This document shows positions 1 to 64,000 of a stretch of DNA of 64,000 nucleotides, piece by piece. Within the stretch, counting starts at the first letter, position 1. Every line of letters begins with the position of its first letter. Both the position numbers and the translations under genes were made by a program. Under the pieces are notes generated by a model. It did not search any database. It was not told the DNA's origin and worked only from the letters and a program-made list of their open reading frames with translations. Origin of the DNA: Rhizobium sp. FKL33 (GTDB lineage Bacteria > Pseudomonadota > Alphaproteobacteria > Rhizobiales > Rhizobiaceae); the NCBI RefSeq assembly GCF_005222915.1, contig NZ_STFX01000006.1:186001-250000 (forward strand). Direction: 5' to 3'.

Positions 1-1
1 G

Positions 2-757
2 GGCTGGCTGGGGGCCGCCATTCTTTCGGGCCTTTTGTCCTGGGGCGTCGGGGCGCTAACGATCCGCCTGCGCGCCGATTATCTCGCCATCGCCACCTTC
101 GGCGTGGCGGTGACGATGCAGCTCGCCATGCTCAATCTACAGCCGGTCACCGGCGGCGCCTTCGGCATCGGCTTCATTCCCCGCCCCTTCGGCGTTTGGC
201 AGGAAAATGCCGCATTGTTCAGCTTCTCCAATCTCGGCGTCATGGCCGTCGTCGTTCTCTGCCTCTATCTCGGCCTGGAGCATCTGGCGAAAAGCCCCTG
301 GGGCCGCGTGCTCCGCGCCGTGCGCGAGGATGAAACGGCGGCGCAGGCGCTCGGCAAGCGGCCGATCCGCTTCCGCCTGCAAGCCTTTACCCTCGGCGGC
401 GCGATCATGGGGCTCGCCGGAGCCTGCCAGGCGCATTTCATCGGCTTTATCGCGCCGGACAATTACATGCCGATCCTCACCTTCCAGGTCTGGGCCATGC
501 TGATCGTCGGCGGCTCCGGCAACAACAAGGGCGCGATTGCAGGCGCCATCCTTGTCTGGGGTCTTTGGGCGCTCACCGCATCCGCCGTCTCGAGTTTCGT
601 TCCGCCCGACCAGCAAGCGCGCGCCGCCTCTCTGCAAATCGTCGCGATCGGCGTCGGGCTCTGCCTGATGCTGCTCTGGCGCCCTCGCGGCCTGTTCGGA
701 GAGGTCAGCCCGCTGAGCCGCCTCAAATCCGCCCGCGCCGTAAAAAACAAGGACTGA
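2..757 (+). CDS. livM: Branched-chain amino acid-type ABC transporter permease (LivM), 5' end outside window
   Basis: The reading frame is open to the left edge, so the N-terminus lies outside the window; about 251 codons are visible. The protein is a multi-helix inner-membrane permease. It carries the LivM hallmark AVREDETAAQALGKRP-type cytoplasmic loop (the coupling segment that contacts the ATPases) and ends with the typical LWRPRGLFGE tail. It would form the channel of a branched-chain amino acid-type (HAAT) importer with a LivH partner and LivF/LivG ATPases upstream of the window. It sits 4 bp before the AKR-RidA fusion gene, so the two are very probably co-transcribed. The substrate cannot be read from the permease. 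The family call is secure; only the start is unknown. Confidence 0.9.
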   Translation, partial: GWLGAAILSGLLSWGVGALTIRLRADYLAIATFGVAVTMQLAMLNLQPVTGGAFGIGFIPRPFGVWQENAALFSFSNLGVMAVVVLCLYLGLEHLAKSPWGRVLRAVREDETAAQALGKRPIRFRLQAFTLGGAIMGLAGACQAHFIGFIAPDNYMPILTFQVWAMLIVGGSGNNKGAIAGAILVWGLWALTASAVSSFVPPDQQARAASLQIVAIGVGLCLMLLWRPRGLFGEVSPLSRLKSARAVKNKD

Positions 758-761
758 CAAC

Positions 762-2222
762 ATGACCGCCCGCCCCGACCGTATCCGCCTCACCCCCGAT
801 CTCGAGGTCAGCCGCCTCGTCTGCGGTCTATGGCAGGTCGCCGACATCGAGAAGAATGGCGAGACCATCGATCCGGAAACCGGCGCCGACGCGCTGGCCG
901 CCTATGCGAAAGCGGGCTTCGACACATTCGACATGGCCGATCATTACGGCTCTGCCGAAATCATCACCGGCCGGCTGCTGGCCCGCTTCGAGGGCGCCGA
1001 CAGACCGCGCGCCTTCACCAAATGGTGCCCGGAGCCAGGCCCGATGAGCCGTGACATCGTGCGGCGCGGCGTCGAAGAGCGGCTGCAGCGGCTGAACGTC
1101 TCCAAGATCGACCTTCTGCAATTTCACTGGTGGACATTCGAGCATCCGGCCTGGCTCGACGCCCTGCATGAAATGCAGGCGATGAAGGACGAGGGTCTCA
1201 TCGGCGCGCTCGGTCTCACCAATGTCGACGCGGCGCATCTGGCGCTGGCCTTGGCTGATGGCATCGAGATCGTCAGCAATCAGGTGTCGTTCTCGCTCAT
1301 CGATCGGCGCGCGGCAGGCGATCTCTCCCGCGTCTGCGCCCGATCCGGCGTCAAGCTTCTCGCCTATGGCACGCTCTGCGGCGGTTTCCTGTCGGAAAAA
1401 TGGCTTGGCCAGCCCGAGCCGGCGGAGATCGCAGACTGGAGCCGGTCGAAATACAAGCGTTTCATCGACGCCGCCGGCGGCTGGGAGCCCTATCAGGCCA
1501 TCCTCCGCGCCGCCTCAAACATCGCCCGCAAGCACAACGTCTCGCTTTCCAATGTCGCGAGCCGCTGGGTCCTAGAGCATCAGGCCGTCGCGGCCACCAT
1601 CATCGGCGCGCGTCTCGGCGAGAGCGAGCATCGCGACGACAATCTGAATGTCTTCCGCTTCGCGCTCGACGCTGACGACCATGCCGCGCTGGATGCGGCT
1701 TTCGGTGAGACCACGCCCATTCCCGGCGATTGCGGCGACGAATATCGCAAGCCGCCATTCCTCACGGCGTCCGGCGACCTCAGCCATCATCTGGATGCAA
1801 TCCCTTCGGTCTATCAGGCCGTTCCCGTGCCGGGACGTCCTGATCGTCTCAGGGTATCCTCGGGCAGCGTCTGGGAGCCGATCGCCGGCTATAGCCGCGC
1901 GGTCCGCGTCGGCGACCGCATCCTTGTCTCCGGCACCACCGCAACCCATGGCGCGAACCGCTGCGTCGCCCCGGGAGACCCCGGCGCGCAGGCGACCTAT
2001 ATCCTCGACAAGATCGCCGCCTCGCTCGCGCCGCTCGGCGGCAAGATGGAAGACGTGGTCCGCACCCGCATCTATCTCAAGGACGCCAACCAGTGGGAGC
2101 CGGTCTCCCGCGCCCATGGCCGCGTCTTCGGCGAGGTCCTGCCGGCCAACACGCTGATCGAGGCCGGCAATCTGATCGGCGACTATGAGGTCGAGATCGA
2201 GGCGGAAGCTGTGGTCGGCTAG
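762..2222 (+). CDS. Aldo/keto reductase fused to a RidA (YjgF) domain
   Basis: A 486-residue two-domain protein. Residues 1 to about 325 form an aldo/keto reductase TIM barrel with the catalytic tetrad apparently intact (Asp57, Tyr62, Lys87, His122 by motif alignment), so NAD(P)H-dependent carbonyl reduction or the reverse is expected. Residues about 365-486 form a RidA/YjgF/UK114 domain. The canonical RidA signature PARS, whose Arg is needed for 2-aminoacrylate deamination, reads PANT here, so the domain is probably not a standard imine deaminase and is closer to the Rid4-7 type subfamilies. The gene starts 4 bp after the livM stop and presumably acts on the imported compound. The AKR call is strong and the RidA call good; the substrate is unknown. 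Confidence 0.88.
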   Translation: MTARPDRIRLTPDLEVSRLVCGLWQVADIEKNGETIDPETGADALAAYAKAGFDTFDMADHYGSAEIITGRLLARFEGADRPRAFTKWCPEPGPMSRDIVRRGVEERLQRLNVSKIDLLQFHWWTFEHPAWLDALHEMQAMKDEGLIGALGLTNVDAAHLALALADGIEIVSNQVSFSLIDRRAAGDLSRVCARSGVKLLAYGTLCGGFLSEKWLGQPEPAEIADWSRSKYKRFIDAAGGWEPYQAILRAASNIARKHNVSLSNVASRWVLEHQAVAATIIGARLGESEHRDDNLNVFRFALDADDHAALDAAFGETTPIPGDCGDEYRKPPFLTASGDLSHHLDAIPSVYQAVPVPGRPDRLRVSSGSVWEPIAGYSRAVRVGDRILVSGTTATHGANRCVAPGDPGAQATYILDKIAASLAPLGGKMEDVVRTRIYLKDANQWEPVSRAHGRVFGEVLPANTLIEAGNLIGDYEVEIEAEAVVG

Positions 2223-2233
2223 GGCCGAACACA

Positions 2234-2268
2234 GCTTCCGGGCTCGGGCGTTTCGTACGGCCGGAAGC
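2234..2268. terminator. Inverted repeat between convergent genes
   Basis: A perfect 8-bp inverted repeat (GCTTCCGG / CCGGAAGC, 19-nt loop) lies between the stop codons of the AKR-RidA gene and the convergent hypothetical gene. No clear T-run follows on either strand, so termination is inferred from position only. Confidence 0.4.
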
Positions 2269-2269
2269 G

Positions 2270-2641
2270 TTACGCCTCCACCGGCTCGCGCACTTCGTCC
2301 AGAAGGAAGTGGACGGTGACATAGTTCGTCGTGACGCTACGACCGCTCTCGCTCACATGCTCTTCCGTTCCCCCATCGGTGGGATGCCAGCGGTGATAAT
2401 GTGGGTTGGTGGTGATGAGGGTGATCGCCTTCCCCAGTCGTTCGCCGCCGAGGCGATAGCGCGCCTCCGCCAGCGGCCAGATCCGCTCGAAATCCTGTTG
2501 TGAGATCCGCACGCGCAGCGCCTTGCGCACACCATGCCCATCTCTCTCCGATCCCGCTCCGCCGCTTCCGGACGCTTCCAGCGTCACCTCTTCGGCGCCG
2601 TTCAGAATGAAGTCGAGGTCGTCAGGCCACATCCGTCTCAT
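2270..2641 (-). CDS. Uncharacterised small protein
   Basis: 123 residues from the ATG at 2641, chosen because GGAGGAG lies at the right distance upstream; a longer in-frame version from 2695 lacks this support. The protein begins MRRMWPDDLDF and has a charged, hydrophilic middle and no signal peptide or membrane segment. It has a Trp/His-rich stretch NPHYHRWHPTDGG and an acidic C-terminus. I do not recognise the family. It converges on the AKR-RidA gene and lies 3' of the polyamine-type transporter operon, separated from it by a stem-loop, so it is probably transcribed on its own. Confidence 0.6.
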   Translation of the reverse strand: MRRMWPDDLDFILNGAEEVTLEASGSGGAGSERDGHGVRKALRVRISQQDFERIWPLAEARYRLGGERLGKAITLITTNPHYHRWHPTDGGTEEHVSESGRSVTTNYVTVHFLLDEVREPVEA

Positions 2642-2750
2642 GAAGTCGCTCCTCCCAGCTTTCCCATGTAGATAGCAAGGACAGTCTACGCCCAATGGCT
2701 AGCGACGCAAGGAGGTGGTTGATGCGATATGCGGCTTACATCCGGATGAA

Positions 2751-2813
2751 CCAGAAATTTATTCTGGGAGCGGCATCTGCGCCTTCAGTACCTGAAAGCA
2801 TGCGCAGATGCCG
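2751..2813 (-). terminator. Tandem stem-loops at the 3' end of the polyamine-type ABC operon
   Basis: A perfect 12-bp inverted repeat (2771-2782 with 2802-2813) spans the stop codon of the ATPase gene, so one arm is coding. A second perfect 6-bp repeat (CCAGAA / TTCTGG, 2751-2767) follows directly. Together they suggest a transcription end or RNA-stabilising structure; there is no long U-tract. Confidence 0.55.
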
Positions 2814-3861
2814 GATTAAACCGGAGATGAACGCTGGCGCCATGGCCGAGACCTTCAAGCATCGGATGGCCGAACGGCAAGCGCACCGAAATCGGCTCGC
2901 CCGCACCAATATCGACGAGAAAATGGGTGTTGTTGCCGAGGAAAGTCAAATCGCGCACCTGCCCCGACAGCGCCCCCTCGCTTGTCCCCTGCCCCAGTTC
3001 GATGCGTTCAGGCCGCAGCAATAGCGATGCTTTTTGACCGGTTCCCTGGCTGTGCAGCGGCACGCCCGACACCGTCACGCCGCCCGGCAGAGCGAGAGTG
3101 CTCGTGCCGCCATCGACCGCCACGATGTCGGCTTCGACGAAATTGGAATCGCCGACGAAGCCCGCAACAAAGCGGGTGGCGGGATCGGCATAGAGTTCCT
3201 GGCCCGTGCCGATCTGGTCGATCTTGCCATGGCTGAACACGGCGATACGGTCGGACAGGCGCAATGCCTCTTCCTGGTCATGGGTGACATAGAGAATGGT
3301 GACGCCGGTTTCCTGATGGATGCGGCGGATTTCGAACTGGATTTCCTCGCGCAGCTTCTTGTCGAGCGCCGACAGCGGCTCGTCCATCAGCAGCACCGGC
3401 GGCTCATAGACCAGAGCCCGGGCGAGCGCGACGCGCTGCTGCTGGCCGCCCGACATCAGCGCCGGCTTGCGGTCTTCGAAGCCTTCGAGTCGCACGAGAC
3501 GCAGCGCCGCCTTCACCCGGCGCTCGACATCGGCCTTCGGCAGCCGGCGGATGCGCAAGGGAAAAGCGACATTCTCGCCCACCGTCAGATGCGGAAACAG
3601 CGTGTAGCGCTGGAAGACCATGCCGATATTGCGTTTGTGCGACGGCGTGTCGAGCAGCGTCTTGCCGTTGAGCAGGATGTCGCCCTGGGTCGGATCCTGA
3701 AAACCGGCGAGGATGTAGAGCGTCGTGGACTTCCCCGAACCCGAGGGACCGAGAAAGGTCATGAACTCGCCTTGCCGCACATCGAGCGTCACGTCTTTCA
3801 CGGCGGTGACGGGACCGTAATCCTTGCGGATGCCGCGGATTTCGAGAAAGGGTGAAGTCAT
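2785..3861 (-). CDS. Spermidine/putrescine-type ABC transporter ATP-binding protein (PotA-like)
   Basis: 358 residues, the usual length for the PotA/FbpC class. Walker [10 protein letters not shown] is at 38-46, the signature MSGGQ at 136-140 and Walker B LLMDEP at 157-162. The C-terminal ~80 residues form a TOBE regulatory domain. It would power the importer formed with the two permeases and binding protein encoded next to it. The start overlaps the end of the upstream permease gene by 4 bp (ATGA type), indicating translational coupling. It is the last gene of a minus-strand operon that also encodes a flavin monooxygenase set, so the cargo may be that pathway's substrate rather than a polyamine. 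The ATPase role is certain; the substrate is not. Confidence 0.92.
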
Positions 3862-4658
3862 GATTTCCGTCCCTTGCGGACCACAGCCGCGATGATCATC
3901 AAAAGCATGGTGAACAGGATGAGGAGTGTGGAAGCCGCCGCGATCACCGGTGTCAGATCCTGCCTGAGCGTCGACCAGATCTTCACCGGCAGCGTCTGCA
4001 GCGTCGGGCTCGCCATGAAGATCGCCAGCACCACCTCATCCCAGGAGGCGAGGAAGGAGAACACCGCCGCGCCGAACAGGCCATGGCTGATGGCAGGCAC
4101 GGTGACACGGAGCCGCGCTTCCCAGGGCGAGGCGCCACAGAGAATAGCGGCGTCCTCGATCGATTTGTCGAAACCCTCGAGCGCATTGCCAATGGAGATG
4201 ATCGAAAAGGGCAGCGCGATCAAAAGATGGGCGATGATGAAGCCGAGCGTCGTGCCGGCGAGCCCGATCTTAAGGAAGAAGGCGTAGAGCGCAACCGCCA
4301 GCACCACAACCGGCAGGATCATCGGCGTGAGAAACAGCGCCCGGAGCGTCTCCTTGCCAAGGAAATGGCCGCGATTGAGGCCGAGCGCGGCCAGAAACCC
4401 GATGACCACCGAAAGCACGGTCACGATCAAGGCGATCTTGAGGCTGGTGAAAGCGGAAGAGAGCCAGCGCGGATCGGCGAAGAGTTCGGCGTACCAGCGT
4501 GTGGTCCAGGATGGCGGCGGAAAGATCAGCCATTGCGACGAGCCGAAGGACAGCGCGGCGATGAACACGATCGGCAGGATGAGAAACAGACACACAAGCG
4601 TGGTGACGCCGATGAGCAGCCATTTCCATGCGCCGAGTTTTTCGAAATCCAGAAGCAT
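3858..4658 (-). CDS. ABC transporter permease (PotC-like)
   Basis: 266 residues with about six membrane helices. The first follows a short cytoplasmic N-terminus, and the BPD-transport EAA-loop region GFDKSIEDAAILCGASPWEA contacts the ATPase. It belongs to the PotC half of spermidine/putrescine-type importers. It overlaps the downstream ATPase gene by 4 bp and lies 10 bp after the PotB-like permease gene, so the order binding protein, PotB, PotC, PotA is that of a standard operon. Confidence 0.9.
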   Translation of the reverse strand: MLLDFEKLGAWKWLLIGVTTLVCLFLILPIVFIAALSFGSSQWLIFPPPSWTTRWYAELFADPRWLSSAFTSLKIALIVTVLSVVIGFLAALGLNRGHFLGKETLRALFLTPMILPVVVLAVALYAFFLKIGLAGTTLGFIIAHLLIALPFSIISIGNALEGFDKSIEDAAILCGASPWEARLRVTVPAISHGLFGAAVFSFLASWDEVVLAIFMASPTLQTLPVKIWSTLRQDLTPVIAAASTLLILFTMLLMIIAAVVRKGRKS

Positions 4659-4668
4659 CGCGTCCCCC

Positions 4669-5526
4669 TCAGTTCATCCGGCCTGCGCCGAAAAAGCGCA
4701 GTTGCACGCCATAGAGGATCAGCGTCACGACCAGCAGCACGAAGGCCGCCGCGCCGCCCATGCCCCAATTGACGAGCGACTGGACGAACTGCGCCACCAT
4801 TTCGGCCAGCATCATATTGGCCGTTCCCCCGAGGAGAGCCGGCGTGACATAGTAGCCAAGCGCCATGACGAAGACCATCAGCCCACCGGCCGCGATGCCT
4901 GGCAGTGACAAGGGCAGCAGGATGCGGGTGAAACATTGCCAGCTATTGGCGCCGCACAGTGCGCCGGCCCTAAGTATGGCGGGGTCAATGGACCTGATGA
5001 CGCCGACCAGCGGCAGGATCACGAACGGCAGCATGATGTATGTCATGCCGATGGTCACGCCGACGAGATTGTTGACCAGCGCCAAGGGCTGGTCGATCAG
5101 GCCGAGCGCCTTCAGCGTCTTGTTGATCACGCCGGTGCGCTGCAACAGCACCATCCAGGCATAGGTGCGGGCGAGCAGATTGGTCCACATCGACAGGATG
5201 ATGATGGCGAAGACCAGCCGCGACCAGCGCTCCGGCATGACGGCGAGCGCCCAGGCGACGGGATAGCCGATCACCACGGACAGAAGCGTCACCACGCCTG
5301 CGACGAGAAAGGTGTTGGCGAAAATGCGCACATAGGTGCCGGAACCGATCAGTTCGGCGTAATTCTGCAGGCCGACTTGCGGCTCGGTGAGGCTGCGCAA
5401 CATCAGGCCGGTAACGGGGGTCAAAAAGAAGAGAACAATGAGAATGAGCGCCGGCGCGACATAGGCGAGAGCGTTTCCGCGCCGCGCCGGTCCCCGTCTC
5501 AGCGCAACTGTCGCGCTCGTGGTCAT
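4669..5526 (-). CDS. ABC transporter permease (PotB-like)
   Basis: 285 residues with an N-terminal helix after a basic leader (RRGPARRG) and about six helices overall. The EAA-type loop is seen around IDPAILRAGALCGANSW. It pairs with the PotC-like protein to form the channel of a polyamine-type importer. It is separated from the upstream binding-protein gene by 66 bp holding a strong stem-loop, and from PotC by 10 bp. Confidence 0.9.
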   Translation of the reverse strand: MTTSATVALRRGPARRGNALAYVAPALILIVLFFLTPVTGLMLRSLTEPQVGLQNYAELIGSGTYVRIFANTFLVAGVVTLLSVVIGYPVAWALAVMPERWSRLVFAIIILSMWTNLLARTYAWMVLLQRTGVINKTLKALGLIDQPLALVNNLVGVTIGMTYIMLPFVILPLVGVIRSIDPAILRAGALCGANSWQCFTRILLPLSLPGIAAGGLMVFVMALGYYVTPALLGGTANMMLAEMVAQFVQSLVNWGMGGAAAFVLLVVTLILYGVQLRFFGAGRMN

Positions 5527-5550
5527 GGCAATGGTTCCAGTGGAGAAAGA

Positions 5551-5577
5551 GCCGGCCGCACGCGGAGAGCGGCCGGC
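5551..5577 (-). promoter_or_regulatory. Stem-loop between binding-protein and permease genes
   Basis: A perfect 9-bp GC stem (GCCGGCCGC / GCGGCCGGC, 9-nt loop) follows the binding-protein stop by about 15 bp. Such hairpins commonly protect the 3' end of the binding-protein message or cause partial termination, giving excess binding protein. That role is inferred from position and stem strength. Confidence 0.65.
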
Positions 5578-5592
5578 GATGCGATCCGGGGC

Positions 5593-6603
5593 TTACTTCG
5601 CCTGCCAGTCGTACCAGCGCTTGCCGATCTCATCACGGTGTTCGGCCCAGTAATCCATGTCGGCATTGACCTGGCTGTCGGCCTGCATGTCGGGCAGCGT
5701 CTTGCGGATCGCTTCTTCCATCAGCAGGTTGGAGTCGAGATTGGTCGGCGCGTAGCCGGTCGCCATGGCGAACTGCGCCTGCTGCATGTCGGCGGTCGCG
5801 TGCGCGATGAACTTCATCGCGGCGTCCTTGTTCTTGGCGCCCTTGGGCACGACCAGCGAGTCGGCGGCAGTGATGTTCTGCGCCCAGGAGGTCTCAACCG
5901 TCACGCCGGTGGCGGCGAGCGCGGTGAGGCGACCGTTCCAGAACGAGCCGAACGGCGCTTCGCCGGAGGCGAGCAACTGCTGGGAAGCCGCGCCGCCGTC
6001 CCACCACACTATGTCGGCCTTGATCGTGTCGAGCTTCTTGAAGGCGCGATCGAGATCGAGCGGATAGAGCTTTTCGGCCGGCACGCCATCGGCGAGCAGC
6101 GCGGCTTCGATCACGCCCGGCGCCGACCATTTGTAGAAGGCGCGCTTGCCGGGGAATTTCGCGGTGTCGAAGAGATCGGCCCAGGTCTTCGGGCAATTGC
6201 CGGCGATGTCCTTGTTGCAGCCGATCACGAAGGAATAATAGAAGCTGCCCACCGAATAGTCGGTGACGAAACGCGGATCGAGCTTGGACTTGTCGATCAC
6301 CGAGAAGTCGAGCTTTTCGAGAAGGCCGGCCTTGCCGGCCTGAACGGGGTAGTCGCCTTCGACATCGACCACGTCCCAGGTCACATTGCCTGCTTCGACC
6401 ATCGCTTTGATCTTGCCGTAGTCGGTCGGACCGTCCTGGATGACATTGATCTTGGTGTTGGCGGTAAAGCTGTCGGCCCAGTTGGCCTTCTGCGCGTCCT
6501 GCGTGGTGCCGCCCCAGCTTGCGAACACCATGTCCTCTGCTTGCGCTGCGCCGGTGAAGCCGACCACAGTCATGAGAGCGGCGATTGCGAATGATTTTTT
6601 CAT
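5593..6603 (-). CDS. ABC transporter periplasmic substrate-binding protein (PotD-like)
   Basis: 336 residues from MKKSFAIAALMTVV, chosen over an ATG ten codons upstream because it gives a clean Sec signal peptide ending near AAQA-ED. The mature protein begins with the MVFASWGGTTQDAQ motif typical of the PotD/family 1 polyamine-type binding proteins, and contains DVVDVEGDYPVQAGKAGLL, part of the ligand cleft region. It is the first transporter gene in its half of the operon and lies 30 bp after the NIPSNAP gene. The ligand could be a polyamine, an opine-like compound or an N-heterocycle; the sequence alone does not decide. Confidence 0.9.
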   Translation of the reverse strand: MKKSFAIAALMTVVGFTGAAQAEDMVFASWGGTTQDAQKANWADSFTANTKINVIQDGPTDYGKIKAMVEAGNVTWDVVDVEGDYPVQAGKAGLLEKLDFSVIDKSKLDPRFVTDYSVGSFYYSFVIGCNKDIAGNCPKTWADLFDTAKFPGKRAFYKWSAPGVIEAALLADGVPAEKLYPLDLDRAFKKLDTIKADIVWWDGGAASQQLLASGEAPFGSFWNGRLTALAATGVTVETSWAQNITAADSLVVPKGAKNKDAAMKFIAHATADMQQAQFAMATGYAPTNLDSNLLMEEAIRKTLPDMQADSQVNADMDYWAEHRDEIGKRWYDWQAK

Positions 6604-6633
6604 GTTCCCGTTCCTTGTTTTGATTTTTGGCAT

Positions 6634-6972
6634 TCACGTGGTTTGGATAGGCGCACTCCCGCCGAGCGGCGAAAACGCCGCCGGCTTCATGATCTTGTTT
6701 TCCGCAACCTCGATCAGGTCGCGGATCTTTGGGAGGAAAGCGCGCCAGGCCGGATCCGCCATCAGGCGGGCGCGGCGCGCGTCACGGTCATCGAGGCTGT
6801 CGAAAGCCCAGATATGAACGATCTCGTTGATGGGGCCGATTTCCGAGAAGAAGTAGCCGAGCAGTTGGCCCAGATGTTTCTTCTGGATGGCGATGCCCTC
6901 TTCGCCCACGACTTTGAGATAGTCGGGGATCGCGCCATTCTTCAGCCTGTAGGTGCGGATCTCGTAATACAT
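6634..6972 (-). CDS. NIPSNAP family protein
   Basis: 112 residues opening MYYEIRTYRLKNG, the typical start of the NIPSNAP family, a small ferredoxin-like dimeric alpha/beta barrel fold. Family members sit in catabolic operons and their chemistry is mostly undefined. It starts 4 bp after the aldehyde dehydrogenase stop and 30 bp before the binding-protein gene, so it belongs to the flavin-monooxygenase operon. It may act as a small accessory enzyme or sequester a reactive intermediate. The family call is good; function is unknown. Confidence 0.8.
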   Translation of the reverse strand: MYYEIRTYRLKNGAIPDYLKVVGEEGIAIQKKHLGQLLGYFFSEIGPINEIVHIWAFDSLDDRDARRARLMADPAWRAFLPKIRDLIEVAENKIMKPAAFSPLGGSAPIQTT

Positions 6973-6976
6973 GGCG

Positions 6977-8440
6977 TCACCGCATCACGAAGGGATCGGG
7001 GATCGGATCGTCGGAGGTGCGAACCCAGACCGTCTTGGTGCGGGTGTAGTCGAGCGCTGCGGCGAGCCCGCCCTCGCGGCCTTGGCCGGACTGGCCGAAG
7101 CCGCCGAAGGGCGCGATCGGCGACACCGCGCGATAGGTGTTGACCCAGACCACGCCGGCGCGGATGCGCTTGATCATCCGGTGCGCGCGGGTGAGGTTCT
7201 GCGTGAAGACGCCTGAGGCCAGACCAAACGGCGTGTCGTTGGCGAGCCTGACGGCCTCCTCTTCCGTTTGGAAGGACAGGACGGATAACACAGGGCCGAA
7301 CAGTTCCGTCTCGACCGACGGCGAGGTCACACCGTCGCAATCGATGACGGTCGGCGCGTAATAAAGGCCCTTGTCGCCGAGCTTGCGGCCGCCCGTGACC
7401 AACCGCGCGCCGGCGGCGATGGAAGCGTCGATCGTCTTCTCGATCAGCGCGCGCTGACGCTCGGTGCAGAGCGGGCCAACTTCCGTGGCCATATCCAGCG
7501 GTTCGCCGATGCGGATTGCCTCGGCGCGGGATTTGAGGATGGCCAGGAACCGGTCCTTGACGGAGGCTTCGATGATCAACCGCGAGCCGGCCACGCAGGA
7601 CTGGCCGGTGGCGGCGAAGATGCCGGCGATCTGGGCGTTGGCGGCGCTTTCGAGATCGGCGTCTGCGAACACCACGAAGGGCGATTTGCCGCCGAGTTCG
7701 AGCGAGGTGCTGGCGAGGTTTTCGGCCGAATTCCGCACGACGGCCGCAGCGGTGCTGGGACCGCCGGTGAAGGCGATATGCGCCACTTTCGGATGCCGGG
7801 TCAGCGCGCTGCCGCAGGACGGACCGAAACCGGTGATGACATTGACGACGCCGGCCGGAAAGCCAGCCTCATGGATCAGCCGCGCAAATTCCAGAAGCGG
7901 CGCCGGGCCGTCTTCGGAGGCTTTCACCACGACCGTGCAACCGGCGGCGAGCGCCGGGCCGAGCTTGACGGCGGAGAGAAACAGCTGGCTGTTCCAGGGC
8001 ACGATGGCCGCGACCACGCCAATCGGCTCGCGCCGGAGCCAGACATCCATATCGGGCTTGTCGATCGACAGATAGGCGCCCTCGATCTTATCGGCGAGAC
8101 CGGCGTAATAGCGGTAATAGTCTGCGACATAAGCGATCTGGGAGGATGTTTCGCGTATGATCTTGCCGGTGTCGCGGGTTTCCAGCTCTGCGAGGCGGCT
8201 CGCATTGGCGGCGACGAGATCAGCAAGGCGATAGAGAAGCTTGCCGCGTTGGGTCGCCGTCATACTGGCCCAGGGGCCGGACCAGAGCGCCGCCTCGGCG
8301 GCATTGACGGCCCTGTCGACCTCGGCTTCGCGGGCCTCCGGCATATTCGCCCAGGCCTCGCCTGTCGCGGGGTCGATGCTGGCAAAGCGTCCGCCGCCAT
8401 CCTCGAATTGCCCATTGATATAGAGCTGAAAACGCTGCAT
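6977..8440 (-). CDS. Aldehyde dehydrogenase (NAD(P)-dependent)
   Basis: 487 residues, full length for the aldehyde dehydrogenase superfamily. The substrate-oxidising motif LELGGKSPFVVF carries the general-base Glu, and the catalytic Cys is in ATGQSCVAGSRL. NAD-binding and oligomerisation regions are intact to the C-terminus (TKTVWVRT). It most resembles betaine/semialdehyde-type dehydrogenases. Placed between the LLM monooxygenase and the NIPSNAP gene, it probably oxidises an aldehyde released after ring or C-N bond oxidation. The exact substrate is inferred from context only. Confidence 0.92.
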   Translation of the reverse strand: MQRFQLYINGQFEDGGGRFASIDPATGEAWANMPEAREAEVDRAVNAAEAALWSGPWASMTATQRGKLLYRLADLVAANASRLAELETRDTGKIIRETSSQIAYVADYYRYYAGLADKIEGAYLSIDKPDMDVWLRREPIGVVAAIVPWNSQLFLSAVKLGPALAAGCTVVVKASEDGPAPLLEFARLIHEAGFPAGVVNVITGFGPSCGSALTRHPKVAHIAFTGGPSTAAAVVRNSAENLASTSLELGGKSPFVVFADADLESAANAQIAGIFAATGQSCVAGSRLIIEASVKDRFLAILKSRAEAIRIGEPLDMATEVGPLCTERQRALIEKTIDASIAAGARLVTGGRKLGDKGLYYAPTVIDCDGVTSPSVETELFGPVLSVLSFQTEEEAVRLANDTPFGLASGVFTQNLTRAHRMIKRIRAGVVWVNTYRAVSPIAPFGGFGQSGQGREGGLAAALDYTRTKTVWVRTSDDPIPDPFVMR

Positions 8441-8450
8441 CGGGCTCTCC

Positions 8451-9488
8451 TCAGCCGAAGGCCGGCATGACCTCGGCGATGAAGCGTTCGAGAGACGCCT
8501 TCTTGCGCTCGAAGCTCATGCCGGTGTCGATCCAGAAGGAATATTCGTCATAGCCGAGAGCTTCATAGGCCTTGAGACGGCCAATGACCTCGTCGGACGT
8601 GCCGATCGGCATATTCGCCCGCATGACATCCGGGCCGAGCATGGCGTTGGCGGCGATATCTTCCTCGCTCAGCCGTTCGATCAGGCCCTGATGGATCGGG
8701 CGCTCATTCTTGAACCAGGCGAAGAAGTAATTGTAGTAGACGCTAACTTCCTTCATCGCCTGCTGCACATCCGCCTCGTCGGAGCCGACATAGGTGTGGA
8801 GCAGCAGCATGATCTTCGGCTTGGCGATATCGGGATTTTTCTCGCAGGCGGCGTTGAAGCGGCCCATCAGGCTTTCGATCTCGGCGTCGCCGTTCCAGAG
8901 CGGCGTCACCTGAACGTTGCAGCCTTGGGAGACGGCAAATTCGTGGCTGTTGGGATCGCGCGCGGCCACCCAGATGGGCGGATGCGGCGTCTGGACCGGC
9001 TTTGGCGCGGAGGTCGTGGAGGGGAACTTCCAGAAATCTCCGTCATGGGCGTAATCGCCGGCCCAGACGCCTTTCAGCGCCGGGATGAGTTCGCGCATGC
9101 GCTGGCCCGCGCCCCATGCGTCTAATCCCGGAAGAAGGCGTTCATATTCAAAGCCATAGGCTCCTCGTGCGATGCCGACATCGAGACGTCCGCCTGTCAC
9201 GATGTCGGTCATCGCCGCTTCGCCCGCCAGTTTGATCGGGTGCCAGAAAGGCGCGATCACCGTACCCGTGCCGAGCCGGACATTCTTGGTGCGGCGGGCG
9301 AGATCGGCAATATTGATGAAGGGATTGGGGGCGATGGTGAAATCCATGCCGTGATGCTCGCCCGTCCAGATGGCGTGCATGCCGCCGCGATCGGCAATCT
9401 CGCAGAGCTGGACGAACTCCTCATAGAGCTCCTGATGGGTCTGGCTGGCGTCCAGCCGCTCCATGTGAACGAAGAGCGAGAATTTCAT
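8451..9488 (-). CDS. LLM-class flavin-dependent monooxygenase (luciferase-like)
   Basis: 345 residues of the bacterial luciferase-like TIM-barrel family. Family marks are the EHHGMDF motif near residue 43, the LGTGTVIAPFWHP strand, the GRLDVGIARGAYGFEYE motif and a C-terminal IGTSDEVIGRLKAYEALG segment. Such enzymes use reduced FMN delivered by a separate reductase, and the adjacent upstream gene encodes one. The gene lies 3 bp from the flavin reductase and 10 bp from the aldehyde dehydrogenase. The family includes pyridine, alkanesulfonate and long-chain alkane monooxygenases, so the reaction cannot be fixed. With the neighbouring hydrolase and dehydrogenase, oxidative ring opening or C-heteroatom cleavage is the most likely role. 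Confidence 0.9.
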   Translation of the reverse strand: MKFSLFVHMERLDASQTHQELYEEFVQLCEIADRGGMHAIWTGEHHGMDFTIAPNPFINIADLARRTKNVRLGTGTVIAPFWHPIKLAGEAAMTDIVTGGRLDVGIARGAYGFEYERLLPGLDAWGAGQRMRELIPALKGVWAGDYAHDGDFWKFPSTTSAPKPVQTPHPPIWVAARDPNSHEFAVSQGCNVQVTPLWNGDAEIESLMGRFNAACEKNPDIAKPKIMLLLHTYVGSDEADVQQAMKEVSVYYNYFFAWFKNERPIHQGLIERLSEEDIAANAMLGPDVMRANMPIGTSDEVIGRLKAYEALGYDEYSFWIDTGMSFERKKASLERFIAEVMPAFG

Positions 9489-9491
9489 GCG

Positions 9492-10415
9492 TCACCCTCT
9501 GACGGCCTGGGCGTGAACCCGGCCCTTTTCCTGATTTCCCACATAGACGCCGAAATTGCCGAGGCTGGCTTCGGCGGCGTATCGCTTGAGCACATCCCGC
9601 GTCGCAGCGTCTGCAATCCGCTCCGTCGGCAGCGCGTCGATGGGATAGAGCGCGCCCGACGCGACAGGCCCGTCGCCAAGACCGGCGCGATAGACCACAT
9701 GCTGACGCCGGGTCTTGGTGTCTTCATACACCGAATAAAGCAGACCAAGCTGAACAGTGAGACCCGAGAGAGCGGCGACCGCATCGGTCAGCGCATCAAG
9801 GCTCTCGCCGCTCGCAAGCTCCACGGCCGGCAGACCGAGCGAACCGTCGGAGGTTTCCACCAAAAGAACCTGGCCGCCCCGTTCTGCCACCGCGCTGAGA
9901 TGTTGCGGCATGTCCTGGCCGGCAAGCAGCGCCTTGTCGGCGAGAACGGGCGAGAAATAACCGCCGCGTGCATAACCAAGTCCGGCCTGGCCGGAATTCT
10001 CAAAGGCTTCGATGCGCCCGAGCAGAATGACGTGATCGCCAGCGTCGATCACCTGATGCATGGCGCAATCGAACCAGGCCGCAACATCCGAAAACACCGG
10101 TGAGCCATGCGGCCCCTTGCGCCAGTCGACGGCGGCGAAGCGATCCTCGACCGGACGGGCGAAGGTGTTGGACACATCCTTCTGACCTTCGGAGAGAATA
10201 TTGACGGCAAAACCAGAGGCATTGGTCATGGTCGCGAAATTGCGCGACGTCTTGGCGAGGCAAACCAACAGCAGCGGCGGATCGAGCGAAACGCTGGTGA
10301 AGGAATTGGCCGTGAAGCCGATCGGCGCGCCGGCCGCGTCATGGGTGGTGACCACGGTGACGCCAGTCAGGAAGGCGCCGAAGGCGTCCCTCAGGGCTCT
10401 CGGTTCAAGCGTCAT
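9492..10415 (-). CDS. Flavin reductase with degenerate Nudix-like C-terminal domain
   Basis: 307 residues. Residues 1 to about 165 are a flavin reductase-like FMN-binding split barrel (GFTANSFTSVSLDPPLLL motif), which would supply reduced flavin to the neighbouring LLM monooxygenase. Residues about 180-305 are an unusual extension. The segment around GLPAVELASGES (194-205) and the helix ending SGL (217-219) align with a Nudix box, but the metal-binding RE..EE residues read A212, V213, L216, S217. It therefore looks like a catalytically dead Nudix fold, perhaps a binding or sensing module. It overlaps the upstream hydrolase gene by 11 bp. The reductase call is firm; the Nudix relation is my reading of the motif spacing. 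Confidence 0.87.
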   Translation of the reverse strand: MTLEPRALRDAFGAFLTGVTVVTTHDAAGAPIGFTANSFTSVSLDPPLLLVCLAKTSRNFATMTNASGFAVNILSEGQKDVSNTFARPVEDRFAAVDWRKGPHGSPVFSDVAAWFDCAMHQVIDAGDHVILLGRIEAFENSGQAGLGYARGGYFSPVLADKALLAGQDMPQHLSAVAERGGQVLLVETSDGSLGLPAVELASGESLDALTDAVAALSGLTVQLGLLYSVYEDTKTRRQHVVYRAGLGDGPVASGALYPIDALPTERIADAATRDVLKRYAAEASLGNFGVYVGNQEKGRVHAQAVRG

Positions 10416-11217
10416 GGCGGGCCTCCTCCCTGGTCCATGTCATCCACTCAGTCAGCGCCGTAGTCACAGCATCCGGCGCCGTGAGGTTCACCATATGCCG
10501 GTGCCCCTTGATGATCACCGCCCGGCCGTTCGGGGCGGCCGCCGCCATAGCCTCGGCCATTGCAGGCGTCGAATTCAGATCTCCGTCGCCGGTCAGGAAC
10601 AGCGCCGGGCAGGGCACCGTTGGCCAACGATCGGCATAAGTCGCATCGCCTCCGGCGAAGGCGCCGTAGGCGGTGGCGTAACCCTGCTGGTCGACCAGCG
10701 CCAGCAGACGCCGGGACAGAGCGTAAGCCTCCTCATGCTCATGCCCTTCGCCAAACCAGCGCCGCAGCGGCGCTTCTCGATCGAAAGCGCCCGTAACAAT
10801 CTCCGCCGCCCGCGCTTTCACCGCTTTGCGGGCCGCGTCATCCCGCCTGTAGACGCCGTTCAGAAGCGCGACCCGCGCCACCTGATCGGGCGCTTCGGCG
10901 GCGATGCCGCCTGCGATCAGCGCCCCCATCGAATGGCCGGCGACGCTGACCGGACCCAAGCCGAGTTCGCGAATCATTCTGGCGAACCAGGCGACAAACC
11001 CTTCAAGCGGCGCCCCCGCAGGAAGCGGGTCACTTTCACCATGGCCCGGCAGATCCACCGCGATTACCTGGAAGCGCTGTGACAACGCCTCGATCTGTGG
11101 CGTCCAGGCTTCGAGCCGCATGCCCACGCCATGGATCAGAACGAGCGGATCGCCGGCGCCCGCCACGGCATAGGCCCCGCCCGAGGGCGTCTTACACCGC
11201 TGCGGGATTGGCGACAT
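10405..11217 (-). CDS. Alpha/beta-fold hydrolase
   Basis: 270 residues from the ATG at 11217 (MSPIPQRCKT), preferred because AAGGAG lies 11 bp upstream and longer versions read Arg-rich antisense-like sequence. The oxyanion-hole motif VLIHGVGM, the nucleophile elbow VAGHSMGALIAGG with its Ser, and a late His in IKGHRHMVN complete a normal catalytic triad. It resembles 3-oxoadipate enol-lactonase and C-C or ester hydrolases. The start overlaps the AA_synth gene by 26 bp. It probably hydrolyses a ring-opened or ester/amide intermediate of this operon's pathway. Confidence 0.87.
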   Translation of the reverse strand: MSPIPQRCKTPSGGAYAVAGAGDPLVLIHGVGMRLEAWTPQIEALSQRFQVIAVDLPGHGESDPLPAGAPLEGFVAWFARMIRELGLGPVSVAGHSMGALIAGGIAAEAPDQVARVALLNGVYRRDDAARKAVKARAAEIVTGAFDREAPLRRWFGEGHEHEEAYALSRRLLALVDQQGYATAYGAFAGGDATYADRWPTVPCPALFLTGDGDLNSTPAMAEAMAAAAPNGRAVIIKGHRHMVNLTAPDAVTTALTEWMTWTREEARHDA

Positions 11218-11794
11218 CGTGGCCCAACTCCTTGAGATCCTCATAGCGATTGCCGATCCGGTGATGCGGGCGCCCGCCGATCGACGCGCCAAGCGCAATG
11301 ACGATCTCGTCCGCCGCCGGCGCATCCGGGATGGCGCATTGGATGGTGAGGTAATGCGAGCGGCGGCCCTCGTCATTCTTGTCCATCAGCGGGATCATGA
11401 TGGGGGCGTTGGCCGGGCCGCGGGTATTGCAGAAGGCGAGATAGGATTTCGCGCCAACCGCCTGGCGATAATGATTGCCGAAACGCAGCGTGTGGATCAG
11501 CGCCGAGGCATGCTCGATTTCACCGTCGAGGCCGACGACCGCGCTCTTGCCATAGCCTTCGACCGCTTCGCCTGAGCCGGCGACATCGAGGATCATCTTG
11601 GTCAGGAGCGCACCGAGCACGGGAGCCGCCGCATGGATTTCAGGCTTGAGGTTCTCGACGAAGCCACGGCCTGCCCAAGGATTCTTGATCACCGCCATGG
11701 CCGCAATCATCTTCAGGGGAACGGCGGCTTCCTTGCCGCCCTCGATGAGCGTGTTCTCCACATGAAGAAGAGTTTTGCGTATCACGGGAACCAA
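11192..11794 (-). CDS. Amino acid synthesis family protein (AA_synth, DUF1185)
   Basis: 200 residues matching Pfam AA_synth/DUF1185 by features I recognise: the start MVPVIRKTLLHVENTLIEGG, the central GKSAVVGLDGEIEHASALIHT and the end GGRPHHRIGNRYEDLKELG. Members have a chorismate mutase-like (BCM) fold by published structures, but no firm activity; a role in amino-acid or small-molecule metabolism has been proposed. It is the first gene of the long minus-strand operon, 34 bp from a GntR-type palindrome. Its place with a flavin monooxygenase system suggests a catabolic step or binding role rather than amino-acid synthesis. Confidence 0.85.
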   Translation of the reverse strand: MVPVIRKTLLHVENTLIEGGKEAAVPLKMIAAMAVIKNPWAGRGFVENLKPEIHAAAPVLGALLTKMILDVAGSGEAVEGYGKSAVVGLDGEIEHASALIHTLRFGNHYRQAVGAKSYLAFCNTRGPANAPIMIPLMDKNDEGRRSHYLTIQCAIPDAPAADEIVIALGASIGGRPHHRIGNRYEDLKELGHDVANPAAV

Positions 11795-11827
11795 GGCCGC
11801 CTCCTGTCATTTCGTATGACTGCATGT

Positions 11828-11837
11828 TGGTATACCA
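11828..11837. promoter_or_regulatory. Probable GntR/FCD operator
   Basis: The perfect 10-bp palindrome TGGTATACCA lies between the divergent gntR-type gene and the AA_synth operon. FadR/VanR-subgroup GntR proteins are known to bind TGGT-(N)-ACCA-like sites, so this is the natural operator for the regulator at 11892, controlling both directions. Confidence 0.7.
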
Positions 11838-11891
11838 TAAGACGACGTGTCAAGAGCTTGCTTGAAACAAAATTTCCGGCTACACGGAATC

Positions 11892-12587
11892 ATGACCTCA
11901 CAGGACGCTCATCTCGCTGATCTCCGGATCGACACGCCCCCCGTAACGCTGCGGGAAATCGCGCTTGAGCGCATGCGCCGCGCCATCATCGCCGGATTGT
12001 TCGAACCCGGCCAGCGGCTTGTGGAGCGAACGCTCTGCGATCAACTGGGCGTCTCGCGCTCGGTTATTCGCGAAGTGATCCGGCATCTGGAATCCGAGGG
12101 ACTGGTCGAGAGCCTCGCCAAGCAGGGGCCGATCGTCGCCAAGATCACCTGGGACGATGCTCGACAGATCTACGAGATCCGCTCGGCGCTCGAATCTACG
12201 GCGGTGGCCGATTGCGCACGGCGCGCCAACGCGAAGGTCAAGGCGCAGCTTGGCGCGGTGCTCAGCGAACTCGACCGGACATCAAAGAAGAATTCACCGC
12301 CGGCCATCCTCGACGCCACCCATGAATTCTATAAGATCATCTTCGAAACCAGCGGTCACACGATCGCCTGGGAGATCGTCAACCGGCTGAACAGCCGCAT
12401 TTCACGCCTCCGTGTGATGACGCTGTCCACCGCCAACCGTACCGTGTCGGGGCCGGCGCGGATGCGGGAAATCTATTCCGCCATCGAGAGAAACGACCCC
12501 GAGGCCGCCACCGCCGCATGCCGCGCCCATGTGGAAGAGGCCGCCAAAATCGCCGAGACCCTGCTCGCCAAAGAAGCGCAAGGCTGA
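11892..12587 (+). CDS. GntR family transcriptional regulator (FCD domain)
   Basis: 231 residues from the ATG at 11892; a GTG at 11847 in frame is also possible. The N-terminal winged helix-turn-helix (about 25-85; LCDQLGVSRSVIREVIRHLE recognition region) is followed by an all-helical FCD ligand-binding domain. That domain has the metal-coordinating residues expected in HEFYKIIF and CRAHVEEA. It is divergent from the flavin monooxygenase/ABC operon and probably represses it until an organic acid-like effector binds. The intergenic palindrome TGGTATACCA fits this role. Confidence 0.88.
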   Translation: MTSQDAHLADLRIDTPPVTLREIALERMRRAIIAGLFEPGQRLVERTLCDQLGVSRSVIREVIRHLESEGLVESLAKQGPIVAKITWDDARQIYEIRSALESTAVADCARRANAKVKAQLGAVLSELDRTSKKNSPPAILDATHEFYKIIFETSGHTIAWEIVNRLNSRISRLRVMTLSTANRTVSGPARMREIYSAIERNDPEAATAACRAHVEEAAKIAETLLAKEAQG

Positions 12588-12646
12588 CGGCGAATACGAC
12601 GAGGCGACAGACAACACGCCATAAGGTCTATTGACCATAGCCCGGT

Positions 12647-12679
12647 CGCCGCCGATAGCATCTCGGTTGATCGGCGGCG
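12647..12679. terminator. Stem-loop between convergent operons
   Basis: A perfect 10-bp stem (CGCCGCCGAT / ATCGGCGGCG, 13-nt loop) lies between the gntR stop and the end of the aromatic operon. It is probably a bidirectional terminator, although the T-rich stretch after it (TCTACTTTA) is weak. Confidence 0.55.
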
Positions 12680-12697
12680 GCTCGCCGCCATTCTACT

Positions 12698-13579
12698 TTA
12701 CGACGCCACCACCAGCACGAAATCGTGCTTCACCTCCCAAAACTCCTCGGTGAAGCCATAGTCGGCAGCGCGTTGCGCATCCTTCTGACGCACGAACTCG
12801 GCAAGCAAGCTTTCCTTCACGCCGAACACCGCATCGGAATTGATGTAAGGGTCGTCAGGGTCGAAGATGTGGGTGATAAGCGTCTCGTAGCCCTCGGCCT
12901 TGATGATGTAATGCAGATGCGCGGGCCGATAGGGATGGCGGCCCAATTTGCCGAGCAGTTGTCCGACCGGGCCATCATCGGGGATCGGATAGAATTTCGG
13001 CTTCACCGCCCGGAACCAGTAGGTTCCATCAGGGCCGGTGCGGAAGACGCCGCGCAGGTTGAAATCGGGCTGCACGCCCTTCTGCTGGACATCGTAGAAG
13101 CCTTCGTCATTGGCCTGCCAGACATCGATGACAGCGTTGGCGATCGGCTTGCCCTCGGTGTCGAGGATGCGGCCCGAGATCACCATGTCCTCGCCCTTGG
13201 AGTCGAGGCAGATATTGGCGCCCATCGGCAGTTCCGGCGCGTCGGCCACATGGAAGGGGCCGAGCACCGTGCTCTCGGACGCGCCCGAAGGCTTGCGGTT
13301 GTTGATCGCGTCGACCAGCATGGAGACGCCGAGCACGTCCGACAGCAGGATGAACTCCTGCCGCCATTCGTTGCACATCTGGCCGGTGCGGGTGAGGAAG
13401 AGAATCGCCTCCATCCATTCGTCCTGCGTCGGCTCCAGTTCCTTGACCGCCTCATGCAGCTTGCGGGTGATGACCTCCATCACCTGCTTCAGCCGCTCGC
13501 TTTGTGCGTTGGCGTTGCGGCCAGTCACCACGTCGACGGAGTTTTCCTCGGTGAAATAGCCCTTTTCATGCGCTTCCAT
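12698..13579 (-). CDS. Intradiol ring-cleavage dioxygenase (hydroxyquinol 1,2-dioxygenase type), copy 1
   Basis: 293 residues. The N-terminal helical dimerisation region (30-100) precedes the catalytic beta domain with all four Fe(III) ligands visible: Tyr162, Tyr197, His221 and His223. The sequence fits the hydroxyquinol/chlorocatechol branch, and maleylacetate reductase in the same operon supports hydroxyquinol (1,2,4-benzenetriol) ring opening to maleylacetate. It is the last gene of a 9.5-kb operon, 9 bp after the FAD monooxygenase. A second, clearly diverged dioxygenase lies at the operon's other end, so the two may differ in substrate. Confidence 0.92.
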   Translation of the reverse strand: MEAHEKGYFTEENSVDVVTGRNANAQSERLKQVMEVITRKLHEAVKELEPTQDEWMEAILFLTRTGQMCNEWRQEFILLSDVLGVSMLVDAINNRKPSGASESTVLGPFHVADAPELPMGANICLDSKGEDMVISGRILDTEGKPIANAVIDVWQANDEGFYDVQQKGVQPDFNLRGVFRTGPDGTYWFRAVKPKFYPIPDDGPVGQLLGKLGRHPYRPAHLHYIIKAEGYETLITHIFDPDDPYINSDAVFGVKESLLAEFVRQKDAQRAADYGFTEEFWEVKHDFVLVVAS

Positions 13580-13588
13580 GGGAGATCC

Positions 13589-15343
13589 TCACCGGTTCAG
13601 GATAGTTTTCAGAACGCGCCGCAGTTCTGCTTCCGGATCTTCGACAGCTGCAACCGCCCGCCACGCGACATGATGATCCGGGCGCACAAGAAGCGCGCCG
13701 GAATCGCGGATTTCGCGGGCGCGCGCCCAATCGCCGGAGAAGTCCTGCCAGGTCTGGCGCGGACCGATTTTGTGCACCGTGATCGGCAAGCCGAATTCCT
13801 TGGACAGCGTTTTCGCCGCCGCGACCCAGCCGTCGCCGCCGATGCCGGTCAGCAGCGTAAAGACGCCGTGGCCGGTCAGGTCCAGGCTCGACACCTTCTC
13901 GCCCTCCGACCCATAGAGCCAGACATGCGGCAGGCGCGCGCCCGGCCAGGTGGTCGGCTGGTGGTGCAACTCGGCGTCCTTTTCGAAGGCCGGTTCAGGC
14001 TGACCATCTGTCAGCACCGCGTCGGATTTATAACGCTGGTTCATCTCGACGCCATGGGCGTCGAATTCATAGACCTTGGCGGCGATCGCCTGACGGATCG
14101 CCTCGCGTTGGCGTTCGGCGTCGGCGGTGTCGTCGCAGCGGGCGTCCATGTTTTCCTGCATTTTTACCGGATCGACGGAATCGAGCAGGCCGAGCGCCTT
14201 GAAGATCGGGCCGAACTCTTCGATCGACTTGTTGGCGCGGGTGACGATCTGCTTGGCGACCGGGGCGCGTTCGGCTTGGTAGCTGTCGAGCAGTCCGGCG
14301 CCAGCCTGACCGCGAATGACCATGGCGAGCTTCCAGGCCAGATTGAACGCGTCCTGAATCGAGGTGTTGGAGCCGAGACCGTTAGACGGCGGATGGCGAT
14401 GGGTCGCGTCGCCCATGCAGAAGACGCGACCGTTCGACATGGTCGTCGCATACATATTGTTGACGGTCCAGGTGGAGACCGACTTGATTTTCGGCTGCAG
14501 GTCCTGCACGCCGACGAGATCGCGCACCACCTTGGTGGCGAAGGCGTCGTCGACCGCCGGCGCCGGCTGGTTGATGTCATAGCCCCAGACGATCAGCCAT
14601 TCGTTCCATGGGCGCACCATGCGCACGAGGCCCATGCCGATGCCGCCGACATCGGCGCCGGGCTGCAGCACCCAGTAGAGCACCGAGGGACGATGGGCGA
14701 CATAGCGCGACAGATCGCATTCGAACAGGATGTTCATCGAGCCCGCGACGCCCATCTTGCCCTCGAAGGACAGACCGGCATGTTCGGCGACCTTGGAATT
14801 GCCGCCATCGGCGCCGACGAGGAATTTCGAGCGGACGGTGATTTCCTTGCCGGTCAGCCGGTCGAGGCAAGTCGTGGTCACGCCTTCGGCGTCCTGCACA
14901 TGGCTCACATATTCCGTCGACATCCGCGCCTGCGCGCCGCGCGAGCAGGCGGTCTTGAAGAGCAGCGGCTCCATATAAGTCTGCGGCAGGTCGTTCATCC
15001 GGCCGGGTGAAGAGAGCAGATGTTCGGCGCGCGACAGCGGATGGTTGCCCCAGCTCTGCATGCGGCCGATCTCTTCCCCTGCAACCGCGGTGCAGAACAC
15101 GTTCTGCCCCATCAGGTCCTGCTCGGTCGCGAACATATACGCCTCGTCCTCCACATCGCGGCCGAGATCGCGCAGCACTTCCATCGTGCGCTGATTGGTG
15201 ATGTGGGCGCGCGGGGTGTTGGCGAGCCAGCGGTAGCGATTGATCACCATCGGCTCAAGGCCGTAGCTTGCAAGCAATGCGGCGGTGGCGGAGCCGGCCG
15301 GCCCGGTGCCGATAATCAGAACGTCGGTGGTGATGTCAGCCAT
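13589..15343 (-). CDS. FAD-dependent phenol-type monooxygenase (TfdB/resorcinol hydroxylase-like)
   Basis: 584 residues of the class A aromatic hydroxylase family. The FAD Rossmann motif GTGPAG is near residue 12, the DG motif is LVGADGGNS near 178, and the GDATHRHPP motif binding the FAD pyrophosphate is in the middle. The C-terminal thioredoxin-like domain is also present. Full length and HPP..G..N context match phenol 2-monooxygenase/2,4-dichlorophenol hydroxylase. With hydroxyquinol dioxygenase and maleylacetate reductase, the likely reaction is ortho-hydroxylation of resorcinol or a substituted phenol to hydroxyquinol. It overlaps the upstream permease gene by 8 bp. Confidence 0.9.
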   Translation of the reverse strand: MADITTDVLIIGTGPAGSATAALLASYGLEPMVINRYRWLANTPRAHITNQRTMEVLRDLGRDVEDEAYMFATEQDLMGQNVFCTAVAGEEIGRMQSWGNHPLSRAEHLLSSPGRMNDLPQTYMEPLLFKTACSRGAQARMSTEYVSHVQDAEGVTTTCLDRLTGKEITVRSKFLVGADGGNSKVAEHAGLSFEGKMGVAGSMNILFECDLSRYVAHRPSVLYWVLQPGADVGGIGMGLVRMVRPWNEWLIVWGYDINQPAPAVDDAFATKVVRDLVGVQDLQPKIKSVSTWTVNNMYATTMSNGRVFCMGDATHRHPPSNGLGSNTSIQDAFNLAWKLAMVIRGQAGAGLLDSYQAERAPVAKQIVTRANKSIEEFGPIFKALGLLDSVDPVKMQENMDARCDDTADAERQREAIRQAIAAKVYEFDAHGVEMNQRYKSDAVLTDGQPEPAFEKDAELHHQPTTWPGARLPHVWLYGSEGEKVSSLDLTGHGVFTLLTGIGGDGWVAAAKTLSKEFGLPITVHKIGPRQTWQDFSGDWARAREIRDSGALLVRPDHHVAWRAVAAVEDPEAELRRVLKTILNR

Positions 15344-16451
15344 GAGGCCCTCCCTTTTCTGTGTGTTCGAGTGACCCGCCGCGCAAAGTGCGACGAACCG
15401 GAAAGAGTTCGATGCCGGTGCGGTCGGTGATCAGACCCCAAATGCCCCTGGGCGCAAACAGCATGGTGATGATGGCGATGGCGCCGAGCAGCAGCAGATA
15501 CCAGGAGCCATAGCTCGACAAAGCATTCTGCAGCAGGAAGAACAGGATGACCCCGAGGATCGGCCCTTCGATCGCGCCGATGCCGCCGATCACCACGATG
15601 AACACGACATAGGCCGTCCAATCGGTGAGCGAGAAAGCGGCGTCCGGCGAAATCCGCGCTTTCTGCAGATAGATCAACGCGCCGACGAGACCGGTGATAA
15701 ACGCGGTGGAGAGATAGATCGCGAGCTTCAGCCGGCGGGCGTCGACGCCGAGCGCGCGGGCCGCCGTCTCATTGTCGCGCACGGCCGCGAGGCCCAGCCC
15801 CTGCTTGGAGCGCAGCAGCCGATAGACGAAGCCGATCGTCAGCACCAGCACGAGAAGCGCCAGCCAGAAGGCGATGGCGTCCGAGGCGGCGGCCGGCCGC
15901 ATGCCGAACCAGTCCTTGAGCAGCACGACGCCGGCCATATCGCGCGTGGCCTCGCGCGGCAGCGATGTGCCGGTGCCGCCGCCGAGCGTCTTCCATTGCG
16001 CGAAGACGAGCCGCCCGACTTCGGCGATCACCCAGGTGCCGATGGCGAAATAGGGTCCGTAGAGCCGAAAAGCGAAAAAGGCGGTGGGCAGGGCAATCAG
16101 CGCCGCGAAGAGACCGGCGAGCGGCACGGCCAGCAAAGGATCGACGCCGAGCAGGATAACGAAACCGAACAGCGCATAGGCGCCGCAGCCGACAAAGAGT
16201 TGCTGTCCCACCGAGATCAGCCCGGCATAGCCTGCCAGCAGGTTCCAGCATTGGGCGAGCGCCAGCATCGTCAGAATGAAGAACAGGTCCTGCACCACGC
16301 CGCGCGAGACGACGAACGGCGCGAGCGCGAGCAACAGCACGAAGAGGATCGCGGCAAACGAAAACAGCGCGGAGACGCGAGTGCGGGTCTCGACCCGCCA
16401 AGTTGGAGAGCGTGTCACCGTGGTGGGGAGTGTGTCGGTCTGAACGGTCAT
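15336..16451 (-). CDS. livM: Branched-chain amino acid-type ABC transporter permease LivM
   Basis: 371 residues from MTVQTDTLP at 16451, preceded by a GAGG site; upstream in-frame codons read as Arg/Ser-rich non-coding sequence. It has about nine helices and the LivM loop AAVRDNETAARALGVDARR, and a C-terminal LFAPRGIWGLITDR. It is the permease partner of the LivH protein 7 bp upstream. The set LivK-G-F-H-M is embedded in the aromatic operon, so an aromatic acid or phenolic ligand is more likely than an amino acid. Confidence 0.9.
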   Translation of the reverse strand: MTVQTDTLPTTVTRSPTWRVETRTRVSALFSFAAILFVLLLALAPFVVSRGVVQDLFFILTMLALAQCWNLLAGYAGLISVGQQLFVGCGAYALFGFVILLGVDPLLAVPLAGLFAALIALPTAFFAFRLYGPYFAIGTWVIAEVGRLVFAQWKTLGGGTGTSLPREATRDMAGVVLLKDWFGMRPAAASDAIAFWLALLVLVLTIGFVYRLLRSKQGLGLAAVRDNETAARALGVDARRLKLAIYLSTAFITGLVGALIYLQKARISPDAAFSLTDWTAYVVFIVVIGGIGAIEGPILGVILFFLLQNALSSYGSWYLLLLGAIAIITMLFAPRGIWGLITDRTGIELFPVRRTLRGGSLEHTEKGGPHG

Positions 16452-16458
16452 CTCAGCC

Positions 16459-17322
16459 TCAATCGACGGCTCGGGGGAAGAGACCCCGGGGACGGAACAA
16501 CAGAACGAGCAGGAAGGCGATATGGCCTGACAGAATCTGCCATTCCGGATTGATCGCGGCGCCGAGCGTCTGCGCCACGCCGAGAATGACGCCGCCGGCA
16601 AGCGTTCCCCAGAGGGAGCCGAGCCCGCCGATGATCACCGCCTCGAAGGCGTAGATCAGCCGCGCCGGCCCGGAAGTCGGATCGAAATTGGCGCGCGTGC
16701 CCAAATAGAGTGCTGCGATGGTGACGATGACCATGGCGAGCCCGGTGGCGATGGCGAAGATCTGGTTCGGGCGAATGCCCATCAGCCCCGCCGTCACCAC
16801 ATCATCTGAGGTGGCGCGAAACGCACGGCCCAGCGCCGTCTTGTAGATCAGCTGGTTGAGGCCAACGATCACCAGGATCGCAGAGGCGAAGGTCAAGAGC
16901 GGCATGACGCCGGCGTTGATACCACCGAGCGAGATCGACGCCTGTTCGAGGGCGCTGGCTGAAATGCGCCGGCTGTCGGCGGTGAAGCTCTCCAGCAGAC
17001 CGTTCTGGATGACGATGGACAGGCCGAAGGTCACGAGCAGCGGCGGCAGGATATCCTTGCCGAGCGTGCGGTTAAGAAGATGAAATTGCAGGAGATAGCC
17101 AACGCCGAACATCAGCGGCGCGGCGACCAGCGCCGCCAGAAACGGGTTGAGCCCGAGCGTCGAGACGAGCACGAGGATCAGGAAGGCCGCCAGCACGATC
17201 AGATCGCCATGAGCGAGATTGACGAGCCGCATGATGCCGAAGACGAGCGAAAGACCTGCCGCAAACAGTGCGTAGAGCCCGCCAAGCAGAATGCCCTGAA
17301 GAATGGTGTCAAGCCAGTTCAT
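16459..17322 (-). CDS. livH: Branched-chain amino acid-type ABC transporter permease LivH
   Basis: 287 residues from MNWLDTILQGIL at 17322, with GGAGCGG upstream. The opening QGILLGGLYALFAAGLSLVFGIMRLVNLAHGD is diagnostic of LivH (only part quoted), and the C-terminus ends LLFRPRGLFPR. It overlaps the livF 3' end by 14 bp. It forms the membrane channel with LivM. Confidence 0.9.
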   Translation of the reverse strand: MNWLDTILQGILLGGLYALFAAGLSLVFGIMRLVNLAHGDLIVLAAFLILVLVSTLGLNPFLAALVAAPLMFGVGYLLQFHLLNRTLGKDILPPLLVTFGLSIVIQNGLLESFTADSRRISASALEQASISLGGINAGVMPLLTFASAILVIVGLNQLIYKTALGRAFRATSDDVVTAGLMGIRPNQIFAIATGLAMVIVTIAALYLGTRANFDPTSGPARLIYAFEAVIIGGLGSLWGTLAGGVILGVAQTLGAAINPEWQILSGHIAFLLVLLFRPRGLFPRAVD

Positions 17323-18028
17323 GGGTGTCCGCTCCGAAATAGGCCGCATGGATGTCGACGCGATCGAGCTCGCCCGGCCGCCCTTCGAGGGTCACCCTGC
17401 CCTCCATCATGCAATAGACGCGATCGGCGACTTTCAGCGCCTGGGCGATGTCTTGTTCCACAATGACGATGGCCGCTCCCGTCTCGCGGATGCGCGGAAA
17501 GGCGGCGTAGATGTCCTTGATCACCACCGGCGCCAGCCCGAGGCTGAGTTCGTCGCAGAGCAGCACTTCCGGATTGGACATCAGCGCCCGACCGATCGCC
17601 ACCATCTGCTGCTGCCCGCCCGACAGCGCCGTGGACGGATTGCGCCGTCTTTCCTTCAGAATCGGAAACAGTTGGTAGACGCTGTCCAGCGTCCAGGGAC
17701 CATCGACCTTGCGGCCATGCCGGCCCACAAGCAGGTTCTCCTCCACCGTCAGCGAGGGAAAGAGCCGCCGTCCCTCCGGCACCAGCGCAACGCCGCGCGC
17801 CATCACATCCGGCGCGGAAAGCGCGCCGATCGTTTCGCCGCGATGCAGGATCGCGCTCGGCTCATTGCGCAAAACGCCGGCGATCGAGCGCATCAATGTC
17901 GATTTTCCTGCGCCATTTGCGCCGATCACGGCGATGGTTTCGCCGGGATGCAGGACAAGATTGACGCCGAACAGGGCCTGGAAGTCGCCATAAAAAGCCG
18001 TGAGGTTGTTCGTCTCGATCAGGCTCAT
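17309..18028 (-). CDS. livF: Branched-chain amino acid-type ABC transporter ATPase LivF
   Basis: 239 residues, standard LivF length. It has Walker A GANGAGKST near 36-44, the signature LSGGQQQM and Walker B VLLCDE followed by LSLGLAP, typical of LivF. It ends 14 bp inside livH and starts 3 bp after the livG stop. It supplies ATP hydrolysis with LivG. Confidence 0.92.
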   Translation of the reverse strand: MSLIETNNLTAFYGDFQALFGVNLVLHPGETIAVIGANGAGKSTLMRSIAGVLRNEPSAILHRGETIGALSAPDVMARGVALVPEGRRLFPSLTVEENLLVGRHGRKVDGPWTLDSVYQLFPILKERRRNPSTALSGGQQQMVAIGRALMSNPEVLLCDELSLGLAPVVIKDIYAAFPRIRETGAAIVIVEQDIAQALKVADRVYCMMEGRVTLEGRPGELDRVDIHAAYFGADTHELA

Positions 18029-18031
18029 CGC

Positions 18032-18751
18032 TCAGACCTCCATGCCCAGATAGATCTCGCGCACCTCGCGCGAATTCATGATGGTTTGCGGTTCGCCATG
18101 CCCGATCACCCGGCCGAAATTGAGCACCAGAATCTTTTCGGCGACAGCGGTCAGCGCATGCAGCACATGTTCGATCCAGATGATCGTCATGCCCCGCTCA
18201 TGCACCCGCTTGATGGTGGCGACCAACTGCCGGCATTCGCCTTCGGTCAGGCCGCCGGCGATTTCATCGAGCAGCAGAAGCTTGGGCTGGGTGGCGAGCG
18301 CGCGCGCCAGTTCCAGCCGCTTACGCTCGAGAAGCGTCAGGCTGCCGGCCGGCTTGTTGGCCTTGCCGATCAGCCCGGTCTCGACCAGGATATCCGCGCA
18401 GAGATCGGAGACATCGGCCTCCCTCTTCTCACTGCCGAACGCGCCGGCGACCAGCAGGTTTTCATAGACCGTCAGCCGCTCGAACGGTTGCGGGATCTGA
18501 AAGGTGCGGCCCATGCCGGCAAAGCAGCGCTGCATCGGCGGCATGGTCGTCACATCCCGGCCGTCAAAGCGGATATTGCCCTTGGCGACGGAGAGATTGC
18601 CGGTGATCAGATTGAACAACGTCGACTTGCCGGCCCCGTTCGGCCCGATCACCCCCAGCGCCTCGCCGGGCTCGACGGCAAAACCGATATCCTCGGCGAC
18701 CACCAGGGCCCCGAAGGATTTGGAAACACCGTTGAGTTCAAGGATCGGCAT
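18032..18751 (-). CDS. livG: Branched-chain amino acid-type ABC transporter ATPase LivG
   Basis: 239 residues with Walker A GPNGAGKST and Walker B LLLLDE followed by IAGGLTEGE, characteristic of LivG. The usual LSGG signature is replaced by LTLLERKRLE, a variant seen in one LivG subgroup. It lies downstream of the binding-protein gene across a 229-bp gap filled by a palindromic repeat element. Confidence 0.92.
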   Translation of the reverse strand: MPILELNGVSKSFGALVVAEDIGFAVEPGEALGVIGPNGAGKSTLFNLITGNLSVAKGNIRFDGRDVTTMPPMQRCFAGMGRTFQIPQPFERLTVYENLLVAGAFGSEKREADVSDLCADILVETGLIGKANKPAGSLTLLERKRLELARALATQPKLLLLDEIAGGLTEGECRQLVATIKRVHERGMTIIWIEHVLHALTAVAEKILVLNFGRVIGHGEPQTIMNSREVREIYLGMEV

Positions 18752-18790
18752 GGTTGCGGTCTCGGTTAGAAATTTGGTGTGGGAGCTTTG

Positions 18791-18955
18791 GGGCTACCCC
18801 CCTCTGTCCTACCGGACATCTCCCCCTCAAGGGGGGAGATTGCAGAGAGGCGTGCTTATCGCCCAGCAACTGGCGTCGAGAGGGAGGGAAGCAGGCGCCG
18901 CCAGCCAATCTCCCCCCTTGAGGGGGAGATGGTCGGCAGACCAGAGGGGGGTGCT
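18791..18955. repeat. Large intergenic palindromic repeat (rhizobial RIME/RPE-like)
   Basis: Two arms of about 49 bp (18794-18842 and 18905-18953) are inverted copies, perfect over the inner ~25 bp. Each arm also holds a small hairpin of CCCCCTC / GAGGGGG type. Architecture and the C-run/G-run sequence resemble palindromic elements scattered between genes in Rhizobiales genomes. It sits between the binding-protein gene and livG, where it could also act as a stabilising stem-loop. No other full copy is visible in the window. Confidence 0.75.
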
Positions 18956-18980
18956 GCATCCGCGGAGACCCCACCCATCA

Positions 18981-20276
18981 TCACCCCAGCGCTTCCATCT
19001 TGCCGCCGAGCGGCACGTTCGGCGCCAGCCCGTTTTCGACCACGACCAGATCATAGCCGCCGCCGGATTTCAGTCGCCATTGACCACCGACGAGCGGGGT
19101 CTTGGCGACATTCTTCTGGGCGAAAGGCGGCAGCTTGTCGTTGTTCCAGGCGATCGGACCGACGAGCGTATTTAGCTTGGTCTCGCCGATGGCTTTGGCG
19201 ACGGACGCGCCGTCGCCGATATCCTCGGCGCGGCCCATGACATCGACGGCGAGTTCGAACAGCGCATGGGCAAAGCCGATCGGCTGGGTCCAGGGACCGC
19301 CGGTCGCTTCCCGGAAGGCGTCGGCGACTTCCTGGGCGGTCTGGCCGGTCAGCGACGATTTGAACGGATGCGACGGCGTCCACCACACTTCGGTGGACAG
19401 GTTGTGCCCCCCGTCGCCGAGCGTGTCGACGGTCTGCGGGAACAGCAGCGCCTTGCCGATCGAGGCGATCTTCGGCTTCAGTCCCTGCTGCTTGGCCTGA
19501 TTCCAGAAGGTCGTGAGATCGGGCGGGATCATCACGCCGGTGAGGATCTCGGTCTCCGCCTGCTTGAAGGCGTTGATCTGGGCCGAGAAATCGTCGGTCA
19601 GGTTCTGATAACGGCCGGTGTCGGTCAACGAATAGCCGAGCTTTTCGAGCACCGGCGGGAAGCCGACGACCTTGTCGCCCCAGGCATTGCCGTCGCCATC
19701 GTTCGGGAAGAGACCACCGACCTTCTTGTTGGTCTCGATCTGGCTCCACATGCCGGTGAACACGGCGATGATGTCTTCGAGCCCCCAGAAGAAGTGATAG
19801 GCGTAGTTGAACGGCTTCCAGCTCGCGGGATCACCGGGATTGCCCTGCTGGCCGATGAACCAGGGCTGCCAGGGGGCAACCGTCGAAATGCAGGGCATTT
19901 CCTCGGCTTCGCAAGTGGTCGAGACGGGATTGGTCGTCTCCGGCGTCGAGGAGACCAGAACCAGATTGACTTCGTCGTCGACGATCAGTTCCTTGGCCAC
20001 CTCCGCCGCCCTGTTGGGGTTGGACTGGCTGTCCTTGACGACGACCTCGTAGTCGAGACCGAGTTGTTTGGCGATTTCGAGGAAATTGGTGACCACGAAT
20101 GTGTCGGCTTCACCGAAAGCCGCCAGCGGCCCGGTCTGCGGGCTGACATAGCCGAGCTTCACCTTGGCTGTCTGTGCGATGGCCGGCGCGGCCAGGCCCG
20201 ATGCTGCCAGAACGGCGCCGCCGGCTGCCGTCGTTTTCAGGAACTTGCGTCTCGTGAACATGCTTCCTCCCATCAT
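18981..20276 (-). CDS. ABC transporter substrate-binding protein (LivK-like, Tat signal)
   Basis: 431 residues from the first of two ATGs at 20276, preceded by GGGAGGAG; a third ATG at 20261 has its own GGGAGGA. The N-terminus TRRKFLK followed by a hydrophobic stretch and AAPAIAQ-TAK is a twin-arginine signal peptide. The mature protein is a type I periplasmic binding fold (VKLGYVSPQTGPLAAFGEAD). It is longer than classical LivK, as in aromatic-compound binding proteins. Lying between maleylacetate reductase and livG, it probably captures the phenolic or aromatic substrate of the operon. The ligand is inferred. Confidence 0.9.
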   Translation of the reverse strand: MMGGSMFTRRKFLKTTAAGGAVLAASGLAAPAIAQTAKVKLGYVSPQTGPLAAFGEADTFVVTNFLEIAKQLGLDYEVVVKDSQSNPNRAAEVAKELIVDDEVNLVLVSSTPETTNPVSTTCEAEEMPCISTVAPWQPWFIGQQGNPGDPASWKPFNYAYHFFWGLEDIIAVFTGMWSQIETNKKVGGLFPNDGDGNAWGDKVVGFPPVLEKLGYSLTDTGRYQNLTDDFSAQINAFKQAETEILTGVMIPPDLTTFWNQAKQQGLKPKIASIGKALLFPQTVDTLGDGGHNLSTEVWWTPSHPFKSSLTGQTAQEVADAFREATGGPWTQPIGFAHALFELAVDVMGRAEDIGDGASVAKAIGETKLNTLVGPIAWNNDKLPPFAQKNVAKTPLVGGQWRLKSGGGYDLVVVENGLAPNVPLGGKMEALG

Positions 20277-20321
20277 CGTCTCTCCTCCCAAAGAGCGCGC
20301 CTCGCGCGTCAGATGTCTCGA

Positions 20322-21377
20322 TCAGTCGGGCCTCACGCCCTCCCAGGCCTGCTGCAGCAGCGTCCGGATCGATGCCTGATCGATCGGGCGCGGATTCCAG
20401 TATGGATTTTCAGTGGCGATCGCAGCCGCGCGGTCGAGGTCGGCCTCGGTCAGGCCAAAATCCCGAAGCGACAGCGGCGCGCCAATCGCTTTCGCAAAGT
20501 CCCAGAGACCGCCGCCGATCGAGCCGCCAAAAATCTGCGCAGCCGGAACAAGCTCTTCGCGCGCAGCCTCGGCGTTGAAAGCGGCGGTATGTGGCAGCAT
20601 CACCGCATGCGTCTCGGCATGCGGCGTATCGAAGGAGCCGCCCAGCGTGTGGCAGATCTTGTGATGCAGCGCCATGCCAACCGCGCCGAGCACCGTGCCG
20701 CAGAGCCAGGCGCCGTAGAGCGCGTCGGCGCGGGCCTGCCCGTCATGCGGGCTTTTAACGAGCGTCGGCAGGCTCTCTGCAAAGGCTCTGAGACCTTCGA
20801 CGGCCATCAGCGTCGAAACGGGATTTCGATCCTGCGCATAGAGCCCTTCCACCGCATGCGCCATGGCGTTGAGACCGCTGGTCACGCTCATCGCCACGGG
20901 CAGTCCGAGCGTCAGGTCTGGATCGTAGATCACCACTTCCGGCAGGATACGGTCATGCCGCACCGTCGTCTTGCGGCCGGCTTCTGTCTGGCCCAAAATG
21001 GGCGTGACTTCCGATCCGGCGTATGTGGTGGGAATGACGATCTGCGGCAGATCGGTGCGATAAGCGATCGCCTTGCCAAGGCCGGTCGTGGAGCCGCCGC
21101 CGAGCGAGACGACGCAATCCGCACGACTCTCCGAGACCACATGGAGGGCCGCCTCGGTCACCTCGACCGGCGTATGCATCACGGCTCCTGCAAAGACGCC
21201 GACCGACAATGCGCCGAGCCGAACAGCAAGCGCCTCGGCGTCCGCCTTCTGATGCGGAGTGGCGAGCACGAGCGCGCGCTTGCAAGCCAACGCTTCGATT
21301 TCTTTCGCTGCATCGGCGCTTCGGCCGGAGCCGAAGACGATGCGGGCGGGACTGCCGCGATAGCTGAAATTCTTCAT
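20322..21377 (-). CDS. Maleylacetate reductase
   Basis: 351 residues of the iron-containing alcohol dehydrogenase superfamily. The NAD-binding SLGGGSTTGLGKAIA motif and PTTYAGSEVTPILGQT are the patterns seen in maleylacetate reductases (TfdF/MacA type). The metal-site region AMAHAVEGLYA and HHKICHTLGGSFDTPHAETHA is present. It reduces maleylacetate to 3-oxoadipate, joining the ring-cleavage product to the beta-ketoadipate route. It overlaps the dioxygenase gene upstream by 4 bp, so the two are translationally coupled. Confidence 0.92.
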   Translation of the reverse strand: MKNFSYRGSPARIVFGSGRSADAAKEIEALACKRALVLATPHQKADAEALAVRLGALSVGVFAGAVMHTPVEVTEAALHVVSESRADCVVSLGGGSTTGLGKAIAYRTDLPQIVIPTTYAGSEVTPILGQTEAGRKTTVRHDRILPEVVIYDPDLTLGLPVAMSVTSGLNAMAHAVEGLYAQDRNPVSTLMAVEGLRAFAESLPTLVKSPHDGQARADALYGAWLCGTVLGAVGMALHHKICHTLGGSFDTPHAETHAVMLPHTAAFNAEAAREELVPAAQIFGGSIGGGLWDFAKAIGAPLSLRDFGLTEADLDRAAAIATENPYWNPRPIDQASIRTLLQQAWEGVRPD

Positions 21378-22246
21378 TTGCCCCTCCCCGGCCGCGCCCT
21401 GATCATGACGAATTTGACTGTGACCCGCGATGCCGGGCGTCCGTCGATTTCTGCGGGCTCGAAGGATCGCACGAGTTCGGGCCGGACGCCGAACAGCGCG
21501 TCTTCTCCCAGCCGGGGATCCCCGGCGTCATAGATATGCGTGGTGATGGTCTCGAAGCCGGGCGCGCGGACCAGGAAGTGCAGATGCGCCGGCCGCCGCA
21601 GCGGATAGCCTGCCTGGCTGAGCAGGCGGCCCACGGGCCCGTCATCCGGCACGCCATAGCCGGCCGGCCGCACCGTGCGATAGTGAAAAGCGCCCGTCTC
21701 ATCGACGCGGAACAGGCCGCGCAGATTGAATTCCGGCTGCAGGTCGGGTTGCTGGTTTTCGTAATAGCCTTCGGCATTGGCTTGCCAAGTGATTATCTCG
21801 GCGCCGGGCACGGGCTTGCCGTCGAGATCCTCCACCCGCCCTTCCACCAGAAGGGGTTCGCCGACGCCATCGAGGGAAATCGAAGCGCCGGGGCGACGCT
21901 CCGGTGTGTCGGCGCGGAAGAAAGGCCCCCGGATCGTGTTCGGTGTCGCGCCCTTGGGGCGACGCGTATTGATCTCCTCGACGAGAGCGGACGCGCCGAT
22001 GAGATCGGAGAGCAGCACCCATTCCTGGCGGCGCTCGTCGGAGGCATGACCGACATCCGTGAGAAATTCGATCACCTTGCGCCACTGGTCCTGCGATGGG
22101 CGGAATTCCTTGATGAGCGCATGGACATGCGAAACGACCGCGGCGAGCAGCCGGGCCGAGCCGTCATCGGGCACGGCAAAACGGCTGGCGAAAACTTCGG
22201 CCGAGGTGGTCTCGTTGAAGGCGATGAGTTCGGCGGCCCGCGACAT
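21374..22246 (-). CDS. Intradiol ring-cleavage dioxygenase (hydroxyquinol 1,2-dioxygenase), copy 2
   Basis: 290 residues with Fe(III) ligands Tyr162, Tyr197, His221 and His223 in the same positions as the other copy, yet clearly diverged in the N-terminal and C-terminal thirds. It is the first gene of the operon, 4-bp overlapped with maleylacetate reductase, so it is the most likely hydroxyquinol 1,2-dioxygenase of the pathway. It is divergent from the LysR regulator gene. Confidence 0.92.
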   Translation of the reverse strand: MSRAAELIAFNETTSAEVFASRFAVPDDGSARLLAAVVSHVHALIKEFRPSQDQWRKVIEFLTDVGHASDERRQEWVLLSDLIGASALVEEINTRRPKGATPNTIRGPFFRADTPERRPGASISLDGVGEPLLVEGRVEDLDGKPVPGAEIITWQANAEGYYENQQPDLQPEFNLRGLFRVDETGAFHYRTVRPAGYGVPDDGPVGRLLSQAGYPLRRPAHLHFLVRAPGFETITTHIYDAGDPRLGEDALFGVRPELVRSFEPAEIDGRPASRVTVKFVMIRARPGRGK

Positions 22247-22331
22247 GCATCTCCTCCCAAATCCGCATTGCTGGTCGAGGAGAAGCTAGCAGGCCTGAAA
22301 TGGAAGATTGATGATTTGTTTCCGCGTCAAT

Positions 22332-22346
22332 ATAACAATTCGTTAT
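22332..22346. promoter_or_regulatory. LysR-type box overlapping the regulator's start codon
   Basis: ATAAC-N5-GTTAT gives the T-N11-A dyad typical of LysR-type regulators. It overlaps the ATG of the lysR gene (22345), so the regulator probably represses itself from here while activating the divergent aromatic operon. Confidence 0.6.
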
Positions 22347-23295
22347 GAAGTTCGATGAAAGGCACCTGATACAGCTGGCCGCCGTGGTCAAGACGGGCGG
22401 CGTCACCGAGGGCGCGGCGCTGCTGGGGCTTGCGCAGCCGGCGGTGTCGCGCACGCTGTCGATGCTGGAAAAGCGGATCGGCGAGCCGCTATTCATCCGC
22501 GGACGGCGACCGCTGCAGCCGACGCCGCTCGGCCTCGCGCTCGCCGAACACGGGCTGGTGATGCTCGCCGCCTCGCGCAAGGCGTCCGATCTGATGGAAA
22601 GCTTCCGGGTGGGCAAGAGCGGCGTCGTCAGGATCGGCGGCACGCCGTTTTTCATGGACTCGCTGATCGCCGGCATGTGCGCGGAATTCCAGGCAACCCA
22701 TCCCGAAGTGCGCATCGACCAGTCCTACGGCTATTTCCCCGATCTCCGCGCCGCTCTGAAAGCCGACCAGATCGACCTCGCCATCTGCCCGATCGACATT
22801 CTCGACGAGGGATCGGGGCTGGCTTTCCAGCAGATCCTGCCGGGCCGCAACGTCATCGCCTGCCGGGTGACGCATCCGCTTCTCCTGAAGCGTCGCCTGC
22901 AGCCGGCGCATCTCCTCGACTATCCCTGGGTCGCGCCGCCGCCGGGCAGCCCGCTGCTCGCCGATCTCCGCGCGCTGCTGCTATCATTCGGCGCCACCGA
23001 AATCCGTATCCGCTATTCCGGCGGCTCGCTCGCCAGCGTCGTCAATTATCTGAAGGCGGCGGACGCGCTGACGGTGATGCCGCATAGCGTGGTCTTCGCG
23101 CAACGCAAGGAGAAGACCATCACGGCGCTGCCGATCAGCATTCCGCATCCGGAACGCGCGCTCGCGATCCTTCGCCGCGTCGACGCGCTCCGCTCCCCCG
23201 CCGTCGAACAGTTCTCGACCTTCATCCAGGCAAGTTTCGACAGCCTGAAACACCTGATCAAGCGACACGAAGAGGCGGTGGTCTGGGGGAACTGA
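22345..23295 (+). CDS. LysR family transcriptional regulator
   Basis: 316 residues. The N-terminal winged helix (about 1-62, with GAALLGLAQPAVSRTLSMLEKRIGEPLF region) is followed by a periplasmic-binding-like effector domain (about 90-300). No ribosome-binding site precedes the ATG and the upstream bases form the LysR dyad, so translation may be weak or near leaderless. It is divergent from the hydroxyquinol operon and most likely activates it in response to a pathway intermediate. Confidence 0.9.
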   Translation: MKFDERHLIQLAAVVKTGGVTEGAALLGLAQPAVSRTLSMLEKRIGEPLFIRGRRPLQPTPLGLALAEHGLVMLAASRKASDLMESFRVGKSGVVRIGGTPFFMDSLIAGMCAEFQATHPEVRIDQSYGYFPDLRAALKADQIDLAICPIDILDEGSGLAFQQILPGRNVIACRVTHPLLLKRRLQPAHLLDYPWVAPPPGSPLLADLRALLLSFGATEIRIRYSGGSLASVVNYLKAADALTVMPHSVVFAQRKEKTITALPISIPHPERALAILRRVDALRSPAVEQFSTFIQASFDSLKHLIKRHEEAVVWGN

Positions 23296-23470
23296 GTTCG
23301 TTGGATCGACGCGAACGAACGGGAAGCTCAACCGCGTCCTTGATGGCCGCCTGCCAAGTCTTCGCGCCTAATGTGTTGCGACGCCGTCCTGTCGTGAAAC
23401 CGGGGCTTGACCACCGCTCCGGAATATCTTTGTGGGGAGCCAATCACCGCCACGCCAATTTAGTGGGCAT

Positions 23471-23488
23471 TTGGCGTAAAAATTGCTT
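23471..23488 (+). promoter_or_regulatory. Candidate sigma-54 promoter upstream of nasT
   Basis: TTGGCGTAAAAATTGCTT has GG (23473-23474) and GC (23485-23486) exactly ten bases apart, the sigma-54 -24/-12 spacing, with the TTGC box intact; TGGCGT departs from TGGCAC. Nitrogen (NtrC) control of nasTS would be expected. The start would fall near 23498. Confidence 0.5.
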
Positions 23489-23501
23489 GCTCGTGAGCCA
23501 G

Positions 23502-23822
23502 ATGGTTCAGGAGATCTCTTTGTTTGCCTATCCGCCTATCCTCAGCATCGTCATCGGATTGTGCTGGACCGACTTCGTTGCGATGTTCTCGGCGCATACA
23601 GGCGCTTCGCGCGGACGATTGATCCGGATGACGATTGCCTCCAGTCTGCTGCTGACCTCACTGGCGTTGGTGTTTTCCGAGGCAGATTCAGCGTTGAGCC
23701 TGGCGCTTTTGCTGGCAATTGCGGCCGCCGCCCTCCTGGCGAGCCGCAGTCTGAGTTCGAATTCGGCGTTGAGCGTCGCGGGTGTCGGCTTCGCGCTCTA
23801 TTTCTGCGGTGCAACGCCTTGA
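23502..23822 (+). CDS. Possible small four-helix membrane protein upstream of nasT
   Basis: 106 residues from the ATG at 23502. Four hydrophobic segments are visible: about 12-30 (ILSIVIGLCWTDFVAMF), 45-61 (MTIASSLLLTSLALVFS), 65-83 and 91-103. Its TGA stop overlaps the TTG start of nasT (TTGA), a coupling arrangement. Against it, no ribosome-binding site is seen, and the predicted sigma-54 start point lies only four bases upstream; ATG at 23583 is an alternative start. I do not recognise the family. Composition and coupling make it plausible but unproven. Confidence 0.45.
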   Translation: MVQEISLFAYPPILSIVIGLCWTDFVAMFSAHTGASRGRLIRMTIASSLLLTSLALVFSEADSALSLALLLAIAAAALLASRSLSSNSALSVAGVGFALYFCGATP

Positions 23823-24418
23823 ATGAACCGAAAAACACCGCCGACCTCACCATTCTCGTGATCGACGAGAACGCAATCCGCGCGTCGATCATCGAGGAAG
23901 GGCTGAACGAGGCGGGCCACCTCAATGTGAAGGTGATCCACGAGATGCGAGGGGTGGCGCGGCTGATCGAGACGCTCGATCCCGATGTCATCATCATCGA
24001 CATCGAAAACCCGAACCGCGACATGATGGAGCATATGTTCCAGCTCAGCCGGACAGTCTCGCGCCCGATCGCCATGTTCGTCGACCGGTCCGACACGGCT
24101 GCGATCGAGGCTGCGGTCGATGCGGGCGTATCCGCCTATGTGGTCGACGGCCTGAAGAAGGAGCGCATCAAGCCGATCCTCGACATGGCCGTCAGCCGTT
24201 TCAACGCCTTCAGCCGGCTGCAGCGGGAACTCACAGAAGCGCGCAATGCGCTGGAGGAGCGCAAGGTTATCGAACGCGCCAAAGGCATACTGATGAAGAT
24301 GCGCGGACTGAGCGAAGAACAGGCTTTCGCGCTGTTGAGACAGACCGCCATGAACGAAAAGAAAAAACTGGCGGACATCGCCCAGAGCGTCGTCACGGCA
24401 GCGGGACTGCTGCTGTGA
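23819..24418 (+). CDS. nasT: Nitrate response antiterminator NasT (ANTAR protein)
   Basis: 199 residues from a TTG at 23819, the only start-type codon near the family's conserved N-terminus; no ATG or GTG is available in frame. Residues about 10-125 form a receiver-like domain (ILVIDENAIRASII, VIIIDIENPNRD), and 135-195 the ANTAR RNA-binding domain (ERKVIERAKGILMKMRGLSEEQAF). NasT promotes read-through of a leader terminator and is held by nitrate-free NasS. The target leader is probably at 25899-26076, ahead of nrtA. The gene is followed 34 bp later by nasS. Confidence 0.9.
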   Translation: MNEPKNTADLTILVIDENAIRASIIEEGLNEAGHLNVKVIHEMRGVARLIETLDPDVIIIDIENPNRDMMEHMFQLSRTVSRPIAMFVDRSDTAAIEAAVDAGVSAYVVDGLKKERIKPILDMAVSRFNAFSRLQRELTEARNALEERKVIERAKGILMKMRGLSEEQAFALLRQTAMNEKKKLADIAQSVVTAAGLLL

Positions 24419-24452
24419 TGGGAGCGCCGGACGACACAGGCTGGGGAGAACC

Positions 24453-25724
24453 ATGATGGCCACGACAGGAAACAGCGACGCCGTGAAATCTCCAGCGCGA
24501 ATTGGCGGCAGCGACATGAAGGTCGTCAGGGCGGGCTTCATTCCCTTGATGGACGCTTCAATTCTCATCGTCGCCGCAGAACTCGGTTTCGCCGAGAAAG
24601 AAGGCCTCCGCCTCGATCTGGCGCGTGACGTCTCCTGGGCCAATGTGCGGGACCGGCTGGCGTTTCGCCAGTTCGACGTCGCCCATATGCTCTCGCCGAT
24701 GCCCGTCGCCTCCATGTTGGGGCTGGGATCGAACCCCTCGCCGACCATCGCGCCCTTCTCCTTCGGCCGGGGCGGCAATGCGATCACTCTCTCCGCGCGC
24801 ATCTTTGAACGCATGAAAGCCGCAACGGGCCTGACCGACGACGCCGGCGCGCTGGCCAACGCCCGGGCGCTCGCATCGCTTCTCGCCGACATGCGGTCTC
24901 GGGGGGAGCCCGCCCCCACGCTCGGCATGACCTATCCGTTTTCGTCCCACAATTACGAATTCCGCTACTGGCTGGCGGCGGGCGGTATTCATCCCGATCG
25001 CGACGTCAAGCTGGTCGTGGTTCCTCCGCCTCTGACCTCGGATGCGCTGGCGGCAGGCGAAATCGATGGTTTCTGCGTTGGCGCGCCCTGGAATATGGTC
25101 GCATCCGAACGCGGCGCCGGGCGTATCGTCGCCGCCAAGCAGGACATCTGGCCGCTTGCGCCCGAAAAAGTGCTCGGCATGCGCCCCGATTGGGCCGAAG
25201 CCAACATCGACACCGTATGCCGACTGATCGTCGCGCTGGACCGGGCGGCGCGCTGGTGCGACGACACCGCCCATCATGACGAACTGGCGGAAATTCTGGC
25301 AGCTCCCGCCTATATCGCTGCGCCGAAAACCATCATCCGCCGCGTTCTCAGCGGCGAATTCAGTCTGGATGCTCAGGGCACGACCCGCGTCATCCCCGAT
25401 TATTTTCTGTTTCATCGTGGCGAGGCGAACCATCCGCGCCTTGATCAGGCAAGCTGGATCTACAGCCAGATGATCCGCTGGGGGCAGACGGAGTTCAGCG
25501 CCGAGGGCCTGATGCGGGCGCAAGGCGCCTTCCGCCCCGATCTCTACAAATTGGCGCTCGGCGCCGACGCCCTCGAGCCGCATGATGTCGATGAAGGCGA
25601 GGCCCATGGCTATGACGGCTTCATGGATGGCCAGCGCTTCGACCCGAACGACATCGAGGACTATGTGCAGCGCTTTTCAGTGCGCTCGAACGCGCAAGCC
25701 AAGACTGAAACCCATGAGGACTGA
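24453..25724 (+). CDS. nasS: Nitrate/nitrite sensor NasS (NrtA/CmpA family, cytoplasmic)
   Basis: 423 residues of the NrtA/CmpA binding-protein family with GFIPLMDASILIVAAELGFAE near residue 30 (partly quoted) and TYPFSSHNYEFRYWLAAGGI in the middle. Unlike nrtA 350 bp downstream it has no signal peptide, so it stays in the cytoplasm, as expected for NasS, the nitrate-responsive partner that sequesters NasT. It can start at either of two adjacent ATGs. The order nasT-nasS-transporter matches known alphaproteobacterial nas clusters. Confidence 0.9.
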   Translation: MMATTGNSDAVKSPARIGGSDMKVVRAGFIPLMDASILIVAAELGFAEKEGLRLDLARDVSWANVRDRLAFRQFDVAHMLSPMPVASMLGLGSNPSPTIAPFSFGRGGNAITLSARIFERMKAATGLTDDAGALANARALASLLADMRSRGEPAPTLGMTYPFSSHNYEFRYWLAAGGIHPDRDVKLVVVPPPLTSDALAAGEIDGFCVGAPWNMVASERGAGRIVAAKQDIWPLAPEKVLGMRPDWAEANIDTVCRLIVALDRAARWCDDTAHHDELAEILAAPAYIAAPKTIIRRVLSGEFSLDAQGTTRVIPDYFLFHRGEANHPRLDQASWIYSQMIRWGQTEFSAEGLMRAQGAFRPDLYKLALGADALEPHDVDEGEAHGYDGFMDGQRFDPNDIEDYVQRFSVRSNAQAKTETHED

Positions 25725-25871
25725 TGGAGTGCAATGCACAATCCGAGGGCATTTGCATGGAATGCGAGGCCGTTGAACGTGCAATGTCCTGCCTCTCGCA
25801 GCGATCGATGCGAAGGCCGCCGTCCTCGAAAACACCTATATCTGTAATGGCTTGATCAGCCCGCGTCTGAT

Positions 25872-25889
25872 TTGGCACGGCGCTTGCTT
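25872..25889 (+). promoter_or_regulatory. Sigma-54 promoter of the nrtABD-nirBD operon
   Basis: TTGGCACGGCGCTTGCTT matches the sigma-54 consensus TGGCACG-N4-TTGC fully at the conserved bases, with GG (25874-25875) and GC (25886-25887) ten bases apart. Transcription would start near 25899, leaving a leader of about 178 nt before nrtA. Activation by NtrC under nitrogen limitation is inferred. Confidence 0.85.
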
Positions 25890-25898
25890 GACAATGTT

Positions 25899-26076
25899 TG
25901 TCTGCGGTCAACGGCGACCAAGGACGGATGAGCGCCCTGTGTGGCGCAGATAACCATCAGACACCGACGTCGCAGGCTCTTTTGCCGTCCGGCTCCTCCC
26001 GCCCGGACCTGGCAGATCAGCACGCGGCGTTTTTTTGTTTTCCGAATTCCGTCGGACTCCAGAGGGACCAAGACCC
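25899..26076 (+). promoter_or_regulatory. Putative NasT-responsive antitermination leader of nrtA
   Basis: The ~178-nt leader holds a hairpin with a six-base loop AACGGC (25906-25919; A at loop 1 and G at loop 4, as in known ANTAR targets). A second hairpin with a six-base loop follows (25932-25947, stem GCGCC/GGCGC, loop CTGTGT, not matching A1/G4). After a GTCCGG/CCGGAC hairpin (25988-26009) comes GCACGCGGCG directly before T7 (26031-26037). That segment can pair with 25934-25943 in nine of ten positions, giving a terminator-like alternative that excludes the second hairpin. This fits NasT antitermination but has not been folded computationally. Confidence 0.6.
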
Positions 26077-27375
26077 ATGACGAAGAATACAGGAATGACC
26101 ATCAGCCGGCGTCGGATCCTCAAGGCCGGCTCTGCAGCCGCCCTCCTCGGCGCCGTGCGCCTTGCTTTCCCGTCTGGCGCATTCGCCGCATCATCCGGAC
26201 CTGAGGTCACGGGCGTCAAGCTCGGTTTCATCGCGCTCACCGACGCAGCCCCGCTGATCATCGCCAAGGAGAAGGGCCTGTTCGAAAAGCATGGCCTGCC
26301 GGATGTGGAGGTGTTGAAACAGGCTTCCTGGGGCGCCACCCGCGACAATCTCGTGCTCGGCGGCGAGGCCAACGGCATCGACGGCGCGCATATCCTGACG
26401 CCGATGCCCTATCTCATCTCCACCGGCAAGGTGACCCAAAACAAAGTGCCGGTGCCAATGTCGATCATCGCCCGCCTCAATCTCGACAGCCAGGGCATAT
26501 CGGTCGCAAAGGAATATGCCGACACCGGCGTCCAGCTCGATGCGTCCAAACTGAAGGAGGCTTTCGCGGCCAAGAAGGCGGCTGGCGGCGAGGTCAAGGT
26601 CGCAATGACCTTCCCCGGCGGCACGCACGACCTCTGGATCCGCTACTGGCTCGCCGCCGGCGGCATCGATCCGGACAAGGACGTCTCCACCATCGTCGTG
26701 CCGCCGCCGCAGATGGTCGCCAATATGAAGGTCGGCAATATGGACGCCTTCTGCGTCGGGGAGCCCTGGAACGAGCAACTCGTCAATCAGGGCATCGGCT
26801 TTACCGCCTGCACCACCGGCGAACTCTGGAAGGGCCATCCAGAAAAGGCGCTGGCGCTCCGCTCCGACTGGATCGAAAAACACCCGAACGCGACCAAGGC
26901 GCTGATGATGGCCGTGATGGAAGCCCAGATCTGGGCCGACAGCATGGACAACAAGGAAGAACTCTCGACCATTCTCGGCAAGCGCCAGTGGTTCAACGTG
27001 CCGCCCAAGGATGTCGCCGGCCGCCTCAAGGGCACGATCAATTACGGCAATGGCCGCGTCCTCGAAAACACCGGGCTCGAGATGAAGTTCTGGAAGGACC
27101 ACGCCTCCTATCCCTTCAAGAGCCATGACGCCTGGTTCCTGACCGAAAATGTCCGCTGGGGCAAATTCGCGCCCGACACCGATATCAAGGCTTTGGTCGA
27201 CAAGGTCAACCGCGAGGACATCTGGCGCGCCGCCGCCAAGGACCTCGGCGTCGCCACAGCCGACATCCCCGCATCGACATCGCGCGGCAAGGAGACATTC
27301 TTCGATGGCAAGGTCTTCGATCCGGAAAATCCGCAGGCCTATCTCGACAGCCTGATCATCAAAGCCAGCGCGTGA
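26077..27375 (+). CDS. nrtA: Nitrate ABC transporter substrate-binding protein
   Basis: 432 residues from the ATG at 26077 (AGAGGG upstream). The N-terminus has a twin-arginine signal: SRRRILKAGS, a hydrophobic stretch, then PSGAFA. The mature part is NrtA/CmpA-like, with VTGVKLGFIALTDAAPLIIA, the TFPGGTHDLWIRYWLAAGGID segment and FCVGEPWNEQLVNQG. It is exported folded and captures nitrate or nitrite for NrtBD. It is preceded by the sigma-54 promoter and leader and followed by an 11-bp stem-loop. Confidence 0.93.
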   Translation: MTKNTGMTISRRRILKAGSAAALLGAVRLAFPSGAFAASSGPEVTGVKLGFIALTDAAPLIIAKEKGLFEKHGLPDVEVLKQASWGATRDNLVLGGEANGIDGAHILTPMPYLISTGKVTQNKVPVPMSIIARLNLDSQGISVAKEYADTGVQLDASKLKEAFAAKKAAGGEVKVAMTFPGGTHDLWIRYWLAAGGIDPDKDVSTIVVPPPQMVANMKVGNMDAFCVGEPWNEQLVNQGIGFTACTTGELWKGHPEKALALRSDWIEKHPNATKALMMAVMEAQIWADSMDNKEELSTILGKRQWFNVPPKDVAGRLKGTINYGNGRVLENTGLEMKFWKDHASYPFKSHDAWFLTENVRWGKFAPDTDIKALVDKVNREDIWRAAAKDLGVATADIPASTSRGKETFFDGKVFDPENPQAYLDSLIIKASA

Positions 27376-27382
27376 TGCAGTT

Positions 27383-27412
27383 TCGCCCTTCGCTCCTTGC
27401 TGCGAAGGGCGA
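27383..27412 (+). promoter_or_regulatory. Stem-loop between nrtA and nrtB
   Basis: A perfect 11-bp stem (27383-27393 with 27402-27412; core GCCCTTCGC / GCGAAGGGC, 8-nt loop) follows the nrtA stop. No T-run follows, so it is more likely an RNA-stabilising or attenuating element inside the operon than a full terminator. Confidence 0.7.
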
Positions 27413-27451
27413 CGCCGCACCGGCCGACATCGCTCGAACGAGGACCAAACC

Positions 27452-28354
27452 ATGACTGCCACCGCTCGAAAAAGCACTCCTGAACCGGCTGCGGCCTCCC
27501 TCGCCGCCAAAAGCGGCGCGGCCGTCGTTCGGATGACCCCGCCCTCAGCGCGCCGTTTCAAGCTGGCGCCCACCATCAGATCGGTTTCGCATTCGGTTCT
27601 GCCGCCGCTTGTCGTGCTGATCGCGCTCCTGGGCCTGTGGCAGATCCTCTGTTCCGGCCCGGGCGCGACGCTTCCGCCGCCATCCCAGGTCTGGATCGAC
27701 AGCTATGATCTGATCGCCTATCCATTTTTCGATTATGGCTCGCAGGACATCGGCCTCGCCTGGCGCGTGCTGATCTCGCTGCAGCGCGTCGCGGTCGGCT
27801 TCGGGCTTGCGGCCATTGTCGGCGTGTTTCTCGGCGCCGTTGTCGGTCAATCGGTCTGGGCCATGCGGGGTCTCGATCCGATCTTCCAGATCCTGCGCAC
27901 TGTGCCGCCGCTTGCCTGGCTGCCGCTGTCTCTTGCGGCCTTTCAGAATTCCAATCCCTCGGCGATCTTCGTGATCTTCATCACCTCGATCTGGCCCGTC
28001 ATCATCAACACGGCCGTCGGCGTGCGCAACATCCCCGACGATTATCGCAACATTGCCCGCGTGCTCCGGCTCAATCCGCTGGAATTCTTCTTCAAGATCA
28101 TGATTCCGGCCGCAGCCCCCTACATCTTCACCGGCTTGCGGATCGGCGTCGGCCTGTCCTGGCTCGCCATCGTCGCAGCCGAAATGCTGACCGGCGGCGT
28201 CGGCATCGGCTTCTTCATCTGGGATGCGTGGAATTCCTCCCGCCTCTCCGACATCATCGTGGCGCTCGCCTATATCGGCGTGACCGGCTTCGTCCTCGAC
28301 AAGCTCGTCGCCCTCGTCGGCAGCGTCGTCACCCGCGGCACCGCCAAGAACTGA
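27452..28354 (+). CDS. nrtB: Nitrate ABC transporter permease
   Basis: 300 residues: a ~55-residue cytoplasmic N-terminus, then about six helices. The EAA loop region is around YRNIARVLRLNPLEFFFKI. PSQVW and RTVPPLAWLPLSL are typical of NrtB/SsuC-type permeases. The gene is 12 bp upstream of the ATPase gene. It forms the inner-membrane channel for nitrate/nitrite. Confidence 0.92.
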   Translation: MTATARKSTPEPAAASLAAKSGAAVVRMTPPSARRFKLAPTIRSVSHSVLPPLVVLIALLGLWQILCSGPGATLPPPSQVWIDSYDLIAYPFFDYGSQDIGLAWRVLISLQRVAVGFGLAAIVGVFLGAVVGQSVWAMRGLDPIFQILRTVPPLAWLPLSLAAFQNSNPSAIFVIFITSIWPVIINTAVGVRNIPDDYRNIARVLRLNPLEFFFKIMIPAAAPYIFTGLRIGVGLSWLAIVAAEMLTGGVGIGFFIWDAWNSSRLSDIIVALAYIGVTGFVLDKLVALVGSVVTRGTAKN

Positions 28355-28366
28355 GGAGACGAGCCC

Positions 28367-29164
28367 ATGACCGCCTATCTCAAGATCGACCATATCGACA
28401 AAAGTTTCGAACGCGGCGGCGCCCGCACGGATGTGCTCAAGGACGTGACGCTGACCATCGATAAAGGCGAATTCGTCTCGATCATTGGCCATTCCGGCTG
28501 CGGAAAGTCGACCCTTCTCAACCTGATCGCCGGATTGACGCGGGTCACGGCGGGAGCGGTGCTCTTGGAAAACCAGGAGGTCAACGCGCCCGGTCCCGAG
28601 CGCGCCGTCGTTTTCCAAAACCATTCTTTGCTGCCCTGGCTGACGGTCTATGAGAACGTCAATCTCGCTGTGTCCAAGGTCTTCGCCGGCAAGAAGAGCA
28701 AGGCCGAAAAGCATGATTGGGTGATGCGCAATCTCGACCTCGTGCAGATGGCGCATGCGAAAGACAAGCGGCCCGCCGAAATCTCCGGCGGCATGAAGCA
28801 GCGTGTGGGCATTGCCCGGGCGCTGGCCATGGAGCCAAAAATCCTGTTGCTCGACGAGCCCTTCGGCGCGTTGGACGCGCTCACCCGAGCTCATCTGCAG
28901 GATGCGGTGATGGAGATCCACTCCCGGCTCGGCAATACGATGATCATGATCACCCATGACGTCGACGAGGCCGTGCTCCTGTCTGATCGCATCGTCATGA
29001 TGACCAACGGCCCCGCCGCCCGCATCGGCGAGATTCTGGACGTCCCGATCCCGCGTCCACGCGACCGCATCGCGCTCGCCGCCGACCGAACCTATCTCAA
29101 ATCCCGCGAAGCCGTGTTGAAGTTCCTCTACGAACGTCACCGCTTCGTCGAAGCTGCGGAGTAA
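28367..29164 (+). CDS. nrtD: Nitrate ABC transporter ATP-binding protein
   Basis: 265 residues, the short single-domain ATPase (NrtD type, lacking the NrtA-like C-terminal domain of NrtC). It has Walker A GHSGCGKST, signature ISGGMKQR and Walker B ILLLDEPFGALD. The H-loop is in MIMITHDVDEAVLLSDR. It starts 12 bp after nrtB and ends 5 bp before nirB, so transport and reduction of nitrite are co-expressed. Confidence 0.92.
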   Translation: MTAYLKIDHIDKSFERGGARTDVLKDVTLTIDKGEFVSIIGHSGCGKSTLLNLIAGLTRVTAGAVLLENQEVNAPGPERAVVFQNHSLLPWLTVYENVNLAVSKVFAGKKSKAEKHDWVMRNLDLVQMAHAKDKRPAEISGGMKQRVGIARALAMEPKILLLDEPFGALDALTRAHLQDAVMEIHSRLGNTMIMITHDVDEAVLLSDRIVMMTNGPAARIGEILDVPIPRPRDRIALAADRTYLKSREAVLKFLYERHRFVEAAE

Positions 29165-29169
29165 TCACC

Positions 29170-31617
29170 ATGGCGCAAAAACTTGTGATCATCGGCAATG
29201 GCATGGCCCCCGGCCGCATGCTGGAGGAGCTGTTCGAAAAAGCCCCGGGCCTGTTCGACGTGACCATTTTCAACGCCGAGCCGCGCGTCAATTACGACCG
29301 CATCATGCTTTCGCCGGTTCTCTCCGGCGAAAAGGCCTATGAGGACATCGTCATCCATAATGACGACTGGTACGCCGCCCATGGCGTGACCCTCCACAAG
29401 GGCGCGAAAGTCACCCAGATCGACCGCCACGCCAAGACAGTCACCACCGCCAATGGCGTGACGGCGCCTTATGACAAACTCGTTATCGCCACGGGTTCGC
29501 TGCCCTTCATCATCCCGGTTCCCGGCCATCAATTGCCCGGCGTACTGGCTTACCGCGACCTCGACGACGTCGAGAAGATGCTGGAGATCGCCAAGGGCAA
29601 AGGGCGCGCGATCGTCATCGGCGCCGGGCTTCTCGGGCTTGAGGCCGCCTACGGCCTGAAGCGCCAGGGCATGGAGGTCACAGTCATCCATCTGATGCCG
29701 ACGATCATGGAGCGGCAGCTCGACCCGGCTGCGGCCTATCTGCTCGAAAAGGCGCTTACCGAGCGCGGCATCGAGATCATCACCAAGGCCAACACCAGGC
29801 AGATCCTCGGCGCGGAAAAGGTCGAAGGCATCGAGCTGGAAGATGGTCGCGTCATCTCGGGCGACATGGTGGTGATGGCGGTCGGCATCCGTCCGGCATC
29901 GAGCCTCGCCAAGGAGGCAGGTCTCGCCGTCAACCGCGGCATTGTCGTCGATGACGGCATGATGACATCGGACCCCAACATCTTCGCGCTCGGCGAATGC
30001 GCCGAACATCGCGGGACGTGCTATGGCCTGGTTGCGCCGCTCTATGAGGCGGCTCGGGTTCTGGCCGATCGGCTCACCGACGGTTCATCCGAATATCATG
30101 GCTCCGTCGTCAACACGAAGCTCAAGGTCACCGGCATCAACCTGTTCTCCGCCGGCGACTTCGCGGAGGCGCCCGATCGGGAAGAGATCGTGCTGCGGGA
30201 CGCCTCGGCAGGAGTCTACAAACGCCTCGTGCTCAAGGACAACAAGATCCTCGGCGCCGTGCTCTATGGCGATACTGCGGATGGCTCCTGGTTCTTCGAC
30301 CTGATGAAGCGCGGAACCGACGTTTCAACTATGCGCGAAACCCTGATCTTCGGCCAGTCCTTCCAGGGGGGCGCTCCGCTGGACCCTATGGCGGCCGTTG
30401 CAGCCTTGCCGGATGATGCGGAAATCTGCGGCTGCAACGGCGTATGCAAGGGCAAGATCACCTCGGCGATCACGGCCAAGGGCCTGACGACGCTCGACGG
30501 CGTCCGCGCCCACACCAAGGCCTCCGCCTCCTGCGGCAATTGCACCGGCCTTGTCGAACAGCTGATGTCGCTGACATTGGGTGACGCCTATAACCCCGCC
30601 GCTGTGACGCCGATGTGCGCCTGCACCGAACTCGGCCATGACGATGTCCGCCGCCTGATCAAGGCCAAAAGTCTGAAGACCATTCCCGCCGTCATGCAGG
30701 AACTGGAGTGGAAAACCTCCTGCGGCTGCGCCAAATGCCGGCCGGCGCTCAACTACTATCTCGTCTGCGATTGGCCCGACGAATACGCCGATGACTATCA
30801 GTCGCGGTTCGTCAATGAGCGCGTTCACGCCAATATCCAGAAGGACGGCACCTATTCGGTGGTTCCGCGGATGTGGGGCGGCGTGACCAACGCGGCCGAA
30901 CTGCGCGCCATCGCCGATGTGGTCGACAAGTTCGAGATACCGCTGGTGAAGGTCACCGGTGGCCAGCGCATCGATCTCCTGGGCATCGAGAAGGAAGATC
31001 TGCCCGCCGTCTGGGCCGACCTCGGCAAAGCCGGCTTCGTCTCGGGCCAGGCCTACGCCAAGGGCCTGCGCACGGTGAAGACCTGTGTCGGCGAACAATG
31101 GTGCCGCTTCGGAACGCAGGATTCGACAGGGCTCGGCATCCGCATCGAAAAATTCATGTGGGGCTCCTGGACGCCGGCCAAGCTCAAGCTTGCCGTCTCG
31201 GGCTGTCCGCGCAACTGCGCGGAAGCGACCTGCAAGGATATCGGCGTCATCTGCGTGGATTCCGGCTTCGAGATCCATTTCGCCGGCGCCGCCGGGCTCG
31301 ACATCAAGGGCACCGATGTTCTCGGCCTCGTGAAGACGGAAGACGAGGCGCTGGAGCATATCGTGGCGCTGACGCAGATGTATCGCGAACAGGCGCGCTA
31401 TCTCGAACGCATCTACAAATGGGCCAAGCGCATCGGCCATGACGAGATCCGCCGGCAGATCATGGAGGATCACGACAAGCGGCGCGCCTATTTCGACCGC
31501 TTCGTCTTCAGCCAGAAGTTCGCCCAGGTCGATCCCTGGTCGGAGCGCGTCTCCGGCAAGGACAAGCACGAGTTCAAGCCGATGGCGACCATCGGCTTCC
31601 ATCAGGCGGCGGAGTGA
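29170..31617 (+). CDS. nirB: Assimilatory nitrite reductase large subunit
   Basis: 815 residues. Residues 1 to about 330 form the FAD/NAD(P)H reductase module (IGNGMAPGRMLEEL near residue 5). Next are two BFD-like [2Fe-2S] regions with CGCNGVCKG...CGNC and CACTELGH...CGCAKC. The ferredoxin-sulfite/nitrite reductase domains with the siroheme-[4Fe-4S] ligands are in TCVGEQWCRF and SGCPRNCAEATCKDIG. It reduces nitrite to ammonium with NAD(P)H in the cytoplasm. It sits between nrtD and nirD; siroheme would come from the cysG-type gene downstream. Confidence 0.95.
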   Translation: MAQKLVIIGNGMAPGRMLEELFEKAPGLFDVTIFNAEPRVNYDRIMLSPVLSGEKAYEDIVIHNDDWYAAHGVTLHKGAKVTQIDRHAKTVTTANGVTAPYDKLVIATGSLPFIIPVPGHQLPGVLAYRDLDDVEKMLEIAKGKGRAIVIGAGLLGLEAAYGLKRQGMEVTVIHLMPTIMERQLDPAAAYLLEKALTERGIEIITKANTRQILGAEKVEGIELEDGRVISGDMVVMAVGIRPASSLAKEAGLAVNRGIVVDDGMMTSDPNIFALGECAEHRGTCYGLVAPLYEAARVLADRLTDGSSEYHGSVVNTKLKVTGINLFSAGDFAEAPDREEIVLRDASAGVYKRLVLKDNKILGAVLYGDTADGSWFFDLMKRGTDVSTMRETLIFGQSFQGGAPLDPMAAVAALPDDAEICGCNGVCKGKITSAITAKGLTTLDGVRAHTKASASCGNCTGLVEQLMSLTLGDAYNPAAVTPMCACTELGHDDVRRLIKAKSLKTIPAVMQELEWKTSCGCAKCRPALNYYLVCDWPDEYADDYQSRFVNERVHANIQKDGTYSVVPRMWGGVTNAAELRAIADVVDKFEIPLVKVTGGQRIDLLGIEKEDLPAVWADLGKAGFVSGQAYAKGLRTVKTCVGEQWCRFGTQDSTGLGIRIEKFMWGSWTPAKLKLAVSGCPRNCAEATCKDIGVICVDSGFEIHFAGAAGLDIKGTDVLGLVKTEDEALEHIVALTQMYREQARYLERIYKWAKRIGHDEIRRQIMEDHDKRRAYFDRFVFSQKFAQVDPWSERVSGKDKHEFKPMATIGFHQAAE

Positions 31618-31621
31618 GATC

Positions 31622-31957
31622 ATGGACAGCAACTGGATCGCAATCGGCCATATCGACGACATTCCGCTGCGCGGCGCCCGCTGTGTGAAGACGCCGCAAG
31701 GCAAGATCGCCGTCTTCCGCACCGCTGAAAACGAGGTCTTCGCCATCGACGATCATTGCCCGCACAAAGGCGGGCCGCTCAGCCAGGGCATCGTGCATGG
31801 CAAATCCGTCACCTGCCCGCTGCACAACTGGGTGATTTCGCTTGAAAGCGGCCAAGCGCTCGGCGCGGATGACGGCGCGGTCCGCACCATGCCGGTGCGC
31901 AACGTCGACGGACGTCTGTCGATCCGACTTACGCCCGTGATGATGGCGGCGGAATAA
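31622..31957 (+). CDS. nirD: Nitrite reductase small subunit
   Basis: 111 residues from the ATG at 31622, 4 bp after nirB with GGAGTGAG as the binding site. It is a Rieske-fold small subunit, with the CPH...CPLH cluster-binding motif retained (CPHKGGPLSQG, TCPLHNW), so it may hold a [2Fe-2S] cluster, unlike some NirD proteins that lack it. It completes the NirBD enzyme. The opposite-strand hicB gene ends 2 bp downstream. Confidence 0.93.
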   Translation: MDSNWIAIGHIDDIPLRGARCVKTPQGKIAVFRTAENEVFAIDDHCPHKGGPLSQGIVHGKSVTCPLHNWVISLESGQALGADDGAVRTMPVRNVDGRLSIRLTPVMMAAE

Positions 31958-31959
31958 TG

Positions 31960-32370
31960 TCAGCTCGCCGCCTCGATCTCTTTGCGGGCGCAACTGGCGA
32001 GGAAGGCAGAACGCGTCAGCCCGCGCCGCGCCGCCGTCTCGTCGATGGCTCTCAACGTACCCGCTTCAAACGTGACATTGGCGCGCACGATGCGGCTGTC
32101 ATCCTCGATCAGTGGAATGCGGATCAGAAACGCGCCCTCGCCCAGCTCCTCACGCACATCATCGCGCGCCAGGATCGCCTCCAGGGACGAGGCTTCAGGC
32201 AAGACTTCGTCCTCCGCCCAGAGTTGCAGCGCCTCGATGGCGTTGCCGATAATGTCCGCCTCCTCGTCCGCCGCCGAGAACACCTGCGGAAGATCAGGGA
32301 ATGCGATCCCGAACGCCGATTGCGGGTCTTTGTGAACGAGGGCGAAATAGCTGCGCATGGTCATATCCAT
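31960..32370 (-). CDS. hicB: HicB family antitoxin
   Basis: 136 residues. The N-terminal HicB partial RNase H-like fold (YFALVHKD...AFGIAFPDLPQVFSAADEEAD) neutralises HicA. The C-terminal ribbon-helix-helix DNA-binding region (NVTFEAGTLRAIDETAARRGLTRSAFL, partly quoted) represses the operon. The start codon lies within the last codons of hicA, overlapping by 10 bp. The pair lies on the opposite strand between nirD and nasA. Confidence 0.88.
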   Translation of the reverse strand: MDMTMRSYFALVHKDPQSAFGIAFPDLPQVFSAADEEADIIGNAIEALQLWAEDEVLPEASSLEAILARDDVREELGEGAFLIRIPLIEDDSRIVRANVTFEAGTLRAIDETAARRGLTRSAFLASCARKEIEAAS

Positions 32371-32543
32371 CCTGCCTGCCGGGCAATGCTGCGCGCAGTG
32401 CCGATGGGCAGGTCCTTCTTGGGGTGGGGAACGATGACGGTTCGACCGTCCTTGCGGAACTTGTGGTGCGATCCCTTGACCGCCACCAGCTCGAAACCGT
32501 CATCCTTGAGACGCTGGATGATCTTTCGGCTGTCGCACTCCAT
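32361..32543 (-). CDS. hicA: HicA family mRNA interferase toxin
   Basis: 60 residues, the usual HicA length, of the dsRBD-like fold. The catalytic His is in the GSHHKFRKDG motif, followed by VIVPHPKKDLPIGTARSIARQAG. As the toxin of a type II pair it cleaves mRNA in a ribosome-independent way unless bound by HicB. It precedes and overlaps hicB. An AT-rich stretch just upstream (about 32555-32585) probably holds the promoter. Confidence 0.88.
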   Translation of the reverse strand: MECDSRKIIQRLKDDGFELVAVKGSHHKFRKDGRTVIVPHPKKDLPIGTARSIARQAGWI

Positions 32544-32695
32544 GAATTCCCCTTCTGATGCGCATATATATACACACGAATATGGCCTGACGCAACTGTC
32601 GCATTTTGCTCGGCCGGTCGTGACCGGGCGATGCCGTCATTCCGACCCGATCTCCTCCGTTGAGGGTGAGATACCTGGCACGGCAGGAGGCTTTC
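32544..32695 (+). promoter_or_regulatory. Divergent region between hicA and nasA
   Basis: 152 bp without a gene. It holds an AT-rich tract (TATATATACACACGAATATG, about 32563-32584), suited to the hicAB promoter, and an inverted repeat CCGGTC-gt-GACCGG at 32614-32627. AGGAGG precedes the nasA ATG. I see no sigma-54 site here. Confidence 0.45.
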
Positions 32696-35353
32696 ATGCC
32701 CACTGAAACTCGCACCACCTGTCCCTATTGCGGCGTCGGCTGCGGCGTCATCGCCCGGGTAGACAATGATGGCCACGTCAGCGTCAAGGGCGATCCCGAA
32801 CATCCCGCCAATTACGGCCGGCTGTGTTCGAAGGGGTCCGCTCTGGCAGAAACGCTCGATCTCGACGGACGGGCGCTCTATCCGGAAGTCGGCGGCGTGA
32901 GAAAGAGCTGGGATGAGGCTCTCGATGTCGTCGCCAGCCGCTTCCGCCAGACCATCGCCGAGCATGGCCCGGACGCGGTCGCCTTCTACATCTCGGGTCA
33001 GATGCTGACCGAAGACTATTACGTCGCCAACAAGCTGATGAAAGGCTTCATCGGCTCGGCGAACATCGACACCAATTCGCGGCTCTGCATGGCGTCTTCG
33101 GTCGCCGGCCATCGTCGCGCTTTCGGCTCGGACACCGTGCCGGGTTGCTATGAAGATCTCGAATTGGCGGATCTCGTGGTTCTCGTCGGCTCGAACATGG
33201 CCTGGTGCCATCCGGTGCTTTACCAGCGCCTGGCGGCGGCGAAAGCCAGCCGGCCCACGATGAAAGTCGTCGTCATCGACCCGCGCCGGACCGCCACTTG
33301 CGACATTGCCGACATGCATCTCCAGATGAGCCCGGACGGCGACGTCGCATTGTTCAATGGTCTGCTTGCCTATCTCGCCGAAAACGGCGGGATCGACGAA
33401 ACCTTCGTCGGCAAGCACACGTCGGGGATCGGCGAAGCGCTGGTGGCCGCCGCCCGTTTGGACATGGCGGAAATCGCCGAGGCGACCGGAGTTTCCATGC
33501 CGGCGCTCCGTCAGTTCTTCCGGCTTTTCCGCGCCACCGAACGGGTGGTGACCTGCTACAGCCAGGGCGTCAACCAGTCGGCCTCCGGGACGGACAAGGT
33601 CAACGCCATCGTCAATTGCCACCTGGCGTCCGGCCGCATCGGCCGGCCGGGCATGGGCCCGTTTTCCCTTACCGGCCAGCCCAACGCCATGGGCGGGCGC
33701 GAAGTCGGCGGGCTCGCCAATATGCTCGCGGCGCATATGGTCATCGAAAACCCTGCGCATCGGGATCTCGTCAAGCGCTTCTGGAAAGCCCCTGCGCTCG
33801 CTGGCAAGCCCGGACTGAAGGCCGTCGACATGTTCAAGGCGGTCGCCGACGGCCGGATCAAGGCGATCTGGATCATGTCCACCAATCCCGTCGTGTCCAT
33901 GCCCGAAGCCGATCTCGTGCGGGATGCGCTTCGAACCTGTCCCTTTGTCGTCGTGTCCGACATTCAGAAGAATACAGATACAGCCCGGCTTGCGCATGTG
34001 CTCTTGCCCGCAGCAGGATGGGGCGAAAAATCGGGCTCCGTGACCAATTCGGAGCGACGGATCTCCAGACAGCGAGCATTCCTGGCATCGCCGGGCGAAG
34101 CGCTGCCGGATTGGCGACAATTGGCCGAAGTCGGCAAGCGGATGGGGTTCGGCGCGGCGTTCGATTATGCTTCTCCGGCGGAAATCTTTGCGGAACATGC
34201 GGCCTTGTCGGCTTTCGAAAATGACGGCGCGCGCGACTTCGACATCGGCGGCTATGCGGATCTCGATGAACAAGCCTATGAGGAACTGACGCCCTTCCAG
34301 TGGCCTCGCTCCAAGGATGGATCGTCACGCAAGCGCTTTTTCGAGGATGGCCGCTTCTTCACGGAAGACGGCAAGGCGAAGTTCGTTGCTGTTCACGCCC
34401 CGGCGCGGTCTGAACCGGACGAGTTGTACGCCTTCACCCTGAACACCGGCCGGATCCGCGATCACTGGCACACGATGACCCGAACCGGAAAAAGCGCGCG
34501 ACTGTCGGCGCATATCGCCGAACCCTTCTGCGAAATCCATCCGCATGACGCGCGCCATCTTCGCATCGGGGACGCCGATCTCGTTCGTCTTCAAAGCCCG
34601 GAAGGCGCCTCGATCATCGTGCGGGCGCTGATCACCGATCGCCAGATCCGCGGCTCGGTCTTTACGCCCATGCATTGGACGGGAGAAACCGCGCCGAGCG
34701 CTCGGGTCGACAGTCTCGTCCCGTCCCGCGTCGATCCGGTCTCGGGTCAACCCGCCCTGAAGATGGGCCGCGTCGCGCTCAGCCGTTATGCGGCGCCGGC
34801 CCATGGCTTTCTGGTGTCCGCCCGCCGGCCCACCGATCTGCAGTTTTCCTATTGGGCGATCGCCAAGGCGGATGCAGGCTATCGTCTGGAATTTGCAGGC
34901 GATCCGCCGGCCGATGGCTGGGAAGCCTGGCTCCGTCGTAATTTGCAGGCCGAAGATCTGGGCGAATTTGCCGGCTATCACGACGCAGATAGCGGCGATC
35001 ATCGGTTTCTCGCCTTCGACGGTGAGAGCCTCCTCGCCGCATTGTTCGTTTCACGCAGTCCCGTGGAAGTGTCGCGCCAATGGGCGGCGGAACAGTTGAA
35101 GGTCTGTCATGCAGATTTTCGCGCCCGGACGGCGCTGATCGCGGGGCGTCCCGCCGCGGGCGGCGCAGACAAAGGCGCGATCGTCTGTTCCTGCTTTTCG
35201 GTCGGCGTCAACGACATCCAGGCGGCGGCGCGAAGCGGTTGCCGCTCCGTCGACGCCATCGGCGCGGCCTTGAACGCCGGAACCAATTGCGGCTCCTGCC
35301 GCCCCGACATCAGGAGGATTCTCGATGCGACCCATATCCTTGCCGCCGAATGA
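32696..35353 (+). CDS. nasA: Assimilatory nitrate reductase catalytic subunit
   Basis: 885 residues from the ATG at 32696 with AGGAGG in front; the 12-codon extension lacks such support. The N-terminal [4Fe-4S] ligands are Cys9, Cys12, Cys16 and Cys44, with the conserved Lys46 two residues later. A molybdopterin-bis-MGD domain of about 600 residues follows (RLCMASSVAGHRRAFGSD), then the C-terminal dinucleotide-binding domain. The last ~60 residues are a BFD-like [2Fe-2S] domain (CSC...CGSC). It reduces nitrate to nitrite in the cytoplasm. No separate electron-transfer subunit is seen, so the C-terminal cluster may be the entry point. Confidence 0.95.
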   Translation: MPTETRTTCPYCGVGCGVIARVDNDGHVSVKGDPEHPANYGRLCSKGSALAETLDLDGRALYPEVGGVRKSWDEALDVVASRFRQTIAEHGPDAVAFYISGQMLTEDYYVANKLMKGFIGSANIDTNSRLCMASSVAGHRRAFGSDTVPGCYEDLELADLVVLVGSNMAWCHPVLYQRLAAAKASRPTMKVVVIDPRRTATCDIADMHLQMSPDGDVALFNGLLAYLAENGGIDETFVGKHTSGIGEALVAAARLDMAEIAEATGVSMPALRQFFRLFRATERVVTCYSQGVNQSASGTDKVNAIVNCHLASGRIGRPGMGPFSLTGQPNAMGGREVGGLANMLAAHMVIENPAHRDLVKRFWKAPALAGKPGLKAVDMFKAVADGRIKAIWIMSTNPVVSMPEADLVRDALRTCPFVVVSDIQKNTDTARLAHVLLPAAGWGEKSGSVTNSERRISRQRAFLASPGEALPDWRQLAEVGKRMGFGAAFDYASPAEIFAEHAALSAFENDGARDFDIGGYADLDEQAYEELTPFQWPRSKDGSSRKRFFEDGRFFTEDGKAKFVAVHAPARSEPDELYAFTLNTGRIRDHWHTMTRTGKSARLSAHIAEPFCEIHPHDARHLRIGDADLVRLQSPEGASIIVRALITDRQIRGSVFTPMHWTGETAPSARVDSLVPSRVDPVSGQPALKMGRVALSRYAAPAHGFLVSARRPTDLQFSYWAIAKADAGYRLEFAGDPPADGWEAWLRRNLQAEDLGEFAGYHDADSGDHRFLAFDGESLLAALFVSRSPVEVSRQWAAEQLKVCHADFRARTALIAGRPAAGGADKGAIVCSCFSVGVNDIQAAARSGCRSVDAIGAALNAGTNCGSCRPDIRRILDATHILAAE

Positions 35354-36821
35354 GACTGCGTCCCGCATCGAGCCCCTGGCCAAACTGCCGGTCTTCTGGG
35401 ATCTCGCGGGAAAACGCGTGGTCATGGCCGGCGGCTCGGACGCCGCGGCGTGGAAAACCGAGCTGCTCCTCGCCTGCGGCGCGGACGTCGATCTCTATTG
35501 CGAGACGAGTGATCTCGGAGACGCCATGATCGCGTTGCTCGATCGGGCATCGTTACGACATCATGCGCAACCCTGGTCTTGCTCGATTTTCACGGGTGCT
35601 GCGATGGCGCTCGCGGATTGCGACGACGCCGCCCAAGCGCAGGCGTTCTTCTGCGCCGCTCGCGCGGCGGGCGTTCCCGTCAATGTGATCGACAAGCCTG
35701 ACTATTGTCAGTTCCAGTTCGGCTCGATCGTCAATCGCTCGCCGATCATCGTCTCCATCTCGACGGATGGAGCGGCGCCGGTGCTGGCGCAGGCGATCCG
35801 CCAGCGGATCGAAACATTGCTTCCGCCGGCGCTGAAGCAGTGGGGCAGACTTGCCCAAACACTCCGCGAGACCATCAATCTTCGGCTCGCCCCGGGTCTC
35901 GCCAGACGGGCGTTCTGGGAGCGCTTCGCCATCCGCAGCCTGTCGACCAATGAGCCGCCGCCGAAAGAGGCGGCCGAGGAGTGGATTGCGTCGACCGACC
36001 GGATGTCCGGGCAAACGGGTTCGGTGACGCTGGTCGGCGCCGGTCCCGGCGACGCGGAACTCCTGACGCTCAAGGCCATGCGCGCCTTGCAATCCGCTGA
36101 CGTCATTCTGTTCGACGATCTCGTTTCACCGGAGGTTCTGGAACTGGCGCGGCGGGAGGCGAAGCGCTTTCTCGTCGGCAAGAGGGGCGGTCGCGAAAGC
36201 TGCAAGCAGGACGACATCAACGACATGATGGTGCGCTTCGCCAAATCCGGCAAGCGGGTGGTTCGGCTGAAATCCGGCGATCCGATGATCTTCGGGCGCG
36301 CCGGCGAGGAAATCCGGCGGCTGCAGCAGGAGGGGATCGCCGTCGACGTCGTCCCCGGCGTCACCGCCGCCTCGGCGATGGCGGCTGCGCTGAAAACCTC
36401 CCTCACGCATCGCGACCACGCCCAGCAGGTGCGTTTCGTGACAGGCCACTCCAGGGACCACGACCTGCCCCGGACTATCGACTGGGCGTCGCTGGCTCAG
36501 CCGCATCAGACGAGCGTCTTCTATATGGGCGGACGCATGGCCGGGCAGATAGAAGAACGCCTGCGTGAGGCGGGGATGCCGTCGGACATGCCGGTCGTGA
36601 TCCTCTCGTCGGTGAGCAGGACGACGGAGCGGCGCTGGGCCGGCCGGCTCGAGGATCTCGGCGCAGCCATGGGCAGGATTGGCGTTGACGAACCGGTCTT
36701 GATCGGTGTCGGCCAGGTGTTCGGGGCTGCGATGGAAGACCGGTCCCATATCGATTTGCCTGCTGGGCAGCAGGATCGGGCGACCCGCTACGCATCTCTC
36801 CGATCAGCCAAGGTTTCATAG
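35325..36821 (+). CDS. cysG: Siroheme synthase (CysG-type fusion)
   Basis: 498 residues. Residues about 20-220 are the precorrin-2 dehydrogenase/ferrochelatase half, with NVIDKPDYCQFQFGSIVNRSP conserved. The nucleotide-binding GGSDAAAWK is degenerate relative to the usual GGGxVAxRK, so NAD use there deserves a check. Residues about 245-485 are uroporphyrinogen-III C-methyltransferase (VGAGPGDAELLTLKA, the GDPMIFGRAGEE motif). It supplies siroheme to NirB. It overlaps the nasA end by 29 bp and has AGGAGG before its ATG. Confidence 0.93.
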   Translation: MRPISLPPNETASRIEPLAKLPVFWDLAGKRVVMAGGSDAAAWKTELLLACGADVDLYCETSDLGDAMIALLDRASLRHHAQPWSCSIFTGAAMALADCDDAAQAQAFFCAARAAGVPVNVIDKPDYCQFQFGSIVNRSPIIVSISTDGAAPVLAQAIRQRIETLLPPALKQWGRLAQTLRETINLRLAPGLARRAFWERFAIRSLSTNEPPPKEAAEEWIASTDRMSGQTGSVTLVGAGPGDAELLTLKAMRALQSADVILFDDLVSPEVLELARREAKRFLVGKRGGRESCKQDDINDMMVRFAKSGKRVVRLKSGDPMIFGRAGEEIRRLQQEGIAVDVVPGVTAASAMAAALKTSLTHRDHAQQVRFVTGHSRDHDLPRTIDWASLAQPHQTSVFYMGGRMAGQIEERLREAGMPSDMPVVILSSVSRTTERRWAGRLEDLGAAMGRIGVDEPVLIGVGQVFGAAMEDRSHIDLPAGQQDRATRYASLRSAKVS

Positions 36822-37023
36822 CATTGCAAGTGACGTCTAATTCTTGAGGCGTTGGTAAAGCACTCCGCCTGCGCTCCGGCTCGCGACAGAGCGGAACATC
36901 AGGGATGTCAGCGGTTCAACAAATCGGCGCAACATGACGTTGTGCGGTGCAGCACATAATTTTCTTTACAAACGTTACCAAAATTGTGAAGTAGTACATA
37001 ACTTCACAAATGGGACGATTGCC
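36822..37023 (+). promoter_or_regulatory. Sugar operon control region with operator-like inverted repeat
   Basis: The 202-bp gap holds a perfect 9-bp inverted repeat TTGTGAAGT-N8-ACTTCACAA (36984-37009), just upstream of the TTG start at 37024. TTTACA at 36965-36970 could be a -35 box. The repeat would lie over or next to the transcription start, as expected for a repressor site. The RpiR regulator encoded in the operon is the natural candidate. Confidence 0.6.
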
Positions 37024-38013
37024 TTGAACCCGACACGTTTCGCCACCCGCCTCAATTCTTTCGCCTCCGGCGCGCATCTGGCCTGGCCAGGACAATCCGG
37101 CAAGCCGTCCGTGCTGCAGATGGCGGAGCGGGCCGCGCGGGTCGATGGCCTGACGGACCTCGATCTGAATTTTCCCGACCACGTTAACGAAAATCCGGCG
37201 GAACTTGCTCGAAAGCTCGGAGATTTCGGTCTTTCGATCAATGGCTTCGCCATGCGCTACTATACCAATCCGGCATTCAAGCTCGGGGCCTTCACCCATC
37301 CGGACGAAGCGGTGCGTCGCGACGCCATCGACCTCACCAAGCGCGGCATTGACGCAACCCGGGAAGCTGGCGCAAATCTGATGACCATCTGGCTCGGCCA
37401 GGATGGCTTCGACTATGCTTTCCAGGCTGACTATTCGAAGATGTGGCAACACGAAATAGATGGAATTCGTGAAGTTTGCGAGCATGATCCGGACTGCCTG
37501 ATTTCGATCGAATACAAGCCCAACGAGCCGCGCTCCTACAGCCTGATGCCCGATGCCGCGACGACCCTGCTCGCCATCAAGGACGTCGGCGCCGAAAACC
37601 TCGGGGTTACGCTGGATTTCGCCCATGTCCTCTATGCCGACGAACAGCCGGCCTTTGCGGCCGCGCTGATCGCGCGCCATAGCCGCGTCCTCGGCGTTCA
37701 CCTCAACGACGGTTACGCCAAGCGCGACGACGGCCTGATGGTCGGCGCCGTTCACACGCTGCAGACCATCGAACTGCTGCGCCAGATCCGCCGCGACGGC
37801 TATGACGGCGCGATCTATTTCGACACGTTCCCCGATCTCACCGGTCTCGATCCGGTTCATGAATGCGAGGTCAACATCAAGACCGTCCAGCGGATGTTGA
37901 AGGTCGTCGACCGCCTCGAGCAGGTCAATCGCCTTTCCAGCGCGATTGACCGTCAAGACGCCGTTTCCACGCAGGCCATCATCCAGGAGCTGATGTTCGG
38001 CGCGGACCACTGA
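37024..38013 (+). CDS. Sugar phosphate isomerase/epimerase-like TIM barrel protein
   Basis: 329 residues if it starts at the TTG at 37024 (NPTRFATRLNSF follows). An ATG 90 bp upstream would place the operator palindrome inside the gene and adds atypical residues, so I prefer the TTG. It belongs to the xylose isomerase-like/AP endonuclease family 2 TIM barrels. Metal-binding residues are likely in ISIEYKPNE, VTLDFAHVLYAD, VLGVHLNDGY and FDTFPD. It probably isomerises or epimerises the sugar brought in by the downstream importer. It is the first gene of the operon. Confidence 0.8.
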   Translation: MNPTRFATRLNSFASGAHLAWPGQSGKPSVLQMAERAARVDGLTDLDLNFPDHVNENPAELARKLGDFGLSINGFAMRYYTNPAFKLGAFTHPDEAVRRDAIDLTKRGIDATREAGANLMTIWLGQDGFDYAFQADYSKMWQHEIDGIREVCEHDPDCLISIEYKPNEPRSYSLMPDAATTLLAIKDVGAENLGVTLDFAHVLYADEQPAFAAALIARHSRVLGVHLNDGYAKRDDGLMVGAVHTLQTIELLRQIRRDGYDGAIYFDTFPDLTGLDPVHECEVNIKTVQRMLKVVDRLEQVNRLSSAIDRQDAVSTQAIIQELMFGADH

Positions 38014-38041
38014 ACCAACCCAACGACCCGGGAGGAAACCC

Positions 38042-39082
38042 ATGAAGAGACTTTTCGCTGCGGCTCTCGCCGCCACCCTTTGTGCTGGCATCGCGACGGC
38101 TCAAGACCTCAAGCCGTTGAATTCGGACTCGGAGCCCGACCGCATGGACTGGTCCGACCTCGAAGCCAAGTTCGGCCCCATGCCGAAGCTGCCGGAAGGT
38201 CTCAAGGTCGGAGGCGTCTCCAAGACCCTGACCAACGAGTATTGGCGTTCCCTCGGTGAAGGCTACAAGCGCTTCGCCGACAAAGTCGGCGTCGACGTCG
38301 CCTATCAGGCTGCGCAGAGCGAGGGCGATCAGCTCGGCCAGCTGACGATCGCCGAAGGCATGGTGACCCAGGGTTACAAGGTGCTGCTCGTCTCGCCGCA
38401 GACCGACGCCAACCTTCAGCCGGTCATGGAGCAAGCCAAGGCCGCCAATATTCCGGTCGTGAACGTCAACGACGCAGTAATCCCGCAGGCCGAGCATTAT
38501 GTCGGCAACGTCCAGCGCGACAACGGCGTTCGCGTCGCCAAGTGGTTCCTCGAGAACCGTCCCAATGGCGGCAAGGTGGCGATCATCGAAGGCCAGGCCG
38601 GCGTCTATGCGGCCGTGCAGCGCACCGACGGGTTCAAGAGCACGATTACCGAAGGCGGCAAGTTCAACGTCGTCGCCAGCGTGCCGGGCAACTGGGACCG
38701 GCAGATGTCCTATGACGCCGCAACCAACATCCTGCAGCAGCATCCCGACCTCGTGGGCTTCTACTGCAACAATGACGGCATGGCGCTTGGCGTGGTCGAA
38801 GCCGTCAAGGCTGCGGGCCTGCAGGACAAAGTGGTCGTGTTCGGCACCGACGGCATCTCGGACGCCTACAAGTCCATCGAGGCCGGCGAACTGACCGGCA
38901 CTGTCGACAGCTTCCCGGTTCTGACCGGCGAGGTCGCCATGGAAGTCGCCTTGCGGCTCGTATCAGACCAGAAGCTGCCGCGTGTCGTGGCTACGCCCCA
39001 GGCTCTGATCACCAAGGACAACATCAAGGACTATCAGGGCGGCGACGTCCGCTCTGTCCTCATGAAGGCCGCAGGCAAGTAA
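38042..39082 (+). CDS. Sugar ABC transporter substrate-binding protein (ribose type)
   Basis: 346 residues with a Sec signal peptide (MKRLFAAALAATLCAGIATA-QDL). The type I periplasmic binding fold of the ribose/D-xylose group is shown by AKAANIPVVNVNDAV and YCNNDGMALGVVEAVKAAG. It binds a monosaccharide in the periplasm for the CUT2-class importer encoded next. The gene has GGGAGGAAA before its ATG and is followed by a compound stem-loop. Confidence 0.9.
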   Translation: MKRLFAAALAATLCAGIATAQDLKPLNSDSEPDRMDWSDLEAKFGPMPKLPEGLKVGGVSKTLTNEYWRSLGEGYKRFADKVGVDVAYQAAQSEGDQLGQLTIAEGMVTQGYKVLLVSPQTDANLQPVMEQAKAANIPVVNVNDAVIPQAEHYVGNVQRDNGVRVAKWFLENRPNGGKVAIIEGQAGVYAAVQRTDGFKSTITEGGKFNVVASVPGNWDRQMSYDAATNILQQHPDLVGFYCNNDGMALGVVEAVKAAGLQDKVVVFGTDGISDAYKSIEAGELTGTVDSFPVLTGEVAMEVALRLVSDQKLPRVVATPQALITKDNIKDYQGGDVRSVLMKAAGK

Positions 39083-39095
39083 CGCCTCACGCATG

Positions 39096-39123
39096 GGACG
39101 ATCGGCGTGTCAGCCGGCCGTCC
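39096..39123 (+). promoter_or_regulatory. Stem-loop between binding-protein and ATPase genes
   Basis: Stem GGACG-at-CGGC / GCCG-gc-CGTCC with loop GTGTCA (5 + 4 base pairs around a 2x2 internal loop) follows the binding-protein stop by 13 bp. It is placed like the other post-binding-protein hairpins in this window. Confidence 0.55.
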
Positions 39124-39146
39124 AAACACTGGGAGGATTGAGTTCC

Positions 39147-40658
39147 ATGGTTGCTCCAAGACTGGCGTTTGAAGGCATTTCGAAAGCGTTTCCCGGCGTC
39201 AAGGCGCTGTCCGACGTCTCTTTCGAAGTCCGCCCAGGTGAAATCCATGCTTTGCTGGGTGAGAACGGCGCGGGCAAGTCCACGCTGCTCCGCATCCTCT
39301 CGGGCGTCTTCCGTCCGACGGAAGGCGAGGTGAAGGTCGATGGCGTCGTGCAGACGCTCCGCAAGCCTGAAGACGCCCGGCGGGCGGGCATCGCCATGAT
39401 CCATCAGGAACTGCAACAGGTGCCGCATCTGACGGTGGCCCAGAACATGTTCCTCGGTCACTCCCTGAAACGCCTCGGCGGTCTGTTGGTCGATCGCCGC
39501 GAGCAGGAACGCCGCGCTGCCGAAGCGCTAGCCATGATCGATCCGACGATCGATCCGTCCGCTCCCATTTCGACGTTGAAGGTCGCGCAGCGCCAGGTCG
39601 TCGAGATCGCCCGCGCGCTGCTCGACAAAGCCAAGATCATCGCGATGGACGAGCCGACATCGAGCCTGACGCCCAGCGAGTTCGACCGGCTCGCCGAGGT
39701 CATCGAGCGGCTCGCTGCGAGCGGCGTCTCGATCATCTACGTCTCTCACAAGATGGACGAAGTGTTCCGGGTGTGCGAGCGCGCAACGGTCATGCGCGAC
39801 GGCAAGGTCGTCGGCATGGGCGTCGATCTCAGGAAGACCGCGCAGCGCGATGTCATCGCCATGATGGTGGGCCGCGAACTGCTTTCGGAAGCGCATCATT
39901 CACACGCCACAGCCACGGTCTGCCTCGAGGCGCGAAATCTCACCACGCACCGCGTTCGGGATGTGTCCTTCACCCTGCGCAAGGGGGAAGTCCTGGGGGT
40001 GGCGGGCCTGGTCGGTTCCGGCAGGACCGAACTTTTGCGCGCCATCTCCGGCGCGGACAGGGTGACATCCGGAACAGTGACGGTCGACGGCGCGCCGCTC
40101 GCGCTGTCCAATCCGCGCGCGGCCATCGCCGCGGGGATCGGCCTGCTTCCCGAGGAGCGCAAGCGCGAAGGCATTATTCCCGGCCGGTCGGTGACGTCGA
40201 ACATGGCCCTGCCGTCGATGGCGCGCTTCTCCCGGGCGGGCATCATCAATCACCGCAAGCTCAACCGCACGGCCGAGGATCTGCTCAAGCGCGTCAACCT
40301 CAGGCCCTTCCTGCTCGATCGCCAGATCAAGCTGTTCAGCGGCGGCAATCAGCAGAAGGCGATCATCGCCCGCTGGCTCGCGGCCGGTTCGCGCATCCTG
40401 CTGTTCGACGAACCGACCCGCGGCATCGATGTGGGCGCGAAATCCGAAATCTACCATCTGATCGAAGATCTCGCGAAGGAAGGGCATTCGATCATCGTGG
40501 TGTCGTCGGAACTTCTGGAGGTGATGAGGGTGGCGGACCGCGTGCTCGTGATGCGCGACGGGGCGATCGTGGCCGAACTCGGCCGCGATCAACTCAGCGA
40601 AGAAACAATCGTCTCCCATGCCGTCGGCAACACCGGCAGCCGCGTCGGCGCGGCATAA
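39147..40658 (+). CDS. Sugar ABC transporter ATP-binding protein (RbsA/XylG-like, two ATPase domains)
   Basis: 503 residues from the ATG at 39147 with GGGAGG ten bases upstream. There are two tandem ATPase domains. The first has Walker A GENGAGKST. The second has the altered P-loop GLVGSGRTE usual for the C-terminal half of CUT2 ATPases, and signature FSGGNQQKAIIARWL. It powers uptake of a monosaccharide with the permease 15 bp downstream. Confidence 0.92.
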   Translation: MVAPRLAFEGISKAFPGVKALSDVSFEVRPGEIHALLGENGAGKSTLLRILSGVFRPTEGEVKVDGVVQTLRKPEDARRAGIAMIHQELQQVPHLTVAQNMFLGHSLKRLGGLLVDRREQERRAAEALAMIDPTIDPSAPISTLKVAQRQVVEIARALLDKAKIIAMDEPTSSLTPSEFDRLAEVIERLAASGVSIIYVSHKMDEVFRVCERATVMRDGKVVGMGVDLRKTAQRDVIAMMVGRELLSEAHHSHATATVCLEARNLTTHRVRDVSFTLRKGEVLGVAGLVGSGRTELLRAISGADRVTSGTVTVDGAPLALSNPRAAIAAGIGLLPEERKREGIIPGRSVTSNMALPSMARFSRAGIINHRKLNRTAEDLLKRVNLRPFLLDRQIKLFSGGNQQKAIIARWLAAGSRILLFDEPTRGIDVGAKSEIYHLIEDLAKEGHSIIVVSSELLEVMRVADRVLVMRDGAIVAELGRDQLSEETIVSHAVGNTGSRVGAA

Positions 40659-40673
40659 CAGGAACTTTACATC

Positions 40674-41648
40674 ATGTCTGACATATCCCAGAACGCCGCA
40701 GCGTCATCATCCCGGTTCCTCGGATCGCTGTCCTTGCGCGACGCCGGCACGCTGATCGGATTGGTCACCATCGTGGTGATCTTCGGGTTGCTGGCGCCGG
40801 ATTTCCTGTCGCAGCGCAATCTGTTGAATATCCTGCAGCAATCGAGCATCAACGCCTGCCTGGCGCTGGGAATGACCCTGGTGATCATCTCAGGCGGCAT
40901 CGACCTTTCGGTCGGGCCGACCGCAGCCATCGCCGCCGTCGTCACGGCCACGCTGCTGGTCGCGGGCGTTCCGATCCCGCTGGCCATCCTCGCCGGCCTC
41001 GGCATCGGCGTGTTGTGCGGGCTGGTCAATGGGGTGCTCGTCGCCTATGCCGGCCTTCAGCCGTTCATTGTGACGCTCGGCACGCTCTCGACCTACCGCG
41101 CCATCGCGCTGATCTATACGGGCGGCAATCCTGTCCTCGGCGTTCCCCAGGGGTTCCGGACGCTGTTCAACGGGTCGGTTGCCGGGATTCCGAACTCGGT
41201 CATCATGGTGGCCATCGTCGCGCTCCTTGCCTGGATCCTGCTGAAGAAGACGCCGCTCGGCGAATATCTGCTCGCCGTCGGCGGCAATGAGGAAGCGGCT
41301 TATGTCGCCGGCGTGCCGATCGCGATCACCAAGATCACCGCCTATGTGATTTCTGGCGTTCTCGCCGCGCTCGCCTCGATGGTCCTGATCGGCCGCCTGG
41401 GCGCCGCCGAACCGATCCTCGGAAATCTCTGGGAGCTTGATGCGATCGCCGCAGCGGCCATCGGCGGGGCGTCCCTGATGGGCGGCAAAGGCAGCGTGAT
41501 CGGCACGTTGTTGGGCGCGATCATTCTCGGCGCGATGCGCAACGGATTGACGTTGATGAATGTCCAGGCCTTCTATCAACTTCTCGCCACCGGCCTTATT
41601 ATCCTTGTCGCGATGATGATCGATCGCGTCACAAGGGGACGGGGATGA
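40674..41648 (+). CDS. Sugar ABC transporter permease (RbsC-like)
   Basis: 324 residues with about ten helices. The motif GMTLVIISGGIDLSVGP and the later AAAAIGGASLMGGKGSVIGTLLGA are standard for CUT2 permeases (parts quoted). It forms the membrane channel as a homodimer with the RbsA-like ATPase. Its last 4 bp overlap the start of the RpiR gene. Confidence 0.92.
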   Translation: MSDISQNAAASSSRFLGSLSLRDAGTLIGLVTIVVIFGLLAPDFLSQRNLLNILQQSSINACLALGMTLVIISGGIDLSVGPTAAIAAVVTATLLVAGVPIPLAILAGLGIGVLCGLVNGVLVAYAGLQPFIVTLGTLSTYRAIALIYTGGNPVLGVPQGFRTLFNGSVAGIPNSVIMVAIVALLAWILLKKTPLGEYLLAVGGNEEAAYVAGVPIAITKITAYVISGVLAALASMVLIGRLGAAEPILGNLWELDAIAAAAIGGASLMGGKGSVIGTLLGAIILGAMRNGLTLMNVQAFYQLLATGLIILVAMMIDRVTRGRG

Positions 41649-42517
41649 ATTCAGCAGATGACCTCAAGGCGGTGGGCCCGCGCATCCGAATGATGATGCC
41701 GAAGCTCACCCCCCTCGAGGCGCGGGTGGTGGAGACGGTGTTCGGCTTGAGAGATTTCTCGGAGGACACCGCTCTCAAGGACCTGGCGGCGGAGGCCGGC
41801 GTGTCCGAAGCGATGGTGGTCAAGATCACCAAGAAACTGGGCTTCAGCGGCTATCGTGAATTTCGCACCGCCGTGTCCAGCTATATCCGGCTGCCGACGG
41901 CGGAAATGCATCAGGAGCTCTCGGCGGAGGACAGCACCCGGGAAATCATCCAGAAGGTTTTCCGCACCTCGATCAACGCGCTGGAGGAGACTCTCTCCAT
42001 TCTCGACGTCGAGGGCTTCGATCGGGCTGCCGACCTTCTGGCGAAGGCTCGGCAGATTGACTTTTACGGCGTGGGCGGATCCGCCCAGATCGCGCGCGAC
42101 GTGGCGCACAAATTCTTGAGGATCGGGGTTCGCGCCAATGTCCAGGACGATTCGCATATGATGCTGATGTCGGCCTCGCTCCTGGGAACGGACGACGTGG
42201 CGATCGGCTTTTCCCATTCCGGCAACACTACGGCGGTGATCGATGCGATCCAGCTGGCGCGGAAAAGCGGCGCGCGGACGATCGCCATAACCAATTACGG
42301 TGGTTCGGCGCTGGCCCAGATCGCCGATATCGTGCTCTGTTCGACGGCGCAGGGATCTCCCCTGATGGGCGAAAACGCCGCCGCGCGCATCGCGCAGCTC
42401 AACATCCTCGACGCGCTGTTCATGGCGGTCGCACAAAGAAATTACGAGGCGGCCGAGAGAAATCTCGAAAAGACGATGTCCGCCGTCACATCCAAACGCA
42501 AGGACAAGTTTCCATGA
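41645..42517 (+). CDS. MurR/RpiR family transcriptional regulator
   Basis: 290 residues. The N-terminal helix-turn-helix (about 15-90; LKDLAAEAGVSEAMVVKITKKLG region) is joined to a SIS sugar-isomerase-like domain (about 115-260; DFYGVGGSAQIARDVAHKF and FSHSGNTTAVID). The SIS domain probably senses a phosphosugar made by the kinase encoded next. The start and stop each overlap the neighbouring genes by 4 bp, so it is an integral, autoregulated part of the operon. The palindrome at 36984-37009 is its most likely operator. Confidence 0.9.
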   Translation: MNSADDLKAVGPRIRMMMPKLTPLEARVVETVFGLRDFSEDTALKDLAAEAGVSEAMVVKITKKLGFSGYREFRTAVSSYIRLPTAEMHQELSAEDSTREIIQKVFRTSINALEETLSILDVEGFDRAADLLAKARQIDFYGVGGSAQIARDVAHKFLRIGVRANVQDDSHMMLMSASLLGTDDVAIGFSHSGNTTAVIDAIQLARKSGARTIAITNYGGSALAQIADIVLCSTAQGSPLMGENAAARIAQLNILDALFMAVAQRNYEAAERNLEKTMSAVTSKRKDKFP

Positions 42518-43419
42518 CCACGCAAACGCCCTCCGTCGTCGTTTTCGGCAGCCTCCACTACGATATCATGGTGCATGGCCCGGCGCGCCCGCGCAAAGGC
42601 GAGACGGTCACGGGCAGCAGCTGGCGGCCGAAATGCGGCGGCAAGGGCGGAAACCAGGCGGTCTCCGCCGCAAAGACCGGCGTGCGCTCGCATATGATCG
42701 GCGCCGTCGCCGATGACGATTTCGGCCGCGCCCTCATCGACAACCTCGCTCAGCGCAATGTCGACCATCGTTTCGTCAAACAAGCGCCCGGCGTCGCAAG
42801 CGGCATGAGCGTCGCGATCTTCGACAGCGAGGGCGACTACGGCGCGGTGATCGTCTCGGGCAGCAATCTGACGCTCGGCCAGGCAGATGTCGATGCGGCG
42901 CGTGAAGTCTTCACTCCAGGCGGCGTTCTCGTCTTGCAGAACGAGGTGCCCGATCACGCCAATGTCGCCGCCGCGCGGGCGATGAAGGCGGTTGGCGGCC
43001 GCGTCATCCTCAATGCGGCGCCGGCCCGTCCGTTGTCGGAAGACCTCGAGCGGCTGGTGGATGTGCTTGTTGTCAACGCCATCGAAGCCGAACAATTGGC
43101 CGAGACGCCTGTCGTCGACACATTGGCGGGCGCGCTCGCGGCGGCCAAGCTGTTGACCCGAACTTTTCCCGTCGTCGTCGTCACCGCCGGCGGCGAAGGC
43201 GTCGCCTGCGCAAGCCAAGCAGGGGAGGAAATCTCCATCGACGCCATCAAGGTGAAGCTCGTGAGCACGCATGGCGCTGGCGATGAGTTTACCGGCGTCC
43301 TCGCCGCCGAACTCTCTCGTGGAAAGGACATCCGCACGGCCTTGGTTTCCGCCAACGCGGCGGCTGCGGTTCTGGTGAGCACGCCGCTTCCCGATGGCAA
43401 TGGCCGTCAATCATCTTGA
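42514..43419 (+). CDS. PfkB-family (ribokinase-like) sugar kinase
   Basis: 301 residues of the ribokinase/PfkB family. The glycine-rich KCGGKGGNQAVSAAKTG substrate loop is near residue 35, and the catalytic HGAGDEFTGVLAAEL motif, with its Asp base, is near 250. It resembles ribokinase most, so it probably phosphorylates the imported monosaccharide. It overlaps the RpiR gene by 4 bp and is the last gene of the operon; a 7-bp stem-loop follows at once. Confidence 0.88.
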   Translation: MTTQTPSVVVFGSLHYDIMVHGPARPRKGETVTGSSWRPKCGGKGGNQAVSAAKTGVRSHMIGAVADDDFGRALIDNLAQRNVDHRFVKQAPGVASGMSVAIFDSEGDYGAVIVSGSNLTLGQADVDAAREVFTPGGVLVLQNEVPDHANVAAARAMKAVGGRVILNAAPARPLSEDLERLVDVLVVNAIEAEQLAETPVVDTLAGALAAAKLLTRTFPVVVVTAGGEGVACASQAGEEISIDAIKVKLVSTHGAGDEFTGVLAAELSRGKDIRTALVSANAAAAVLVSTPLPDGNGRQSS

Positions 43420-43420
43420 G

Positions 43421-43444
43421 AGCGCCGTAAACTCAATCGGCGCT
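43421..43444. terminator. Stem-loop after the sugar operon
   Basis: A perfect 7-bp stem AGCGCCG / CGGCGCT with a 10-nt loop starts 2 bp after the kinase stop and lies between convergent genes. No T-run follows; termination is inferred from position. Confidence 0.4.
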
Positions 43445-43543
43445 ATGAAGTGGCAGTCGGCTGGCTCGGAGAAGGTCATGTCCGAGAAATTTTGTTATGC
43501 AAGTCCACTGACAGGGTACAGGTGACAAGACTGGTCTGGCTTC

Positions 43544-44509
43544 TCATTCTTCTGCAGCAAGGCTCATCGCGGTCTGCTCATCAGTGATGAACGTCGTCGG
43601 CGAAACCGTTCGAATGGCTGCCTTGAGCGCAACGACCTTTTCCTTGCCGCCCGAAATCAAAACGCGCTCCGGCGTGCGGCTGAGACGGGTGGGATTGACG
43701 GAGATCACCCGAGAATTAACTTCGTGATCAAGGATTTCGCCGTTTTTGCCGATGAAGTTATAGAGCACATCGCCGACGGCCCCGGCTTCGATCAGGGAGC
43801 GCCGGTCGGCTTCGCTGATATAGCCGGCGCGATAGCTGGTGGTCAGCGTCGAGATGCCGCCGACGGAGAGCAGCGCGACATCGAGTTTGTCAGCCATTTC
43901 GAAGATCGCCGCCAGGCCGCAGCGCTCCAGCAAGGCGTGCTTGGTTTCAATACTGTCGACGACCGCAGGCGCGGGCACGAGATAACCGTCGCCTTGAAAC
44001 AGTTCCGCGAACTGCCAGGCGAATTCGGCCGGGTTGAACCGGCGGGCGGCGGCGATGCCGCCCAGCAGCGAGACGACGCGAAAATCCTCGAGCGTGCCGC
44101 CATTGATGAAAGGCAGGGTGTTGTAGAGCGTGCGCCCCCAGCCCACGCCCACCGTCAGTCCGGATTTCATGATGCCGGAAATGAAATTGCCAGCTGCGGC
44201 GGCGATGACGCGAACGGGATCGCCGTCGGGATCGGAAAAGGGCGCCACGATGACCCGATTGATGCCGAAGCGTTTCTCGACATTCCGTTCCAGCTCCACC
44301 AGCTCCGCAAGCGGAGCCGAGACGGTCACCCGGACCTCGTTGCGCCGCCGCGCATCGGCCAGCGCCCTCACGACCATCACCCGGTTGATGCCGAGCTGGT
44401 TGGCGATCTCGTTTTGCGTCAGACCCTCAACATGATAGAGCCAGACTGCGCGAGCACGAATTCGATCGGCATCGCTCTGCACGCCAGTCAAGGGTTGCGC
44501 CACTTGCAT
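43544..44509 (-). CDS. SorC/DeoR family sugar-binding transcriptional regulator
   Basis: 321 residues. The N-terminal helix-turn-helix (about 25-50; GLTQNEIANQLGINRVMVVRAL) is joined to a SorC-type sugar-binding domain (about 60-315; GVGWGRTLYNTLPF, LLGGIAAARRFN). It lies 27 bp after the E2 gene as last gene of the minus-strand operon, so it is probably autoregulated. Likely targets are the inverted repeats in the divergent region 49500-49748. The effector should be the phosphorylated or oxidised sugar of this cluster. Confidence 0.9.
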   Translation of the reverse strand: MQVAQPLTGVQSDADRIRARAVWLYHVEGLTQNEIANQLGINRVMVVRALADARRRNEVRVTVSAPLAELVELERNVEKRFGINRVIVAPFSDPDGDPVRVIAAAAGNFISGIMKSGLTVGVGWGRTLYNTLPFINGGTLEDFRVVSLLGGIAAARRFNPAEFAWQFAELFQGDGYLVPAPAVVDSIETKHALLERCGLAAIFEMADKLDVALLSVGGISTLTTSYRAGYISEADRRSLIEAGAVGDVLYNFIGKNGEILDHEVNSRVISVNPTRLSRTPERVLISGGKEKVVALKAAIRTVSPTTFITDEQTAMSLAAEE

Positions 44510-44536
44510 CCTCGGTGTGTCCTCCTTGAGACATCG

Positions 44537-46162
44537 TCATACGGACACCATGGCGGACACGATATGTCGGCGGATGATTTTGGCAAGCCGCTCAGGGCAC
44601 TCGATCTGCGGCGTATGACCCGTATTGTTCAGGAGATGAATACCAAAATCCCCATCAACCGCAAGCGCATGGCGGCTCGGAAGAATATGATCGCGCTTGC
44701 CCCACACAACCGTCGTGGGAATAGCGAGACGTCCGAGCGCTGGGCGCAGATCGAATGACTGTACGCCGTCGGGGAACAGGGTGTCGCAGAGATCCGTCTG
44801 ATAGTGGCGCAACTGTGGGTCCATGCGCTGCCTCATGGCCGCTTTTGCATAGTCGTCGCTGACACCCTCCGGATCTGCTGTGAGCCGCCTGAGCCAGGGG
44901 GCGAGACTTTCGACGCGCGACGCCCGGGCAATGCCATTGAGGGTGGGACCGTCGATTTCGGGCCCCAAGCCCCCCGGCGCTATCAGAGACAGAGAGGCGA
45001 CCATCTTGGATCTGATGTCGGCGATGGCGATGGCGATCGCCCCCCCAAGGGAATGGCCGACAAGGTGGACAGGTCCCGAACCGACTTCCGCGTCCACAGT
45101 CCGACCGACCAGCTTCGCAAGTTCGGCGAAACTGCCGATTTTTAGCCTGGGCGATTTTCCATGGCCGGGAAGATCGATACGGATGAGCGGATTGGGCAGG
45201 CTCAACGCGCGTTCGAACGGGGTCCAGCTCGGGCTATCCGCCGCAAAGCCGTGAATAAGCACGATCGGGGCGCCCTGGCCGTTCCGGCGCGACACATGCA
45301 GCGGACCGCCTTCGGCGCTCCATCGAGACGTCTGCATGGGCGCTGTTTCGACTCGTCTCTCGAGATGGCGGCGCACATCCCCTGCCTGAATTCGCCCGAG
45401 CGGCCCCGTGCCGGAGACGTCGGAAAGCGAAAGCGCCGCTTTGCGCGCCTCGGCGCGCGCCGCCGGCGTCGCGCGCAGACTGTCCGCCAATGAACTCGTC
45501 ACACTGGCGTCCGCCATCCGCTGTGGCGCTTGGGAGGATGGCGGCGCGTCAGTGGATGTTGCTGCAGGGGTTGGCGATGGCGGGACGATCGCCTCTGCGG
45601 CCGACGGACGATCCAGTTGAACCCCTGGCGGGCAGATGTAAGCAATGACCTGCCCCACCGGCACACGGTCGCCGGGAGCGGCGCTCACATGCTGCAGCAC
45701 GCCCGTAGCCGGGGCTTCCACCTCCATGGCCGCCTTGTCCGTCTCGATATCGAAGAGCGGCGCGCCTTTTTCGACATGAGCGCCTTCGGCGACATGCCAG
45801 ACCGCGATCTGACCCTCGGTCATGTCCATGTCGACCTTGGGAAGGATGACCTCGACCGCTTCAGAGGCCGTCGTCGCCGGATCGGCGGGCGCGGCGACGC
45901 CCTCCCCGACCGGCGCGCTTTCGCCCTCGGCAAGAAGGAAAGCGACCACGGAACCCACGGGAACTCTGTCGCCCGGCTGGGCCGTCACCGCGCTCAATCG
46001 TCCGCTGGCGGGGGCTTCCACCTCCATCGCCGCTTTGTCGGTTTCGATGTCGAACAAAGGCGCGCCTTTTTCCACATAGTCGCCTTCCGCGACATGCCAG
46101 GTCGCGAGCGTGCCATGGGTCATGTCCATGTCCACTTTCGGCAGGATCACCTCGACAGGCAT
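44537..46162 (-). CDS. Acetoin dehydrogenase-like E2: two lipoyl domains fused to an alpha/beta hydrolase
   Basis: 541 residues from the ATG at 46162. Two tandem lipoyl domains (about 1-80 and 100-180) each carry the DKAAM lipoylation motif, and a shared stretch around it is identical, suggesting recent duplication. A peripheral subunit-binding segment (about 235-275; VSGTGPLGRIQAGDV) follows. The last ~250 residues are an alpha/beta hydrolase (VLIHGFAAD, VGHSLGG, late His in NNTGHTPQIE) in place of the usual CoA acyltransferase domain. This is the AcoC architecture. It would transfer an acyl group from E1 to CoA. E3 is not in the window. Confidence 0.88.
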   Translation of the reverse strand: MPVEVILPKVDMDMTHGTLATWHVAEGDYVEKGAPLFDIETDKAAMEVEAPASGRLSAVTAQPGDRVPVGSVVAFLLAEGESAPVGEGVAAPADPATTASEAVEVILPKVDMDMTEGQIAVWHVAEGAHVEKGAPLFDIETDKAAMEVEAPATGVLQHVSAAPGDRVPVGQVIAYICPPGVQLDRPSAAEAIVPPSPTPAATSTDAPPSSQAPQRMADASVTSSLADSLRATPAARAEARKAALSLSDVSGTGPLGRIQAGDVRRHLERRVETAPMQTSRWSAEGGPLHVSRRNGQGAPIVLIHGFAADSPSWTPFERALSLPNPLIRIDLPGHGKSPRLKIGSFAELAKLVGRTVDAEVGSGPVHLVGHSLGGAIAIAIADIRSKMVASLSLIAPGGLGPEIDGPTLNGIARASRVESLAPWLRRLTADPEGVSDDYAKAAMRQRMDPQLRHYQTDLCDTLFPDGVQSFDLRPALGRLAIPTTVVWGKRDHILPSRHALAVDGDFGIHLLNNTGHTPQIECPERLAKIIRRHIVSAMVSV

Positions 46163-46163
46163 G

Positions 46164-47177
46164 TCAGACCTCGCCGCCGAGCAGACGGCGGGCCGCCGCC
46201 TCGATCGTGTCGACCTGCGGCACCGAGGCGCGCTCCAGGTCGGGATTATAGGGCACCGGCGCTTCCGCGCCGCCAAGCCTCAGGATCGGCGCATCGAGAA
46301 AGTCGAAGGCGTCGCTTTCCGCCACCATCGCGCTGATCTCGGCGCCGACGCCGTAGCTCTTGACGCCCTCATAGACGACCATCAGTTTGCCGGTCTTGCG
46401 CACCGAAGCGAGGATCGTGTCGCGATCGATCGGGCGAACCGATCTGAGATCGATGACTTCGACATCCTTGCCGTCAGCCGCAAGCCGCTCGGCCGCCTCG
46501 AGCGCGCGATGCACCATGATCGAGCTGGCGACGATGGTGAGATCTTTGCCCTGCCTCCGCACCGCCGCCTTGCCGATCGGCACGGTGTAATGCCCCTCAG
46601 GCACATGGCCCTTCATCTTGTAGAGGAGCTTGTGCTCGAAAATCAGCACCGGATCGGGATCGGCGAGCGCCGCCAGCAGAAGGCCCTTGGCGTCTTCCGG
46701 CGTGGAGGGCTGGACGACCTTGAGACCGGGAACATGGCCGAACCAGGCCTCCAGGCTCTGGCTGTGCTGCGCCGCGGCGCCCGTGCCGGATCCCGCCGGC
46801 ATGCGGAAGACGACCGGCACCGAGGCCTCGCCGCCCAGCATGTAGCGAAGCTTGGCGGCCTGATTGACGATCTGCTCCATAGCGAGCGCCGCGAAGTCGG
46901 AAAACTGAAATTCGAAGATCGGCTTCAAGCCGGTCAGCGCCGCGCCGACCGCCACGCCCGCGCCGCCGAGTTCGGAAATCGGCGTGTCCATCACCCGATC
47001 GGTTCCGTATTTGTCGACCAGATCGAGCGTCACCTGGAAGGCGCCGCCATAGACGCCGATGTCCTCGCCCATCAGGATCACCGTGGGATCGGCGTCCATG
47101 GCGAGCGACATCGCTTCGCGGATGGCTTCAGAGTAAGACAGCGTGCGTTCTTCGATGTTTCGCGCGATAGCGTTCAT
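46164..47177 (-). CDS. Acetoin/2-oxoacid dehydrogenase E1 beta subunit
   Basis: 337 residues from the ATG at 47177, one base after the E1-alpha stop; a longer in-frame start at 47198 would lie inside the alpha gene. It is a transketolase-pyrimidine and C-terminal fold of the AcoB/PdhB family, with [18 protein letters not shown] near the start and [14 protein letters not shown] in the cofactor region. With E1-alpha it forms the thiamine diphosphate site. It lies one base from the E2 gene. Confidence 0.92.
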
Positions 47178-47178
47178 C

Positions 47179-48177
47179 TCAGGCCTCTGCATAAACATAG
47201 CGGGTCACTTCGCCGATCGACGGCGCGAGGCTCGCTTTGGCGAATTCGATTCCGGCCGCCACTTCGGCGACGGCTGCTTCTTCGATCGACTTGGCGCCCG
47301 CCTCGTCCAGTATTCCATGGCCGATCAGGTCCGCGCGGAAGCGGGCGATGGGGTCACGCGCCATCCATTCCTCGATCTCCTCCTTGGTCCGGTAGCGGTT
47401 GCGGTCGGATTTGGAATGGCCGCGCCAGCGATAGGTGAGGTTTTCGACGAGGCTCGGGCCTTCGCCGGCGCGGGCGCGGGCGATCGCATGATGCACGGCC
47501 TCGGCGACGGCGGAAAAATCATTGCCGTCGACAGTGACGCCCGGCATGGAATAGGCGGCCGCGCGCTCGGCGATATTCTTCACGGCAGTCGATCGGGACA
47601 CGGCGGTGGACATACCGTAGCGATTGTTTTCGCAGACGAAGATCACCGGCAGTTTCCAGATGGCCGCCATGTTGAGCGCTTCGTGGAAGGCCCCTTCATT
47701 GTTGGCGCCGTCGCCGAAGAAGCAGATCGTCACGTCGGTCTTGCCCAGGCGCTTGGCTGAGAGCGCCGCACCGACCGCGATCGGCAGGCCGCCGCCGACG
47801 ATGCCATTGGCGCCGAGATTGCCGGTCTTCACATCGGCGATATGCATCGAGCCGCCGCGGCCATGGCAATAACCGGTCTCCTTGCCGAAGAATTCCGCGA
47901 ACATCCGCCCGACATCAGCGCCTTTGGCGATGCAATGTCCGTGACCACGATGGGTGGAGGTGATCTTGTCCTGATCCGTAAGCTCGATGCAGGTCGCCAT
48001 GGCGCTGGCTTCCTGGCCGATCGACAGATGCATCGTGCCGTGAATGAGGCCGCGCATATAGCTCTCTTCGGCGCCCTCTTCGAAACGCCGGATCAGAAAC
48101 ATGCGCTTGAGCGCTTCCCGCAATTGGTCGGGAGAATAGGTGCGGATGGCGAAGGGTCTGTTGTCCGGCGCGGTCAT
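47179..48177 (-). CDS. Acetoin/2-oxoacid dehydrogenase E1 alpha subunit
   Basis: 332 residues from the ATG at 48177, 2 bp after the SAF-oxidoreductase stop. The thiamine diphosphate motif [20 protein letters not shown] is complete (GDG...NN), as is [13 protein letters not shown] in the active-site region. Its length and compactness match AcoA rather than the longer Pdh alpha of aerobic complexes. It carries out decarboxylation or C-C cleavage next to a carbonyl. Placement in a sugar cluster suggests a substrate derived from a sugar or polyol. Confidence 0.92.
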
Positions 48178-48179
48178 GA

Positions 48180-49499
48180 TCAAAGCCCCAGCATGGCGTC
48201 TTGGCGAGCGCGCAGCGCGGCGATTTTGCTGTCGGCCGGGACCGAGGCATTGGCGGTGGTGATCAACTCGCCCTTCTTGATCGGACGGGTAACGGTTGCG
48301 CCAGCCAGGAGGCCGCAGGGAATGGCGCCGGCCGATTTCGCGTCCTCCACCGTCATGATCCAGGCGCGATAGCAATATTCGCCGATCTGATCGAGACGGT
48401 CGCCCGGCTGCAGGTCCTTCTTGGCGAGCGCGCCCACTTCGGCGACCGGCCGGGGCAGAGGCTGCATGTCGGCCTTGCCGTAAAGCACGACGCGGGCGCA
48501 GGTCAGGGGCACTTCGAGCGACGTCAGGTGATAAGGACGGAAGAAGGTGAAATAGGGGCCTTTGCCCATCTTCAGATCTTCCATGCGCTCCCAGATGCGC
48601 GGATGATCCATCTCGGCGACGACAAAAACGCCCGGAGCTACGCCCTTGCCGATGGTGAAGTCGACGCGTCCTTCCGACGAGGACAAGACGCCGCCGGCGC
48701 TTTCGGGGATCAGAACCTTGTTGAGCTCTTCGCGGCTGCAGGCGGGGCCGTGCATGCCGGGCTTGTCGGGGGTAAGGCCTGTGGCGTTGGCGATGGCCGC
48801 CATTTCCACCATGGTCTTGGAGCCGTCGACGAATTCCACCAGCATGCGCGGGTTCATATGACGGTCAGACGCTTCCTTCGCATAGGCGTCAGGCGTCGCG
48901 TCGATGTTGAGCGGGTTGTTCTTGCCCTTGCCGGCGCTGATGATCCGGTGGCCCATGGCGCTGACGAACTCGATGAGCTCCATGCAGCTCGACGGCTCGT
49001 CACCGGCGCCGAGCGAATAGACCACGCCCAGCCGCTCCGCCTCGGCGCGAAGATAGGCGCCGATGGTGATGTCGGCCTCGACATTCATCATCACGAGATG
49101 CTTGCCGCGCTCCATTGCGGTCAGACCGATCTCGGCGCCGACGGCGGGAATGCCCGTGGCGTCGACCACGACATCGATGAGGCCTGCATCGAGAAGCGCG
49201 TTCACATTGTCGGTGATGGCGACTTTGCCTTGCTCCATCGCCGCGTTGGCCTGATCGCCATTGCTCACCTCGACGACCCGCTCCTTGTCGCCATAGGCGA
49301 TTTCGACCGATCTCTGGGCGGCGCCGGGCTTCAATTCGCTGATCGCGCCGATCTGGACGCCATTCATATGCGCGACGCGGCTCACGATGTCGGTGCCCAT
49401 CTCGCCAGCGCCGACCAATCCGATGCGTATGGGTTTTCCAGAGTCCGCTCTGGCGGCGAGATCGCGGGCGAGGCCCGTGAGGGCGACATTCGTAGGCAT
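48180..49499 (-). CDS. Homoserine dehydrogenase-like oxidoreductase with C-terminal SAF domain
   Basis: 439 residues from the ATG at 49499 (GGAGGAAATC upstream). The N-terminal Rossmann fold (IRIGLVGAGEMGTDI near residue 25) is followed by a homoserine dehydrogenase-like middle, and a SAF domain occupies the last ~80 residues. This matches COG4091 (predicted homoserine dehydrogenase with SAF domain). The real substrate is unlikely to be homoserine here: the gene starts an operon with AcoABC-like enzymes and faces a sugar ABC importer. Oxidation of a sugar or sugar acid hydroxyl is more likely. The SAF module suggests a carbohydrate-like ligand. Confidence 0.82.
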   Translation of the reverse strand: MPTNVALTGLARDLAARADSGKPIRIGLVGAGEMGTDIVSRVAHMNGVQIGAISELKPGAAQRSVEIAYGDKERVVEVSNGDQANAAMEQGKVAITDNVNALLDAGLIDVVVDATGIPAVGAEIGLTAMERGKHLVMMNVEADITIGAYLRAEAERLGVVYSLGAGDEPSSCMELIEFVSAMGHRIISAGKGKNNPLNIDATPDAYAKEASDRHMNPRMLVEFVDGSKTMVEMAAIANATGLTPDKPGMHGPACSREELNKVLIPESAGGVLSSSEGRVDFTIGKGVAPGVFVVAEMDHPRIWERMEDLKMGKGPYFTFFRPYHLTSLEVPLTCARVVLYGKADMQPLPRPVAEVGALAKKDLQPGDRLDQIGEYCYRAWIMTVEDAKSAGAIPCGLLAGATVTRPIKKGELITTANASVPADSKIAALRARQDAMLGL

Positions 49500-49748
49500 G
49501 ATTTCCTCCAAGGTTATGGCCTTGGTTATTGCACATTTGTTTTTTCTGTCAACATAAGTTTATGCTGCATTGCGGCGATGATTGTCTGAAAAGGAGGATT
49601 GACAGGGGTATCAATCCGTACATAGTGTATATCTGTGAAACTAAAGTTCACTTCAGGCAACAGACGCGGGGGAAACGGAGTCGCGTCCTGATGTTCCGCC
49701 TGGAAGGCTTGTCACTCGACGCGAGTGACGTTTGGGAGGATTCTGACG
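49500..49748. promoter_or_regulatory. Divergent control region of the SAF/AcoABC and sugar importer operons
   Basis: 249 bp without a gene. For the plus strand, TTGACA (49599-49604) and TAGTGT (49623-49628), 18 bp apart, form a good sigma-70 promoter. GTGAA-N7-TTCAC (49635-49651) covers the expected start point and ATTGA-N8-TCAAT (49598-49615) overlaps the -35 box. GTCACTCG-N3-CGAGTGAC (49711-49729) lies in the leader 20 bp before the binding protein's start. These are probable SorC sites or RNA hairpins. Confidence 0.6.
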
Positions 49749-51302
49749 ATGACATTGTTCAAACAAAGCGTATCCCGTCGCTCGTTTCTGCGCACCACCG
49801 CCACGGTGGGTCTTGCAGCGGGAGCGGCCGGCTTGAAACTGCCGGCTTTCGCGCAGTCCAATCTGCCTGACATCCAGGCGACGCTCGACAAGATCTCGGT
49901 CGACGGTTATGTGCGCGAGGATTACCGCAAACTCTACAAGCTGAGCTCCGATCCGCTGTGGGATCCGGCCAAGGACTGGATCCGCACCGTCGACTGGGAG
50001 AAGGTCCGGTCCGAGCAGTCCGGCAAGACGGTTCGCTTCGCCATCGGCGCCGCCGACCAGGATTCCGCCGCCGAGGGCCTCAAGCCCTTCGAAGCGCTGT
50101 CGGGCATCAAGGTCGAACTCGTGCCGATCCCGGACGACAGCTTCTATGACAAGGCCGTCGCCGAATTCGTGTCCGGCAACGCGTCCTTCGACGCGCTGCA
50201 GTTCTTCTCGCCCTGGCTCGGCGATTTCGCCGCTCCGGGATTCCTCGCCGAACTCGACGACTACGCCGCCAAGTGGAAGCTGCCGCTTGACGATTTCTAC
50301 GACACCTATCGCCTGAACTACGGTTACTTCGGCGGCAAGCTCGTCGGCATTCCCTTCGACTGCGACATCCAGATGGTGCATCTGCGCAAGTCGATCGTCG
50401 AAAAGATCCTCGGCGGGCCGATCGACAAATCCAAGTCCGTTCCTTCCTATGACGAACTCATCCGCATCAGCGGCGAGGCCAACAAGCTCGGCGGCGGCGT
50501 GGCCGGCCTCGGCATGATGCTCGCCCGCGGCTTCTGGTCGACCTACACCTGGGAGCATATCGGCGCTCAGGCCGGGCTGAAGCTGTTCGACGAACAGTGG
50601 AATCCACAACTCGCTTCCGACGCAGGCATGAAGGCCATGGACATTATCATGGCGCTGCAGAAGAATGCGATCGAGGGAACCTCTGGCGCAGGCTGGGGCG
50701 AAAACCGCGCTGCATGGTTGGGAGGCCAGGTTGCGACCAATATCAGCTGGCAGGATTCGGGAACGCAGGCCATGCGGCCCGACCAATCGAAAATCGTCGA
50801 CGATTTCGTCACCATCTATGAGCCGCGCATCGCCGGCGGCGTCTTCGCTCCGCCGAACATCGCGGGCTCGACGTCCTGCGTCGCCGCAACCTCGCAGAAC
50901 CCGGAAGGAGCATTTCTGATGCTCGCCTTCCTCACCACCTCCTCGATCATGGCCATGAACGAAGCAAACGCCAACGGCGTCGCCCCCGGCTATCGTTCGG
51001 TGCTCGGCAACGAAAGGCTGCGCGCCATCTCGCAGCCGATGGAAGTCTGGGCCAACAGCCTCGAACACGCCTGGTGCGCCCCGCGCCTGCCCGGCATGTT
51101 CGAAATGGAGCAGGCGCTCGGCAACGAGATCAACCGCGCCGTGACCGGCCAGATTTCCGCCAAGGAAGCGCTCGAAAACGGCCAGACCGCCTGGAAGAAG
51201 ATCATGGAGAAGAACGGCTTCTCGGGCGGCAAGGCGCCGGTCGCTTACGCGGATGTCGCACCCGGCATGTATGTCGGCGCCGGCAAGCCGCTGCCGTTCT
51301 GA
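49749..51302 (+). CDS. Sugar ABC transporter substrate-binding protein (family 1, Tat signal)
   Basis: 517 residues from the ATG at 49749 with GGGAGG upstream. The twin-arginine signal SRRSFLRTT, a hydrophobic stretch and LPAFAQS mean export in folded form. The mature protein is an extracellular solute-binding family 1 fold, longer than usual (typical 400-450), with the RFAIGAADQDSAAEGLKPFEALSGI segment typical of sugar binding (partly quoted). The permease gene follows 7 bp later with no hairpin, unlike other binding-protein genes here. Confidence 0.9.
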   Translation: MTLFKQSVSRRSFLRTTATVGLAAGAAGLKLPAFAQSNLPDIQATLDKISVDGYVREDYRKLYKLSSDPLWDPAKDWIRTVDWEKVRSEQSGKTVRFAIGAADQDSAAEGLKPFEALSGIKVELVPIPDDSFYDKAVAEFVSGNASFDALQFFSPWLGDFAAPGFLAELDDYAAKWKLPLDDFYDTYRLNYGYFGGKLVGIPFDCDIQMVHLRKSIVEKILGGPIDKSKSVPSYDELIRISGEANKLGGGVAGLGMMLARGFWSTYTWEHIGAQAGLKLFDEQWNPQLASDAGMKAMDIIMALQKNAIEGTSGAGWGENRAAWLGGQVATNISWQDSGTQAMRPDQSKIVDDFVTIYEPRIAGGVFAPPNIAGSTSCVAATSQNPEGAFLMLAFLTTSSIMAMNEANANGVAPGYRSVLGNERLRAISQPMEVWANSLEHAWCAPRLPGMFEMEQALGNEINRAVTGQISAKEALENGQTAWKKIMEKNGFSGGKAPVAYADVAPGMYVGAGKPLPF

Positions 51303-51309
51303 GGCGATA

Positions 51310-52245
51310 ATGGCTACTTACGCAAGCAGCCAGACCGCAGGGGCGCATCGCGCCGCCCCTGCGCGTCCGTACAAGCGACGTTCGCCCCTGCTGCGGGCCG
51401 CCTTCCCCTACCTGCTCGTCGCACCCGCCCTGATCTATCTTCTGGCGATCACGCTCTATCCCGGCGTCTTCGCAATCTATCAAAGCCTGTTCGTCGTCAA
51501 ATTCGTCAAATGGACCTGGGCGGGCTTCGACAACTACATCGAGATCCTCCAGGATCGCGAATTCTGGGCCGCGCTCGGCAACACGCTGATCATCGGCGGC
51601 ATTTCGCTCTGCCTGCAGACGGTGATCGCGCTGGCCATCGCTTATTTCGCCTATCGGGATCCCATGGTTCGCGGCTGGCGCATCGTGTTCCTGATGCCGA
51701 TGTTGTTCATGCCGTCCGCCGTCGCTTTCATCTGGAAGCTCGCCTTCAATGACGGGCGGGTGATTTCAGATCTCCTGATGCATCTCGGCATCGTCAGCGG
51801 CAATGTCGACTGGCTTGGTTCCGTCTGGCTGGCGCGGTTGACGCTGATCGTCGCCGACGTCTGGCAGTGGACCCCCTTCCTGTTCATCATCTTCGTCGCT
51901 GCTTTGCAGGGCCAAGATCAGGAAATCGAGGAAGCGGCGCGTCTCGACGGCGCGTCCTGGCCGGCGATCTTCTGGAACATCTCCCTGCCGATGATGCGGC
52001 CGGTGATCGTGGTCGCGGTGACGCTGCGCGCCATCGACATCACCACAATGTTCGCCAATGTCTTCATCATGACGCAGGGAACGCCGGGCGGGACCACGGA
52101 AACCATGAGTTATTTCATTTATCGAACCGGTTTCCGCATGTTCAACTTCGGTTACGCCTCGGCCGCCTCGGTCCTGATGCTGATCATCACCATTGTCCTG
52201 GCGCAGACGATCGTCAAGCGCGCCTTCCATTCGGGGAAGAGCTGA
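51310..52245 (+). CDS. Sugar ABC transporter permease (UgpA/MalF-like)
   Basis: 311 residues from the ATG at 51310 (GAGGCG upstream). About six helices follow a basic N-terminus (ARPYKRRSPLLRAAF). The EAA loop is in EIEEAARLDGASWPAIFWNI. It forms a CUT1-class channel with the permease encoded next. The stop overlaps that gene's ATG (TGATG). Confidence 0.9.
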   Translation: MATYASSQTAGAHRAAPARPYKRRSPLLRAAFPYLLVAPALIYLLAITLYPGVFAIYQSLFVVKFVKWTWAGFDNYIEILQDREFWAALGNTLIIGGISLCLQTVIALAIAYFAYRDPMVRGWRIVFLMPMLFMPSAVAFIWKLAFNDGRVISDLLMHLGIVSGNVDWLGSVWLARLTLIVADVWQWTPFLFIIFVAALQGQDQEIEEAARLDGASWPAIFWNISLPMMRPVIVVAVTLRAIDITTMFANVFIMTQGTPGGTTETMSYFIYRTGFRMFNFGYASAASVLMLIITIVLAQTIVKRAFHSGKS

Positions 52246-53087
52246 TGGCTTCCGTACGTAGGACCCGTGGCGAAAGCCTTCTGATCCGTTACCTGATCCT
52301 CGGCGCCTGGGCGCTGGTCTGCCTGGCCCCGATCCTGTGGTTCATGACCATCGCCTTCCGCCCGAGAACCGAGATCATCACCACATCGCCGATCTATTTC
52401 CCGACCTTCTCGCTCGACGCCTGGCGTCAATTGCTGGAAGACTGGCCGATCGGGAAATATCTGCGCAACTCGCTCGTGGCGGTCACCGGCTCGGTGATTA
52501 TCGATCTCGCGCTGGCGATCCCGGCCGCCTTCGCCCTTTCCCGATACGAGTTCAAGGGGCGCGAGGATATCGGCTTCTATATCCTCTCCACCCGGATGAT
52601 GGCCCCTGCGATCGTGGCGATCCCGATCTTCTTCCTGTTCAAGAAACTCGGACTGCTCGATTCCGTCTGGGCGTTGATGCTGGTCTACGCCGCGGTCAAT
52701 CTGTCGCTGGTGACCTGGATCATCCGCAGCTACATGCTGGATATCCCGAAAGAGCTGGAGGACGCGGCCCGCACCGATGGCGCTGGCGACTTGACGATCC
52801 TCCGGGAAATCATCATTCCCGCCTGTCTGCCCGGCATCATCACCGCGGCGGTCATCGCGGCGATCTTCGCGATCAACGAGTTTCTCTTCACACTGCTTCT
52901 CGCCTCCACCGAGAACGCCTATACGATGTCGGTCGCGCTCGCCAATTTCACCGGCGGCTCCGACGGCGTCATTTACAATGCCATAGCCCTCGTCTCCTTC
53001 CTCGCCTTTGCGCCGATCCTGATCCTGGTTGTCCTCATCCAGAAGCATCTGTCGCGCGGCCTGACGATGGGCGCTGTGAAAGGATAA
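52245..53087 (+). CDS. Sugar ABC transporter permease (UgpE/MalG-like)
   Basis: 280 residues from the ATG at 52245, overlapping the previous stop by 1 bp. About six helices; the EAA loop is in PKELEDAARTDGAGDLTILREII, the standard MalG form. It pairs with the UgpA-like permease. It ends 3 bp before the ATPase gene. Confidence 0.9.
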   Translation: MASVRRTRGESLLIRYLILGAWALVCLAPILWFMTIAFRPRTEIITTSPIYFPTFSLDAWRQLLEDWPIGKYLRNSLVAVTGSVIIDLALAIPAAFALSRYEFKGREDIGFYILSTRMMAPAIVAIPIFFLFKKLGLLDSVWALMLVYAAVNLSLVTWIIRSYMLDIPKELEDAARTDGAGDLTILREIIIPACLPGIITAAVIAAIFAINEFLFTLLLASTENAYTMSVALANFTGGSDGVIYNAIALVSFLAFAPILILVVLIQKHLSRGLTMGAVKG

Positions 53088-53090
53088 GCC

Positions 53091-54134
53091 ATGGGTTCGA
53101 TCAAGCTTCAGAACATCGTCAAGCGATACGGCGCCTTCATCGGCGTCCAGCATATGTCGCTCGACATCGAAGACGAGGAATTCCTCGTTCTGCTCGGCCC
53201 TTCCGGCTGCGGCAAGACCACCACCATGCGGATGATCGCCGGTCTGGAGCAACCCAGCGAAGGCGAGGTCATCATCGGCGGCGAGGTGATGAACGACATC
53301 GACGCCCGCGACCGCGACGTCGCCATGGTGTTTCAGGGCTATGCTCTCTACCCCAACATGTCGATCTACGAGAACATCCGCTTTCCCCTGCGGATGCGGA
53401 AGATCCCCGCCGACAAGCATGACCAGATGATCCGCAACGCCGCCGCCATGGTGGAGCTCGGCGAATATCTCGACCGCAAGCCGTCCGCGCTGTCAGGCGG
53501 CCAGCGTCAGCGCGCGGCTCTTGCCCGCGCCGTGGTGCGCCAGCCCCAGGTCTTCCTGATGGACGAGCCTTTGTCCAATCTCGACGCCAAGCTGCGCGCC
53601 TCGATGCGGGTGCAGATCAAGCATCTTCAGCGCCAGCTGAAAGTGACGACCGTTTATGTCACGCATGACCAGATCGAGGCGATGACGCTCGCCGACCGGA
53701 TCGTGATCATGAACCGGGGCGTGATCCAGCAGGTCGGGACGCCGGACCAGATCTATTCCGATCCCGCCAACACCTTCGTCGCGGGCTTCATCGGCAGTCC
53801 GCCGATGAACCTGATCGAAGGCGTCGCAAGCGGGGGAACCTTCAACGCGCCGGGCGTCTCCGCGCCCTGCCCCGCCTATGTGTCCGGACCTGCCACGCTC
53901 GGCATTCGCCCCGAAGACTGCCGCGTGACGGAAGGCGGATATATCAACGGAACCGTCTATGGCGTCGAGCCGACCGGCGACGTCACCTATCTGACCATTT
54001 CCGCTGGCGCAAAACAAATCGAGGTCAAGGCCGACAGACAGTTTCGCCGCGATATCGACGCCCCAATCGGCATCAGCTTCGATCTGGCGAACACATTCTT
54101 CTTCGATCAGGCCGGGCAGCGGATACGAGGCTAA
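53091..54134 (+). CDS. Sugar ABC transporter ATP-binding protein (UgpC/MalK-like)
   Basis: 347 residues with Walker A GPSGCGKTT, signature LSGGQRQRAALARA, Walker B FLMDEPLSNLDAK and the H-loop VTHDQIEA. A C-terminal TOBE/MalK regulatory region follows (LGIRPEDCRVTE). It drives the CUT1 importer formed by the two upstream permeases. It lies 3 bp upstream of the PfkB kinase gene. Confidence 0.92.
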   Translation: MGSIKLQNIVKRYGAFIGVQHMSLDIEDEEFLVLLGPSGCGKTTTMRMIAGLEQPSEGEVIIGGEVMNDIDARDRDVAMVFQGYALYPNMSIYENIRFPLRMRKIPADKHDQMIRNAAAMVELGEYLDRKPSALSGGQRQRAALARAVVRQPQVFLMDEPLSNLDAKLRASMRVQIKHLQRQLKVTTVYVTHDQIEAMTLADRIVIMNRGVIQQVGTPDQIYSDPANTFVAGFIGSPPMNLIEGVASGGTFNAPGVSAPCPAYVSGPATLGIRPEDCRVTEGGYINGTVYGVEPTGDVTYLTISAGAKQIEVKADRQFRRDIDAPIGISFDLANTFFFDQAGQRIRG

Positions 54135-54137
54135 GTC

Positions 54138-55097
54138 ATGGCGCCGAAATTTGACTACACCTCCATGGGCTTCATCACTTTCGACGCCCTCTGCCGCCCC
54201 GTCACCGCCATTCCTCCGGGCGGCGACACCTATTTCGTCGATGAATTCACGCTGGCCGTGTCCGGCGCGGCCGGCAGCGCCGTCATCGTCGCCGCCAAGC
54301 ATGGTCTCAAGGCGCGCGCCGTGGGGGGCGTCGGCCATGACGACATGGGCGACTGGGTGCTGATGAAACTTGCAAGCTTCGGCATCGACATCGCACTGAT
54401 GAGCCGATGCGAGGGCTTCACCACCTCTTCCTCCGTCGTCACCACCCGGCCAGATGGCCAGCGTCCCGCTCTGCACAAGCGCGGCGCGACCGACGGTTTC
54501 TTCATCGAGGATTCCGAGATCGACGACCTCCTTGATACGAAGATCCTGCATGTCGGCGGCGTCGGGCTGATGAACCGCATGGACGACAGCGGACGCACCC
54601 GCGAGATCATGGCGGAGGCGCGGCGTCGCGGCGTGATCACCACCCTCGACGTCTTCGCCTCGACAAAGGCGGACCTTCCGAAGGTCGAAGCGCTTTTGCC
54701 CTATACCGACTATTTCCTTCCATCCGAGGAAGAGGCTGCAGCGCTGTCGGGGCTCACAAACAATCGCGAACTGGCGCAGTTCCTGATCGATCGAGGCGCA
54801 AAAAGCGTCATCCTCACAATGGGCGGCAATGGCGCCTATTATCTCGACAGCGACGGCCAGGAAATTCGATCGCAGGCCTATGAGGTGGACGTGAAATGCA
54901 CCTGCGGCTGTGGCGATTGCTTCAATGGCGGCTTTGCCACAGGATTGCTGAAGGGTCTGCCGCTGCCGGAAGCCGTCGATCTCGGCCAGGCGTCCTCTGC
55001 GCAAAATGCGACCGGGCTCGGCAGCCAGGCCGGCGTGCGCGACTATGCGACGACGACAGAATTCATGCGCAGGACGAGACGCCGCGCGTTGCTCTGA
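54138..55097 (+). CDS. PfkB-family carbohydrate kinase
   Basis: 319 residues of the ribokinase/PfkB family. The usual DTTGAGD catalytic motif reads KCTCGCGDCFNGGF near residue 255: the GxGD core with the Asp base is kept, but the segment is Cys-rich. It probably phosphorylates the sugar imported by the ABC system 3 bp upstream. Because the divergent arm instead oxidises and cleaves its substrate, the kinase may act on a different branch or on the cleavage product. Confidence 0.85.
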   Translation: MAPKFDYTSMGFITFDALCRPVTAIPPGGDTYFVDEFTLAVSGAAGSAVIVAAKHGLKARAVGGVGHDDMGDWVLMKLASFGIDIALMSRCEGFTTSSSVVTTRPDGQRPALHKRGATDGFFIEDSEIDDLLDTKILHVGGVGLMNRMDDSGRTREIMAEARRRGVITTLDVFASTKADLPKVEALLPYTDYFLPSEEEAAALSGLTNNRELAQFLIDRGAKSVILTMGGNGAYYLDSDGQEIRSQAYEVDVKCTCGCGDCFNGGFATGLLKGLPLPEAVDLGQASSAQNATGLGSQAGVRDYATTTEFMRRTRRRALL

Positions 55098-55158
55098 GGC
55101 TTCCCCCTGGGGCGGCTTTGGATTAAGTTCTCGTCGTCTGCAATGGAGTTGACAAGAG

Positions 55159-55869
55159 GTGACATCGCCACGGCCCAATCTGATCGACCCCGTCCCGCTC
55201 CGCGAAATGCTGCGTGGCATCCGCTTCATGGTCAAGCGGGGCGGAGAAGCGTTGAAATCGCGCGCCACGGCCGACCGGCTGCCCAAGCCGGCGGCGGATT
55301 TCGCCAATGCTTTGCTCGACGAGATGATGGGGCTGGGACACAAGGTCAACGCCCAGGTCTCCGTCCTGGCCAAATCGATGATCGGCGCCGAACCCGATTC
55401 CGACATCCTGCTGGCGGATCTGACGACACAGGAAGAGCCTGCAGCCCTGTTCGCGGCGACGGTTTACCCGGCGCTGAAGCTCGTAACGGCGCGCATGTCT
55501 CTTTCATCGGTATTCGTGAGCGAAACGGCGGCCCGCAAGGCCTTCGGCCAGACGATCGCGACGTCGACGCCGTCATCCGGAGCGGACTTGGCCGCAGCGC
55601 TCACATTCGCGATGCTGGACACGGAGGTGTTGCAGGGGCGCATGACCAGCGAGACCAGGATTTTGACCGGCGAGGAAGCGATCGCCGTGGCCGTTTTCGC
55701 GGTGCTTCTCTGGCTCCAGTCCCCCCGCGACGAGGCCGATCAGGAGATGGCGCTAATGTCGGCCGTCGATTTGTCGCAGGTCTTCGCCAGACAGATCGTC
55801 ACGGCCTGCAAGGCGCGAGATGCAGGAGCACTGGCTGCGCTCTATCTGAAGTATGCGGACAATGTCTGA
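55159..55869 (+). CDS. Uncharacterised protein, first of an overlapping pair
   Basis: 236 residues from a GTG at 55159; GGAG lies about ten bases upstream. The protein is largely helical by composition, without a signal peptide. The N-terminal third is basic (MVKRGGEALKSRATADRLPK), the middle alternates Ala/Leu-rich helices, and a hydrophobic segment near 170-190 (AIAVAVFAVLLWLQS) may be buried or membrane-associated. I do not recognise the family. It follows the kinase gene by 61 bp and overlaps the next gene by 8 bp, so the two are coupled. Confidence 0.65.
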   Translation: MTSPRPNLIDPVPLREMLRGIRFMVKRGGEALKSRATADRLPKPAADFANALLDEMMGLGHKVNAQVSVLAKSMIGAEPDSDILLADLTTQEEPAALFAATVYPALKLVTARMSLSSVFVSETAARKAFGQTIATSTPSSGADLAAALTFAMLDTEVLQGRMTSETRILTGEEAIAVAVFAVLLWLQSPRDEADQEMALMSAVDLSQVFARQIVTACKARDAGALAALYLKYADNV

Positions 55870-56494
55870 TCAGTTCAAACCGATAGCGCCCCTTCCGCCG
55901 ACCAACGAACCCTATCGCGTCGCGGTGCGCCGGTTACGCTGGTTCAAGGCCGCCTTTCTGAGGTTCGTGGAGACGCAGGAAGACGAACTCGGCTGCGAAT
56001 TCAGCGTAGATGGAGCCAAGATCGCCGCAGTCTTCGTACGATGGCTGGAAATGATCGACCGCCAGCGGCCGAGCGACAAGAGCGAACGCCCTGCCTTCTT
56101 CGCCTTCGCCGCCTCGCTGATGTTTCGCGAACTGATCGCCGACATGCCGATCAAGGCCCGCGGTCCCGCAACGAAACCCGATCCAGACGCGCCGAGCGCC
56201 TTCTGGCCAGAGGGCTATGTCTGCACCATGTTCTGCCTCTCCGTCCACGCAGCGGCCATGGAGCAGGAATTTCACCTGCAAACCCATGTAGCGCCCGATA
56301 TCGACAATATCCGGTCGTGGTGGTCCTTCCGGGAGAACGCCCAGGAAAACGGCAGCTTCGCCGCGGGCTTCCTGCAAAAAATGCTCGGCTATGAGCCCAA
56401 CTGGTTCATGCCGGCGTCCTTCATTTCAAGGATCGGCGACTGGCTGGTTTCTCCGGAAACGACATCGAACAACGAGACGCTGCAACGGCTCTAG
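55862..56494 (+). CDS. Uncharacterised protein, second of an overlapping pair
   Basis: 210 residues from the ATG at 55862 (another ATG at 55853 is possible). It is a soluble, Trp/Phe-rich protein (PYRVAVRRLRWFKAAFLRFVE, PSAFWPEGYVCTMF, IRSWWSFRENAQENGSF; parts quoted) with no signal peptide. I do not recognise the family. It overlaps the previous gene's end by 8 bp and is followed by the convergent histidine kinase gene 66 bp away. Confidence 0.65.
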   Translation: MSDQFKPIAPLPPTNEPYRVAVRRLRWFKAAFLRFVETQEDELGCEFSVDGAKIAAVFVRWLEMIDRQRPSDKSERPAFFAFAASLMFRELIADMPIKARGPATKPDPDAPSAFWPEGYVCTMFCLSVHAAAMEQEFHLQTHVAPDIDNIRSWWSFRENAQENGSFAAGFLQKMLGYEPNWFMPASFISRIGDWLVSPETTSNNETLQRL

Positions 56495-56560
56495 ACCAGG
56501 CGCCGTCATTCTGTTGCGGGCGAGACTAGCCCATTCACGCAGCGTCGCGCTGAGCAGTCG

Positions 56561-57958
56561 TCAGGCGCGGGGGATCGTGACTCTCGCCGTCAATCCCCGC
56601 TCTTTCACTTCTATGAGAACGTCCCCACCATGTTGGCGTGCGATGGTGCGGGCGATGGACAATCCCAGGCCCACGCCGCCGGTCCCGGCGTTTCGTGAAC
56701 TTTCGAGCCGATAAAACGGCAGGAAAACCTGCTCGATCTGTTCGCGGGGTATCCCCGGTCCGTCATCGTCGACGCTGATGTCGATCAGCGTCTCGGACGC
56801 CTGCAACCTCACCCGGGCATGTCCCGCATAGCGCACCGCATTTTCGATGAGGTTGCGGACCGCGCGTTTTAATCCGTCGGGGCGGCACCGGCATGTCAGC
56901 TTGCCGTCATCCTCAAAGGTCACGTCATGGCCGAGTTCGGCGAGATCCTCGCAAAGACTGCCCACGAGCGCGCCGAGATCCATGAGCCGGGTCGCCTCGC
57001 CGCTCGCATCGCTCTTGGCGAAATCCAGCGTTGCGGCGGTCATGGCCTCCATTTCGGAGATGGTGACCAGGATTTTTTCCCGAGCCTCGTCGTCGGGAAG
57101 GAATTCCGCCCGAAGTCTCAGGGTGGTCAGAGGCGTCCGCAAATCATGCCCGATGGCGGCGAGCATCCGGGTGCGGTCTTCGATGTAGCGGGTGAGGCGC
57201 AGTTGCATGCTGTTGAAAGCCTGTTTCAGGCGCCTGATCTCGGTGGGGCCGGCCCCTTCGCTCAGTTGGACCGCCTCCCCCCGCCCAATCGCCTCCGCCG
57301 ACGTTGCAAGCTCATTCAGCGGTCTCGCAATCTCGCGCGCCAGAATGACACCGATGATGCAGAGCGCAAGCGCAGTGGCGACCATCGGCAAAATCGAATC
57401 GCGGCGCCAGAAGCCCCCTTTCAAGGGCTTGAAGTAGAACGCGTTCAGCCAGCGCCCGTCCGCCAGTTGCGTGACGATCGCCATTCCGTCCTTCTGGGCG
57501 AATTCGATGTAGCTGGCCGCGGGCTGCTTTCCCCAGGCTTCCGACGTCAGGACGGTCCAACGAAGATCGGAAGCGTCAAGGTTTTCGGCGATATGCAAAA
57601 GAAGGCGCTTGTCGTTTTCCCGGTCGCCATTGGCGTCACTCGCCCCCAGGCCCATATCGTAACGCTTCTGGGCCTCCTTCATCCAGGCTGCCGCATCCAT
57701 CGGCGAGTGATCGGAGGACCAGAAGCGAGTGGAATTGGTCGCGCTTGCGGCAAGAATGTTGTCACGGAGTTCGGGCGCCTTGTCGACAAGGCGCGACAAA
57801 GCGGCGGCCCTGCCGATGAACTCCGTCAGCGAGGTTTCTCGAATGGCGACTTTCCGCTCCTGCCAGGAAAGAGCGAAGGGGATGACCTGTCCGAGGATCA
57901 GCGCCATCAACAGCAAGGAGATCAGCTGCCGGGTCAGGCTGGCCGTGAACCATCTCAT
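56561..57958 (-). CDS. Sensor histidine kinase
   Basis: 465 residues. Two membrane helices (about 10-30 and 188-207) enclose a periplasmic sensor of ~155 residues. HAMP (about 208-260), the HisKA phosphoacceptor His271 in AAIGHDLRTPL, the N box NLIENAVRYAG, and G boxes DDDGPGIP and GTGGVGLGLSI complete an active kinase. It overlaps the response regulator gene by 4 bp. Divergent from an RND efflux pair, it probably senses an envelope stress or pump substrate. Confidence 0.93.
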   Translation of the reverse strand: MRWFTASLTRQLISLLLMALILGQVIPFALSWQERKVAIRETSLTEFIGRAAALSRLVDKAPELRDNILAASATNSTRFWSSDHSPMDAAAWMKEAQKRYDMGLGASDANGDRENDKRLLLHIAENLDASDLRWTVLTSEAWGKQPAASYIEFAQKDGMAIVTQLADGRWLNAFYFKPLKGGFWRRDSILPMVATALALCIIGVILAREIARPLNELATSAEAIGRGEAVQLSEGAGPTEIRRLKQAFNSMQLRLTRYIEDRTRMLAAIGHDLRTPLTTLRLRAEFLPDDEAREKILVTISEMEAMTAATLDFAKSDASGEATRLMDLGALVGSLCEDLAELGHDVTFEDDGKLTCRCRPDGLKRAVRNLIENAVRYAGHARVRLQASETLIDISVDDDGPGIPREQIEQVFLPFYRLESSRNAGTGGVGLGLSIARTIARQHGGDVLIEVKERGLTARVTIPRA

Positions 57959-58671
57959 TTGAGAACCTCGACATCCACCGCCAGGCTATAGCCGCCGCCC
58001 CAATGAGTCTTGATAATCACCGGGTTCTTCGGGTCGATCTCGATTTTCTTCCTCAGTCGGCTCACCTGGTTGTCGATGCTGCGGTCGAACGGGTCGGCGC
58101 TGCGCCCGATGGTGAGATCCAGCAGCTTTTCCCGGCTGAGCACGATCATCGCATGTTCGGCGAGAACCTTGAGCAATCGAAATTCGGCGGTGCTCAACGG
58201 CACACTTACGCCGTCGTCGCCGAGAAGCTCCTGACGCCCCATGTCGAGCTGCCAATGGACGAAGCGGAGAAGCTTGGCGCGATTGGTCGAGGTCTGGGCC
58301 TGGGCGCCGCCGCGGCGGAGCACGGCGCGAATTCGGGCGAGGAGTTCGCGGGGATTGAACGGCTTGACCAGATAGTCGTCGGCGCCGAGTTCGAGACCTA
58401 TGATCCGGTCTGCATCTTCCGCCATGGCCGTCAGGAAGATTACGGGAACCTGAGAGGATGTCCGCAATTGCCGGCAGATGCTCAAGCCGTCCTCGCCGGG
58501 CATCATGATGTCGAGGACGATGAGATCCGGTTGGGCGCGGTCCATCATCCTGCGGAACTCGACGCCATTTGCCAGCGGCGTGACCCGATAGTCATGATCG
58601 GTCAGATATCGGGCGACCAGATCCCTGATGTCCCGATTGTCGTCGACCACGAAGATGTGAGGACTGGACAT
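57955..58671 (-). CDS. OmpR-family response regulator
   Basis: 238 residues from MSSPHIFVVDDN at 58671, with AGAGAAGA upstream; the longer frame adds 40 non-conserved residues. The receiver domain has Asp10/Asp11, phosphoacceptor Asp54 and the conserved YLVKPF lysine. The C-terminal winged helix (about 140-235; DRSIDNQVSRLRKKIE) binds DNA. It is the partner of the kinase encoded next and the likely regulator of the divergent RND genes. Confidence 0.93.
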   Translation of the reverse strand: MSSPHIFVVDDNRDIRDLVARYLTDHDYRVTPLANGVEFRRMMDRAQPDLIVLDIMMPGEDGLSICRQLRTSSQVPVIFLTAMAEDADRIIGLELGADDYLVKPFNPRELLARIRAVLRRGGAQAQTSTNRAKLLRFVHWQLDMGRQELLGDDGVSVPLSTAEFRLLKVLAEHAMIVLSREKLLDLTIGRSADPFDRSIDNQVSRLRKKIEIDPKNPVIIKTHWGGGYSLAVDVEVLK

Positions 58672-58890
58672 AAATCTTCTCTCGTCTTTGCCCCGTAGAT
58701 ACAGGCGCTTCCGACTGAAGACACGCGGAAAAGTGTAAAAAAATGTCGTCGCTTCCATCCAGAGACGGCGACGGCATACACTTTGATACAATTTCGTCGG
58801 AAGGCTGGCAAACTTTTGCGACAGGGTCTGTCTAGGGATGAGACCATGCTGCGTCGCAACAAGCCTGCAGACGCAAGATGAAAGGCAACC
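58672..58890. promoter_or_regulatory. Divergent region between response regulator and RND genes
   Basis: 219 bp without a gene. It holds an imperfect inverted repeat around CGTCGC / GCGACG (about 58750-58775) flanked by GTGTA and TACAC. Two TTTTGCGAC/CACTTTTCCG-like tracts suit response-regulator binding. I cannot assign the promoters precisely. Confidence 0.4.
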
Positions 58891-60096
58891 ATGACCCGCT
58901 CTATCCTCTGCCTCGCGATCGCGCCTCTGCTGCTTGCCGGCTGTTCCGAGGACAACAAGCCGGCATCCGCGGCGGCAAGCAAACCAACCGTCGTATCTGT
59001 CGTCGCCATGCAGCCGCAGACCGTGACGCTCACATCAGAATTCGGGGGGCGCATCGTCGCGTTCAACGCCGCTGAAATCAGACCGCAGGTCACTGGCCTG
59101 ATCGTCAAGCGCGAGTTCACCGAGGGTTCCGACGTCAAGGCAGGCGATCTTCTCTACCGGATTGATCCCGATACATATCAGGCGGCGCTCGCGAGCGCAG
59201 AAGCGACCCTGGCGCGCGCCCAGGCCGCCGAACGCAATGCTGCGACCAAAACCGAGAGGCTGAAGCGTCTCAACGATGAGCGCGCCGTCTCCAGCCAGGA
59301 TTATGAAGACGCGCTTCTGGCTTTGGGTCAGGCCAAGGCTGATGTCGCCTCCGCAGAAGCGGCGATCAAATCCGCCCGCATCAATCTCGGTTACACCGAA
59401 ATACGCGCGCCGATCGATGGCCGGATCGACGCTTCCACCGTCAATACCGGCGCCTTGGTGACATCGGCTCAGACGACGGCTTTGACGACGATCCGCCAAC
59501 TGGATCCCATTTATGTCGAAATCAGCCAGCCGAGCGAGAACCTGCTCCGTTGGCGGCAGGCTGTTCGTGACGGCAAATTGAAGCACGCCGACCAAACCTC
59601 TGTTCGCCTGACGTTGGAAGACGGGTCGAGCTACCAGCTGAAGGGAAAACTGCAATTCGCAGAAGCGGCGATCAGCGAAACGGCCGGCTCGGTGACCGTT
59701 CGGGCCGTATTTCCCAACCCGGATCATCTATTGCTGCCGGGCATGTATGTGCGCGCCATCATAGAAGACGGACAGATCGACAGCGCTTATCTCGCGCCCC
59801 AGCGCGCCATCGATCGCAATGTGGCCGGCGACGCGATTGCCAAAATCGTCGGCGCGGACGGCAAGATCGTCGAACGTAAGCTCGGCGTGGCGCGGTCGCA
59901 GGGCAATGCCTGGATCGTCACCGGAGGCCTTTCCCCCGGCGACAGGCTGGTGGTGGAAGGAGGTCAGAGGGCGAGGTCCGGAGATGCGGTCGAGGCCAAA
60001 GAGGTCAAGCTCGATCCGGCCACCGGTGATCTCGCCGCCGCGGCAGATCCTGCGGCCAAATCCGAATCCGGCTCCGTCGCCGTCACGCAGCGCTGA
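58891..60096 (+). CDS. RND efflux pump periplasmic adaptor (membrane fusion protein)
   Basis: 401 residues. The signal ends in a lipobox LLAGC with Cys18, so it is a lipoprotein of the inner-membrane periplasmic face, as AcrA is. A lipoyl/hairpin region (about 55-200; IVKREFTEGSDVKAGDLLYRID, coiled-coil between) is followed by a beta-barrel and membrane-proximal domain ending LSPGDRLVVEGGQRARSG. It joins the RND pump to an outer-membrane channel. The pump gene follows 5 bp later. Confidence 0.92.
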   Translation: MTRSILCLAIAPLLLAGCSEDNKPASAAASKPTVVSVVAMQPQTVTLTSEFGGRIVAFNAAEIRPQVTGLIVKREFTEGSDVKAGDLLYRIDPDTYQAALASAEATLARAQAAERNAATKTERLKRLNDERAVSSQDYEDALLALGQAKADVASAEAAIKSARINLGYTEIRAPIDGRIDASTVNTGALVTSAQTTALTTIRQLDPIYVEISQPSENLLRWRQAVRDGKLKHADQTSVRLTLEDGSSYQLKGKLQFAEAAISETAGSVTVRAVFPNPDHLLLPGMYVRAIIEDGQIDSAYLAPQRAIDRNVAGDAIAKIVGADGKIVERKLGVARSQGNAWIVTGGLSPGDRLVVEGGQRARSGDAVEAKEVKLDPATGDLAAAADPAAKSESGSVAVTQR

Positions 60097-60101
60097 ACGC
60101 C

Positions 60102-63100
60102 ATGTCCAGATTTTTTGTAGATCGGCCCGTCTTCGCCTGGGTTCTCGCCATTTCCGTCATGCTCGCCGGCGCGCTGGCGATAACATCCCTGGCGATCTCC
60201 CAATATCCCCAAGTCGCCCCGACAACGATCCGGATCACCGCGACCTATCCCGGCGCCGATGCGCAGACGGTGGAAAACTCCGTCACCAAGGTGATCGAGC
60301 AAGGTCTCACCGGCATCGACAATCTCGATTACATAACCGCAACCTCGACATCCACGGGCCAGGCTTCGGTGTCGGTGGTCTTCACCTCCGACGCCAGCCC
60401 CGACATCGCCCAGGTGCAGGTTCAGAACAAGGTGCAACTGATCACCAGCCAGTTGCCGCAGGCGGTGCAGTCGAACGGGCTGACGGTGACGAAAGCCGGC
60501 ACCGGCTTCTTCATGGTCGTGTCCTTCGTTTCCGAAGACAATGCGCTGAGGCCTGTGGATCTCGCGGATTTCATCGACAGCAATGTCAACGATCCCATCC
60601 GTCGCATCGAAGGCGTGGGCGACACCCAGATTTTCGGTTCCGGCTATGCGATGCGGATCTGGGTGGAGCCGGACAAGCTCGACAAATATCAGCTCATGGT
60701 CGGCGACGTGAAGAGCGCGATCGAAGATCAGAATGTCCAGGTCTCCGCAGGACAATTGGGCGCGCTGCCGCAGGTCGACGGGCAGCAGCTCAACGCGACC
60801 GTCACCGCCCGCAGCCAGTTGCAGACGCCCGAGCAATTCGGAAACATCATCGTCAAGAGCGACAAGGATGGCGCGATCGTCCGGCTGAGAGATGTCGCCC
60901 GCGTCGAGATCGGAGCCGAGAGCTATGTGACGTCAGGGGTCTACAACAAGAACAATGCGGCCGGCCTCGGCATACAGTTGACCAGCGACGCCAATGCCCT
61001 GCAAACCGCCGCCGATGTTCGCGCCGCCCTGACGAAGCTCGAATCCAGCCTGCCGGCGAATGTGAAGATCTACTACCCCTACGACACGACGCCCTTCGTG
61101 CGACTGTCTCTCGAGGATGTCGGCAAGACCCTGGTGGAAGCGGTCATTCTCGTCTTCATCGTCATGCTGGTCTTCCTGCACAATTTTCGCGCCACGCTGG
61201 TGCCGACGCTCGCTGTCCCCGTGGTGCTGCTGGGCACGTTCGGCGTTCTGGCGCTGTTCGGCTACACCATCAACACGCTGACGCTGTTCGCCATGGTGCT
61301 CGCGATCGGCCTTCTGGTCGACGATGCGATCGTCGTGGTGGAGAATGTCGAGCGCATCATGGATGAAGAAGGACTTGATCCCCGCTCTGCGACCATCAAG
61401 TCCATGGGGCAGATCAGCGGCGCGCTGATCGGCATCGCCACCGTCTTGTCGGCGGTCTTCGTGCCCATGGCGTTTTTCCCGGGATCCGTCGGCGTCATCT
61501 ATCGGCAGTTCTCGGTGACCATCGTGTCAGCGATGGTTCTATCCGTCGCCGTGGCGCTCGTCTTCACGCCGGCTCTCTGCGCGACGCTTCTCAAGCCGCG
61601 CGCGCATGCGACAAAGCGGGGCCTGGCGGGCTGGTTCGAACGGATCATGGAGAGGACGACCAGCGGCTATGGCGCAGCGACCGGCGCAATCCTGAAGCGG
61701 GCGCTGCAGTTCTGCGTCTTGTTCGTGATCATCGGCGCGGCGGCCGGCTGGCTGTTCGTCAAGCTGCCGACATCGTTCCTGCCGCAGGAAGATCAGGGCC
61801 GCCTGCTCGTCAGCATCCAGCTGCCGCCGGGCGCAACAGTCAACCGGACGCGCAAGGTGCTGGATCAGACGATCGACTACTTCCTGACCAAGGAAAAGGA
61901 CAATGTCGTCGGCGCGTTCGGCAGCATCGGCTTCAATTTCGCCGGACAGGGCCAGAATGTCGCGCAGATCTTCCTCAACCTGAAGGACTTCAAGGAGCGG
62001 ACCGCTGCCGGCTCCGACGCGCAATCGATCGCCAAACGCGCGATGGGCGCCTTGTCGGGCATCAGCGACGGCAGCGTGTTCGTCATCGCTCCGCCGGCGA
62101 TCCAGGGCTTCGGCAACTCGGCCGGTTTCGAATTCTACCTTCAGGACACCGAAAACCGTCCCCGCAGCGAATTGCTCGCCGCTCGCGACGAAGTCCTGCG
62201 GCAAGCGAGGGGCAATCCGAAGCTCAGCAACACGCGACAGAACGGTCTTGAGGACGCCGCGGCCTTCGTGGTCGATATAGACCAGGAAAAAGCAAGCGCG
62301 CTGAATATCAATCTGTCCGATATCGACAGCACGCTGTCCGCCGCATGGGGCAGCAGCTATATCAACGACTTCAACTATAATGGGCGGATCAAGCCCGTTT
62401 ACATCCAGGGCGACGCGCCGGCGCGCATGCAGCCGGAAGACCTAGAAAAGTGGTATGTCCGCAATTCGGACGATGAAATGGTGTCATTCTCCGCCTTTGC
62501 AAAGGGACGCTGGACGAAGGGATCTCCAAGACTGGAGCGGTTTAACGGCTTCCCCGCCATCCAGATCCAGGGAGCGGCGAACAATGCCAGCTCCGGCGAG
62601 GCGATGCAGGAAATCGTCAAAATCGTCGACGGGCTTCCCGGCGGCTACCAGATCGCCTGGACCGGCCTTTCCGCGCAGGAGGAATCGTCCGGCAATTCGG
62701 CGCTTGAACTCTATCTCATCTCGGTGCTGGTGGTGTTTCTGGCTCTCGCCGCGCTTTACGAAAGCTGGACTATTCCTTTTGCGGTTCTTCTGTCGGTTCC
62801 AATCGGGGTGTTCGGCGCGCTTGCTGCGGCAACGCTGTTCGGACAGTCCAACGACGTCTATTTCAAGGTCGGCCTGCTGACCACGATCGGACTGGCGGCG
62901 AAGAATGCAATCCTGATCATCGAATTCGCCGTCGAGCGCATCCGGGGTGGAGACAAACTCCTCCATGCCGCCGCCGAGGCCGCCAGGCAACGGCTGCGGC
63001 CGATCCTGATGACGTCGTTCGCATTCATCCTCGGCGTCCTGCCGCTTGCGATCGCCAGCGGCCCAGGCTCGAAGGCGCAGAACTCGATCGGCATAGGAGT

Positions 63101-63224
63101 TATGGGCGGCACCATCGCCTCCACACTGCTCGGGATCTTTTTCATTCCCCTGCTGTTCGTGGTGACCTGGCGTCTGTTCCAACGAAAGCGCACGGCGTCC
63201 AGTCAGACAACGTCGGAGGGCTAA
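60102..63224 (+). CDS. RND-type multidrug efflux pump (AcrB/HAE1 family)
   Basis: 1040 residues, full length for the HAE1 family, with 12 helices in the usual arrangement. The family start MSRFFVDRPVFAWVLAISV and the proton-relay LLVDDAIVVVENVERIM helix with its two Asp residues (parts quoted) are present. FFIPLLFVVTWRLFQR is at the end. It exports drugs or aromatic compounds by proton antiport as a trimer with the adaptor. No TolC-like gene lies downstream in the window, so a channel encoded elsewhere must serve it. Confidence 0.95.
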   Translation: MSRFFVDRPVFAWVLAISVMLAGALAITSLAISQYPQVAPTTIRITATYPGADAQTVENSVTKVIEQGLTGIDNLDYITATSTSTGQASVSVVFTSDASPDIAQVQVQNKVQLITSQLPQAVQSNGLTVTKAGTGFFMVVSFVSEDNALRPVDLADFIDSNVNDPIRRIEGVGDTQIFGSGYAMRIWVEPDKLDKYQLMVGDVKSAIEDQNVQVSAGQLGALPQVDGQQLNATVTARSQLQTPEQFGNIIVKSDKDGAIVRLRDVARVEIGAESYVTSGVYNKNNAAGLGIQLTSDANALQTAADVRAALTKLESSLPANVKIYYPYDTTPFVRLSLEDVGKTLVEAVILVFIVMLVFLHNFRATLVPTLAVPVVLLGTFGVLALFGYTINTLTLFAMVLAIGLLVDDAIVVVENVERIMDEEGLDPRSATIKSMGQISGALIGIATVLSAVFVPMAFFPGSVGVIYRQFSVTIVSAMVLSVAVALVFTPALCATLLKPRAHATKRGLAGWFERIMERTTSGYGAATGAILKRALQFCVLFVIIGAAAGWLFVKLPTSFLPQEDQGRLLVSIQLPPGATVNRTRKVLDQTIDYFLTKEKDNVVGAFGSIGFNFAGQGQNVAQIFLNLKDFKERTAAGSDAQSIAKRAMGALSGISDGSVFVIAPPAIQGFGNSAGFEFYLQDTENRPRSELLAARDEVLRQARGNPKLSNTRQNGLEDAAAFVVDIDQEKASALNINLSDIDSTLSAAWGSSYINDFNYNGRIKPVYIQGDAPARMQPEDLEKWYVRNSDDEMVSFSAFAKGRWTKGSPRLERFNGFPAIQIQGAANNASSGEAMQEIVKIVDGLPGGYQIAWTGLSAQEESSGNSALELYLISVLVVFLALAALYESWTIPFAVLLSVPIGVFGALAAATLFGQSNDVYFKVGLLTTIGLAAKNAILIIEFAVERIRGGDKLLHAAAEAARQRLRPILMTSFAFILGVLPLAIASGPGSKAQNSIGIGVMGGTIASTLLGIFFIPLLFVVTWRLFQRKRTASSQTTSEG

Positions 63225-63391
63225 TCATGGTTGGACATGTCAATTCCAGCCGCCTTGCGGATGAGCCAAGTGAATATCCCGAGTTTGCGAGCCACCCTCG
63301 GGTCACGTGTCTGGTGTTGCTCAAACTCGACAGGCGACAGTTCCCGTTCCTGAGGTGTTTGCGTTTCAGGTTGCCCCCGGCGGTTTGAACC
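63221..63391 (-). pseudogene. Remnant of an IS3-like transposase C-terminus
   Basis: An open stretch of about 56 codons has a stop just upstream and no start. It reads ...RELSPVEFEQHQTRDPRV..., resembling the SPVEFE motif near the C-terminus of IS3-family OrfB transposases. It ends at the very stop of the RND pump gene (overlap of 3 bases). The rest of the transposase is missing. Similarity is by eye. Confidence 0.4.
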
Positions 63392-64000
63392 TCAGCAATA
63401 TCTATGTGAAATGATCCACAGGGATAGGATTCGAGCATCTATTTTGGCCGCTTGTCCACATTGATCTCAAGCAACCTGGAAATGTCGTAACGTTGTAGGC
63501 GCCGGTTCAACGAAGAGTGCGTCAACCGAGGAATGGGCGACTGTAGCGTGTAGAGGCAATCATCTAGGGGCAGCAACGAATGCTTTCAGAAGCGGACGAT
63601 GAAAGCCTCGTGAAGAGACCGTCCATCTCACAGGTTTGCAGCGGCTCGCGCCTCATCAATGGCGTGCTGCTGCCAAGGCCTAAGCTCCTGACCGGGATAG
63701 TTCTGGAAGACCGGCAGGAACGGATCATCGATAGCAGTCTTGGCGCCTGAGTGTTGAATTTCAGCTGGATTTGACCCATTTTCATTTCGCGGTGGACCAC
63801 CTAATTGCAACTATTCTGTTGATCGCCAACATTTTCTCGCGGCGTAGGTGGACCTCTCCGAAATGAAAAAGTGGATCAAATTGATGTGAAAATCAACAAT
63901 TCGGAGCCGCAACCTCTTCGCAGATGGTCATCAGCGCGTTGACCTCAAGTATTTGCGACTAGCCCCGCCGGCATCTGCCCCGTCCGCTGACCTATTGCGC
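63392..64000. other. Non-coding tail with insertion-sequence debris
   Basis: No convincing gene. Short frames at 63564-63810 on the minus strand read unlike conserved proteins. The inverted-repeat pair at 63769-63881 suggests the ends of a lost or adjacent insertion sequence. Confidence 0.5.
63769..63881. repeat. Imperfect inverted repeats, IS-end-like
   Basis: 63769-63802 on the plus strand and 63846-63881 on the minus strand align closely (ATTTGAcCCA...TTTTCATTTCG...GGaCCACCT), separated by ~43 bp. GGTCCACC-type motifs repeated near the ends are seen in IS21-like elements. No transposase lies between them. Confidence 0.5.

Follow-up and report, generated by a model that had tools for sequence, protein, structure and literature searches.

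A gene cluster of Rhizobium sp. FKL33 that joins a type II DXP reductoisomerase to a TPP/lipoyl complex: a candidate operon for catabolism of a branched polyol

The window, a 64,000-nucleotide stretch of DNA from the soil bacterium Rhizobium sp. FKL33, contains a divergent cluster in which a type II DXP reductoisomerase (DXR-II, or DRL) is encoded together with the E1 and E2 components of a TPP/lipoyl complex, a SorC regulator, a CUT1 importer and a PfkB kinase. Our preferred interpretation, held with moderate confidence, is an operon whose products degrade 2-C-methyl-D-erythritol (ME) or a closely similar branched polyol. The CUT1 ABC system would import ME, and the PfkB kinase is predicted to phosphorylate it to MEP, which DXR-II, running backwards, would convert to DXP. 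Like acetoin, DXP is an alpha-ketol (CH3-CO-CH(OH)-R), and the TPP enzyme E1 could cleave it; the acetyl group would pass via the lipoyl-E2 to CoA, giving acetyl-CoA, with release of glyceraldehyde-3-phosphate. Reoxidation of the lipoate would fall to an E3 encoded at another site in the genome, and the SorC regulator may sense a sugar phosphate and control both arms. DXP reduction is normally drawn toward MEP, and the reverse reaction would depend on the pull of the subsequent cleavage. Plants make ME both as the free polyol and as glucosides (PMC11192765, PMC10534317). The operon would apparently be an undescribed way of consuming a plant branched polyol; no such pathway appeared among the open-access titles and abstract openings listed, some of them the top of longer lists, which is weak evidence of absence.

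The minus arm (regulator, E2, E1-beta, E1-alpha and DRL) diverges from the plus arm (importer and PfkB), as set out in Table 1. Domain and profile searches located every gene named in the sequence-only reading at the position it had given. That reading ended the cluster at 55097; the plus arm probably continues into two unannotated genes, so that the cluster extends slightly further and spans 43544-56494 of the window. Among the 20 ORFs scanned between 36934 and 60096 (ORF 57955-58791 left out), we saw no gene for E3, acetoin reductase, butanediol dehydrogenase or AcoR.

Table 1. Features of the cluster, with positions in the window
Feature	Position	Strand	Evidence
SorC/DeoR-type regulator	43544..44509	-	PF04198 (Sugar-bind), 174 bits (cut-off 27)
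E2, acetoin-dehydrogenase (AcoC) type, 541 aa	44537..46162	-	NF011457, 435.5 bits (cut-off 307)
E1-beta, TPP dehydrogenase beta subunit	46164..47198	-	NF006667, 395.8 bits (cut-off 321); QFSDF motif (Q98, S100)
E1-alpha, TPP dehydrogenase alpha subunit	47179..48177	-	PF00676, 305 bits
DXR-II / DRL, type II DXP reductoisomerase, predicted MEP to DXP	48180..49499	-	PF21135 (catalytic domain), 222.7 bits (cut-off 27)
Divergent promoter region	49500..49748	.	Weak operator candidate TGAAACTAAAGTTCA at 49636-49650
CUT1-type solute-binding protein	49749..51302	+	PF01547, 80 bits; twin-arginine-like signal SRRSFL
CUT1 permease A	51310..52245	+	PF00528; UgpA-like, under cut-off
CUT1 permease B	52245..53087	+	PF00528; start position examined
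MalK/UgpC-type ATPase	53091..54134	+	PF00005, MalK OB, TOBE
PfkB-family kinase, predicted methylerythritol to MEP	54138..55097	+	PF00294, 132.5 bits
Unannotated family 1 (P0008)	55159..55869	+	Family matches at linked loci; all-helical model
Unannotated family 2 (hyp2)	55865..56494	+	Family matches at linked loci; mostly helical model

What had been described as a COG4091 oxidoreductase with a SAF domain is indeed present and, judged by domains, identity and residues, is DXR-II. Besides the catalytic domain, it has an N-terminal NAD_binding_3 domain (34.7 bits, cut-off 24) and a C-terminal SAF match just below its cut-off (20.1 bits, cut-off 21). It matches the Brucella structure 3upy with a phmmer E-value of 2.3e-196, and 297 of 438 aligned positions (68%) are identical to the solved Brucella enzyme over the full length. 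The nine residues checked, those named in PMC3847144 (G121, E174, F178, K191, K193, T229, H250, R320 and Y322), are all kept, as they are in all 103 sequences labelled linked, a label that for this count means at least one E1 gene and takes in loci L186 and L073. DLO2-like paralogues retain K191 and K193 and have lost T229, F178 and H250 in 20 of 20 cases; the nine residues fail to separate E1-linked from unlinked DRL. Such genes are currently annotated as “homoserine dehydrogenase” or “NAD(P)H-dependent oxidoreductase”. Identification of the oxidoreductase as DXR-II means that the step predicted here rearranges the carbon skeleton (MEP to DXP) instead of being the plain oxidation first envisaged; the remaining outline of that proposal, from uptake through an alpha-hydroxyketone to TPP/lipoyl cleavage into acyl-CoA and an aldehyde, would fit the genes present. 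We suggest that the substrate is probably phosphorylated before the DRL step.

The association of DRL with E1 is widely conserved. In 74 of the 80 nearest relatives, DRL is followed downstream by E1-alpha on the same strand, at a distance of no more than 400 bases, and the cluster is therefore not due to chance; both E1 genes are found at 73 of these 80 loci, and E2 as well at 69. Comparison of COG4091 neighbourhoods, proposed in the sequence-only reading, reveals co-occurrence with acoABC-like and SorC genes in many families, beyond close relatives. A SorC-type match is present at 64 of 100 E1-linked DRL loci versus 9 of 64 others. A tree of DRL sequences requires 12 changes of the linked or unlinked state (with L186 labelled linked), a point against our reading. 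Order-wide, E1 genes accompany 24 of the 77 DXR-II loci sampled; DLO2-like paralogue loci have none (0/20). A phylum-wide sample of 398 genomes (threshold E ≤ 1e-70) adds no breadth, because all 16 genomes that matched fall in the window's own order. Locus L186 (genome G278) was dropped as a linked locus: its E1 is about 4 kb from DRL and is without the E1-beta mark. On one Agrobacterium plasmid the genes for importer, PfkB, DRL, E1, E2, E3 and lipoyl synthase all share a strand. Locus L185 has a PTS and E3, with E1 absent.

The Brucella DXR-II (3upy/3upl) belongs to the same family as the window enzyme and shares its nine residues. The Brucella type serves MEP synthesis for isoprenoids, whereas the window DRL is redundant with DXR-I and sits in an import and cleavage operon. 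As the genome of Rhizobium sp. FKL33 also carries an ordinary DXR-I, the DRL copy looks dispensable for isoprenoids. Among 23 genomes that carry a linked DRL, 18 have a further DXP reductoisomerase; the other five have IspF and IspG, with neither DXR-I nor an unlinked DRL found, and there the linked DRL must make MEP, if the genomes are complete. Four sampled genomes keep an unlinked DRL alongside DXR-I, which a catabolic role with E1 leaves unexplained and which counts against our proposal. The discoverers of DXR-II (PMC3847144) asked how it evolves beside DXR-I, redundancy being unfavoured, and named M. loti and O. anthropi as having further functional paralogues; no word starting “catabol” occurs in the main text of that paper. 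The operon might instead degrade 1-deoxy-D-xylulose, the kinase making DXP, the complex cleaving it and DRL diverting some to MEP for isoprenoid synthesis. XylB kinase can indeed make DXP from deoxyxylulose (PMC3424233), and the linked DRL is the sole DXP reductoisomerase found in the five genomes mentioned. We nevertheless consider this improbable: DRL would be needless for degradation yet adjoins E1 in 74 of 80 loci, it is mostly redundant with another DXR (18/23 genomes), and the sorbitol-type PTS of other loci suggests a polyol.

The E2 (start refined to 46162) contains two lipoyl domains, with two TDKA motifs, an E3-binding domain and an alpha/beta-hydrolase domain according to Pfam. Against the PDH acetyltransferase equivalog, the E2 from one Mesorhizobium locus scores above the cut-off and the Agrobacterium E2 exactly at it. 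Because the E2s score as AcoC in the window and as PDH acetyltransferase in Mesorhizobium and Agrobacterium, we suggest acetyl as the most likely acyl group. The most likely aldehyde is glyceraldehyde-3-phosphate. In E1-beta, Q98 and S100 occur in all 99 aligned DRL-linked sequences, Bacillota included (L186 was left out beforehand), and together in none of 30 controls from DRL-less genomes; the QFSDF motif stands against MFMDF and MFNDF in two Aco-like comparators. R261 of E1-alpha is found in 100/100 aligned linked sequences (leaving out L186 and sequences shorter than 290 aa, Priestia among them) versus 0/30 controls; it is A in Priestia, and we keep R261 simply as a lineage mark. R254 of E1-alpha was rejected as a phosphate-binding signature, being found in 20 of 30 E1 from DRL-less genomes. 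The E1 folds are shared with pyruvate dehydrogenase, whose presumed E1-alpha in the same genome, the nearest paralogue, is 38% identical; the best E1-beta among 20 DRL-less genomes reaches 55%. PDH can form 1-deoxyxylulose, and a mutant PDH leads to DXP (PMC3424233); these reactions are the reverse of the proposed C-C step.

The window E1-alpha shares 47.5% identity with its counterpart in an Acinetobacter acetoin operon and 50.3% with the one in a putative acetoin operon of Enterococcus gilvus. With the NCBIfam assignment of E2 to AcoC, these identities could indicate an acetoin or 2,3-butanediol operon beside unrelated sugar genes. We think this very improbable: unlike acetoin systems (AcoABC plus L), the cluster has a DRL and is without acetoin reductase, butanediol genes, AcoR and E3 among the ORFs scanned, its E1-beta motif is unlike both comparators, and linkage to DRL with a kinase or PTS recurs across families, once in Bacillota; most linked loci add a kinase, PTS or importer. 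What the cluster does share with acetoin dehydrogenase is the E1-alpha/beta pair, the AcoC-type E2 and, by prediction, the conversion of an alpha-ketol to acetyl-CoA and an aldehyde.

SorC/DeoR-type regulators are a family that senses sugar phosphates. The helix-turn-helix of the window regulator was seen solely as a Sigma70_r4_2 match below cut-off (21.6 bits); its solved relatives are the deoxyribonucleoside regulator, LsrR, the sorbitol operon regulator and Lmo0547. A palindrome search for its operator gave just one weak candidate, whose pattern occurs in 7 of 19 divergent spacers versus 0.7 expected from mononucleotide shuffles; as the 19 spacers are related, it is a lead only. The CUT1 importer is complete (SBP_bac_1, two BPD_transp_1 permeases and a MalK-type ATPase with OB/TOBE). 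Its binding protein shows weak kinship to solved sugar binders, including the sorbitol binder 4rya (E 7e-10), and the kinase reaches no NCBIfam equivalog (best 110.9, cut-off 300); NCBIfam and solved-structure comparisons found no close characterised relative of either. A PTS, PfkB or FGGY gene is recognised at 65 of 100 linked loci versus 12 of 64 others, and none of these at the remaining 35; a number of the stretches examined end at contig ends. ABC with PfkB, or a sorbitol-type PTS, recurs many times, and MFS with FGGY occurs once, on a Bacillota plasmid; the best reading is that these represent unrelated ways of delivering a phosphorylated polyol. FGGY-type matches at 8 of 64 DRL loci without E1 place kinases near unlinked DRLs too. 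The nutrient is likely a branched polyol rather than an ordinary sugar.

The same architecture could serve another branched polyol (2-C-methylthreitol, or one with an apiitol-like hydroxymethyl branch), whose phosphate would be converted by rearrangement into a ketose phosphate and then split into acetyl- or glycolyl-CoA and an aldose phosphate. The DXR-II loci of Listeria innocua, Ligilactobacillus and Enterococcus have a sorbitol-type PTS without E1, and in Ligilactobacillus fsa and tkt adjoin, which suits another exit or substrate and would fit a xylulose- or ribulose-phosphate product; the several importer types could mirror several substrates. We judge this unlikely, if still worth serious attention, for the E2s examined fall in acetyl-transferring families, favouring a methyl ketone, and enzymes for which MEP formation has been demonstrated carry the DRL family residues. 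The operon might alternatively repair or recycle overflow from the MEP pathway of the cell itself, the importer recapturing ME that oxidative stress releases. This has some precedent in the ME and ME glucosides of stressed plants and in the ability of bacteria to export MEcDP (PMC11192765). The chance of this seems very slight to us, as the importers are dedicated and in some cases come together with a PTS EI or lipoyl synthase of their own, resembling nutrient use.

Two known pathways resemble parts of the proposed use of ME. In rhizobia and Brucella, erythritol catabolism (eryABCD) takes up a C4 polyol through an ABC system, phosphorylates it and oxidises it, much as in the route suggested here. 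The window kinase is, however, of the PfkB family, the FGGY erythritol kinase and EryB-type FAD dehydrogenase are absent among the ORFs scanned, and the proposed route would end in TPP/lipoyl cleavage. In AI-2 (lsr) degradation, a phosphorylated C5 methyl ketone is split by the thiolase-like LsrF into acetyl-CoA and triose phosphate, which resembles the proposed DXP cleavage, and both systems have a SorC-family regulator. The cluster would use a TPP/lipoyl complex in place of LsrF, and no Lsr enzyme was identified among its genes.

The two unannotated families follow the linkage with E1. P0008 is found at 46 of 100 E1-linked loci and hyp2 at 50 of 100, each at 1 of 64 others and at none of 20 DLO2-like loci. 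P0008 has no Pfam match (one relative has bPH_6 below cut-off, 19.5 versus 22), and the best Pfam E-value for hyp2 is 0.036. Their AlphaFold models (pLDDT 84.4 and 87.3, respectively) gave no match at E ≤ 0.001 in a fold search against the PDB. If our proposal holds, two families for which no fold has been recognised would be linked to a single pathway.

More tentatively, and with some doubt, we propose that DXR-II may be catabolic at root, part of an old, spreading “reverse MEP” pathway living on plant ME (perhaps also on methyltetrols from isoprene in air), and that Brucella, Bartonella and the second Mesorhizobium copy recruited it for isoprenoids when DXR-I was lost. A catabolic role would explain the coexistence of DXR-II with DXR-I, the question left open by its discoverers (PMC3847144). 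If our proposal is true, the annotation of DRL genes would be corrected, the TPP/lipoyl complex beside DXR-II would be the first DXP-cleaving dehydrogenase, adding a new substrate to the 2-oxoacid-dehydrogenase/acetoin-dehydrogenase superfamily, and the pathway would constitute a sink for a C5 polyol that occurs in plants and the environment.

The two divergent arms that the sequence-only reading had reported, with an oxidoreductase, E1, E2 and SorC regulator on one and a sugar importer and PfkB kinase on the other, are both present with the named genes. The oxidoreductase belongs to the DRL family (DXR-II, the type II DXP reductoisomerase): it scores 222.7 bits with PF21135 ('Oxidoreductase DRL, catalytic domain'), and a full alignment with Brucella DXR-II shows 297 of 438 positions identical. 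It keeps all nine positions taken from parts of the paper on the Brucella enzyme (PMC3847144), namely G121, E174, F178, K191, K193, T229, H250, R320 and Y322. This set does not separate DRL with E1 genes nearby (linked) from unlinked DRL, most of which keep it too. Twenty control paralogues from the same order, which we label DLO2-like, retain K191 and K193; all 20 have serine at 229 and tryptophan at 178, and all 20 lack histidine at 250. Parts of the same paper report that four DLO sequences did not complement a DXR mutant (PMC3847144).

Features of the DRL cluster and its surroundings
Feature	Coordinates	Strand	Content
Minus arm	49499 down to 43544	-	DRL, E1-alpha, E1-beta, E2, SorC regulator, in this order and close together
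DRL, refined start	49499	-	
E1-alpha, refined start	48177	-	
E2, refined start	46162	-	
Plus arm	49749 up to 56494	+	binding protein, permease, permease, ATPase, PfkB kinase, then two unannotated genes
Permease A, refined start	51310	+	
Permease B, refined start	52245	+	
P0008	55159-55869	+	unannotated
hyp2	55865-56494	+	unannotated
Adjoining second sugar cluster	36934-43419	+	xylose-isomerase-like TIM barrel, Peripla_BP_4 binding protein, ribose-type ATPase and permease, RpiR/SIS regulator, another PfkB kinase
Nitrate/nitrite assimilation cluster by its look	26035-36821		NMT1-like binding protein, nitrite/sulphite-reductase-like protein, molybdopterin oxidoreductase with BFD domain, sirohaem synthase
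Probable efflux system start, outside the finding	56561-60096	-/+	histidine kinase (-), HlyD/CusB-type membrane fusion protein (+)

The DRL-E1 linkage is conserved. In the nearest set (L002-L081, GTDB species, DRL 73-99% identical), which holds the best 80 of at least 569 DRL loci, E1-alpha follows DRL in the same orientation, no more than 400 bases downstream, at 74 loci and is absent from six; E1-alpha and E1-beta are both present at 73, and E2 in addition at 69. Because these loci were chosen for closeness, we added 297 genomes evenly spread over the order, selecting DXR-II by the short envelope typical of the family. Among the matches listed, this gave 77 DXR-II loci in 61 genomes (76 outside the window were retrieved), placed on the DXR-II side of the DRL/DLO tree. 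By similarity, E1-alpha and E1-beta stand beside DRL at 25 of the 77 loci among the matches listed, or 24 once L186 is dropped for having a different kind of E1; at one of the 24 (L157) the E1 genes are 3 kb off and divergent. E1 is absent from 52 of the 76 retrieved loci among the matches listed, and none of the 20 DLO2-like loci has E1 nearby. One contig of Phyllobacterium endophyticum carries two near-identical DRL copies, one with E1/E2 and a PTS and the other without E1 (L031 and L037), the product of a recent duplication across contexts. The tree of DRL and DLO sequences has 109 rows; the window's DRL belongs to a supported clade of 38, of which 32 are linked, and a separate clade holds 22 unlinked rows, second Mesorhizobium copies among them; deeper clades also hold linked rows, and Priestia groups with Bacillota rows. 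With L186 labelled linked, the linkage label changes 12 times against a shuffled mean of 34.1, which argues that the linkage is old or recurrent, on a tree that gives no direction of change.

Across linked loci, the importer and phosphorylation genes vary while the core is constant. We compared 100 linked loci (73 nearest, four named plasmids, 23 from the order sample) with 64 other DRL loci; many are close kin, and the counts are therefore not independent. A CUT1 ABC importer with PfkB is the arrangement of the window and of Rhodobacterales loci; an Agrobacterium plasmid carries ABC, PfkB, DRL, E1-alpha, E1-beta, E2, E3 and lipoyl synthase genes on a single strand; Terrarubrum and other alphaproteobacterial loci have a glucitol/sorbitol-type PTS with GutM, several with a dedicated EI (PTS genes occur at 32 of the 100 linked loci); and a Priestia plasmid, one from the Bacillota, has E1-E2-E3, SorC, MFS, DRL and an FGGY kinase. 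A PTS, PfkB or FGGY gene is recognised at 65/100 linked against 12/64 other loci (four PTS, eight FGGY-type). Such modules supply a phosphorylated sugar or polyol, which matches the substrate need of DXR-II. Counter-examples are the DXR-II loci of Listeria innocua, Ligilactobacillus and Enterococcus raffinosus, with a sorbitol-type PTS and no E1, and L185, with a PTS and E3 and no E1.

Several neighbourhoods suggest variants. A Ligilactobacillus salivarius plasmid (L122) joins DXR-II, a sorbitol-type PTS, GutM and a regulator to fructose-6-phosphate aldolase (fsa) and transketolase (tkt), with no E1/E2, and may represent a second way out of the shared intermediate or serve a different branched polyol. 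Seven loci without E1 (L138, L167, L178, L179, L184, L188 and L195) have FGGY-type kinase matches beside DRL, some with CUT1-like permeases; these may be one more catabolic layout, in which cleavage proceeds by another step. Linked DRL loci (L013, L022, L124 and others) repeatedly have a zinc alcohol dehydrogenase and a GlpD-like FAD dehydrogenase nearby, often with PfkB and SorC, which may mark an adjoining erythritol-like pathway or side branch. Ribose-type ABC genes like those of the adjoining sugar cluster flank several linked loci.

The window E2 scores 435.5, above the acetoin-dehydrogenase E2 equivalog cut-off of 307. For PDH acetyltransferase (cut-off 445), one Mesorhizobium E2 scores 483.6 and the Agrobacterium E2 equals the cut-off at 445.0. 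Judged by these scores, two unrelated E2 catalytic domains, each of an acetyl-type family, thus converge on acetyl-CoA. Acetoin cleavage chemistry is the known basis for the predicted split of DXP: DXP, like acetoin, is an alpha-ketol, and if E1 attacks the keto group of DXP, an acetyl unit and glyceraldehyde-3-phosphate would, by analogy, result. E1-beta has Q98 and S100 in all 99 aligned linked sequences, Priestia included (L186, excluded beforehand, has neither). At position 98, six comparators (human PDH, one clear and one putative acetoin E1, and three more) carry methionine, and at 100 they carry residues other than serine. The pair is absent from all 30 E1-beta loci (30 of 38 matches listed) in 20 DRL-less genomes, where Q occurs in four and S in two. 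We take these positions to immediately precede the phenylalanine that stacks on thiamine. R254 of E1-alpha was rejected as evidence, being frequent in ordinary E1s. In parts of one paper, purified PDH turns pyruvate plus glyceraldehyde into 1-deoxyxylulose, and E. coli without DXS is rescued by aceE mutations, DXP being produced (PMC3424233), which is a precedent for the C-C step in the making direction. A Clostridioides difficile plasmid (L228) has SorC, E1-alpha, E1-beta, E2, E3 and PTS genes, with DRL absent from the stretch and an E1-beta without QFSDF, and may encode a similar route for a different ketol. An unphosphorylated version of the scheme seems to be present on a Phaeobacter inhibens plasmid (L230), where E1/E2/E3 accompany two SDR dehydrogenases, an aldehyde dehydrogenase and an extracellular solute-binding protein.

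Besides a single DRL, the genome of the window encodes one ordinary DXR-I, IspG and IspF, and because DXR-I is present the DRL looks dispensable for isoprenoids. A second DXP reductoisomerase occurs in 18 of the 23 order-sample genomes with linked DRL (five DXR-I, 12 a second unlinked DRL, one both, among the matches listed). The other five (G079, G165, G170, G239 and G291; estimated completeness 91-100%) have IspF and IspG, and neither DXR-I nor unlinked DRL was found in them among the matches listed; G165 has two linked copies. Unless such a gene is missing from the assemblies, MEP in these five must come from a linked DRL, an argument for DXP/MEP as the enzyme's true substrate pair. Unlinked DRL alone, with no DXR-I, occurs in 34 genomes (L186 counted as unlinked; among the matches listed), as expected for a biosynthetic role; four genomes hold only unlinked DRL alongside DXR-I, among the matches listed, a pairing that the catabolic role with E1 does not account for.

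Relatives of P0008 occur at 46/100 linked, 1/64 other and 0/20 DLO2-like loci, and those of hyp2 at 50/100, 1/64 and 0/20. Both accompany PTS-type loci (15/32 and 23/32, respectively) and ABC-type loci (20/25 and 17/25), and are thus tied to the core and not to one importer. Their models are helical and fairly confident, and a PDB fold search with them gave no significant match; a role in assembly or protection of the complex is our guess.

DXR reactions are reversible. We suggest that the kinase would convert 2-C-methyl-D-erythritol (ME) and ATP to MEP, that DRL would oxidise MEP with NADP+ to DXP, and that the complex would cleave DXP with CoA and NAD+ to acetyl-CoA and glyceraldehyde-3-phosphate. 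The families and linkage of these enzymes are observed, and every reaction in the catabolic direction is a prediction. ME would be the simplest nutrient made into MEP by a transporter and a kinase, and parts of two papers place it in plants, free and as glucosides (PMC11192765, PMC10534317). No such pathway was found in the open-access literature (titles and abstract starts among the matches listed). DXR-II is handled as biosynthetic in parts of PMC3847144, whose main text has no word starting 'catabol', and its origin beside DXR-I is left there as a question. What is new would be the combination of known enzyme families, in a polyol operon, into a new pathway.
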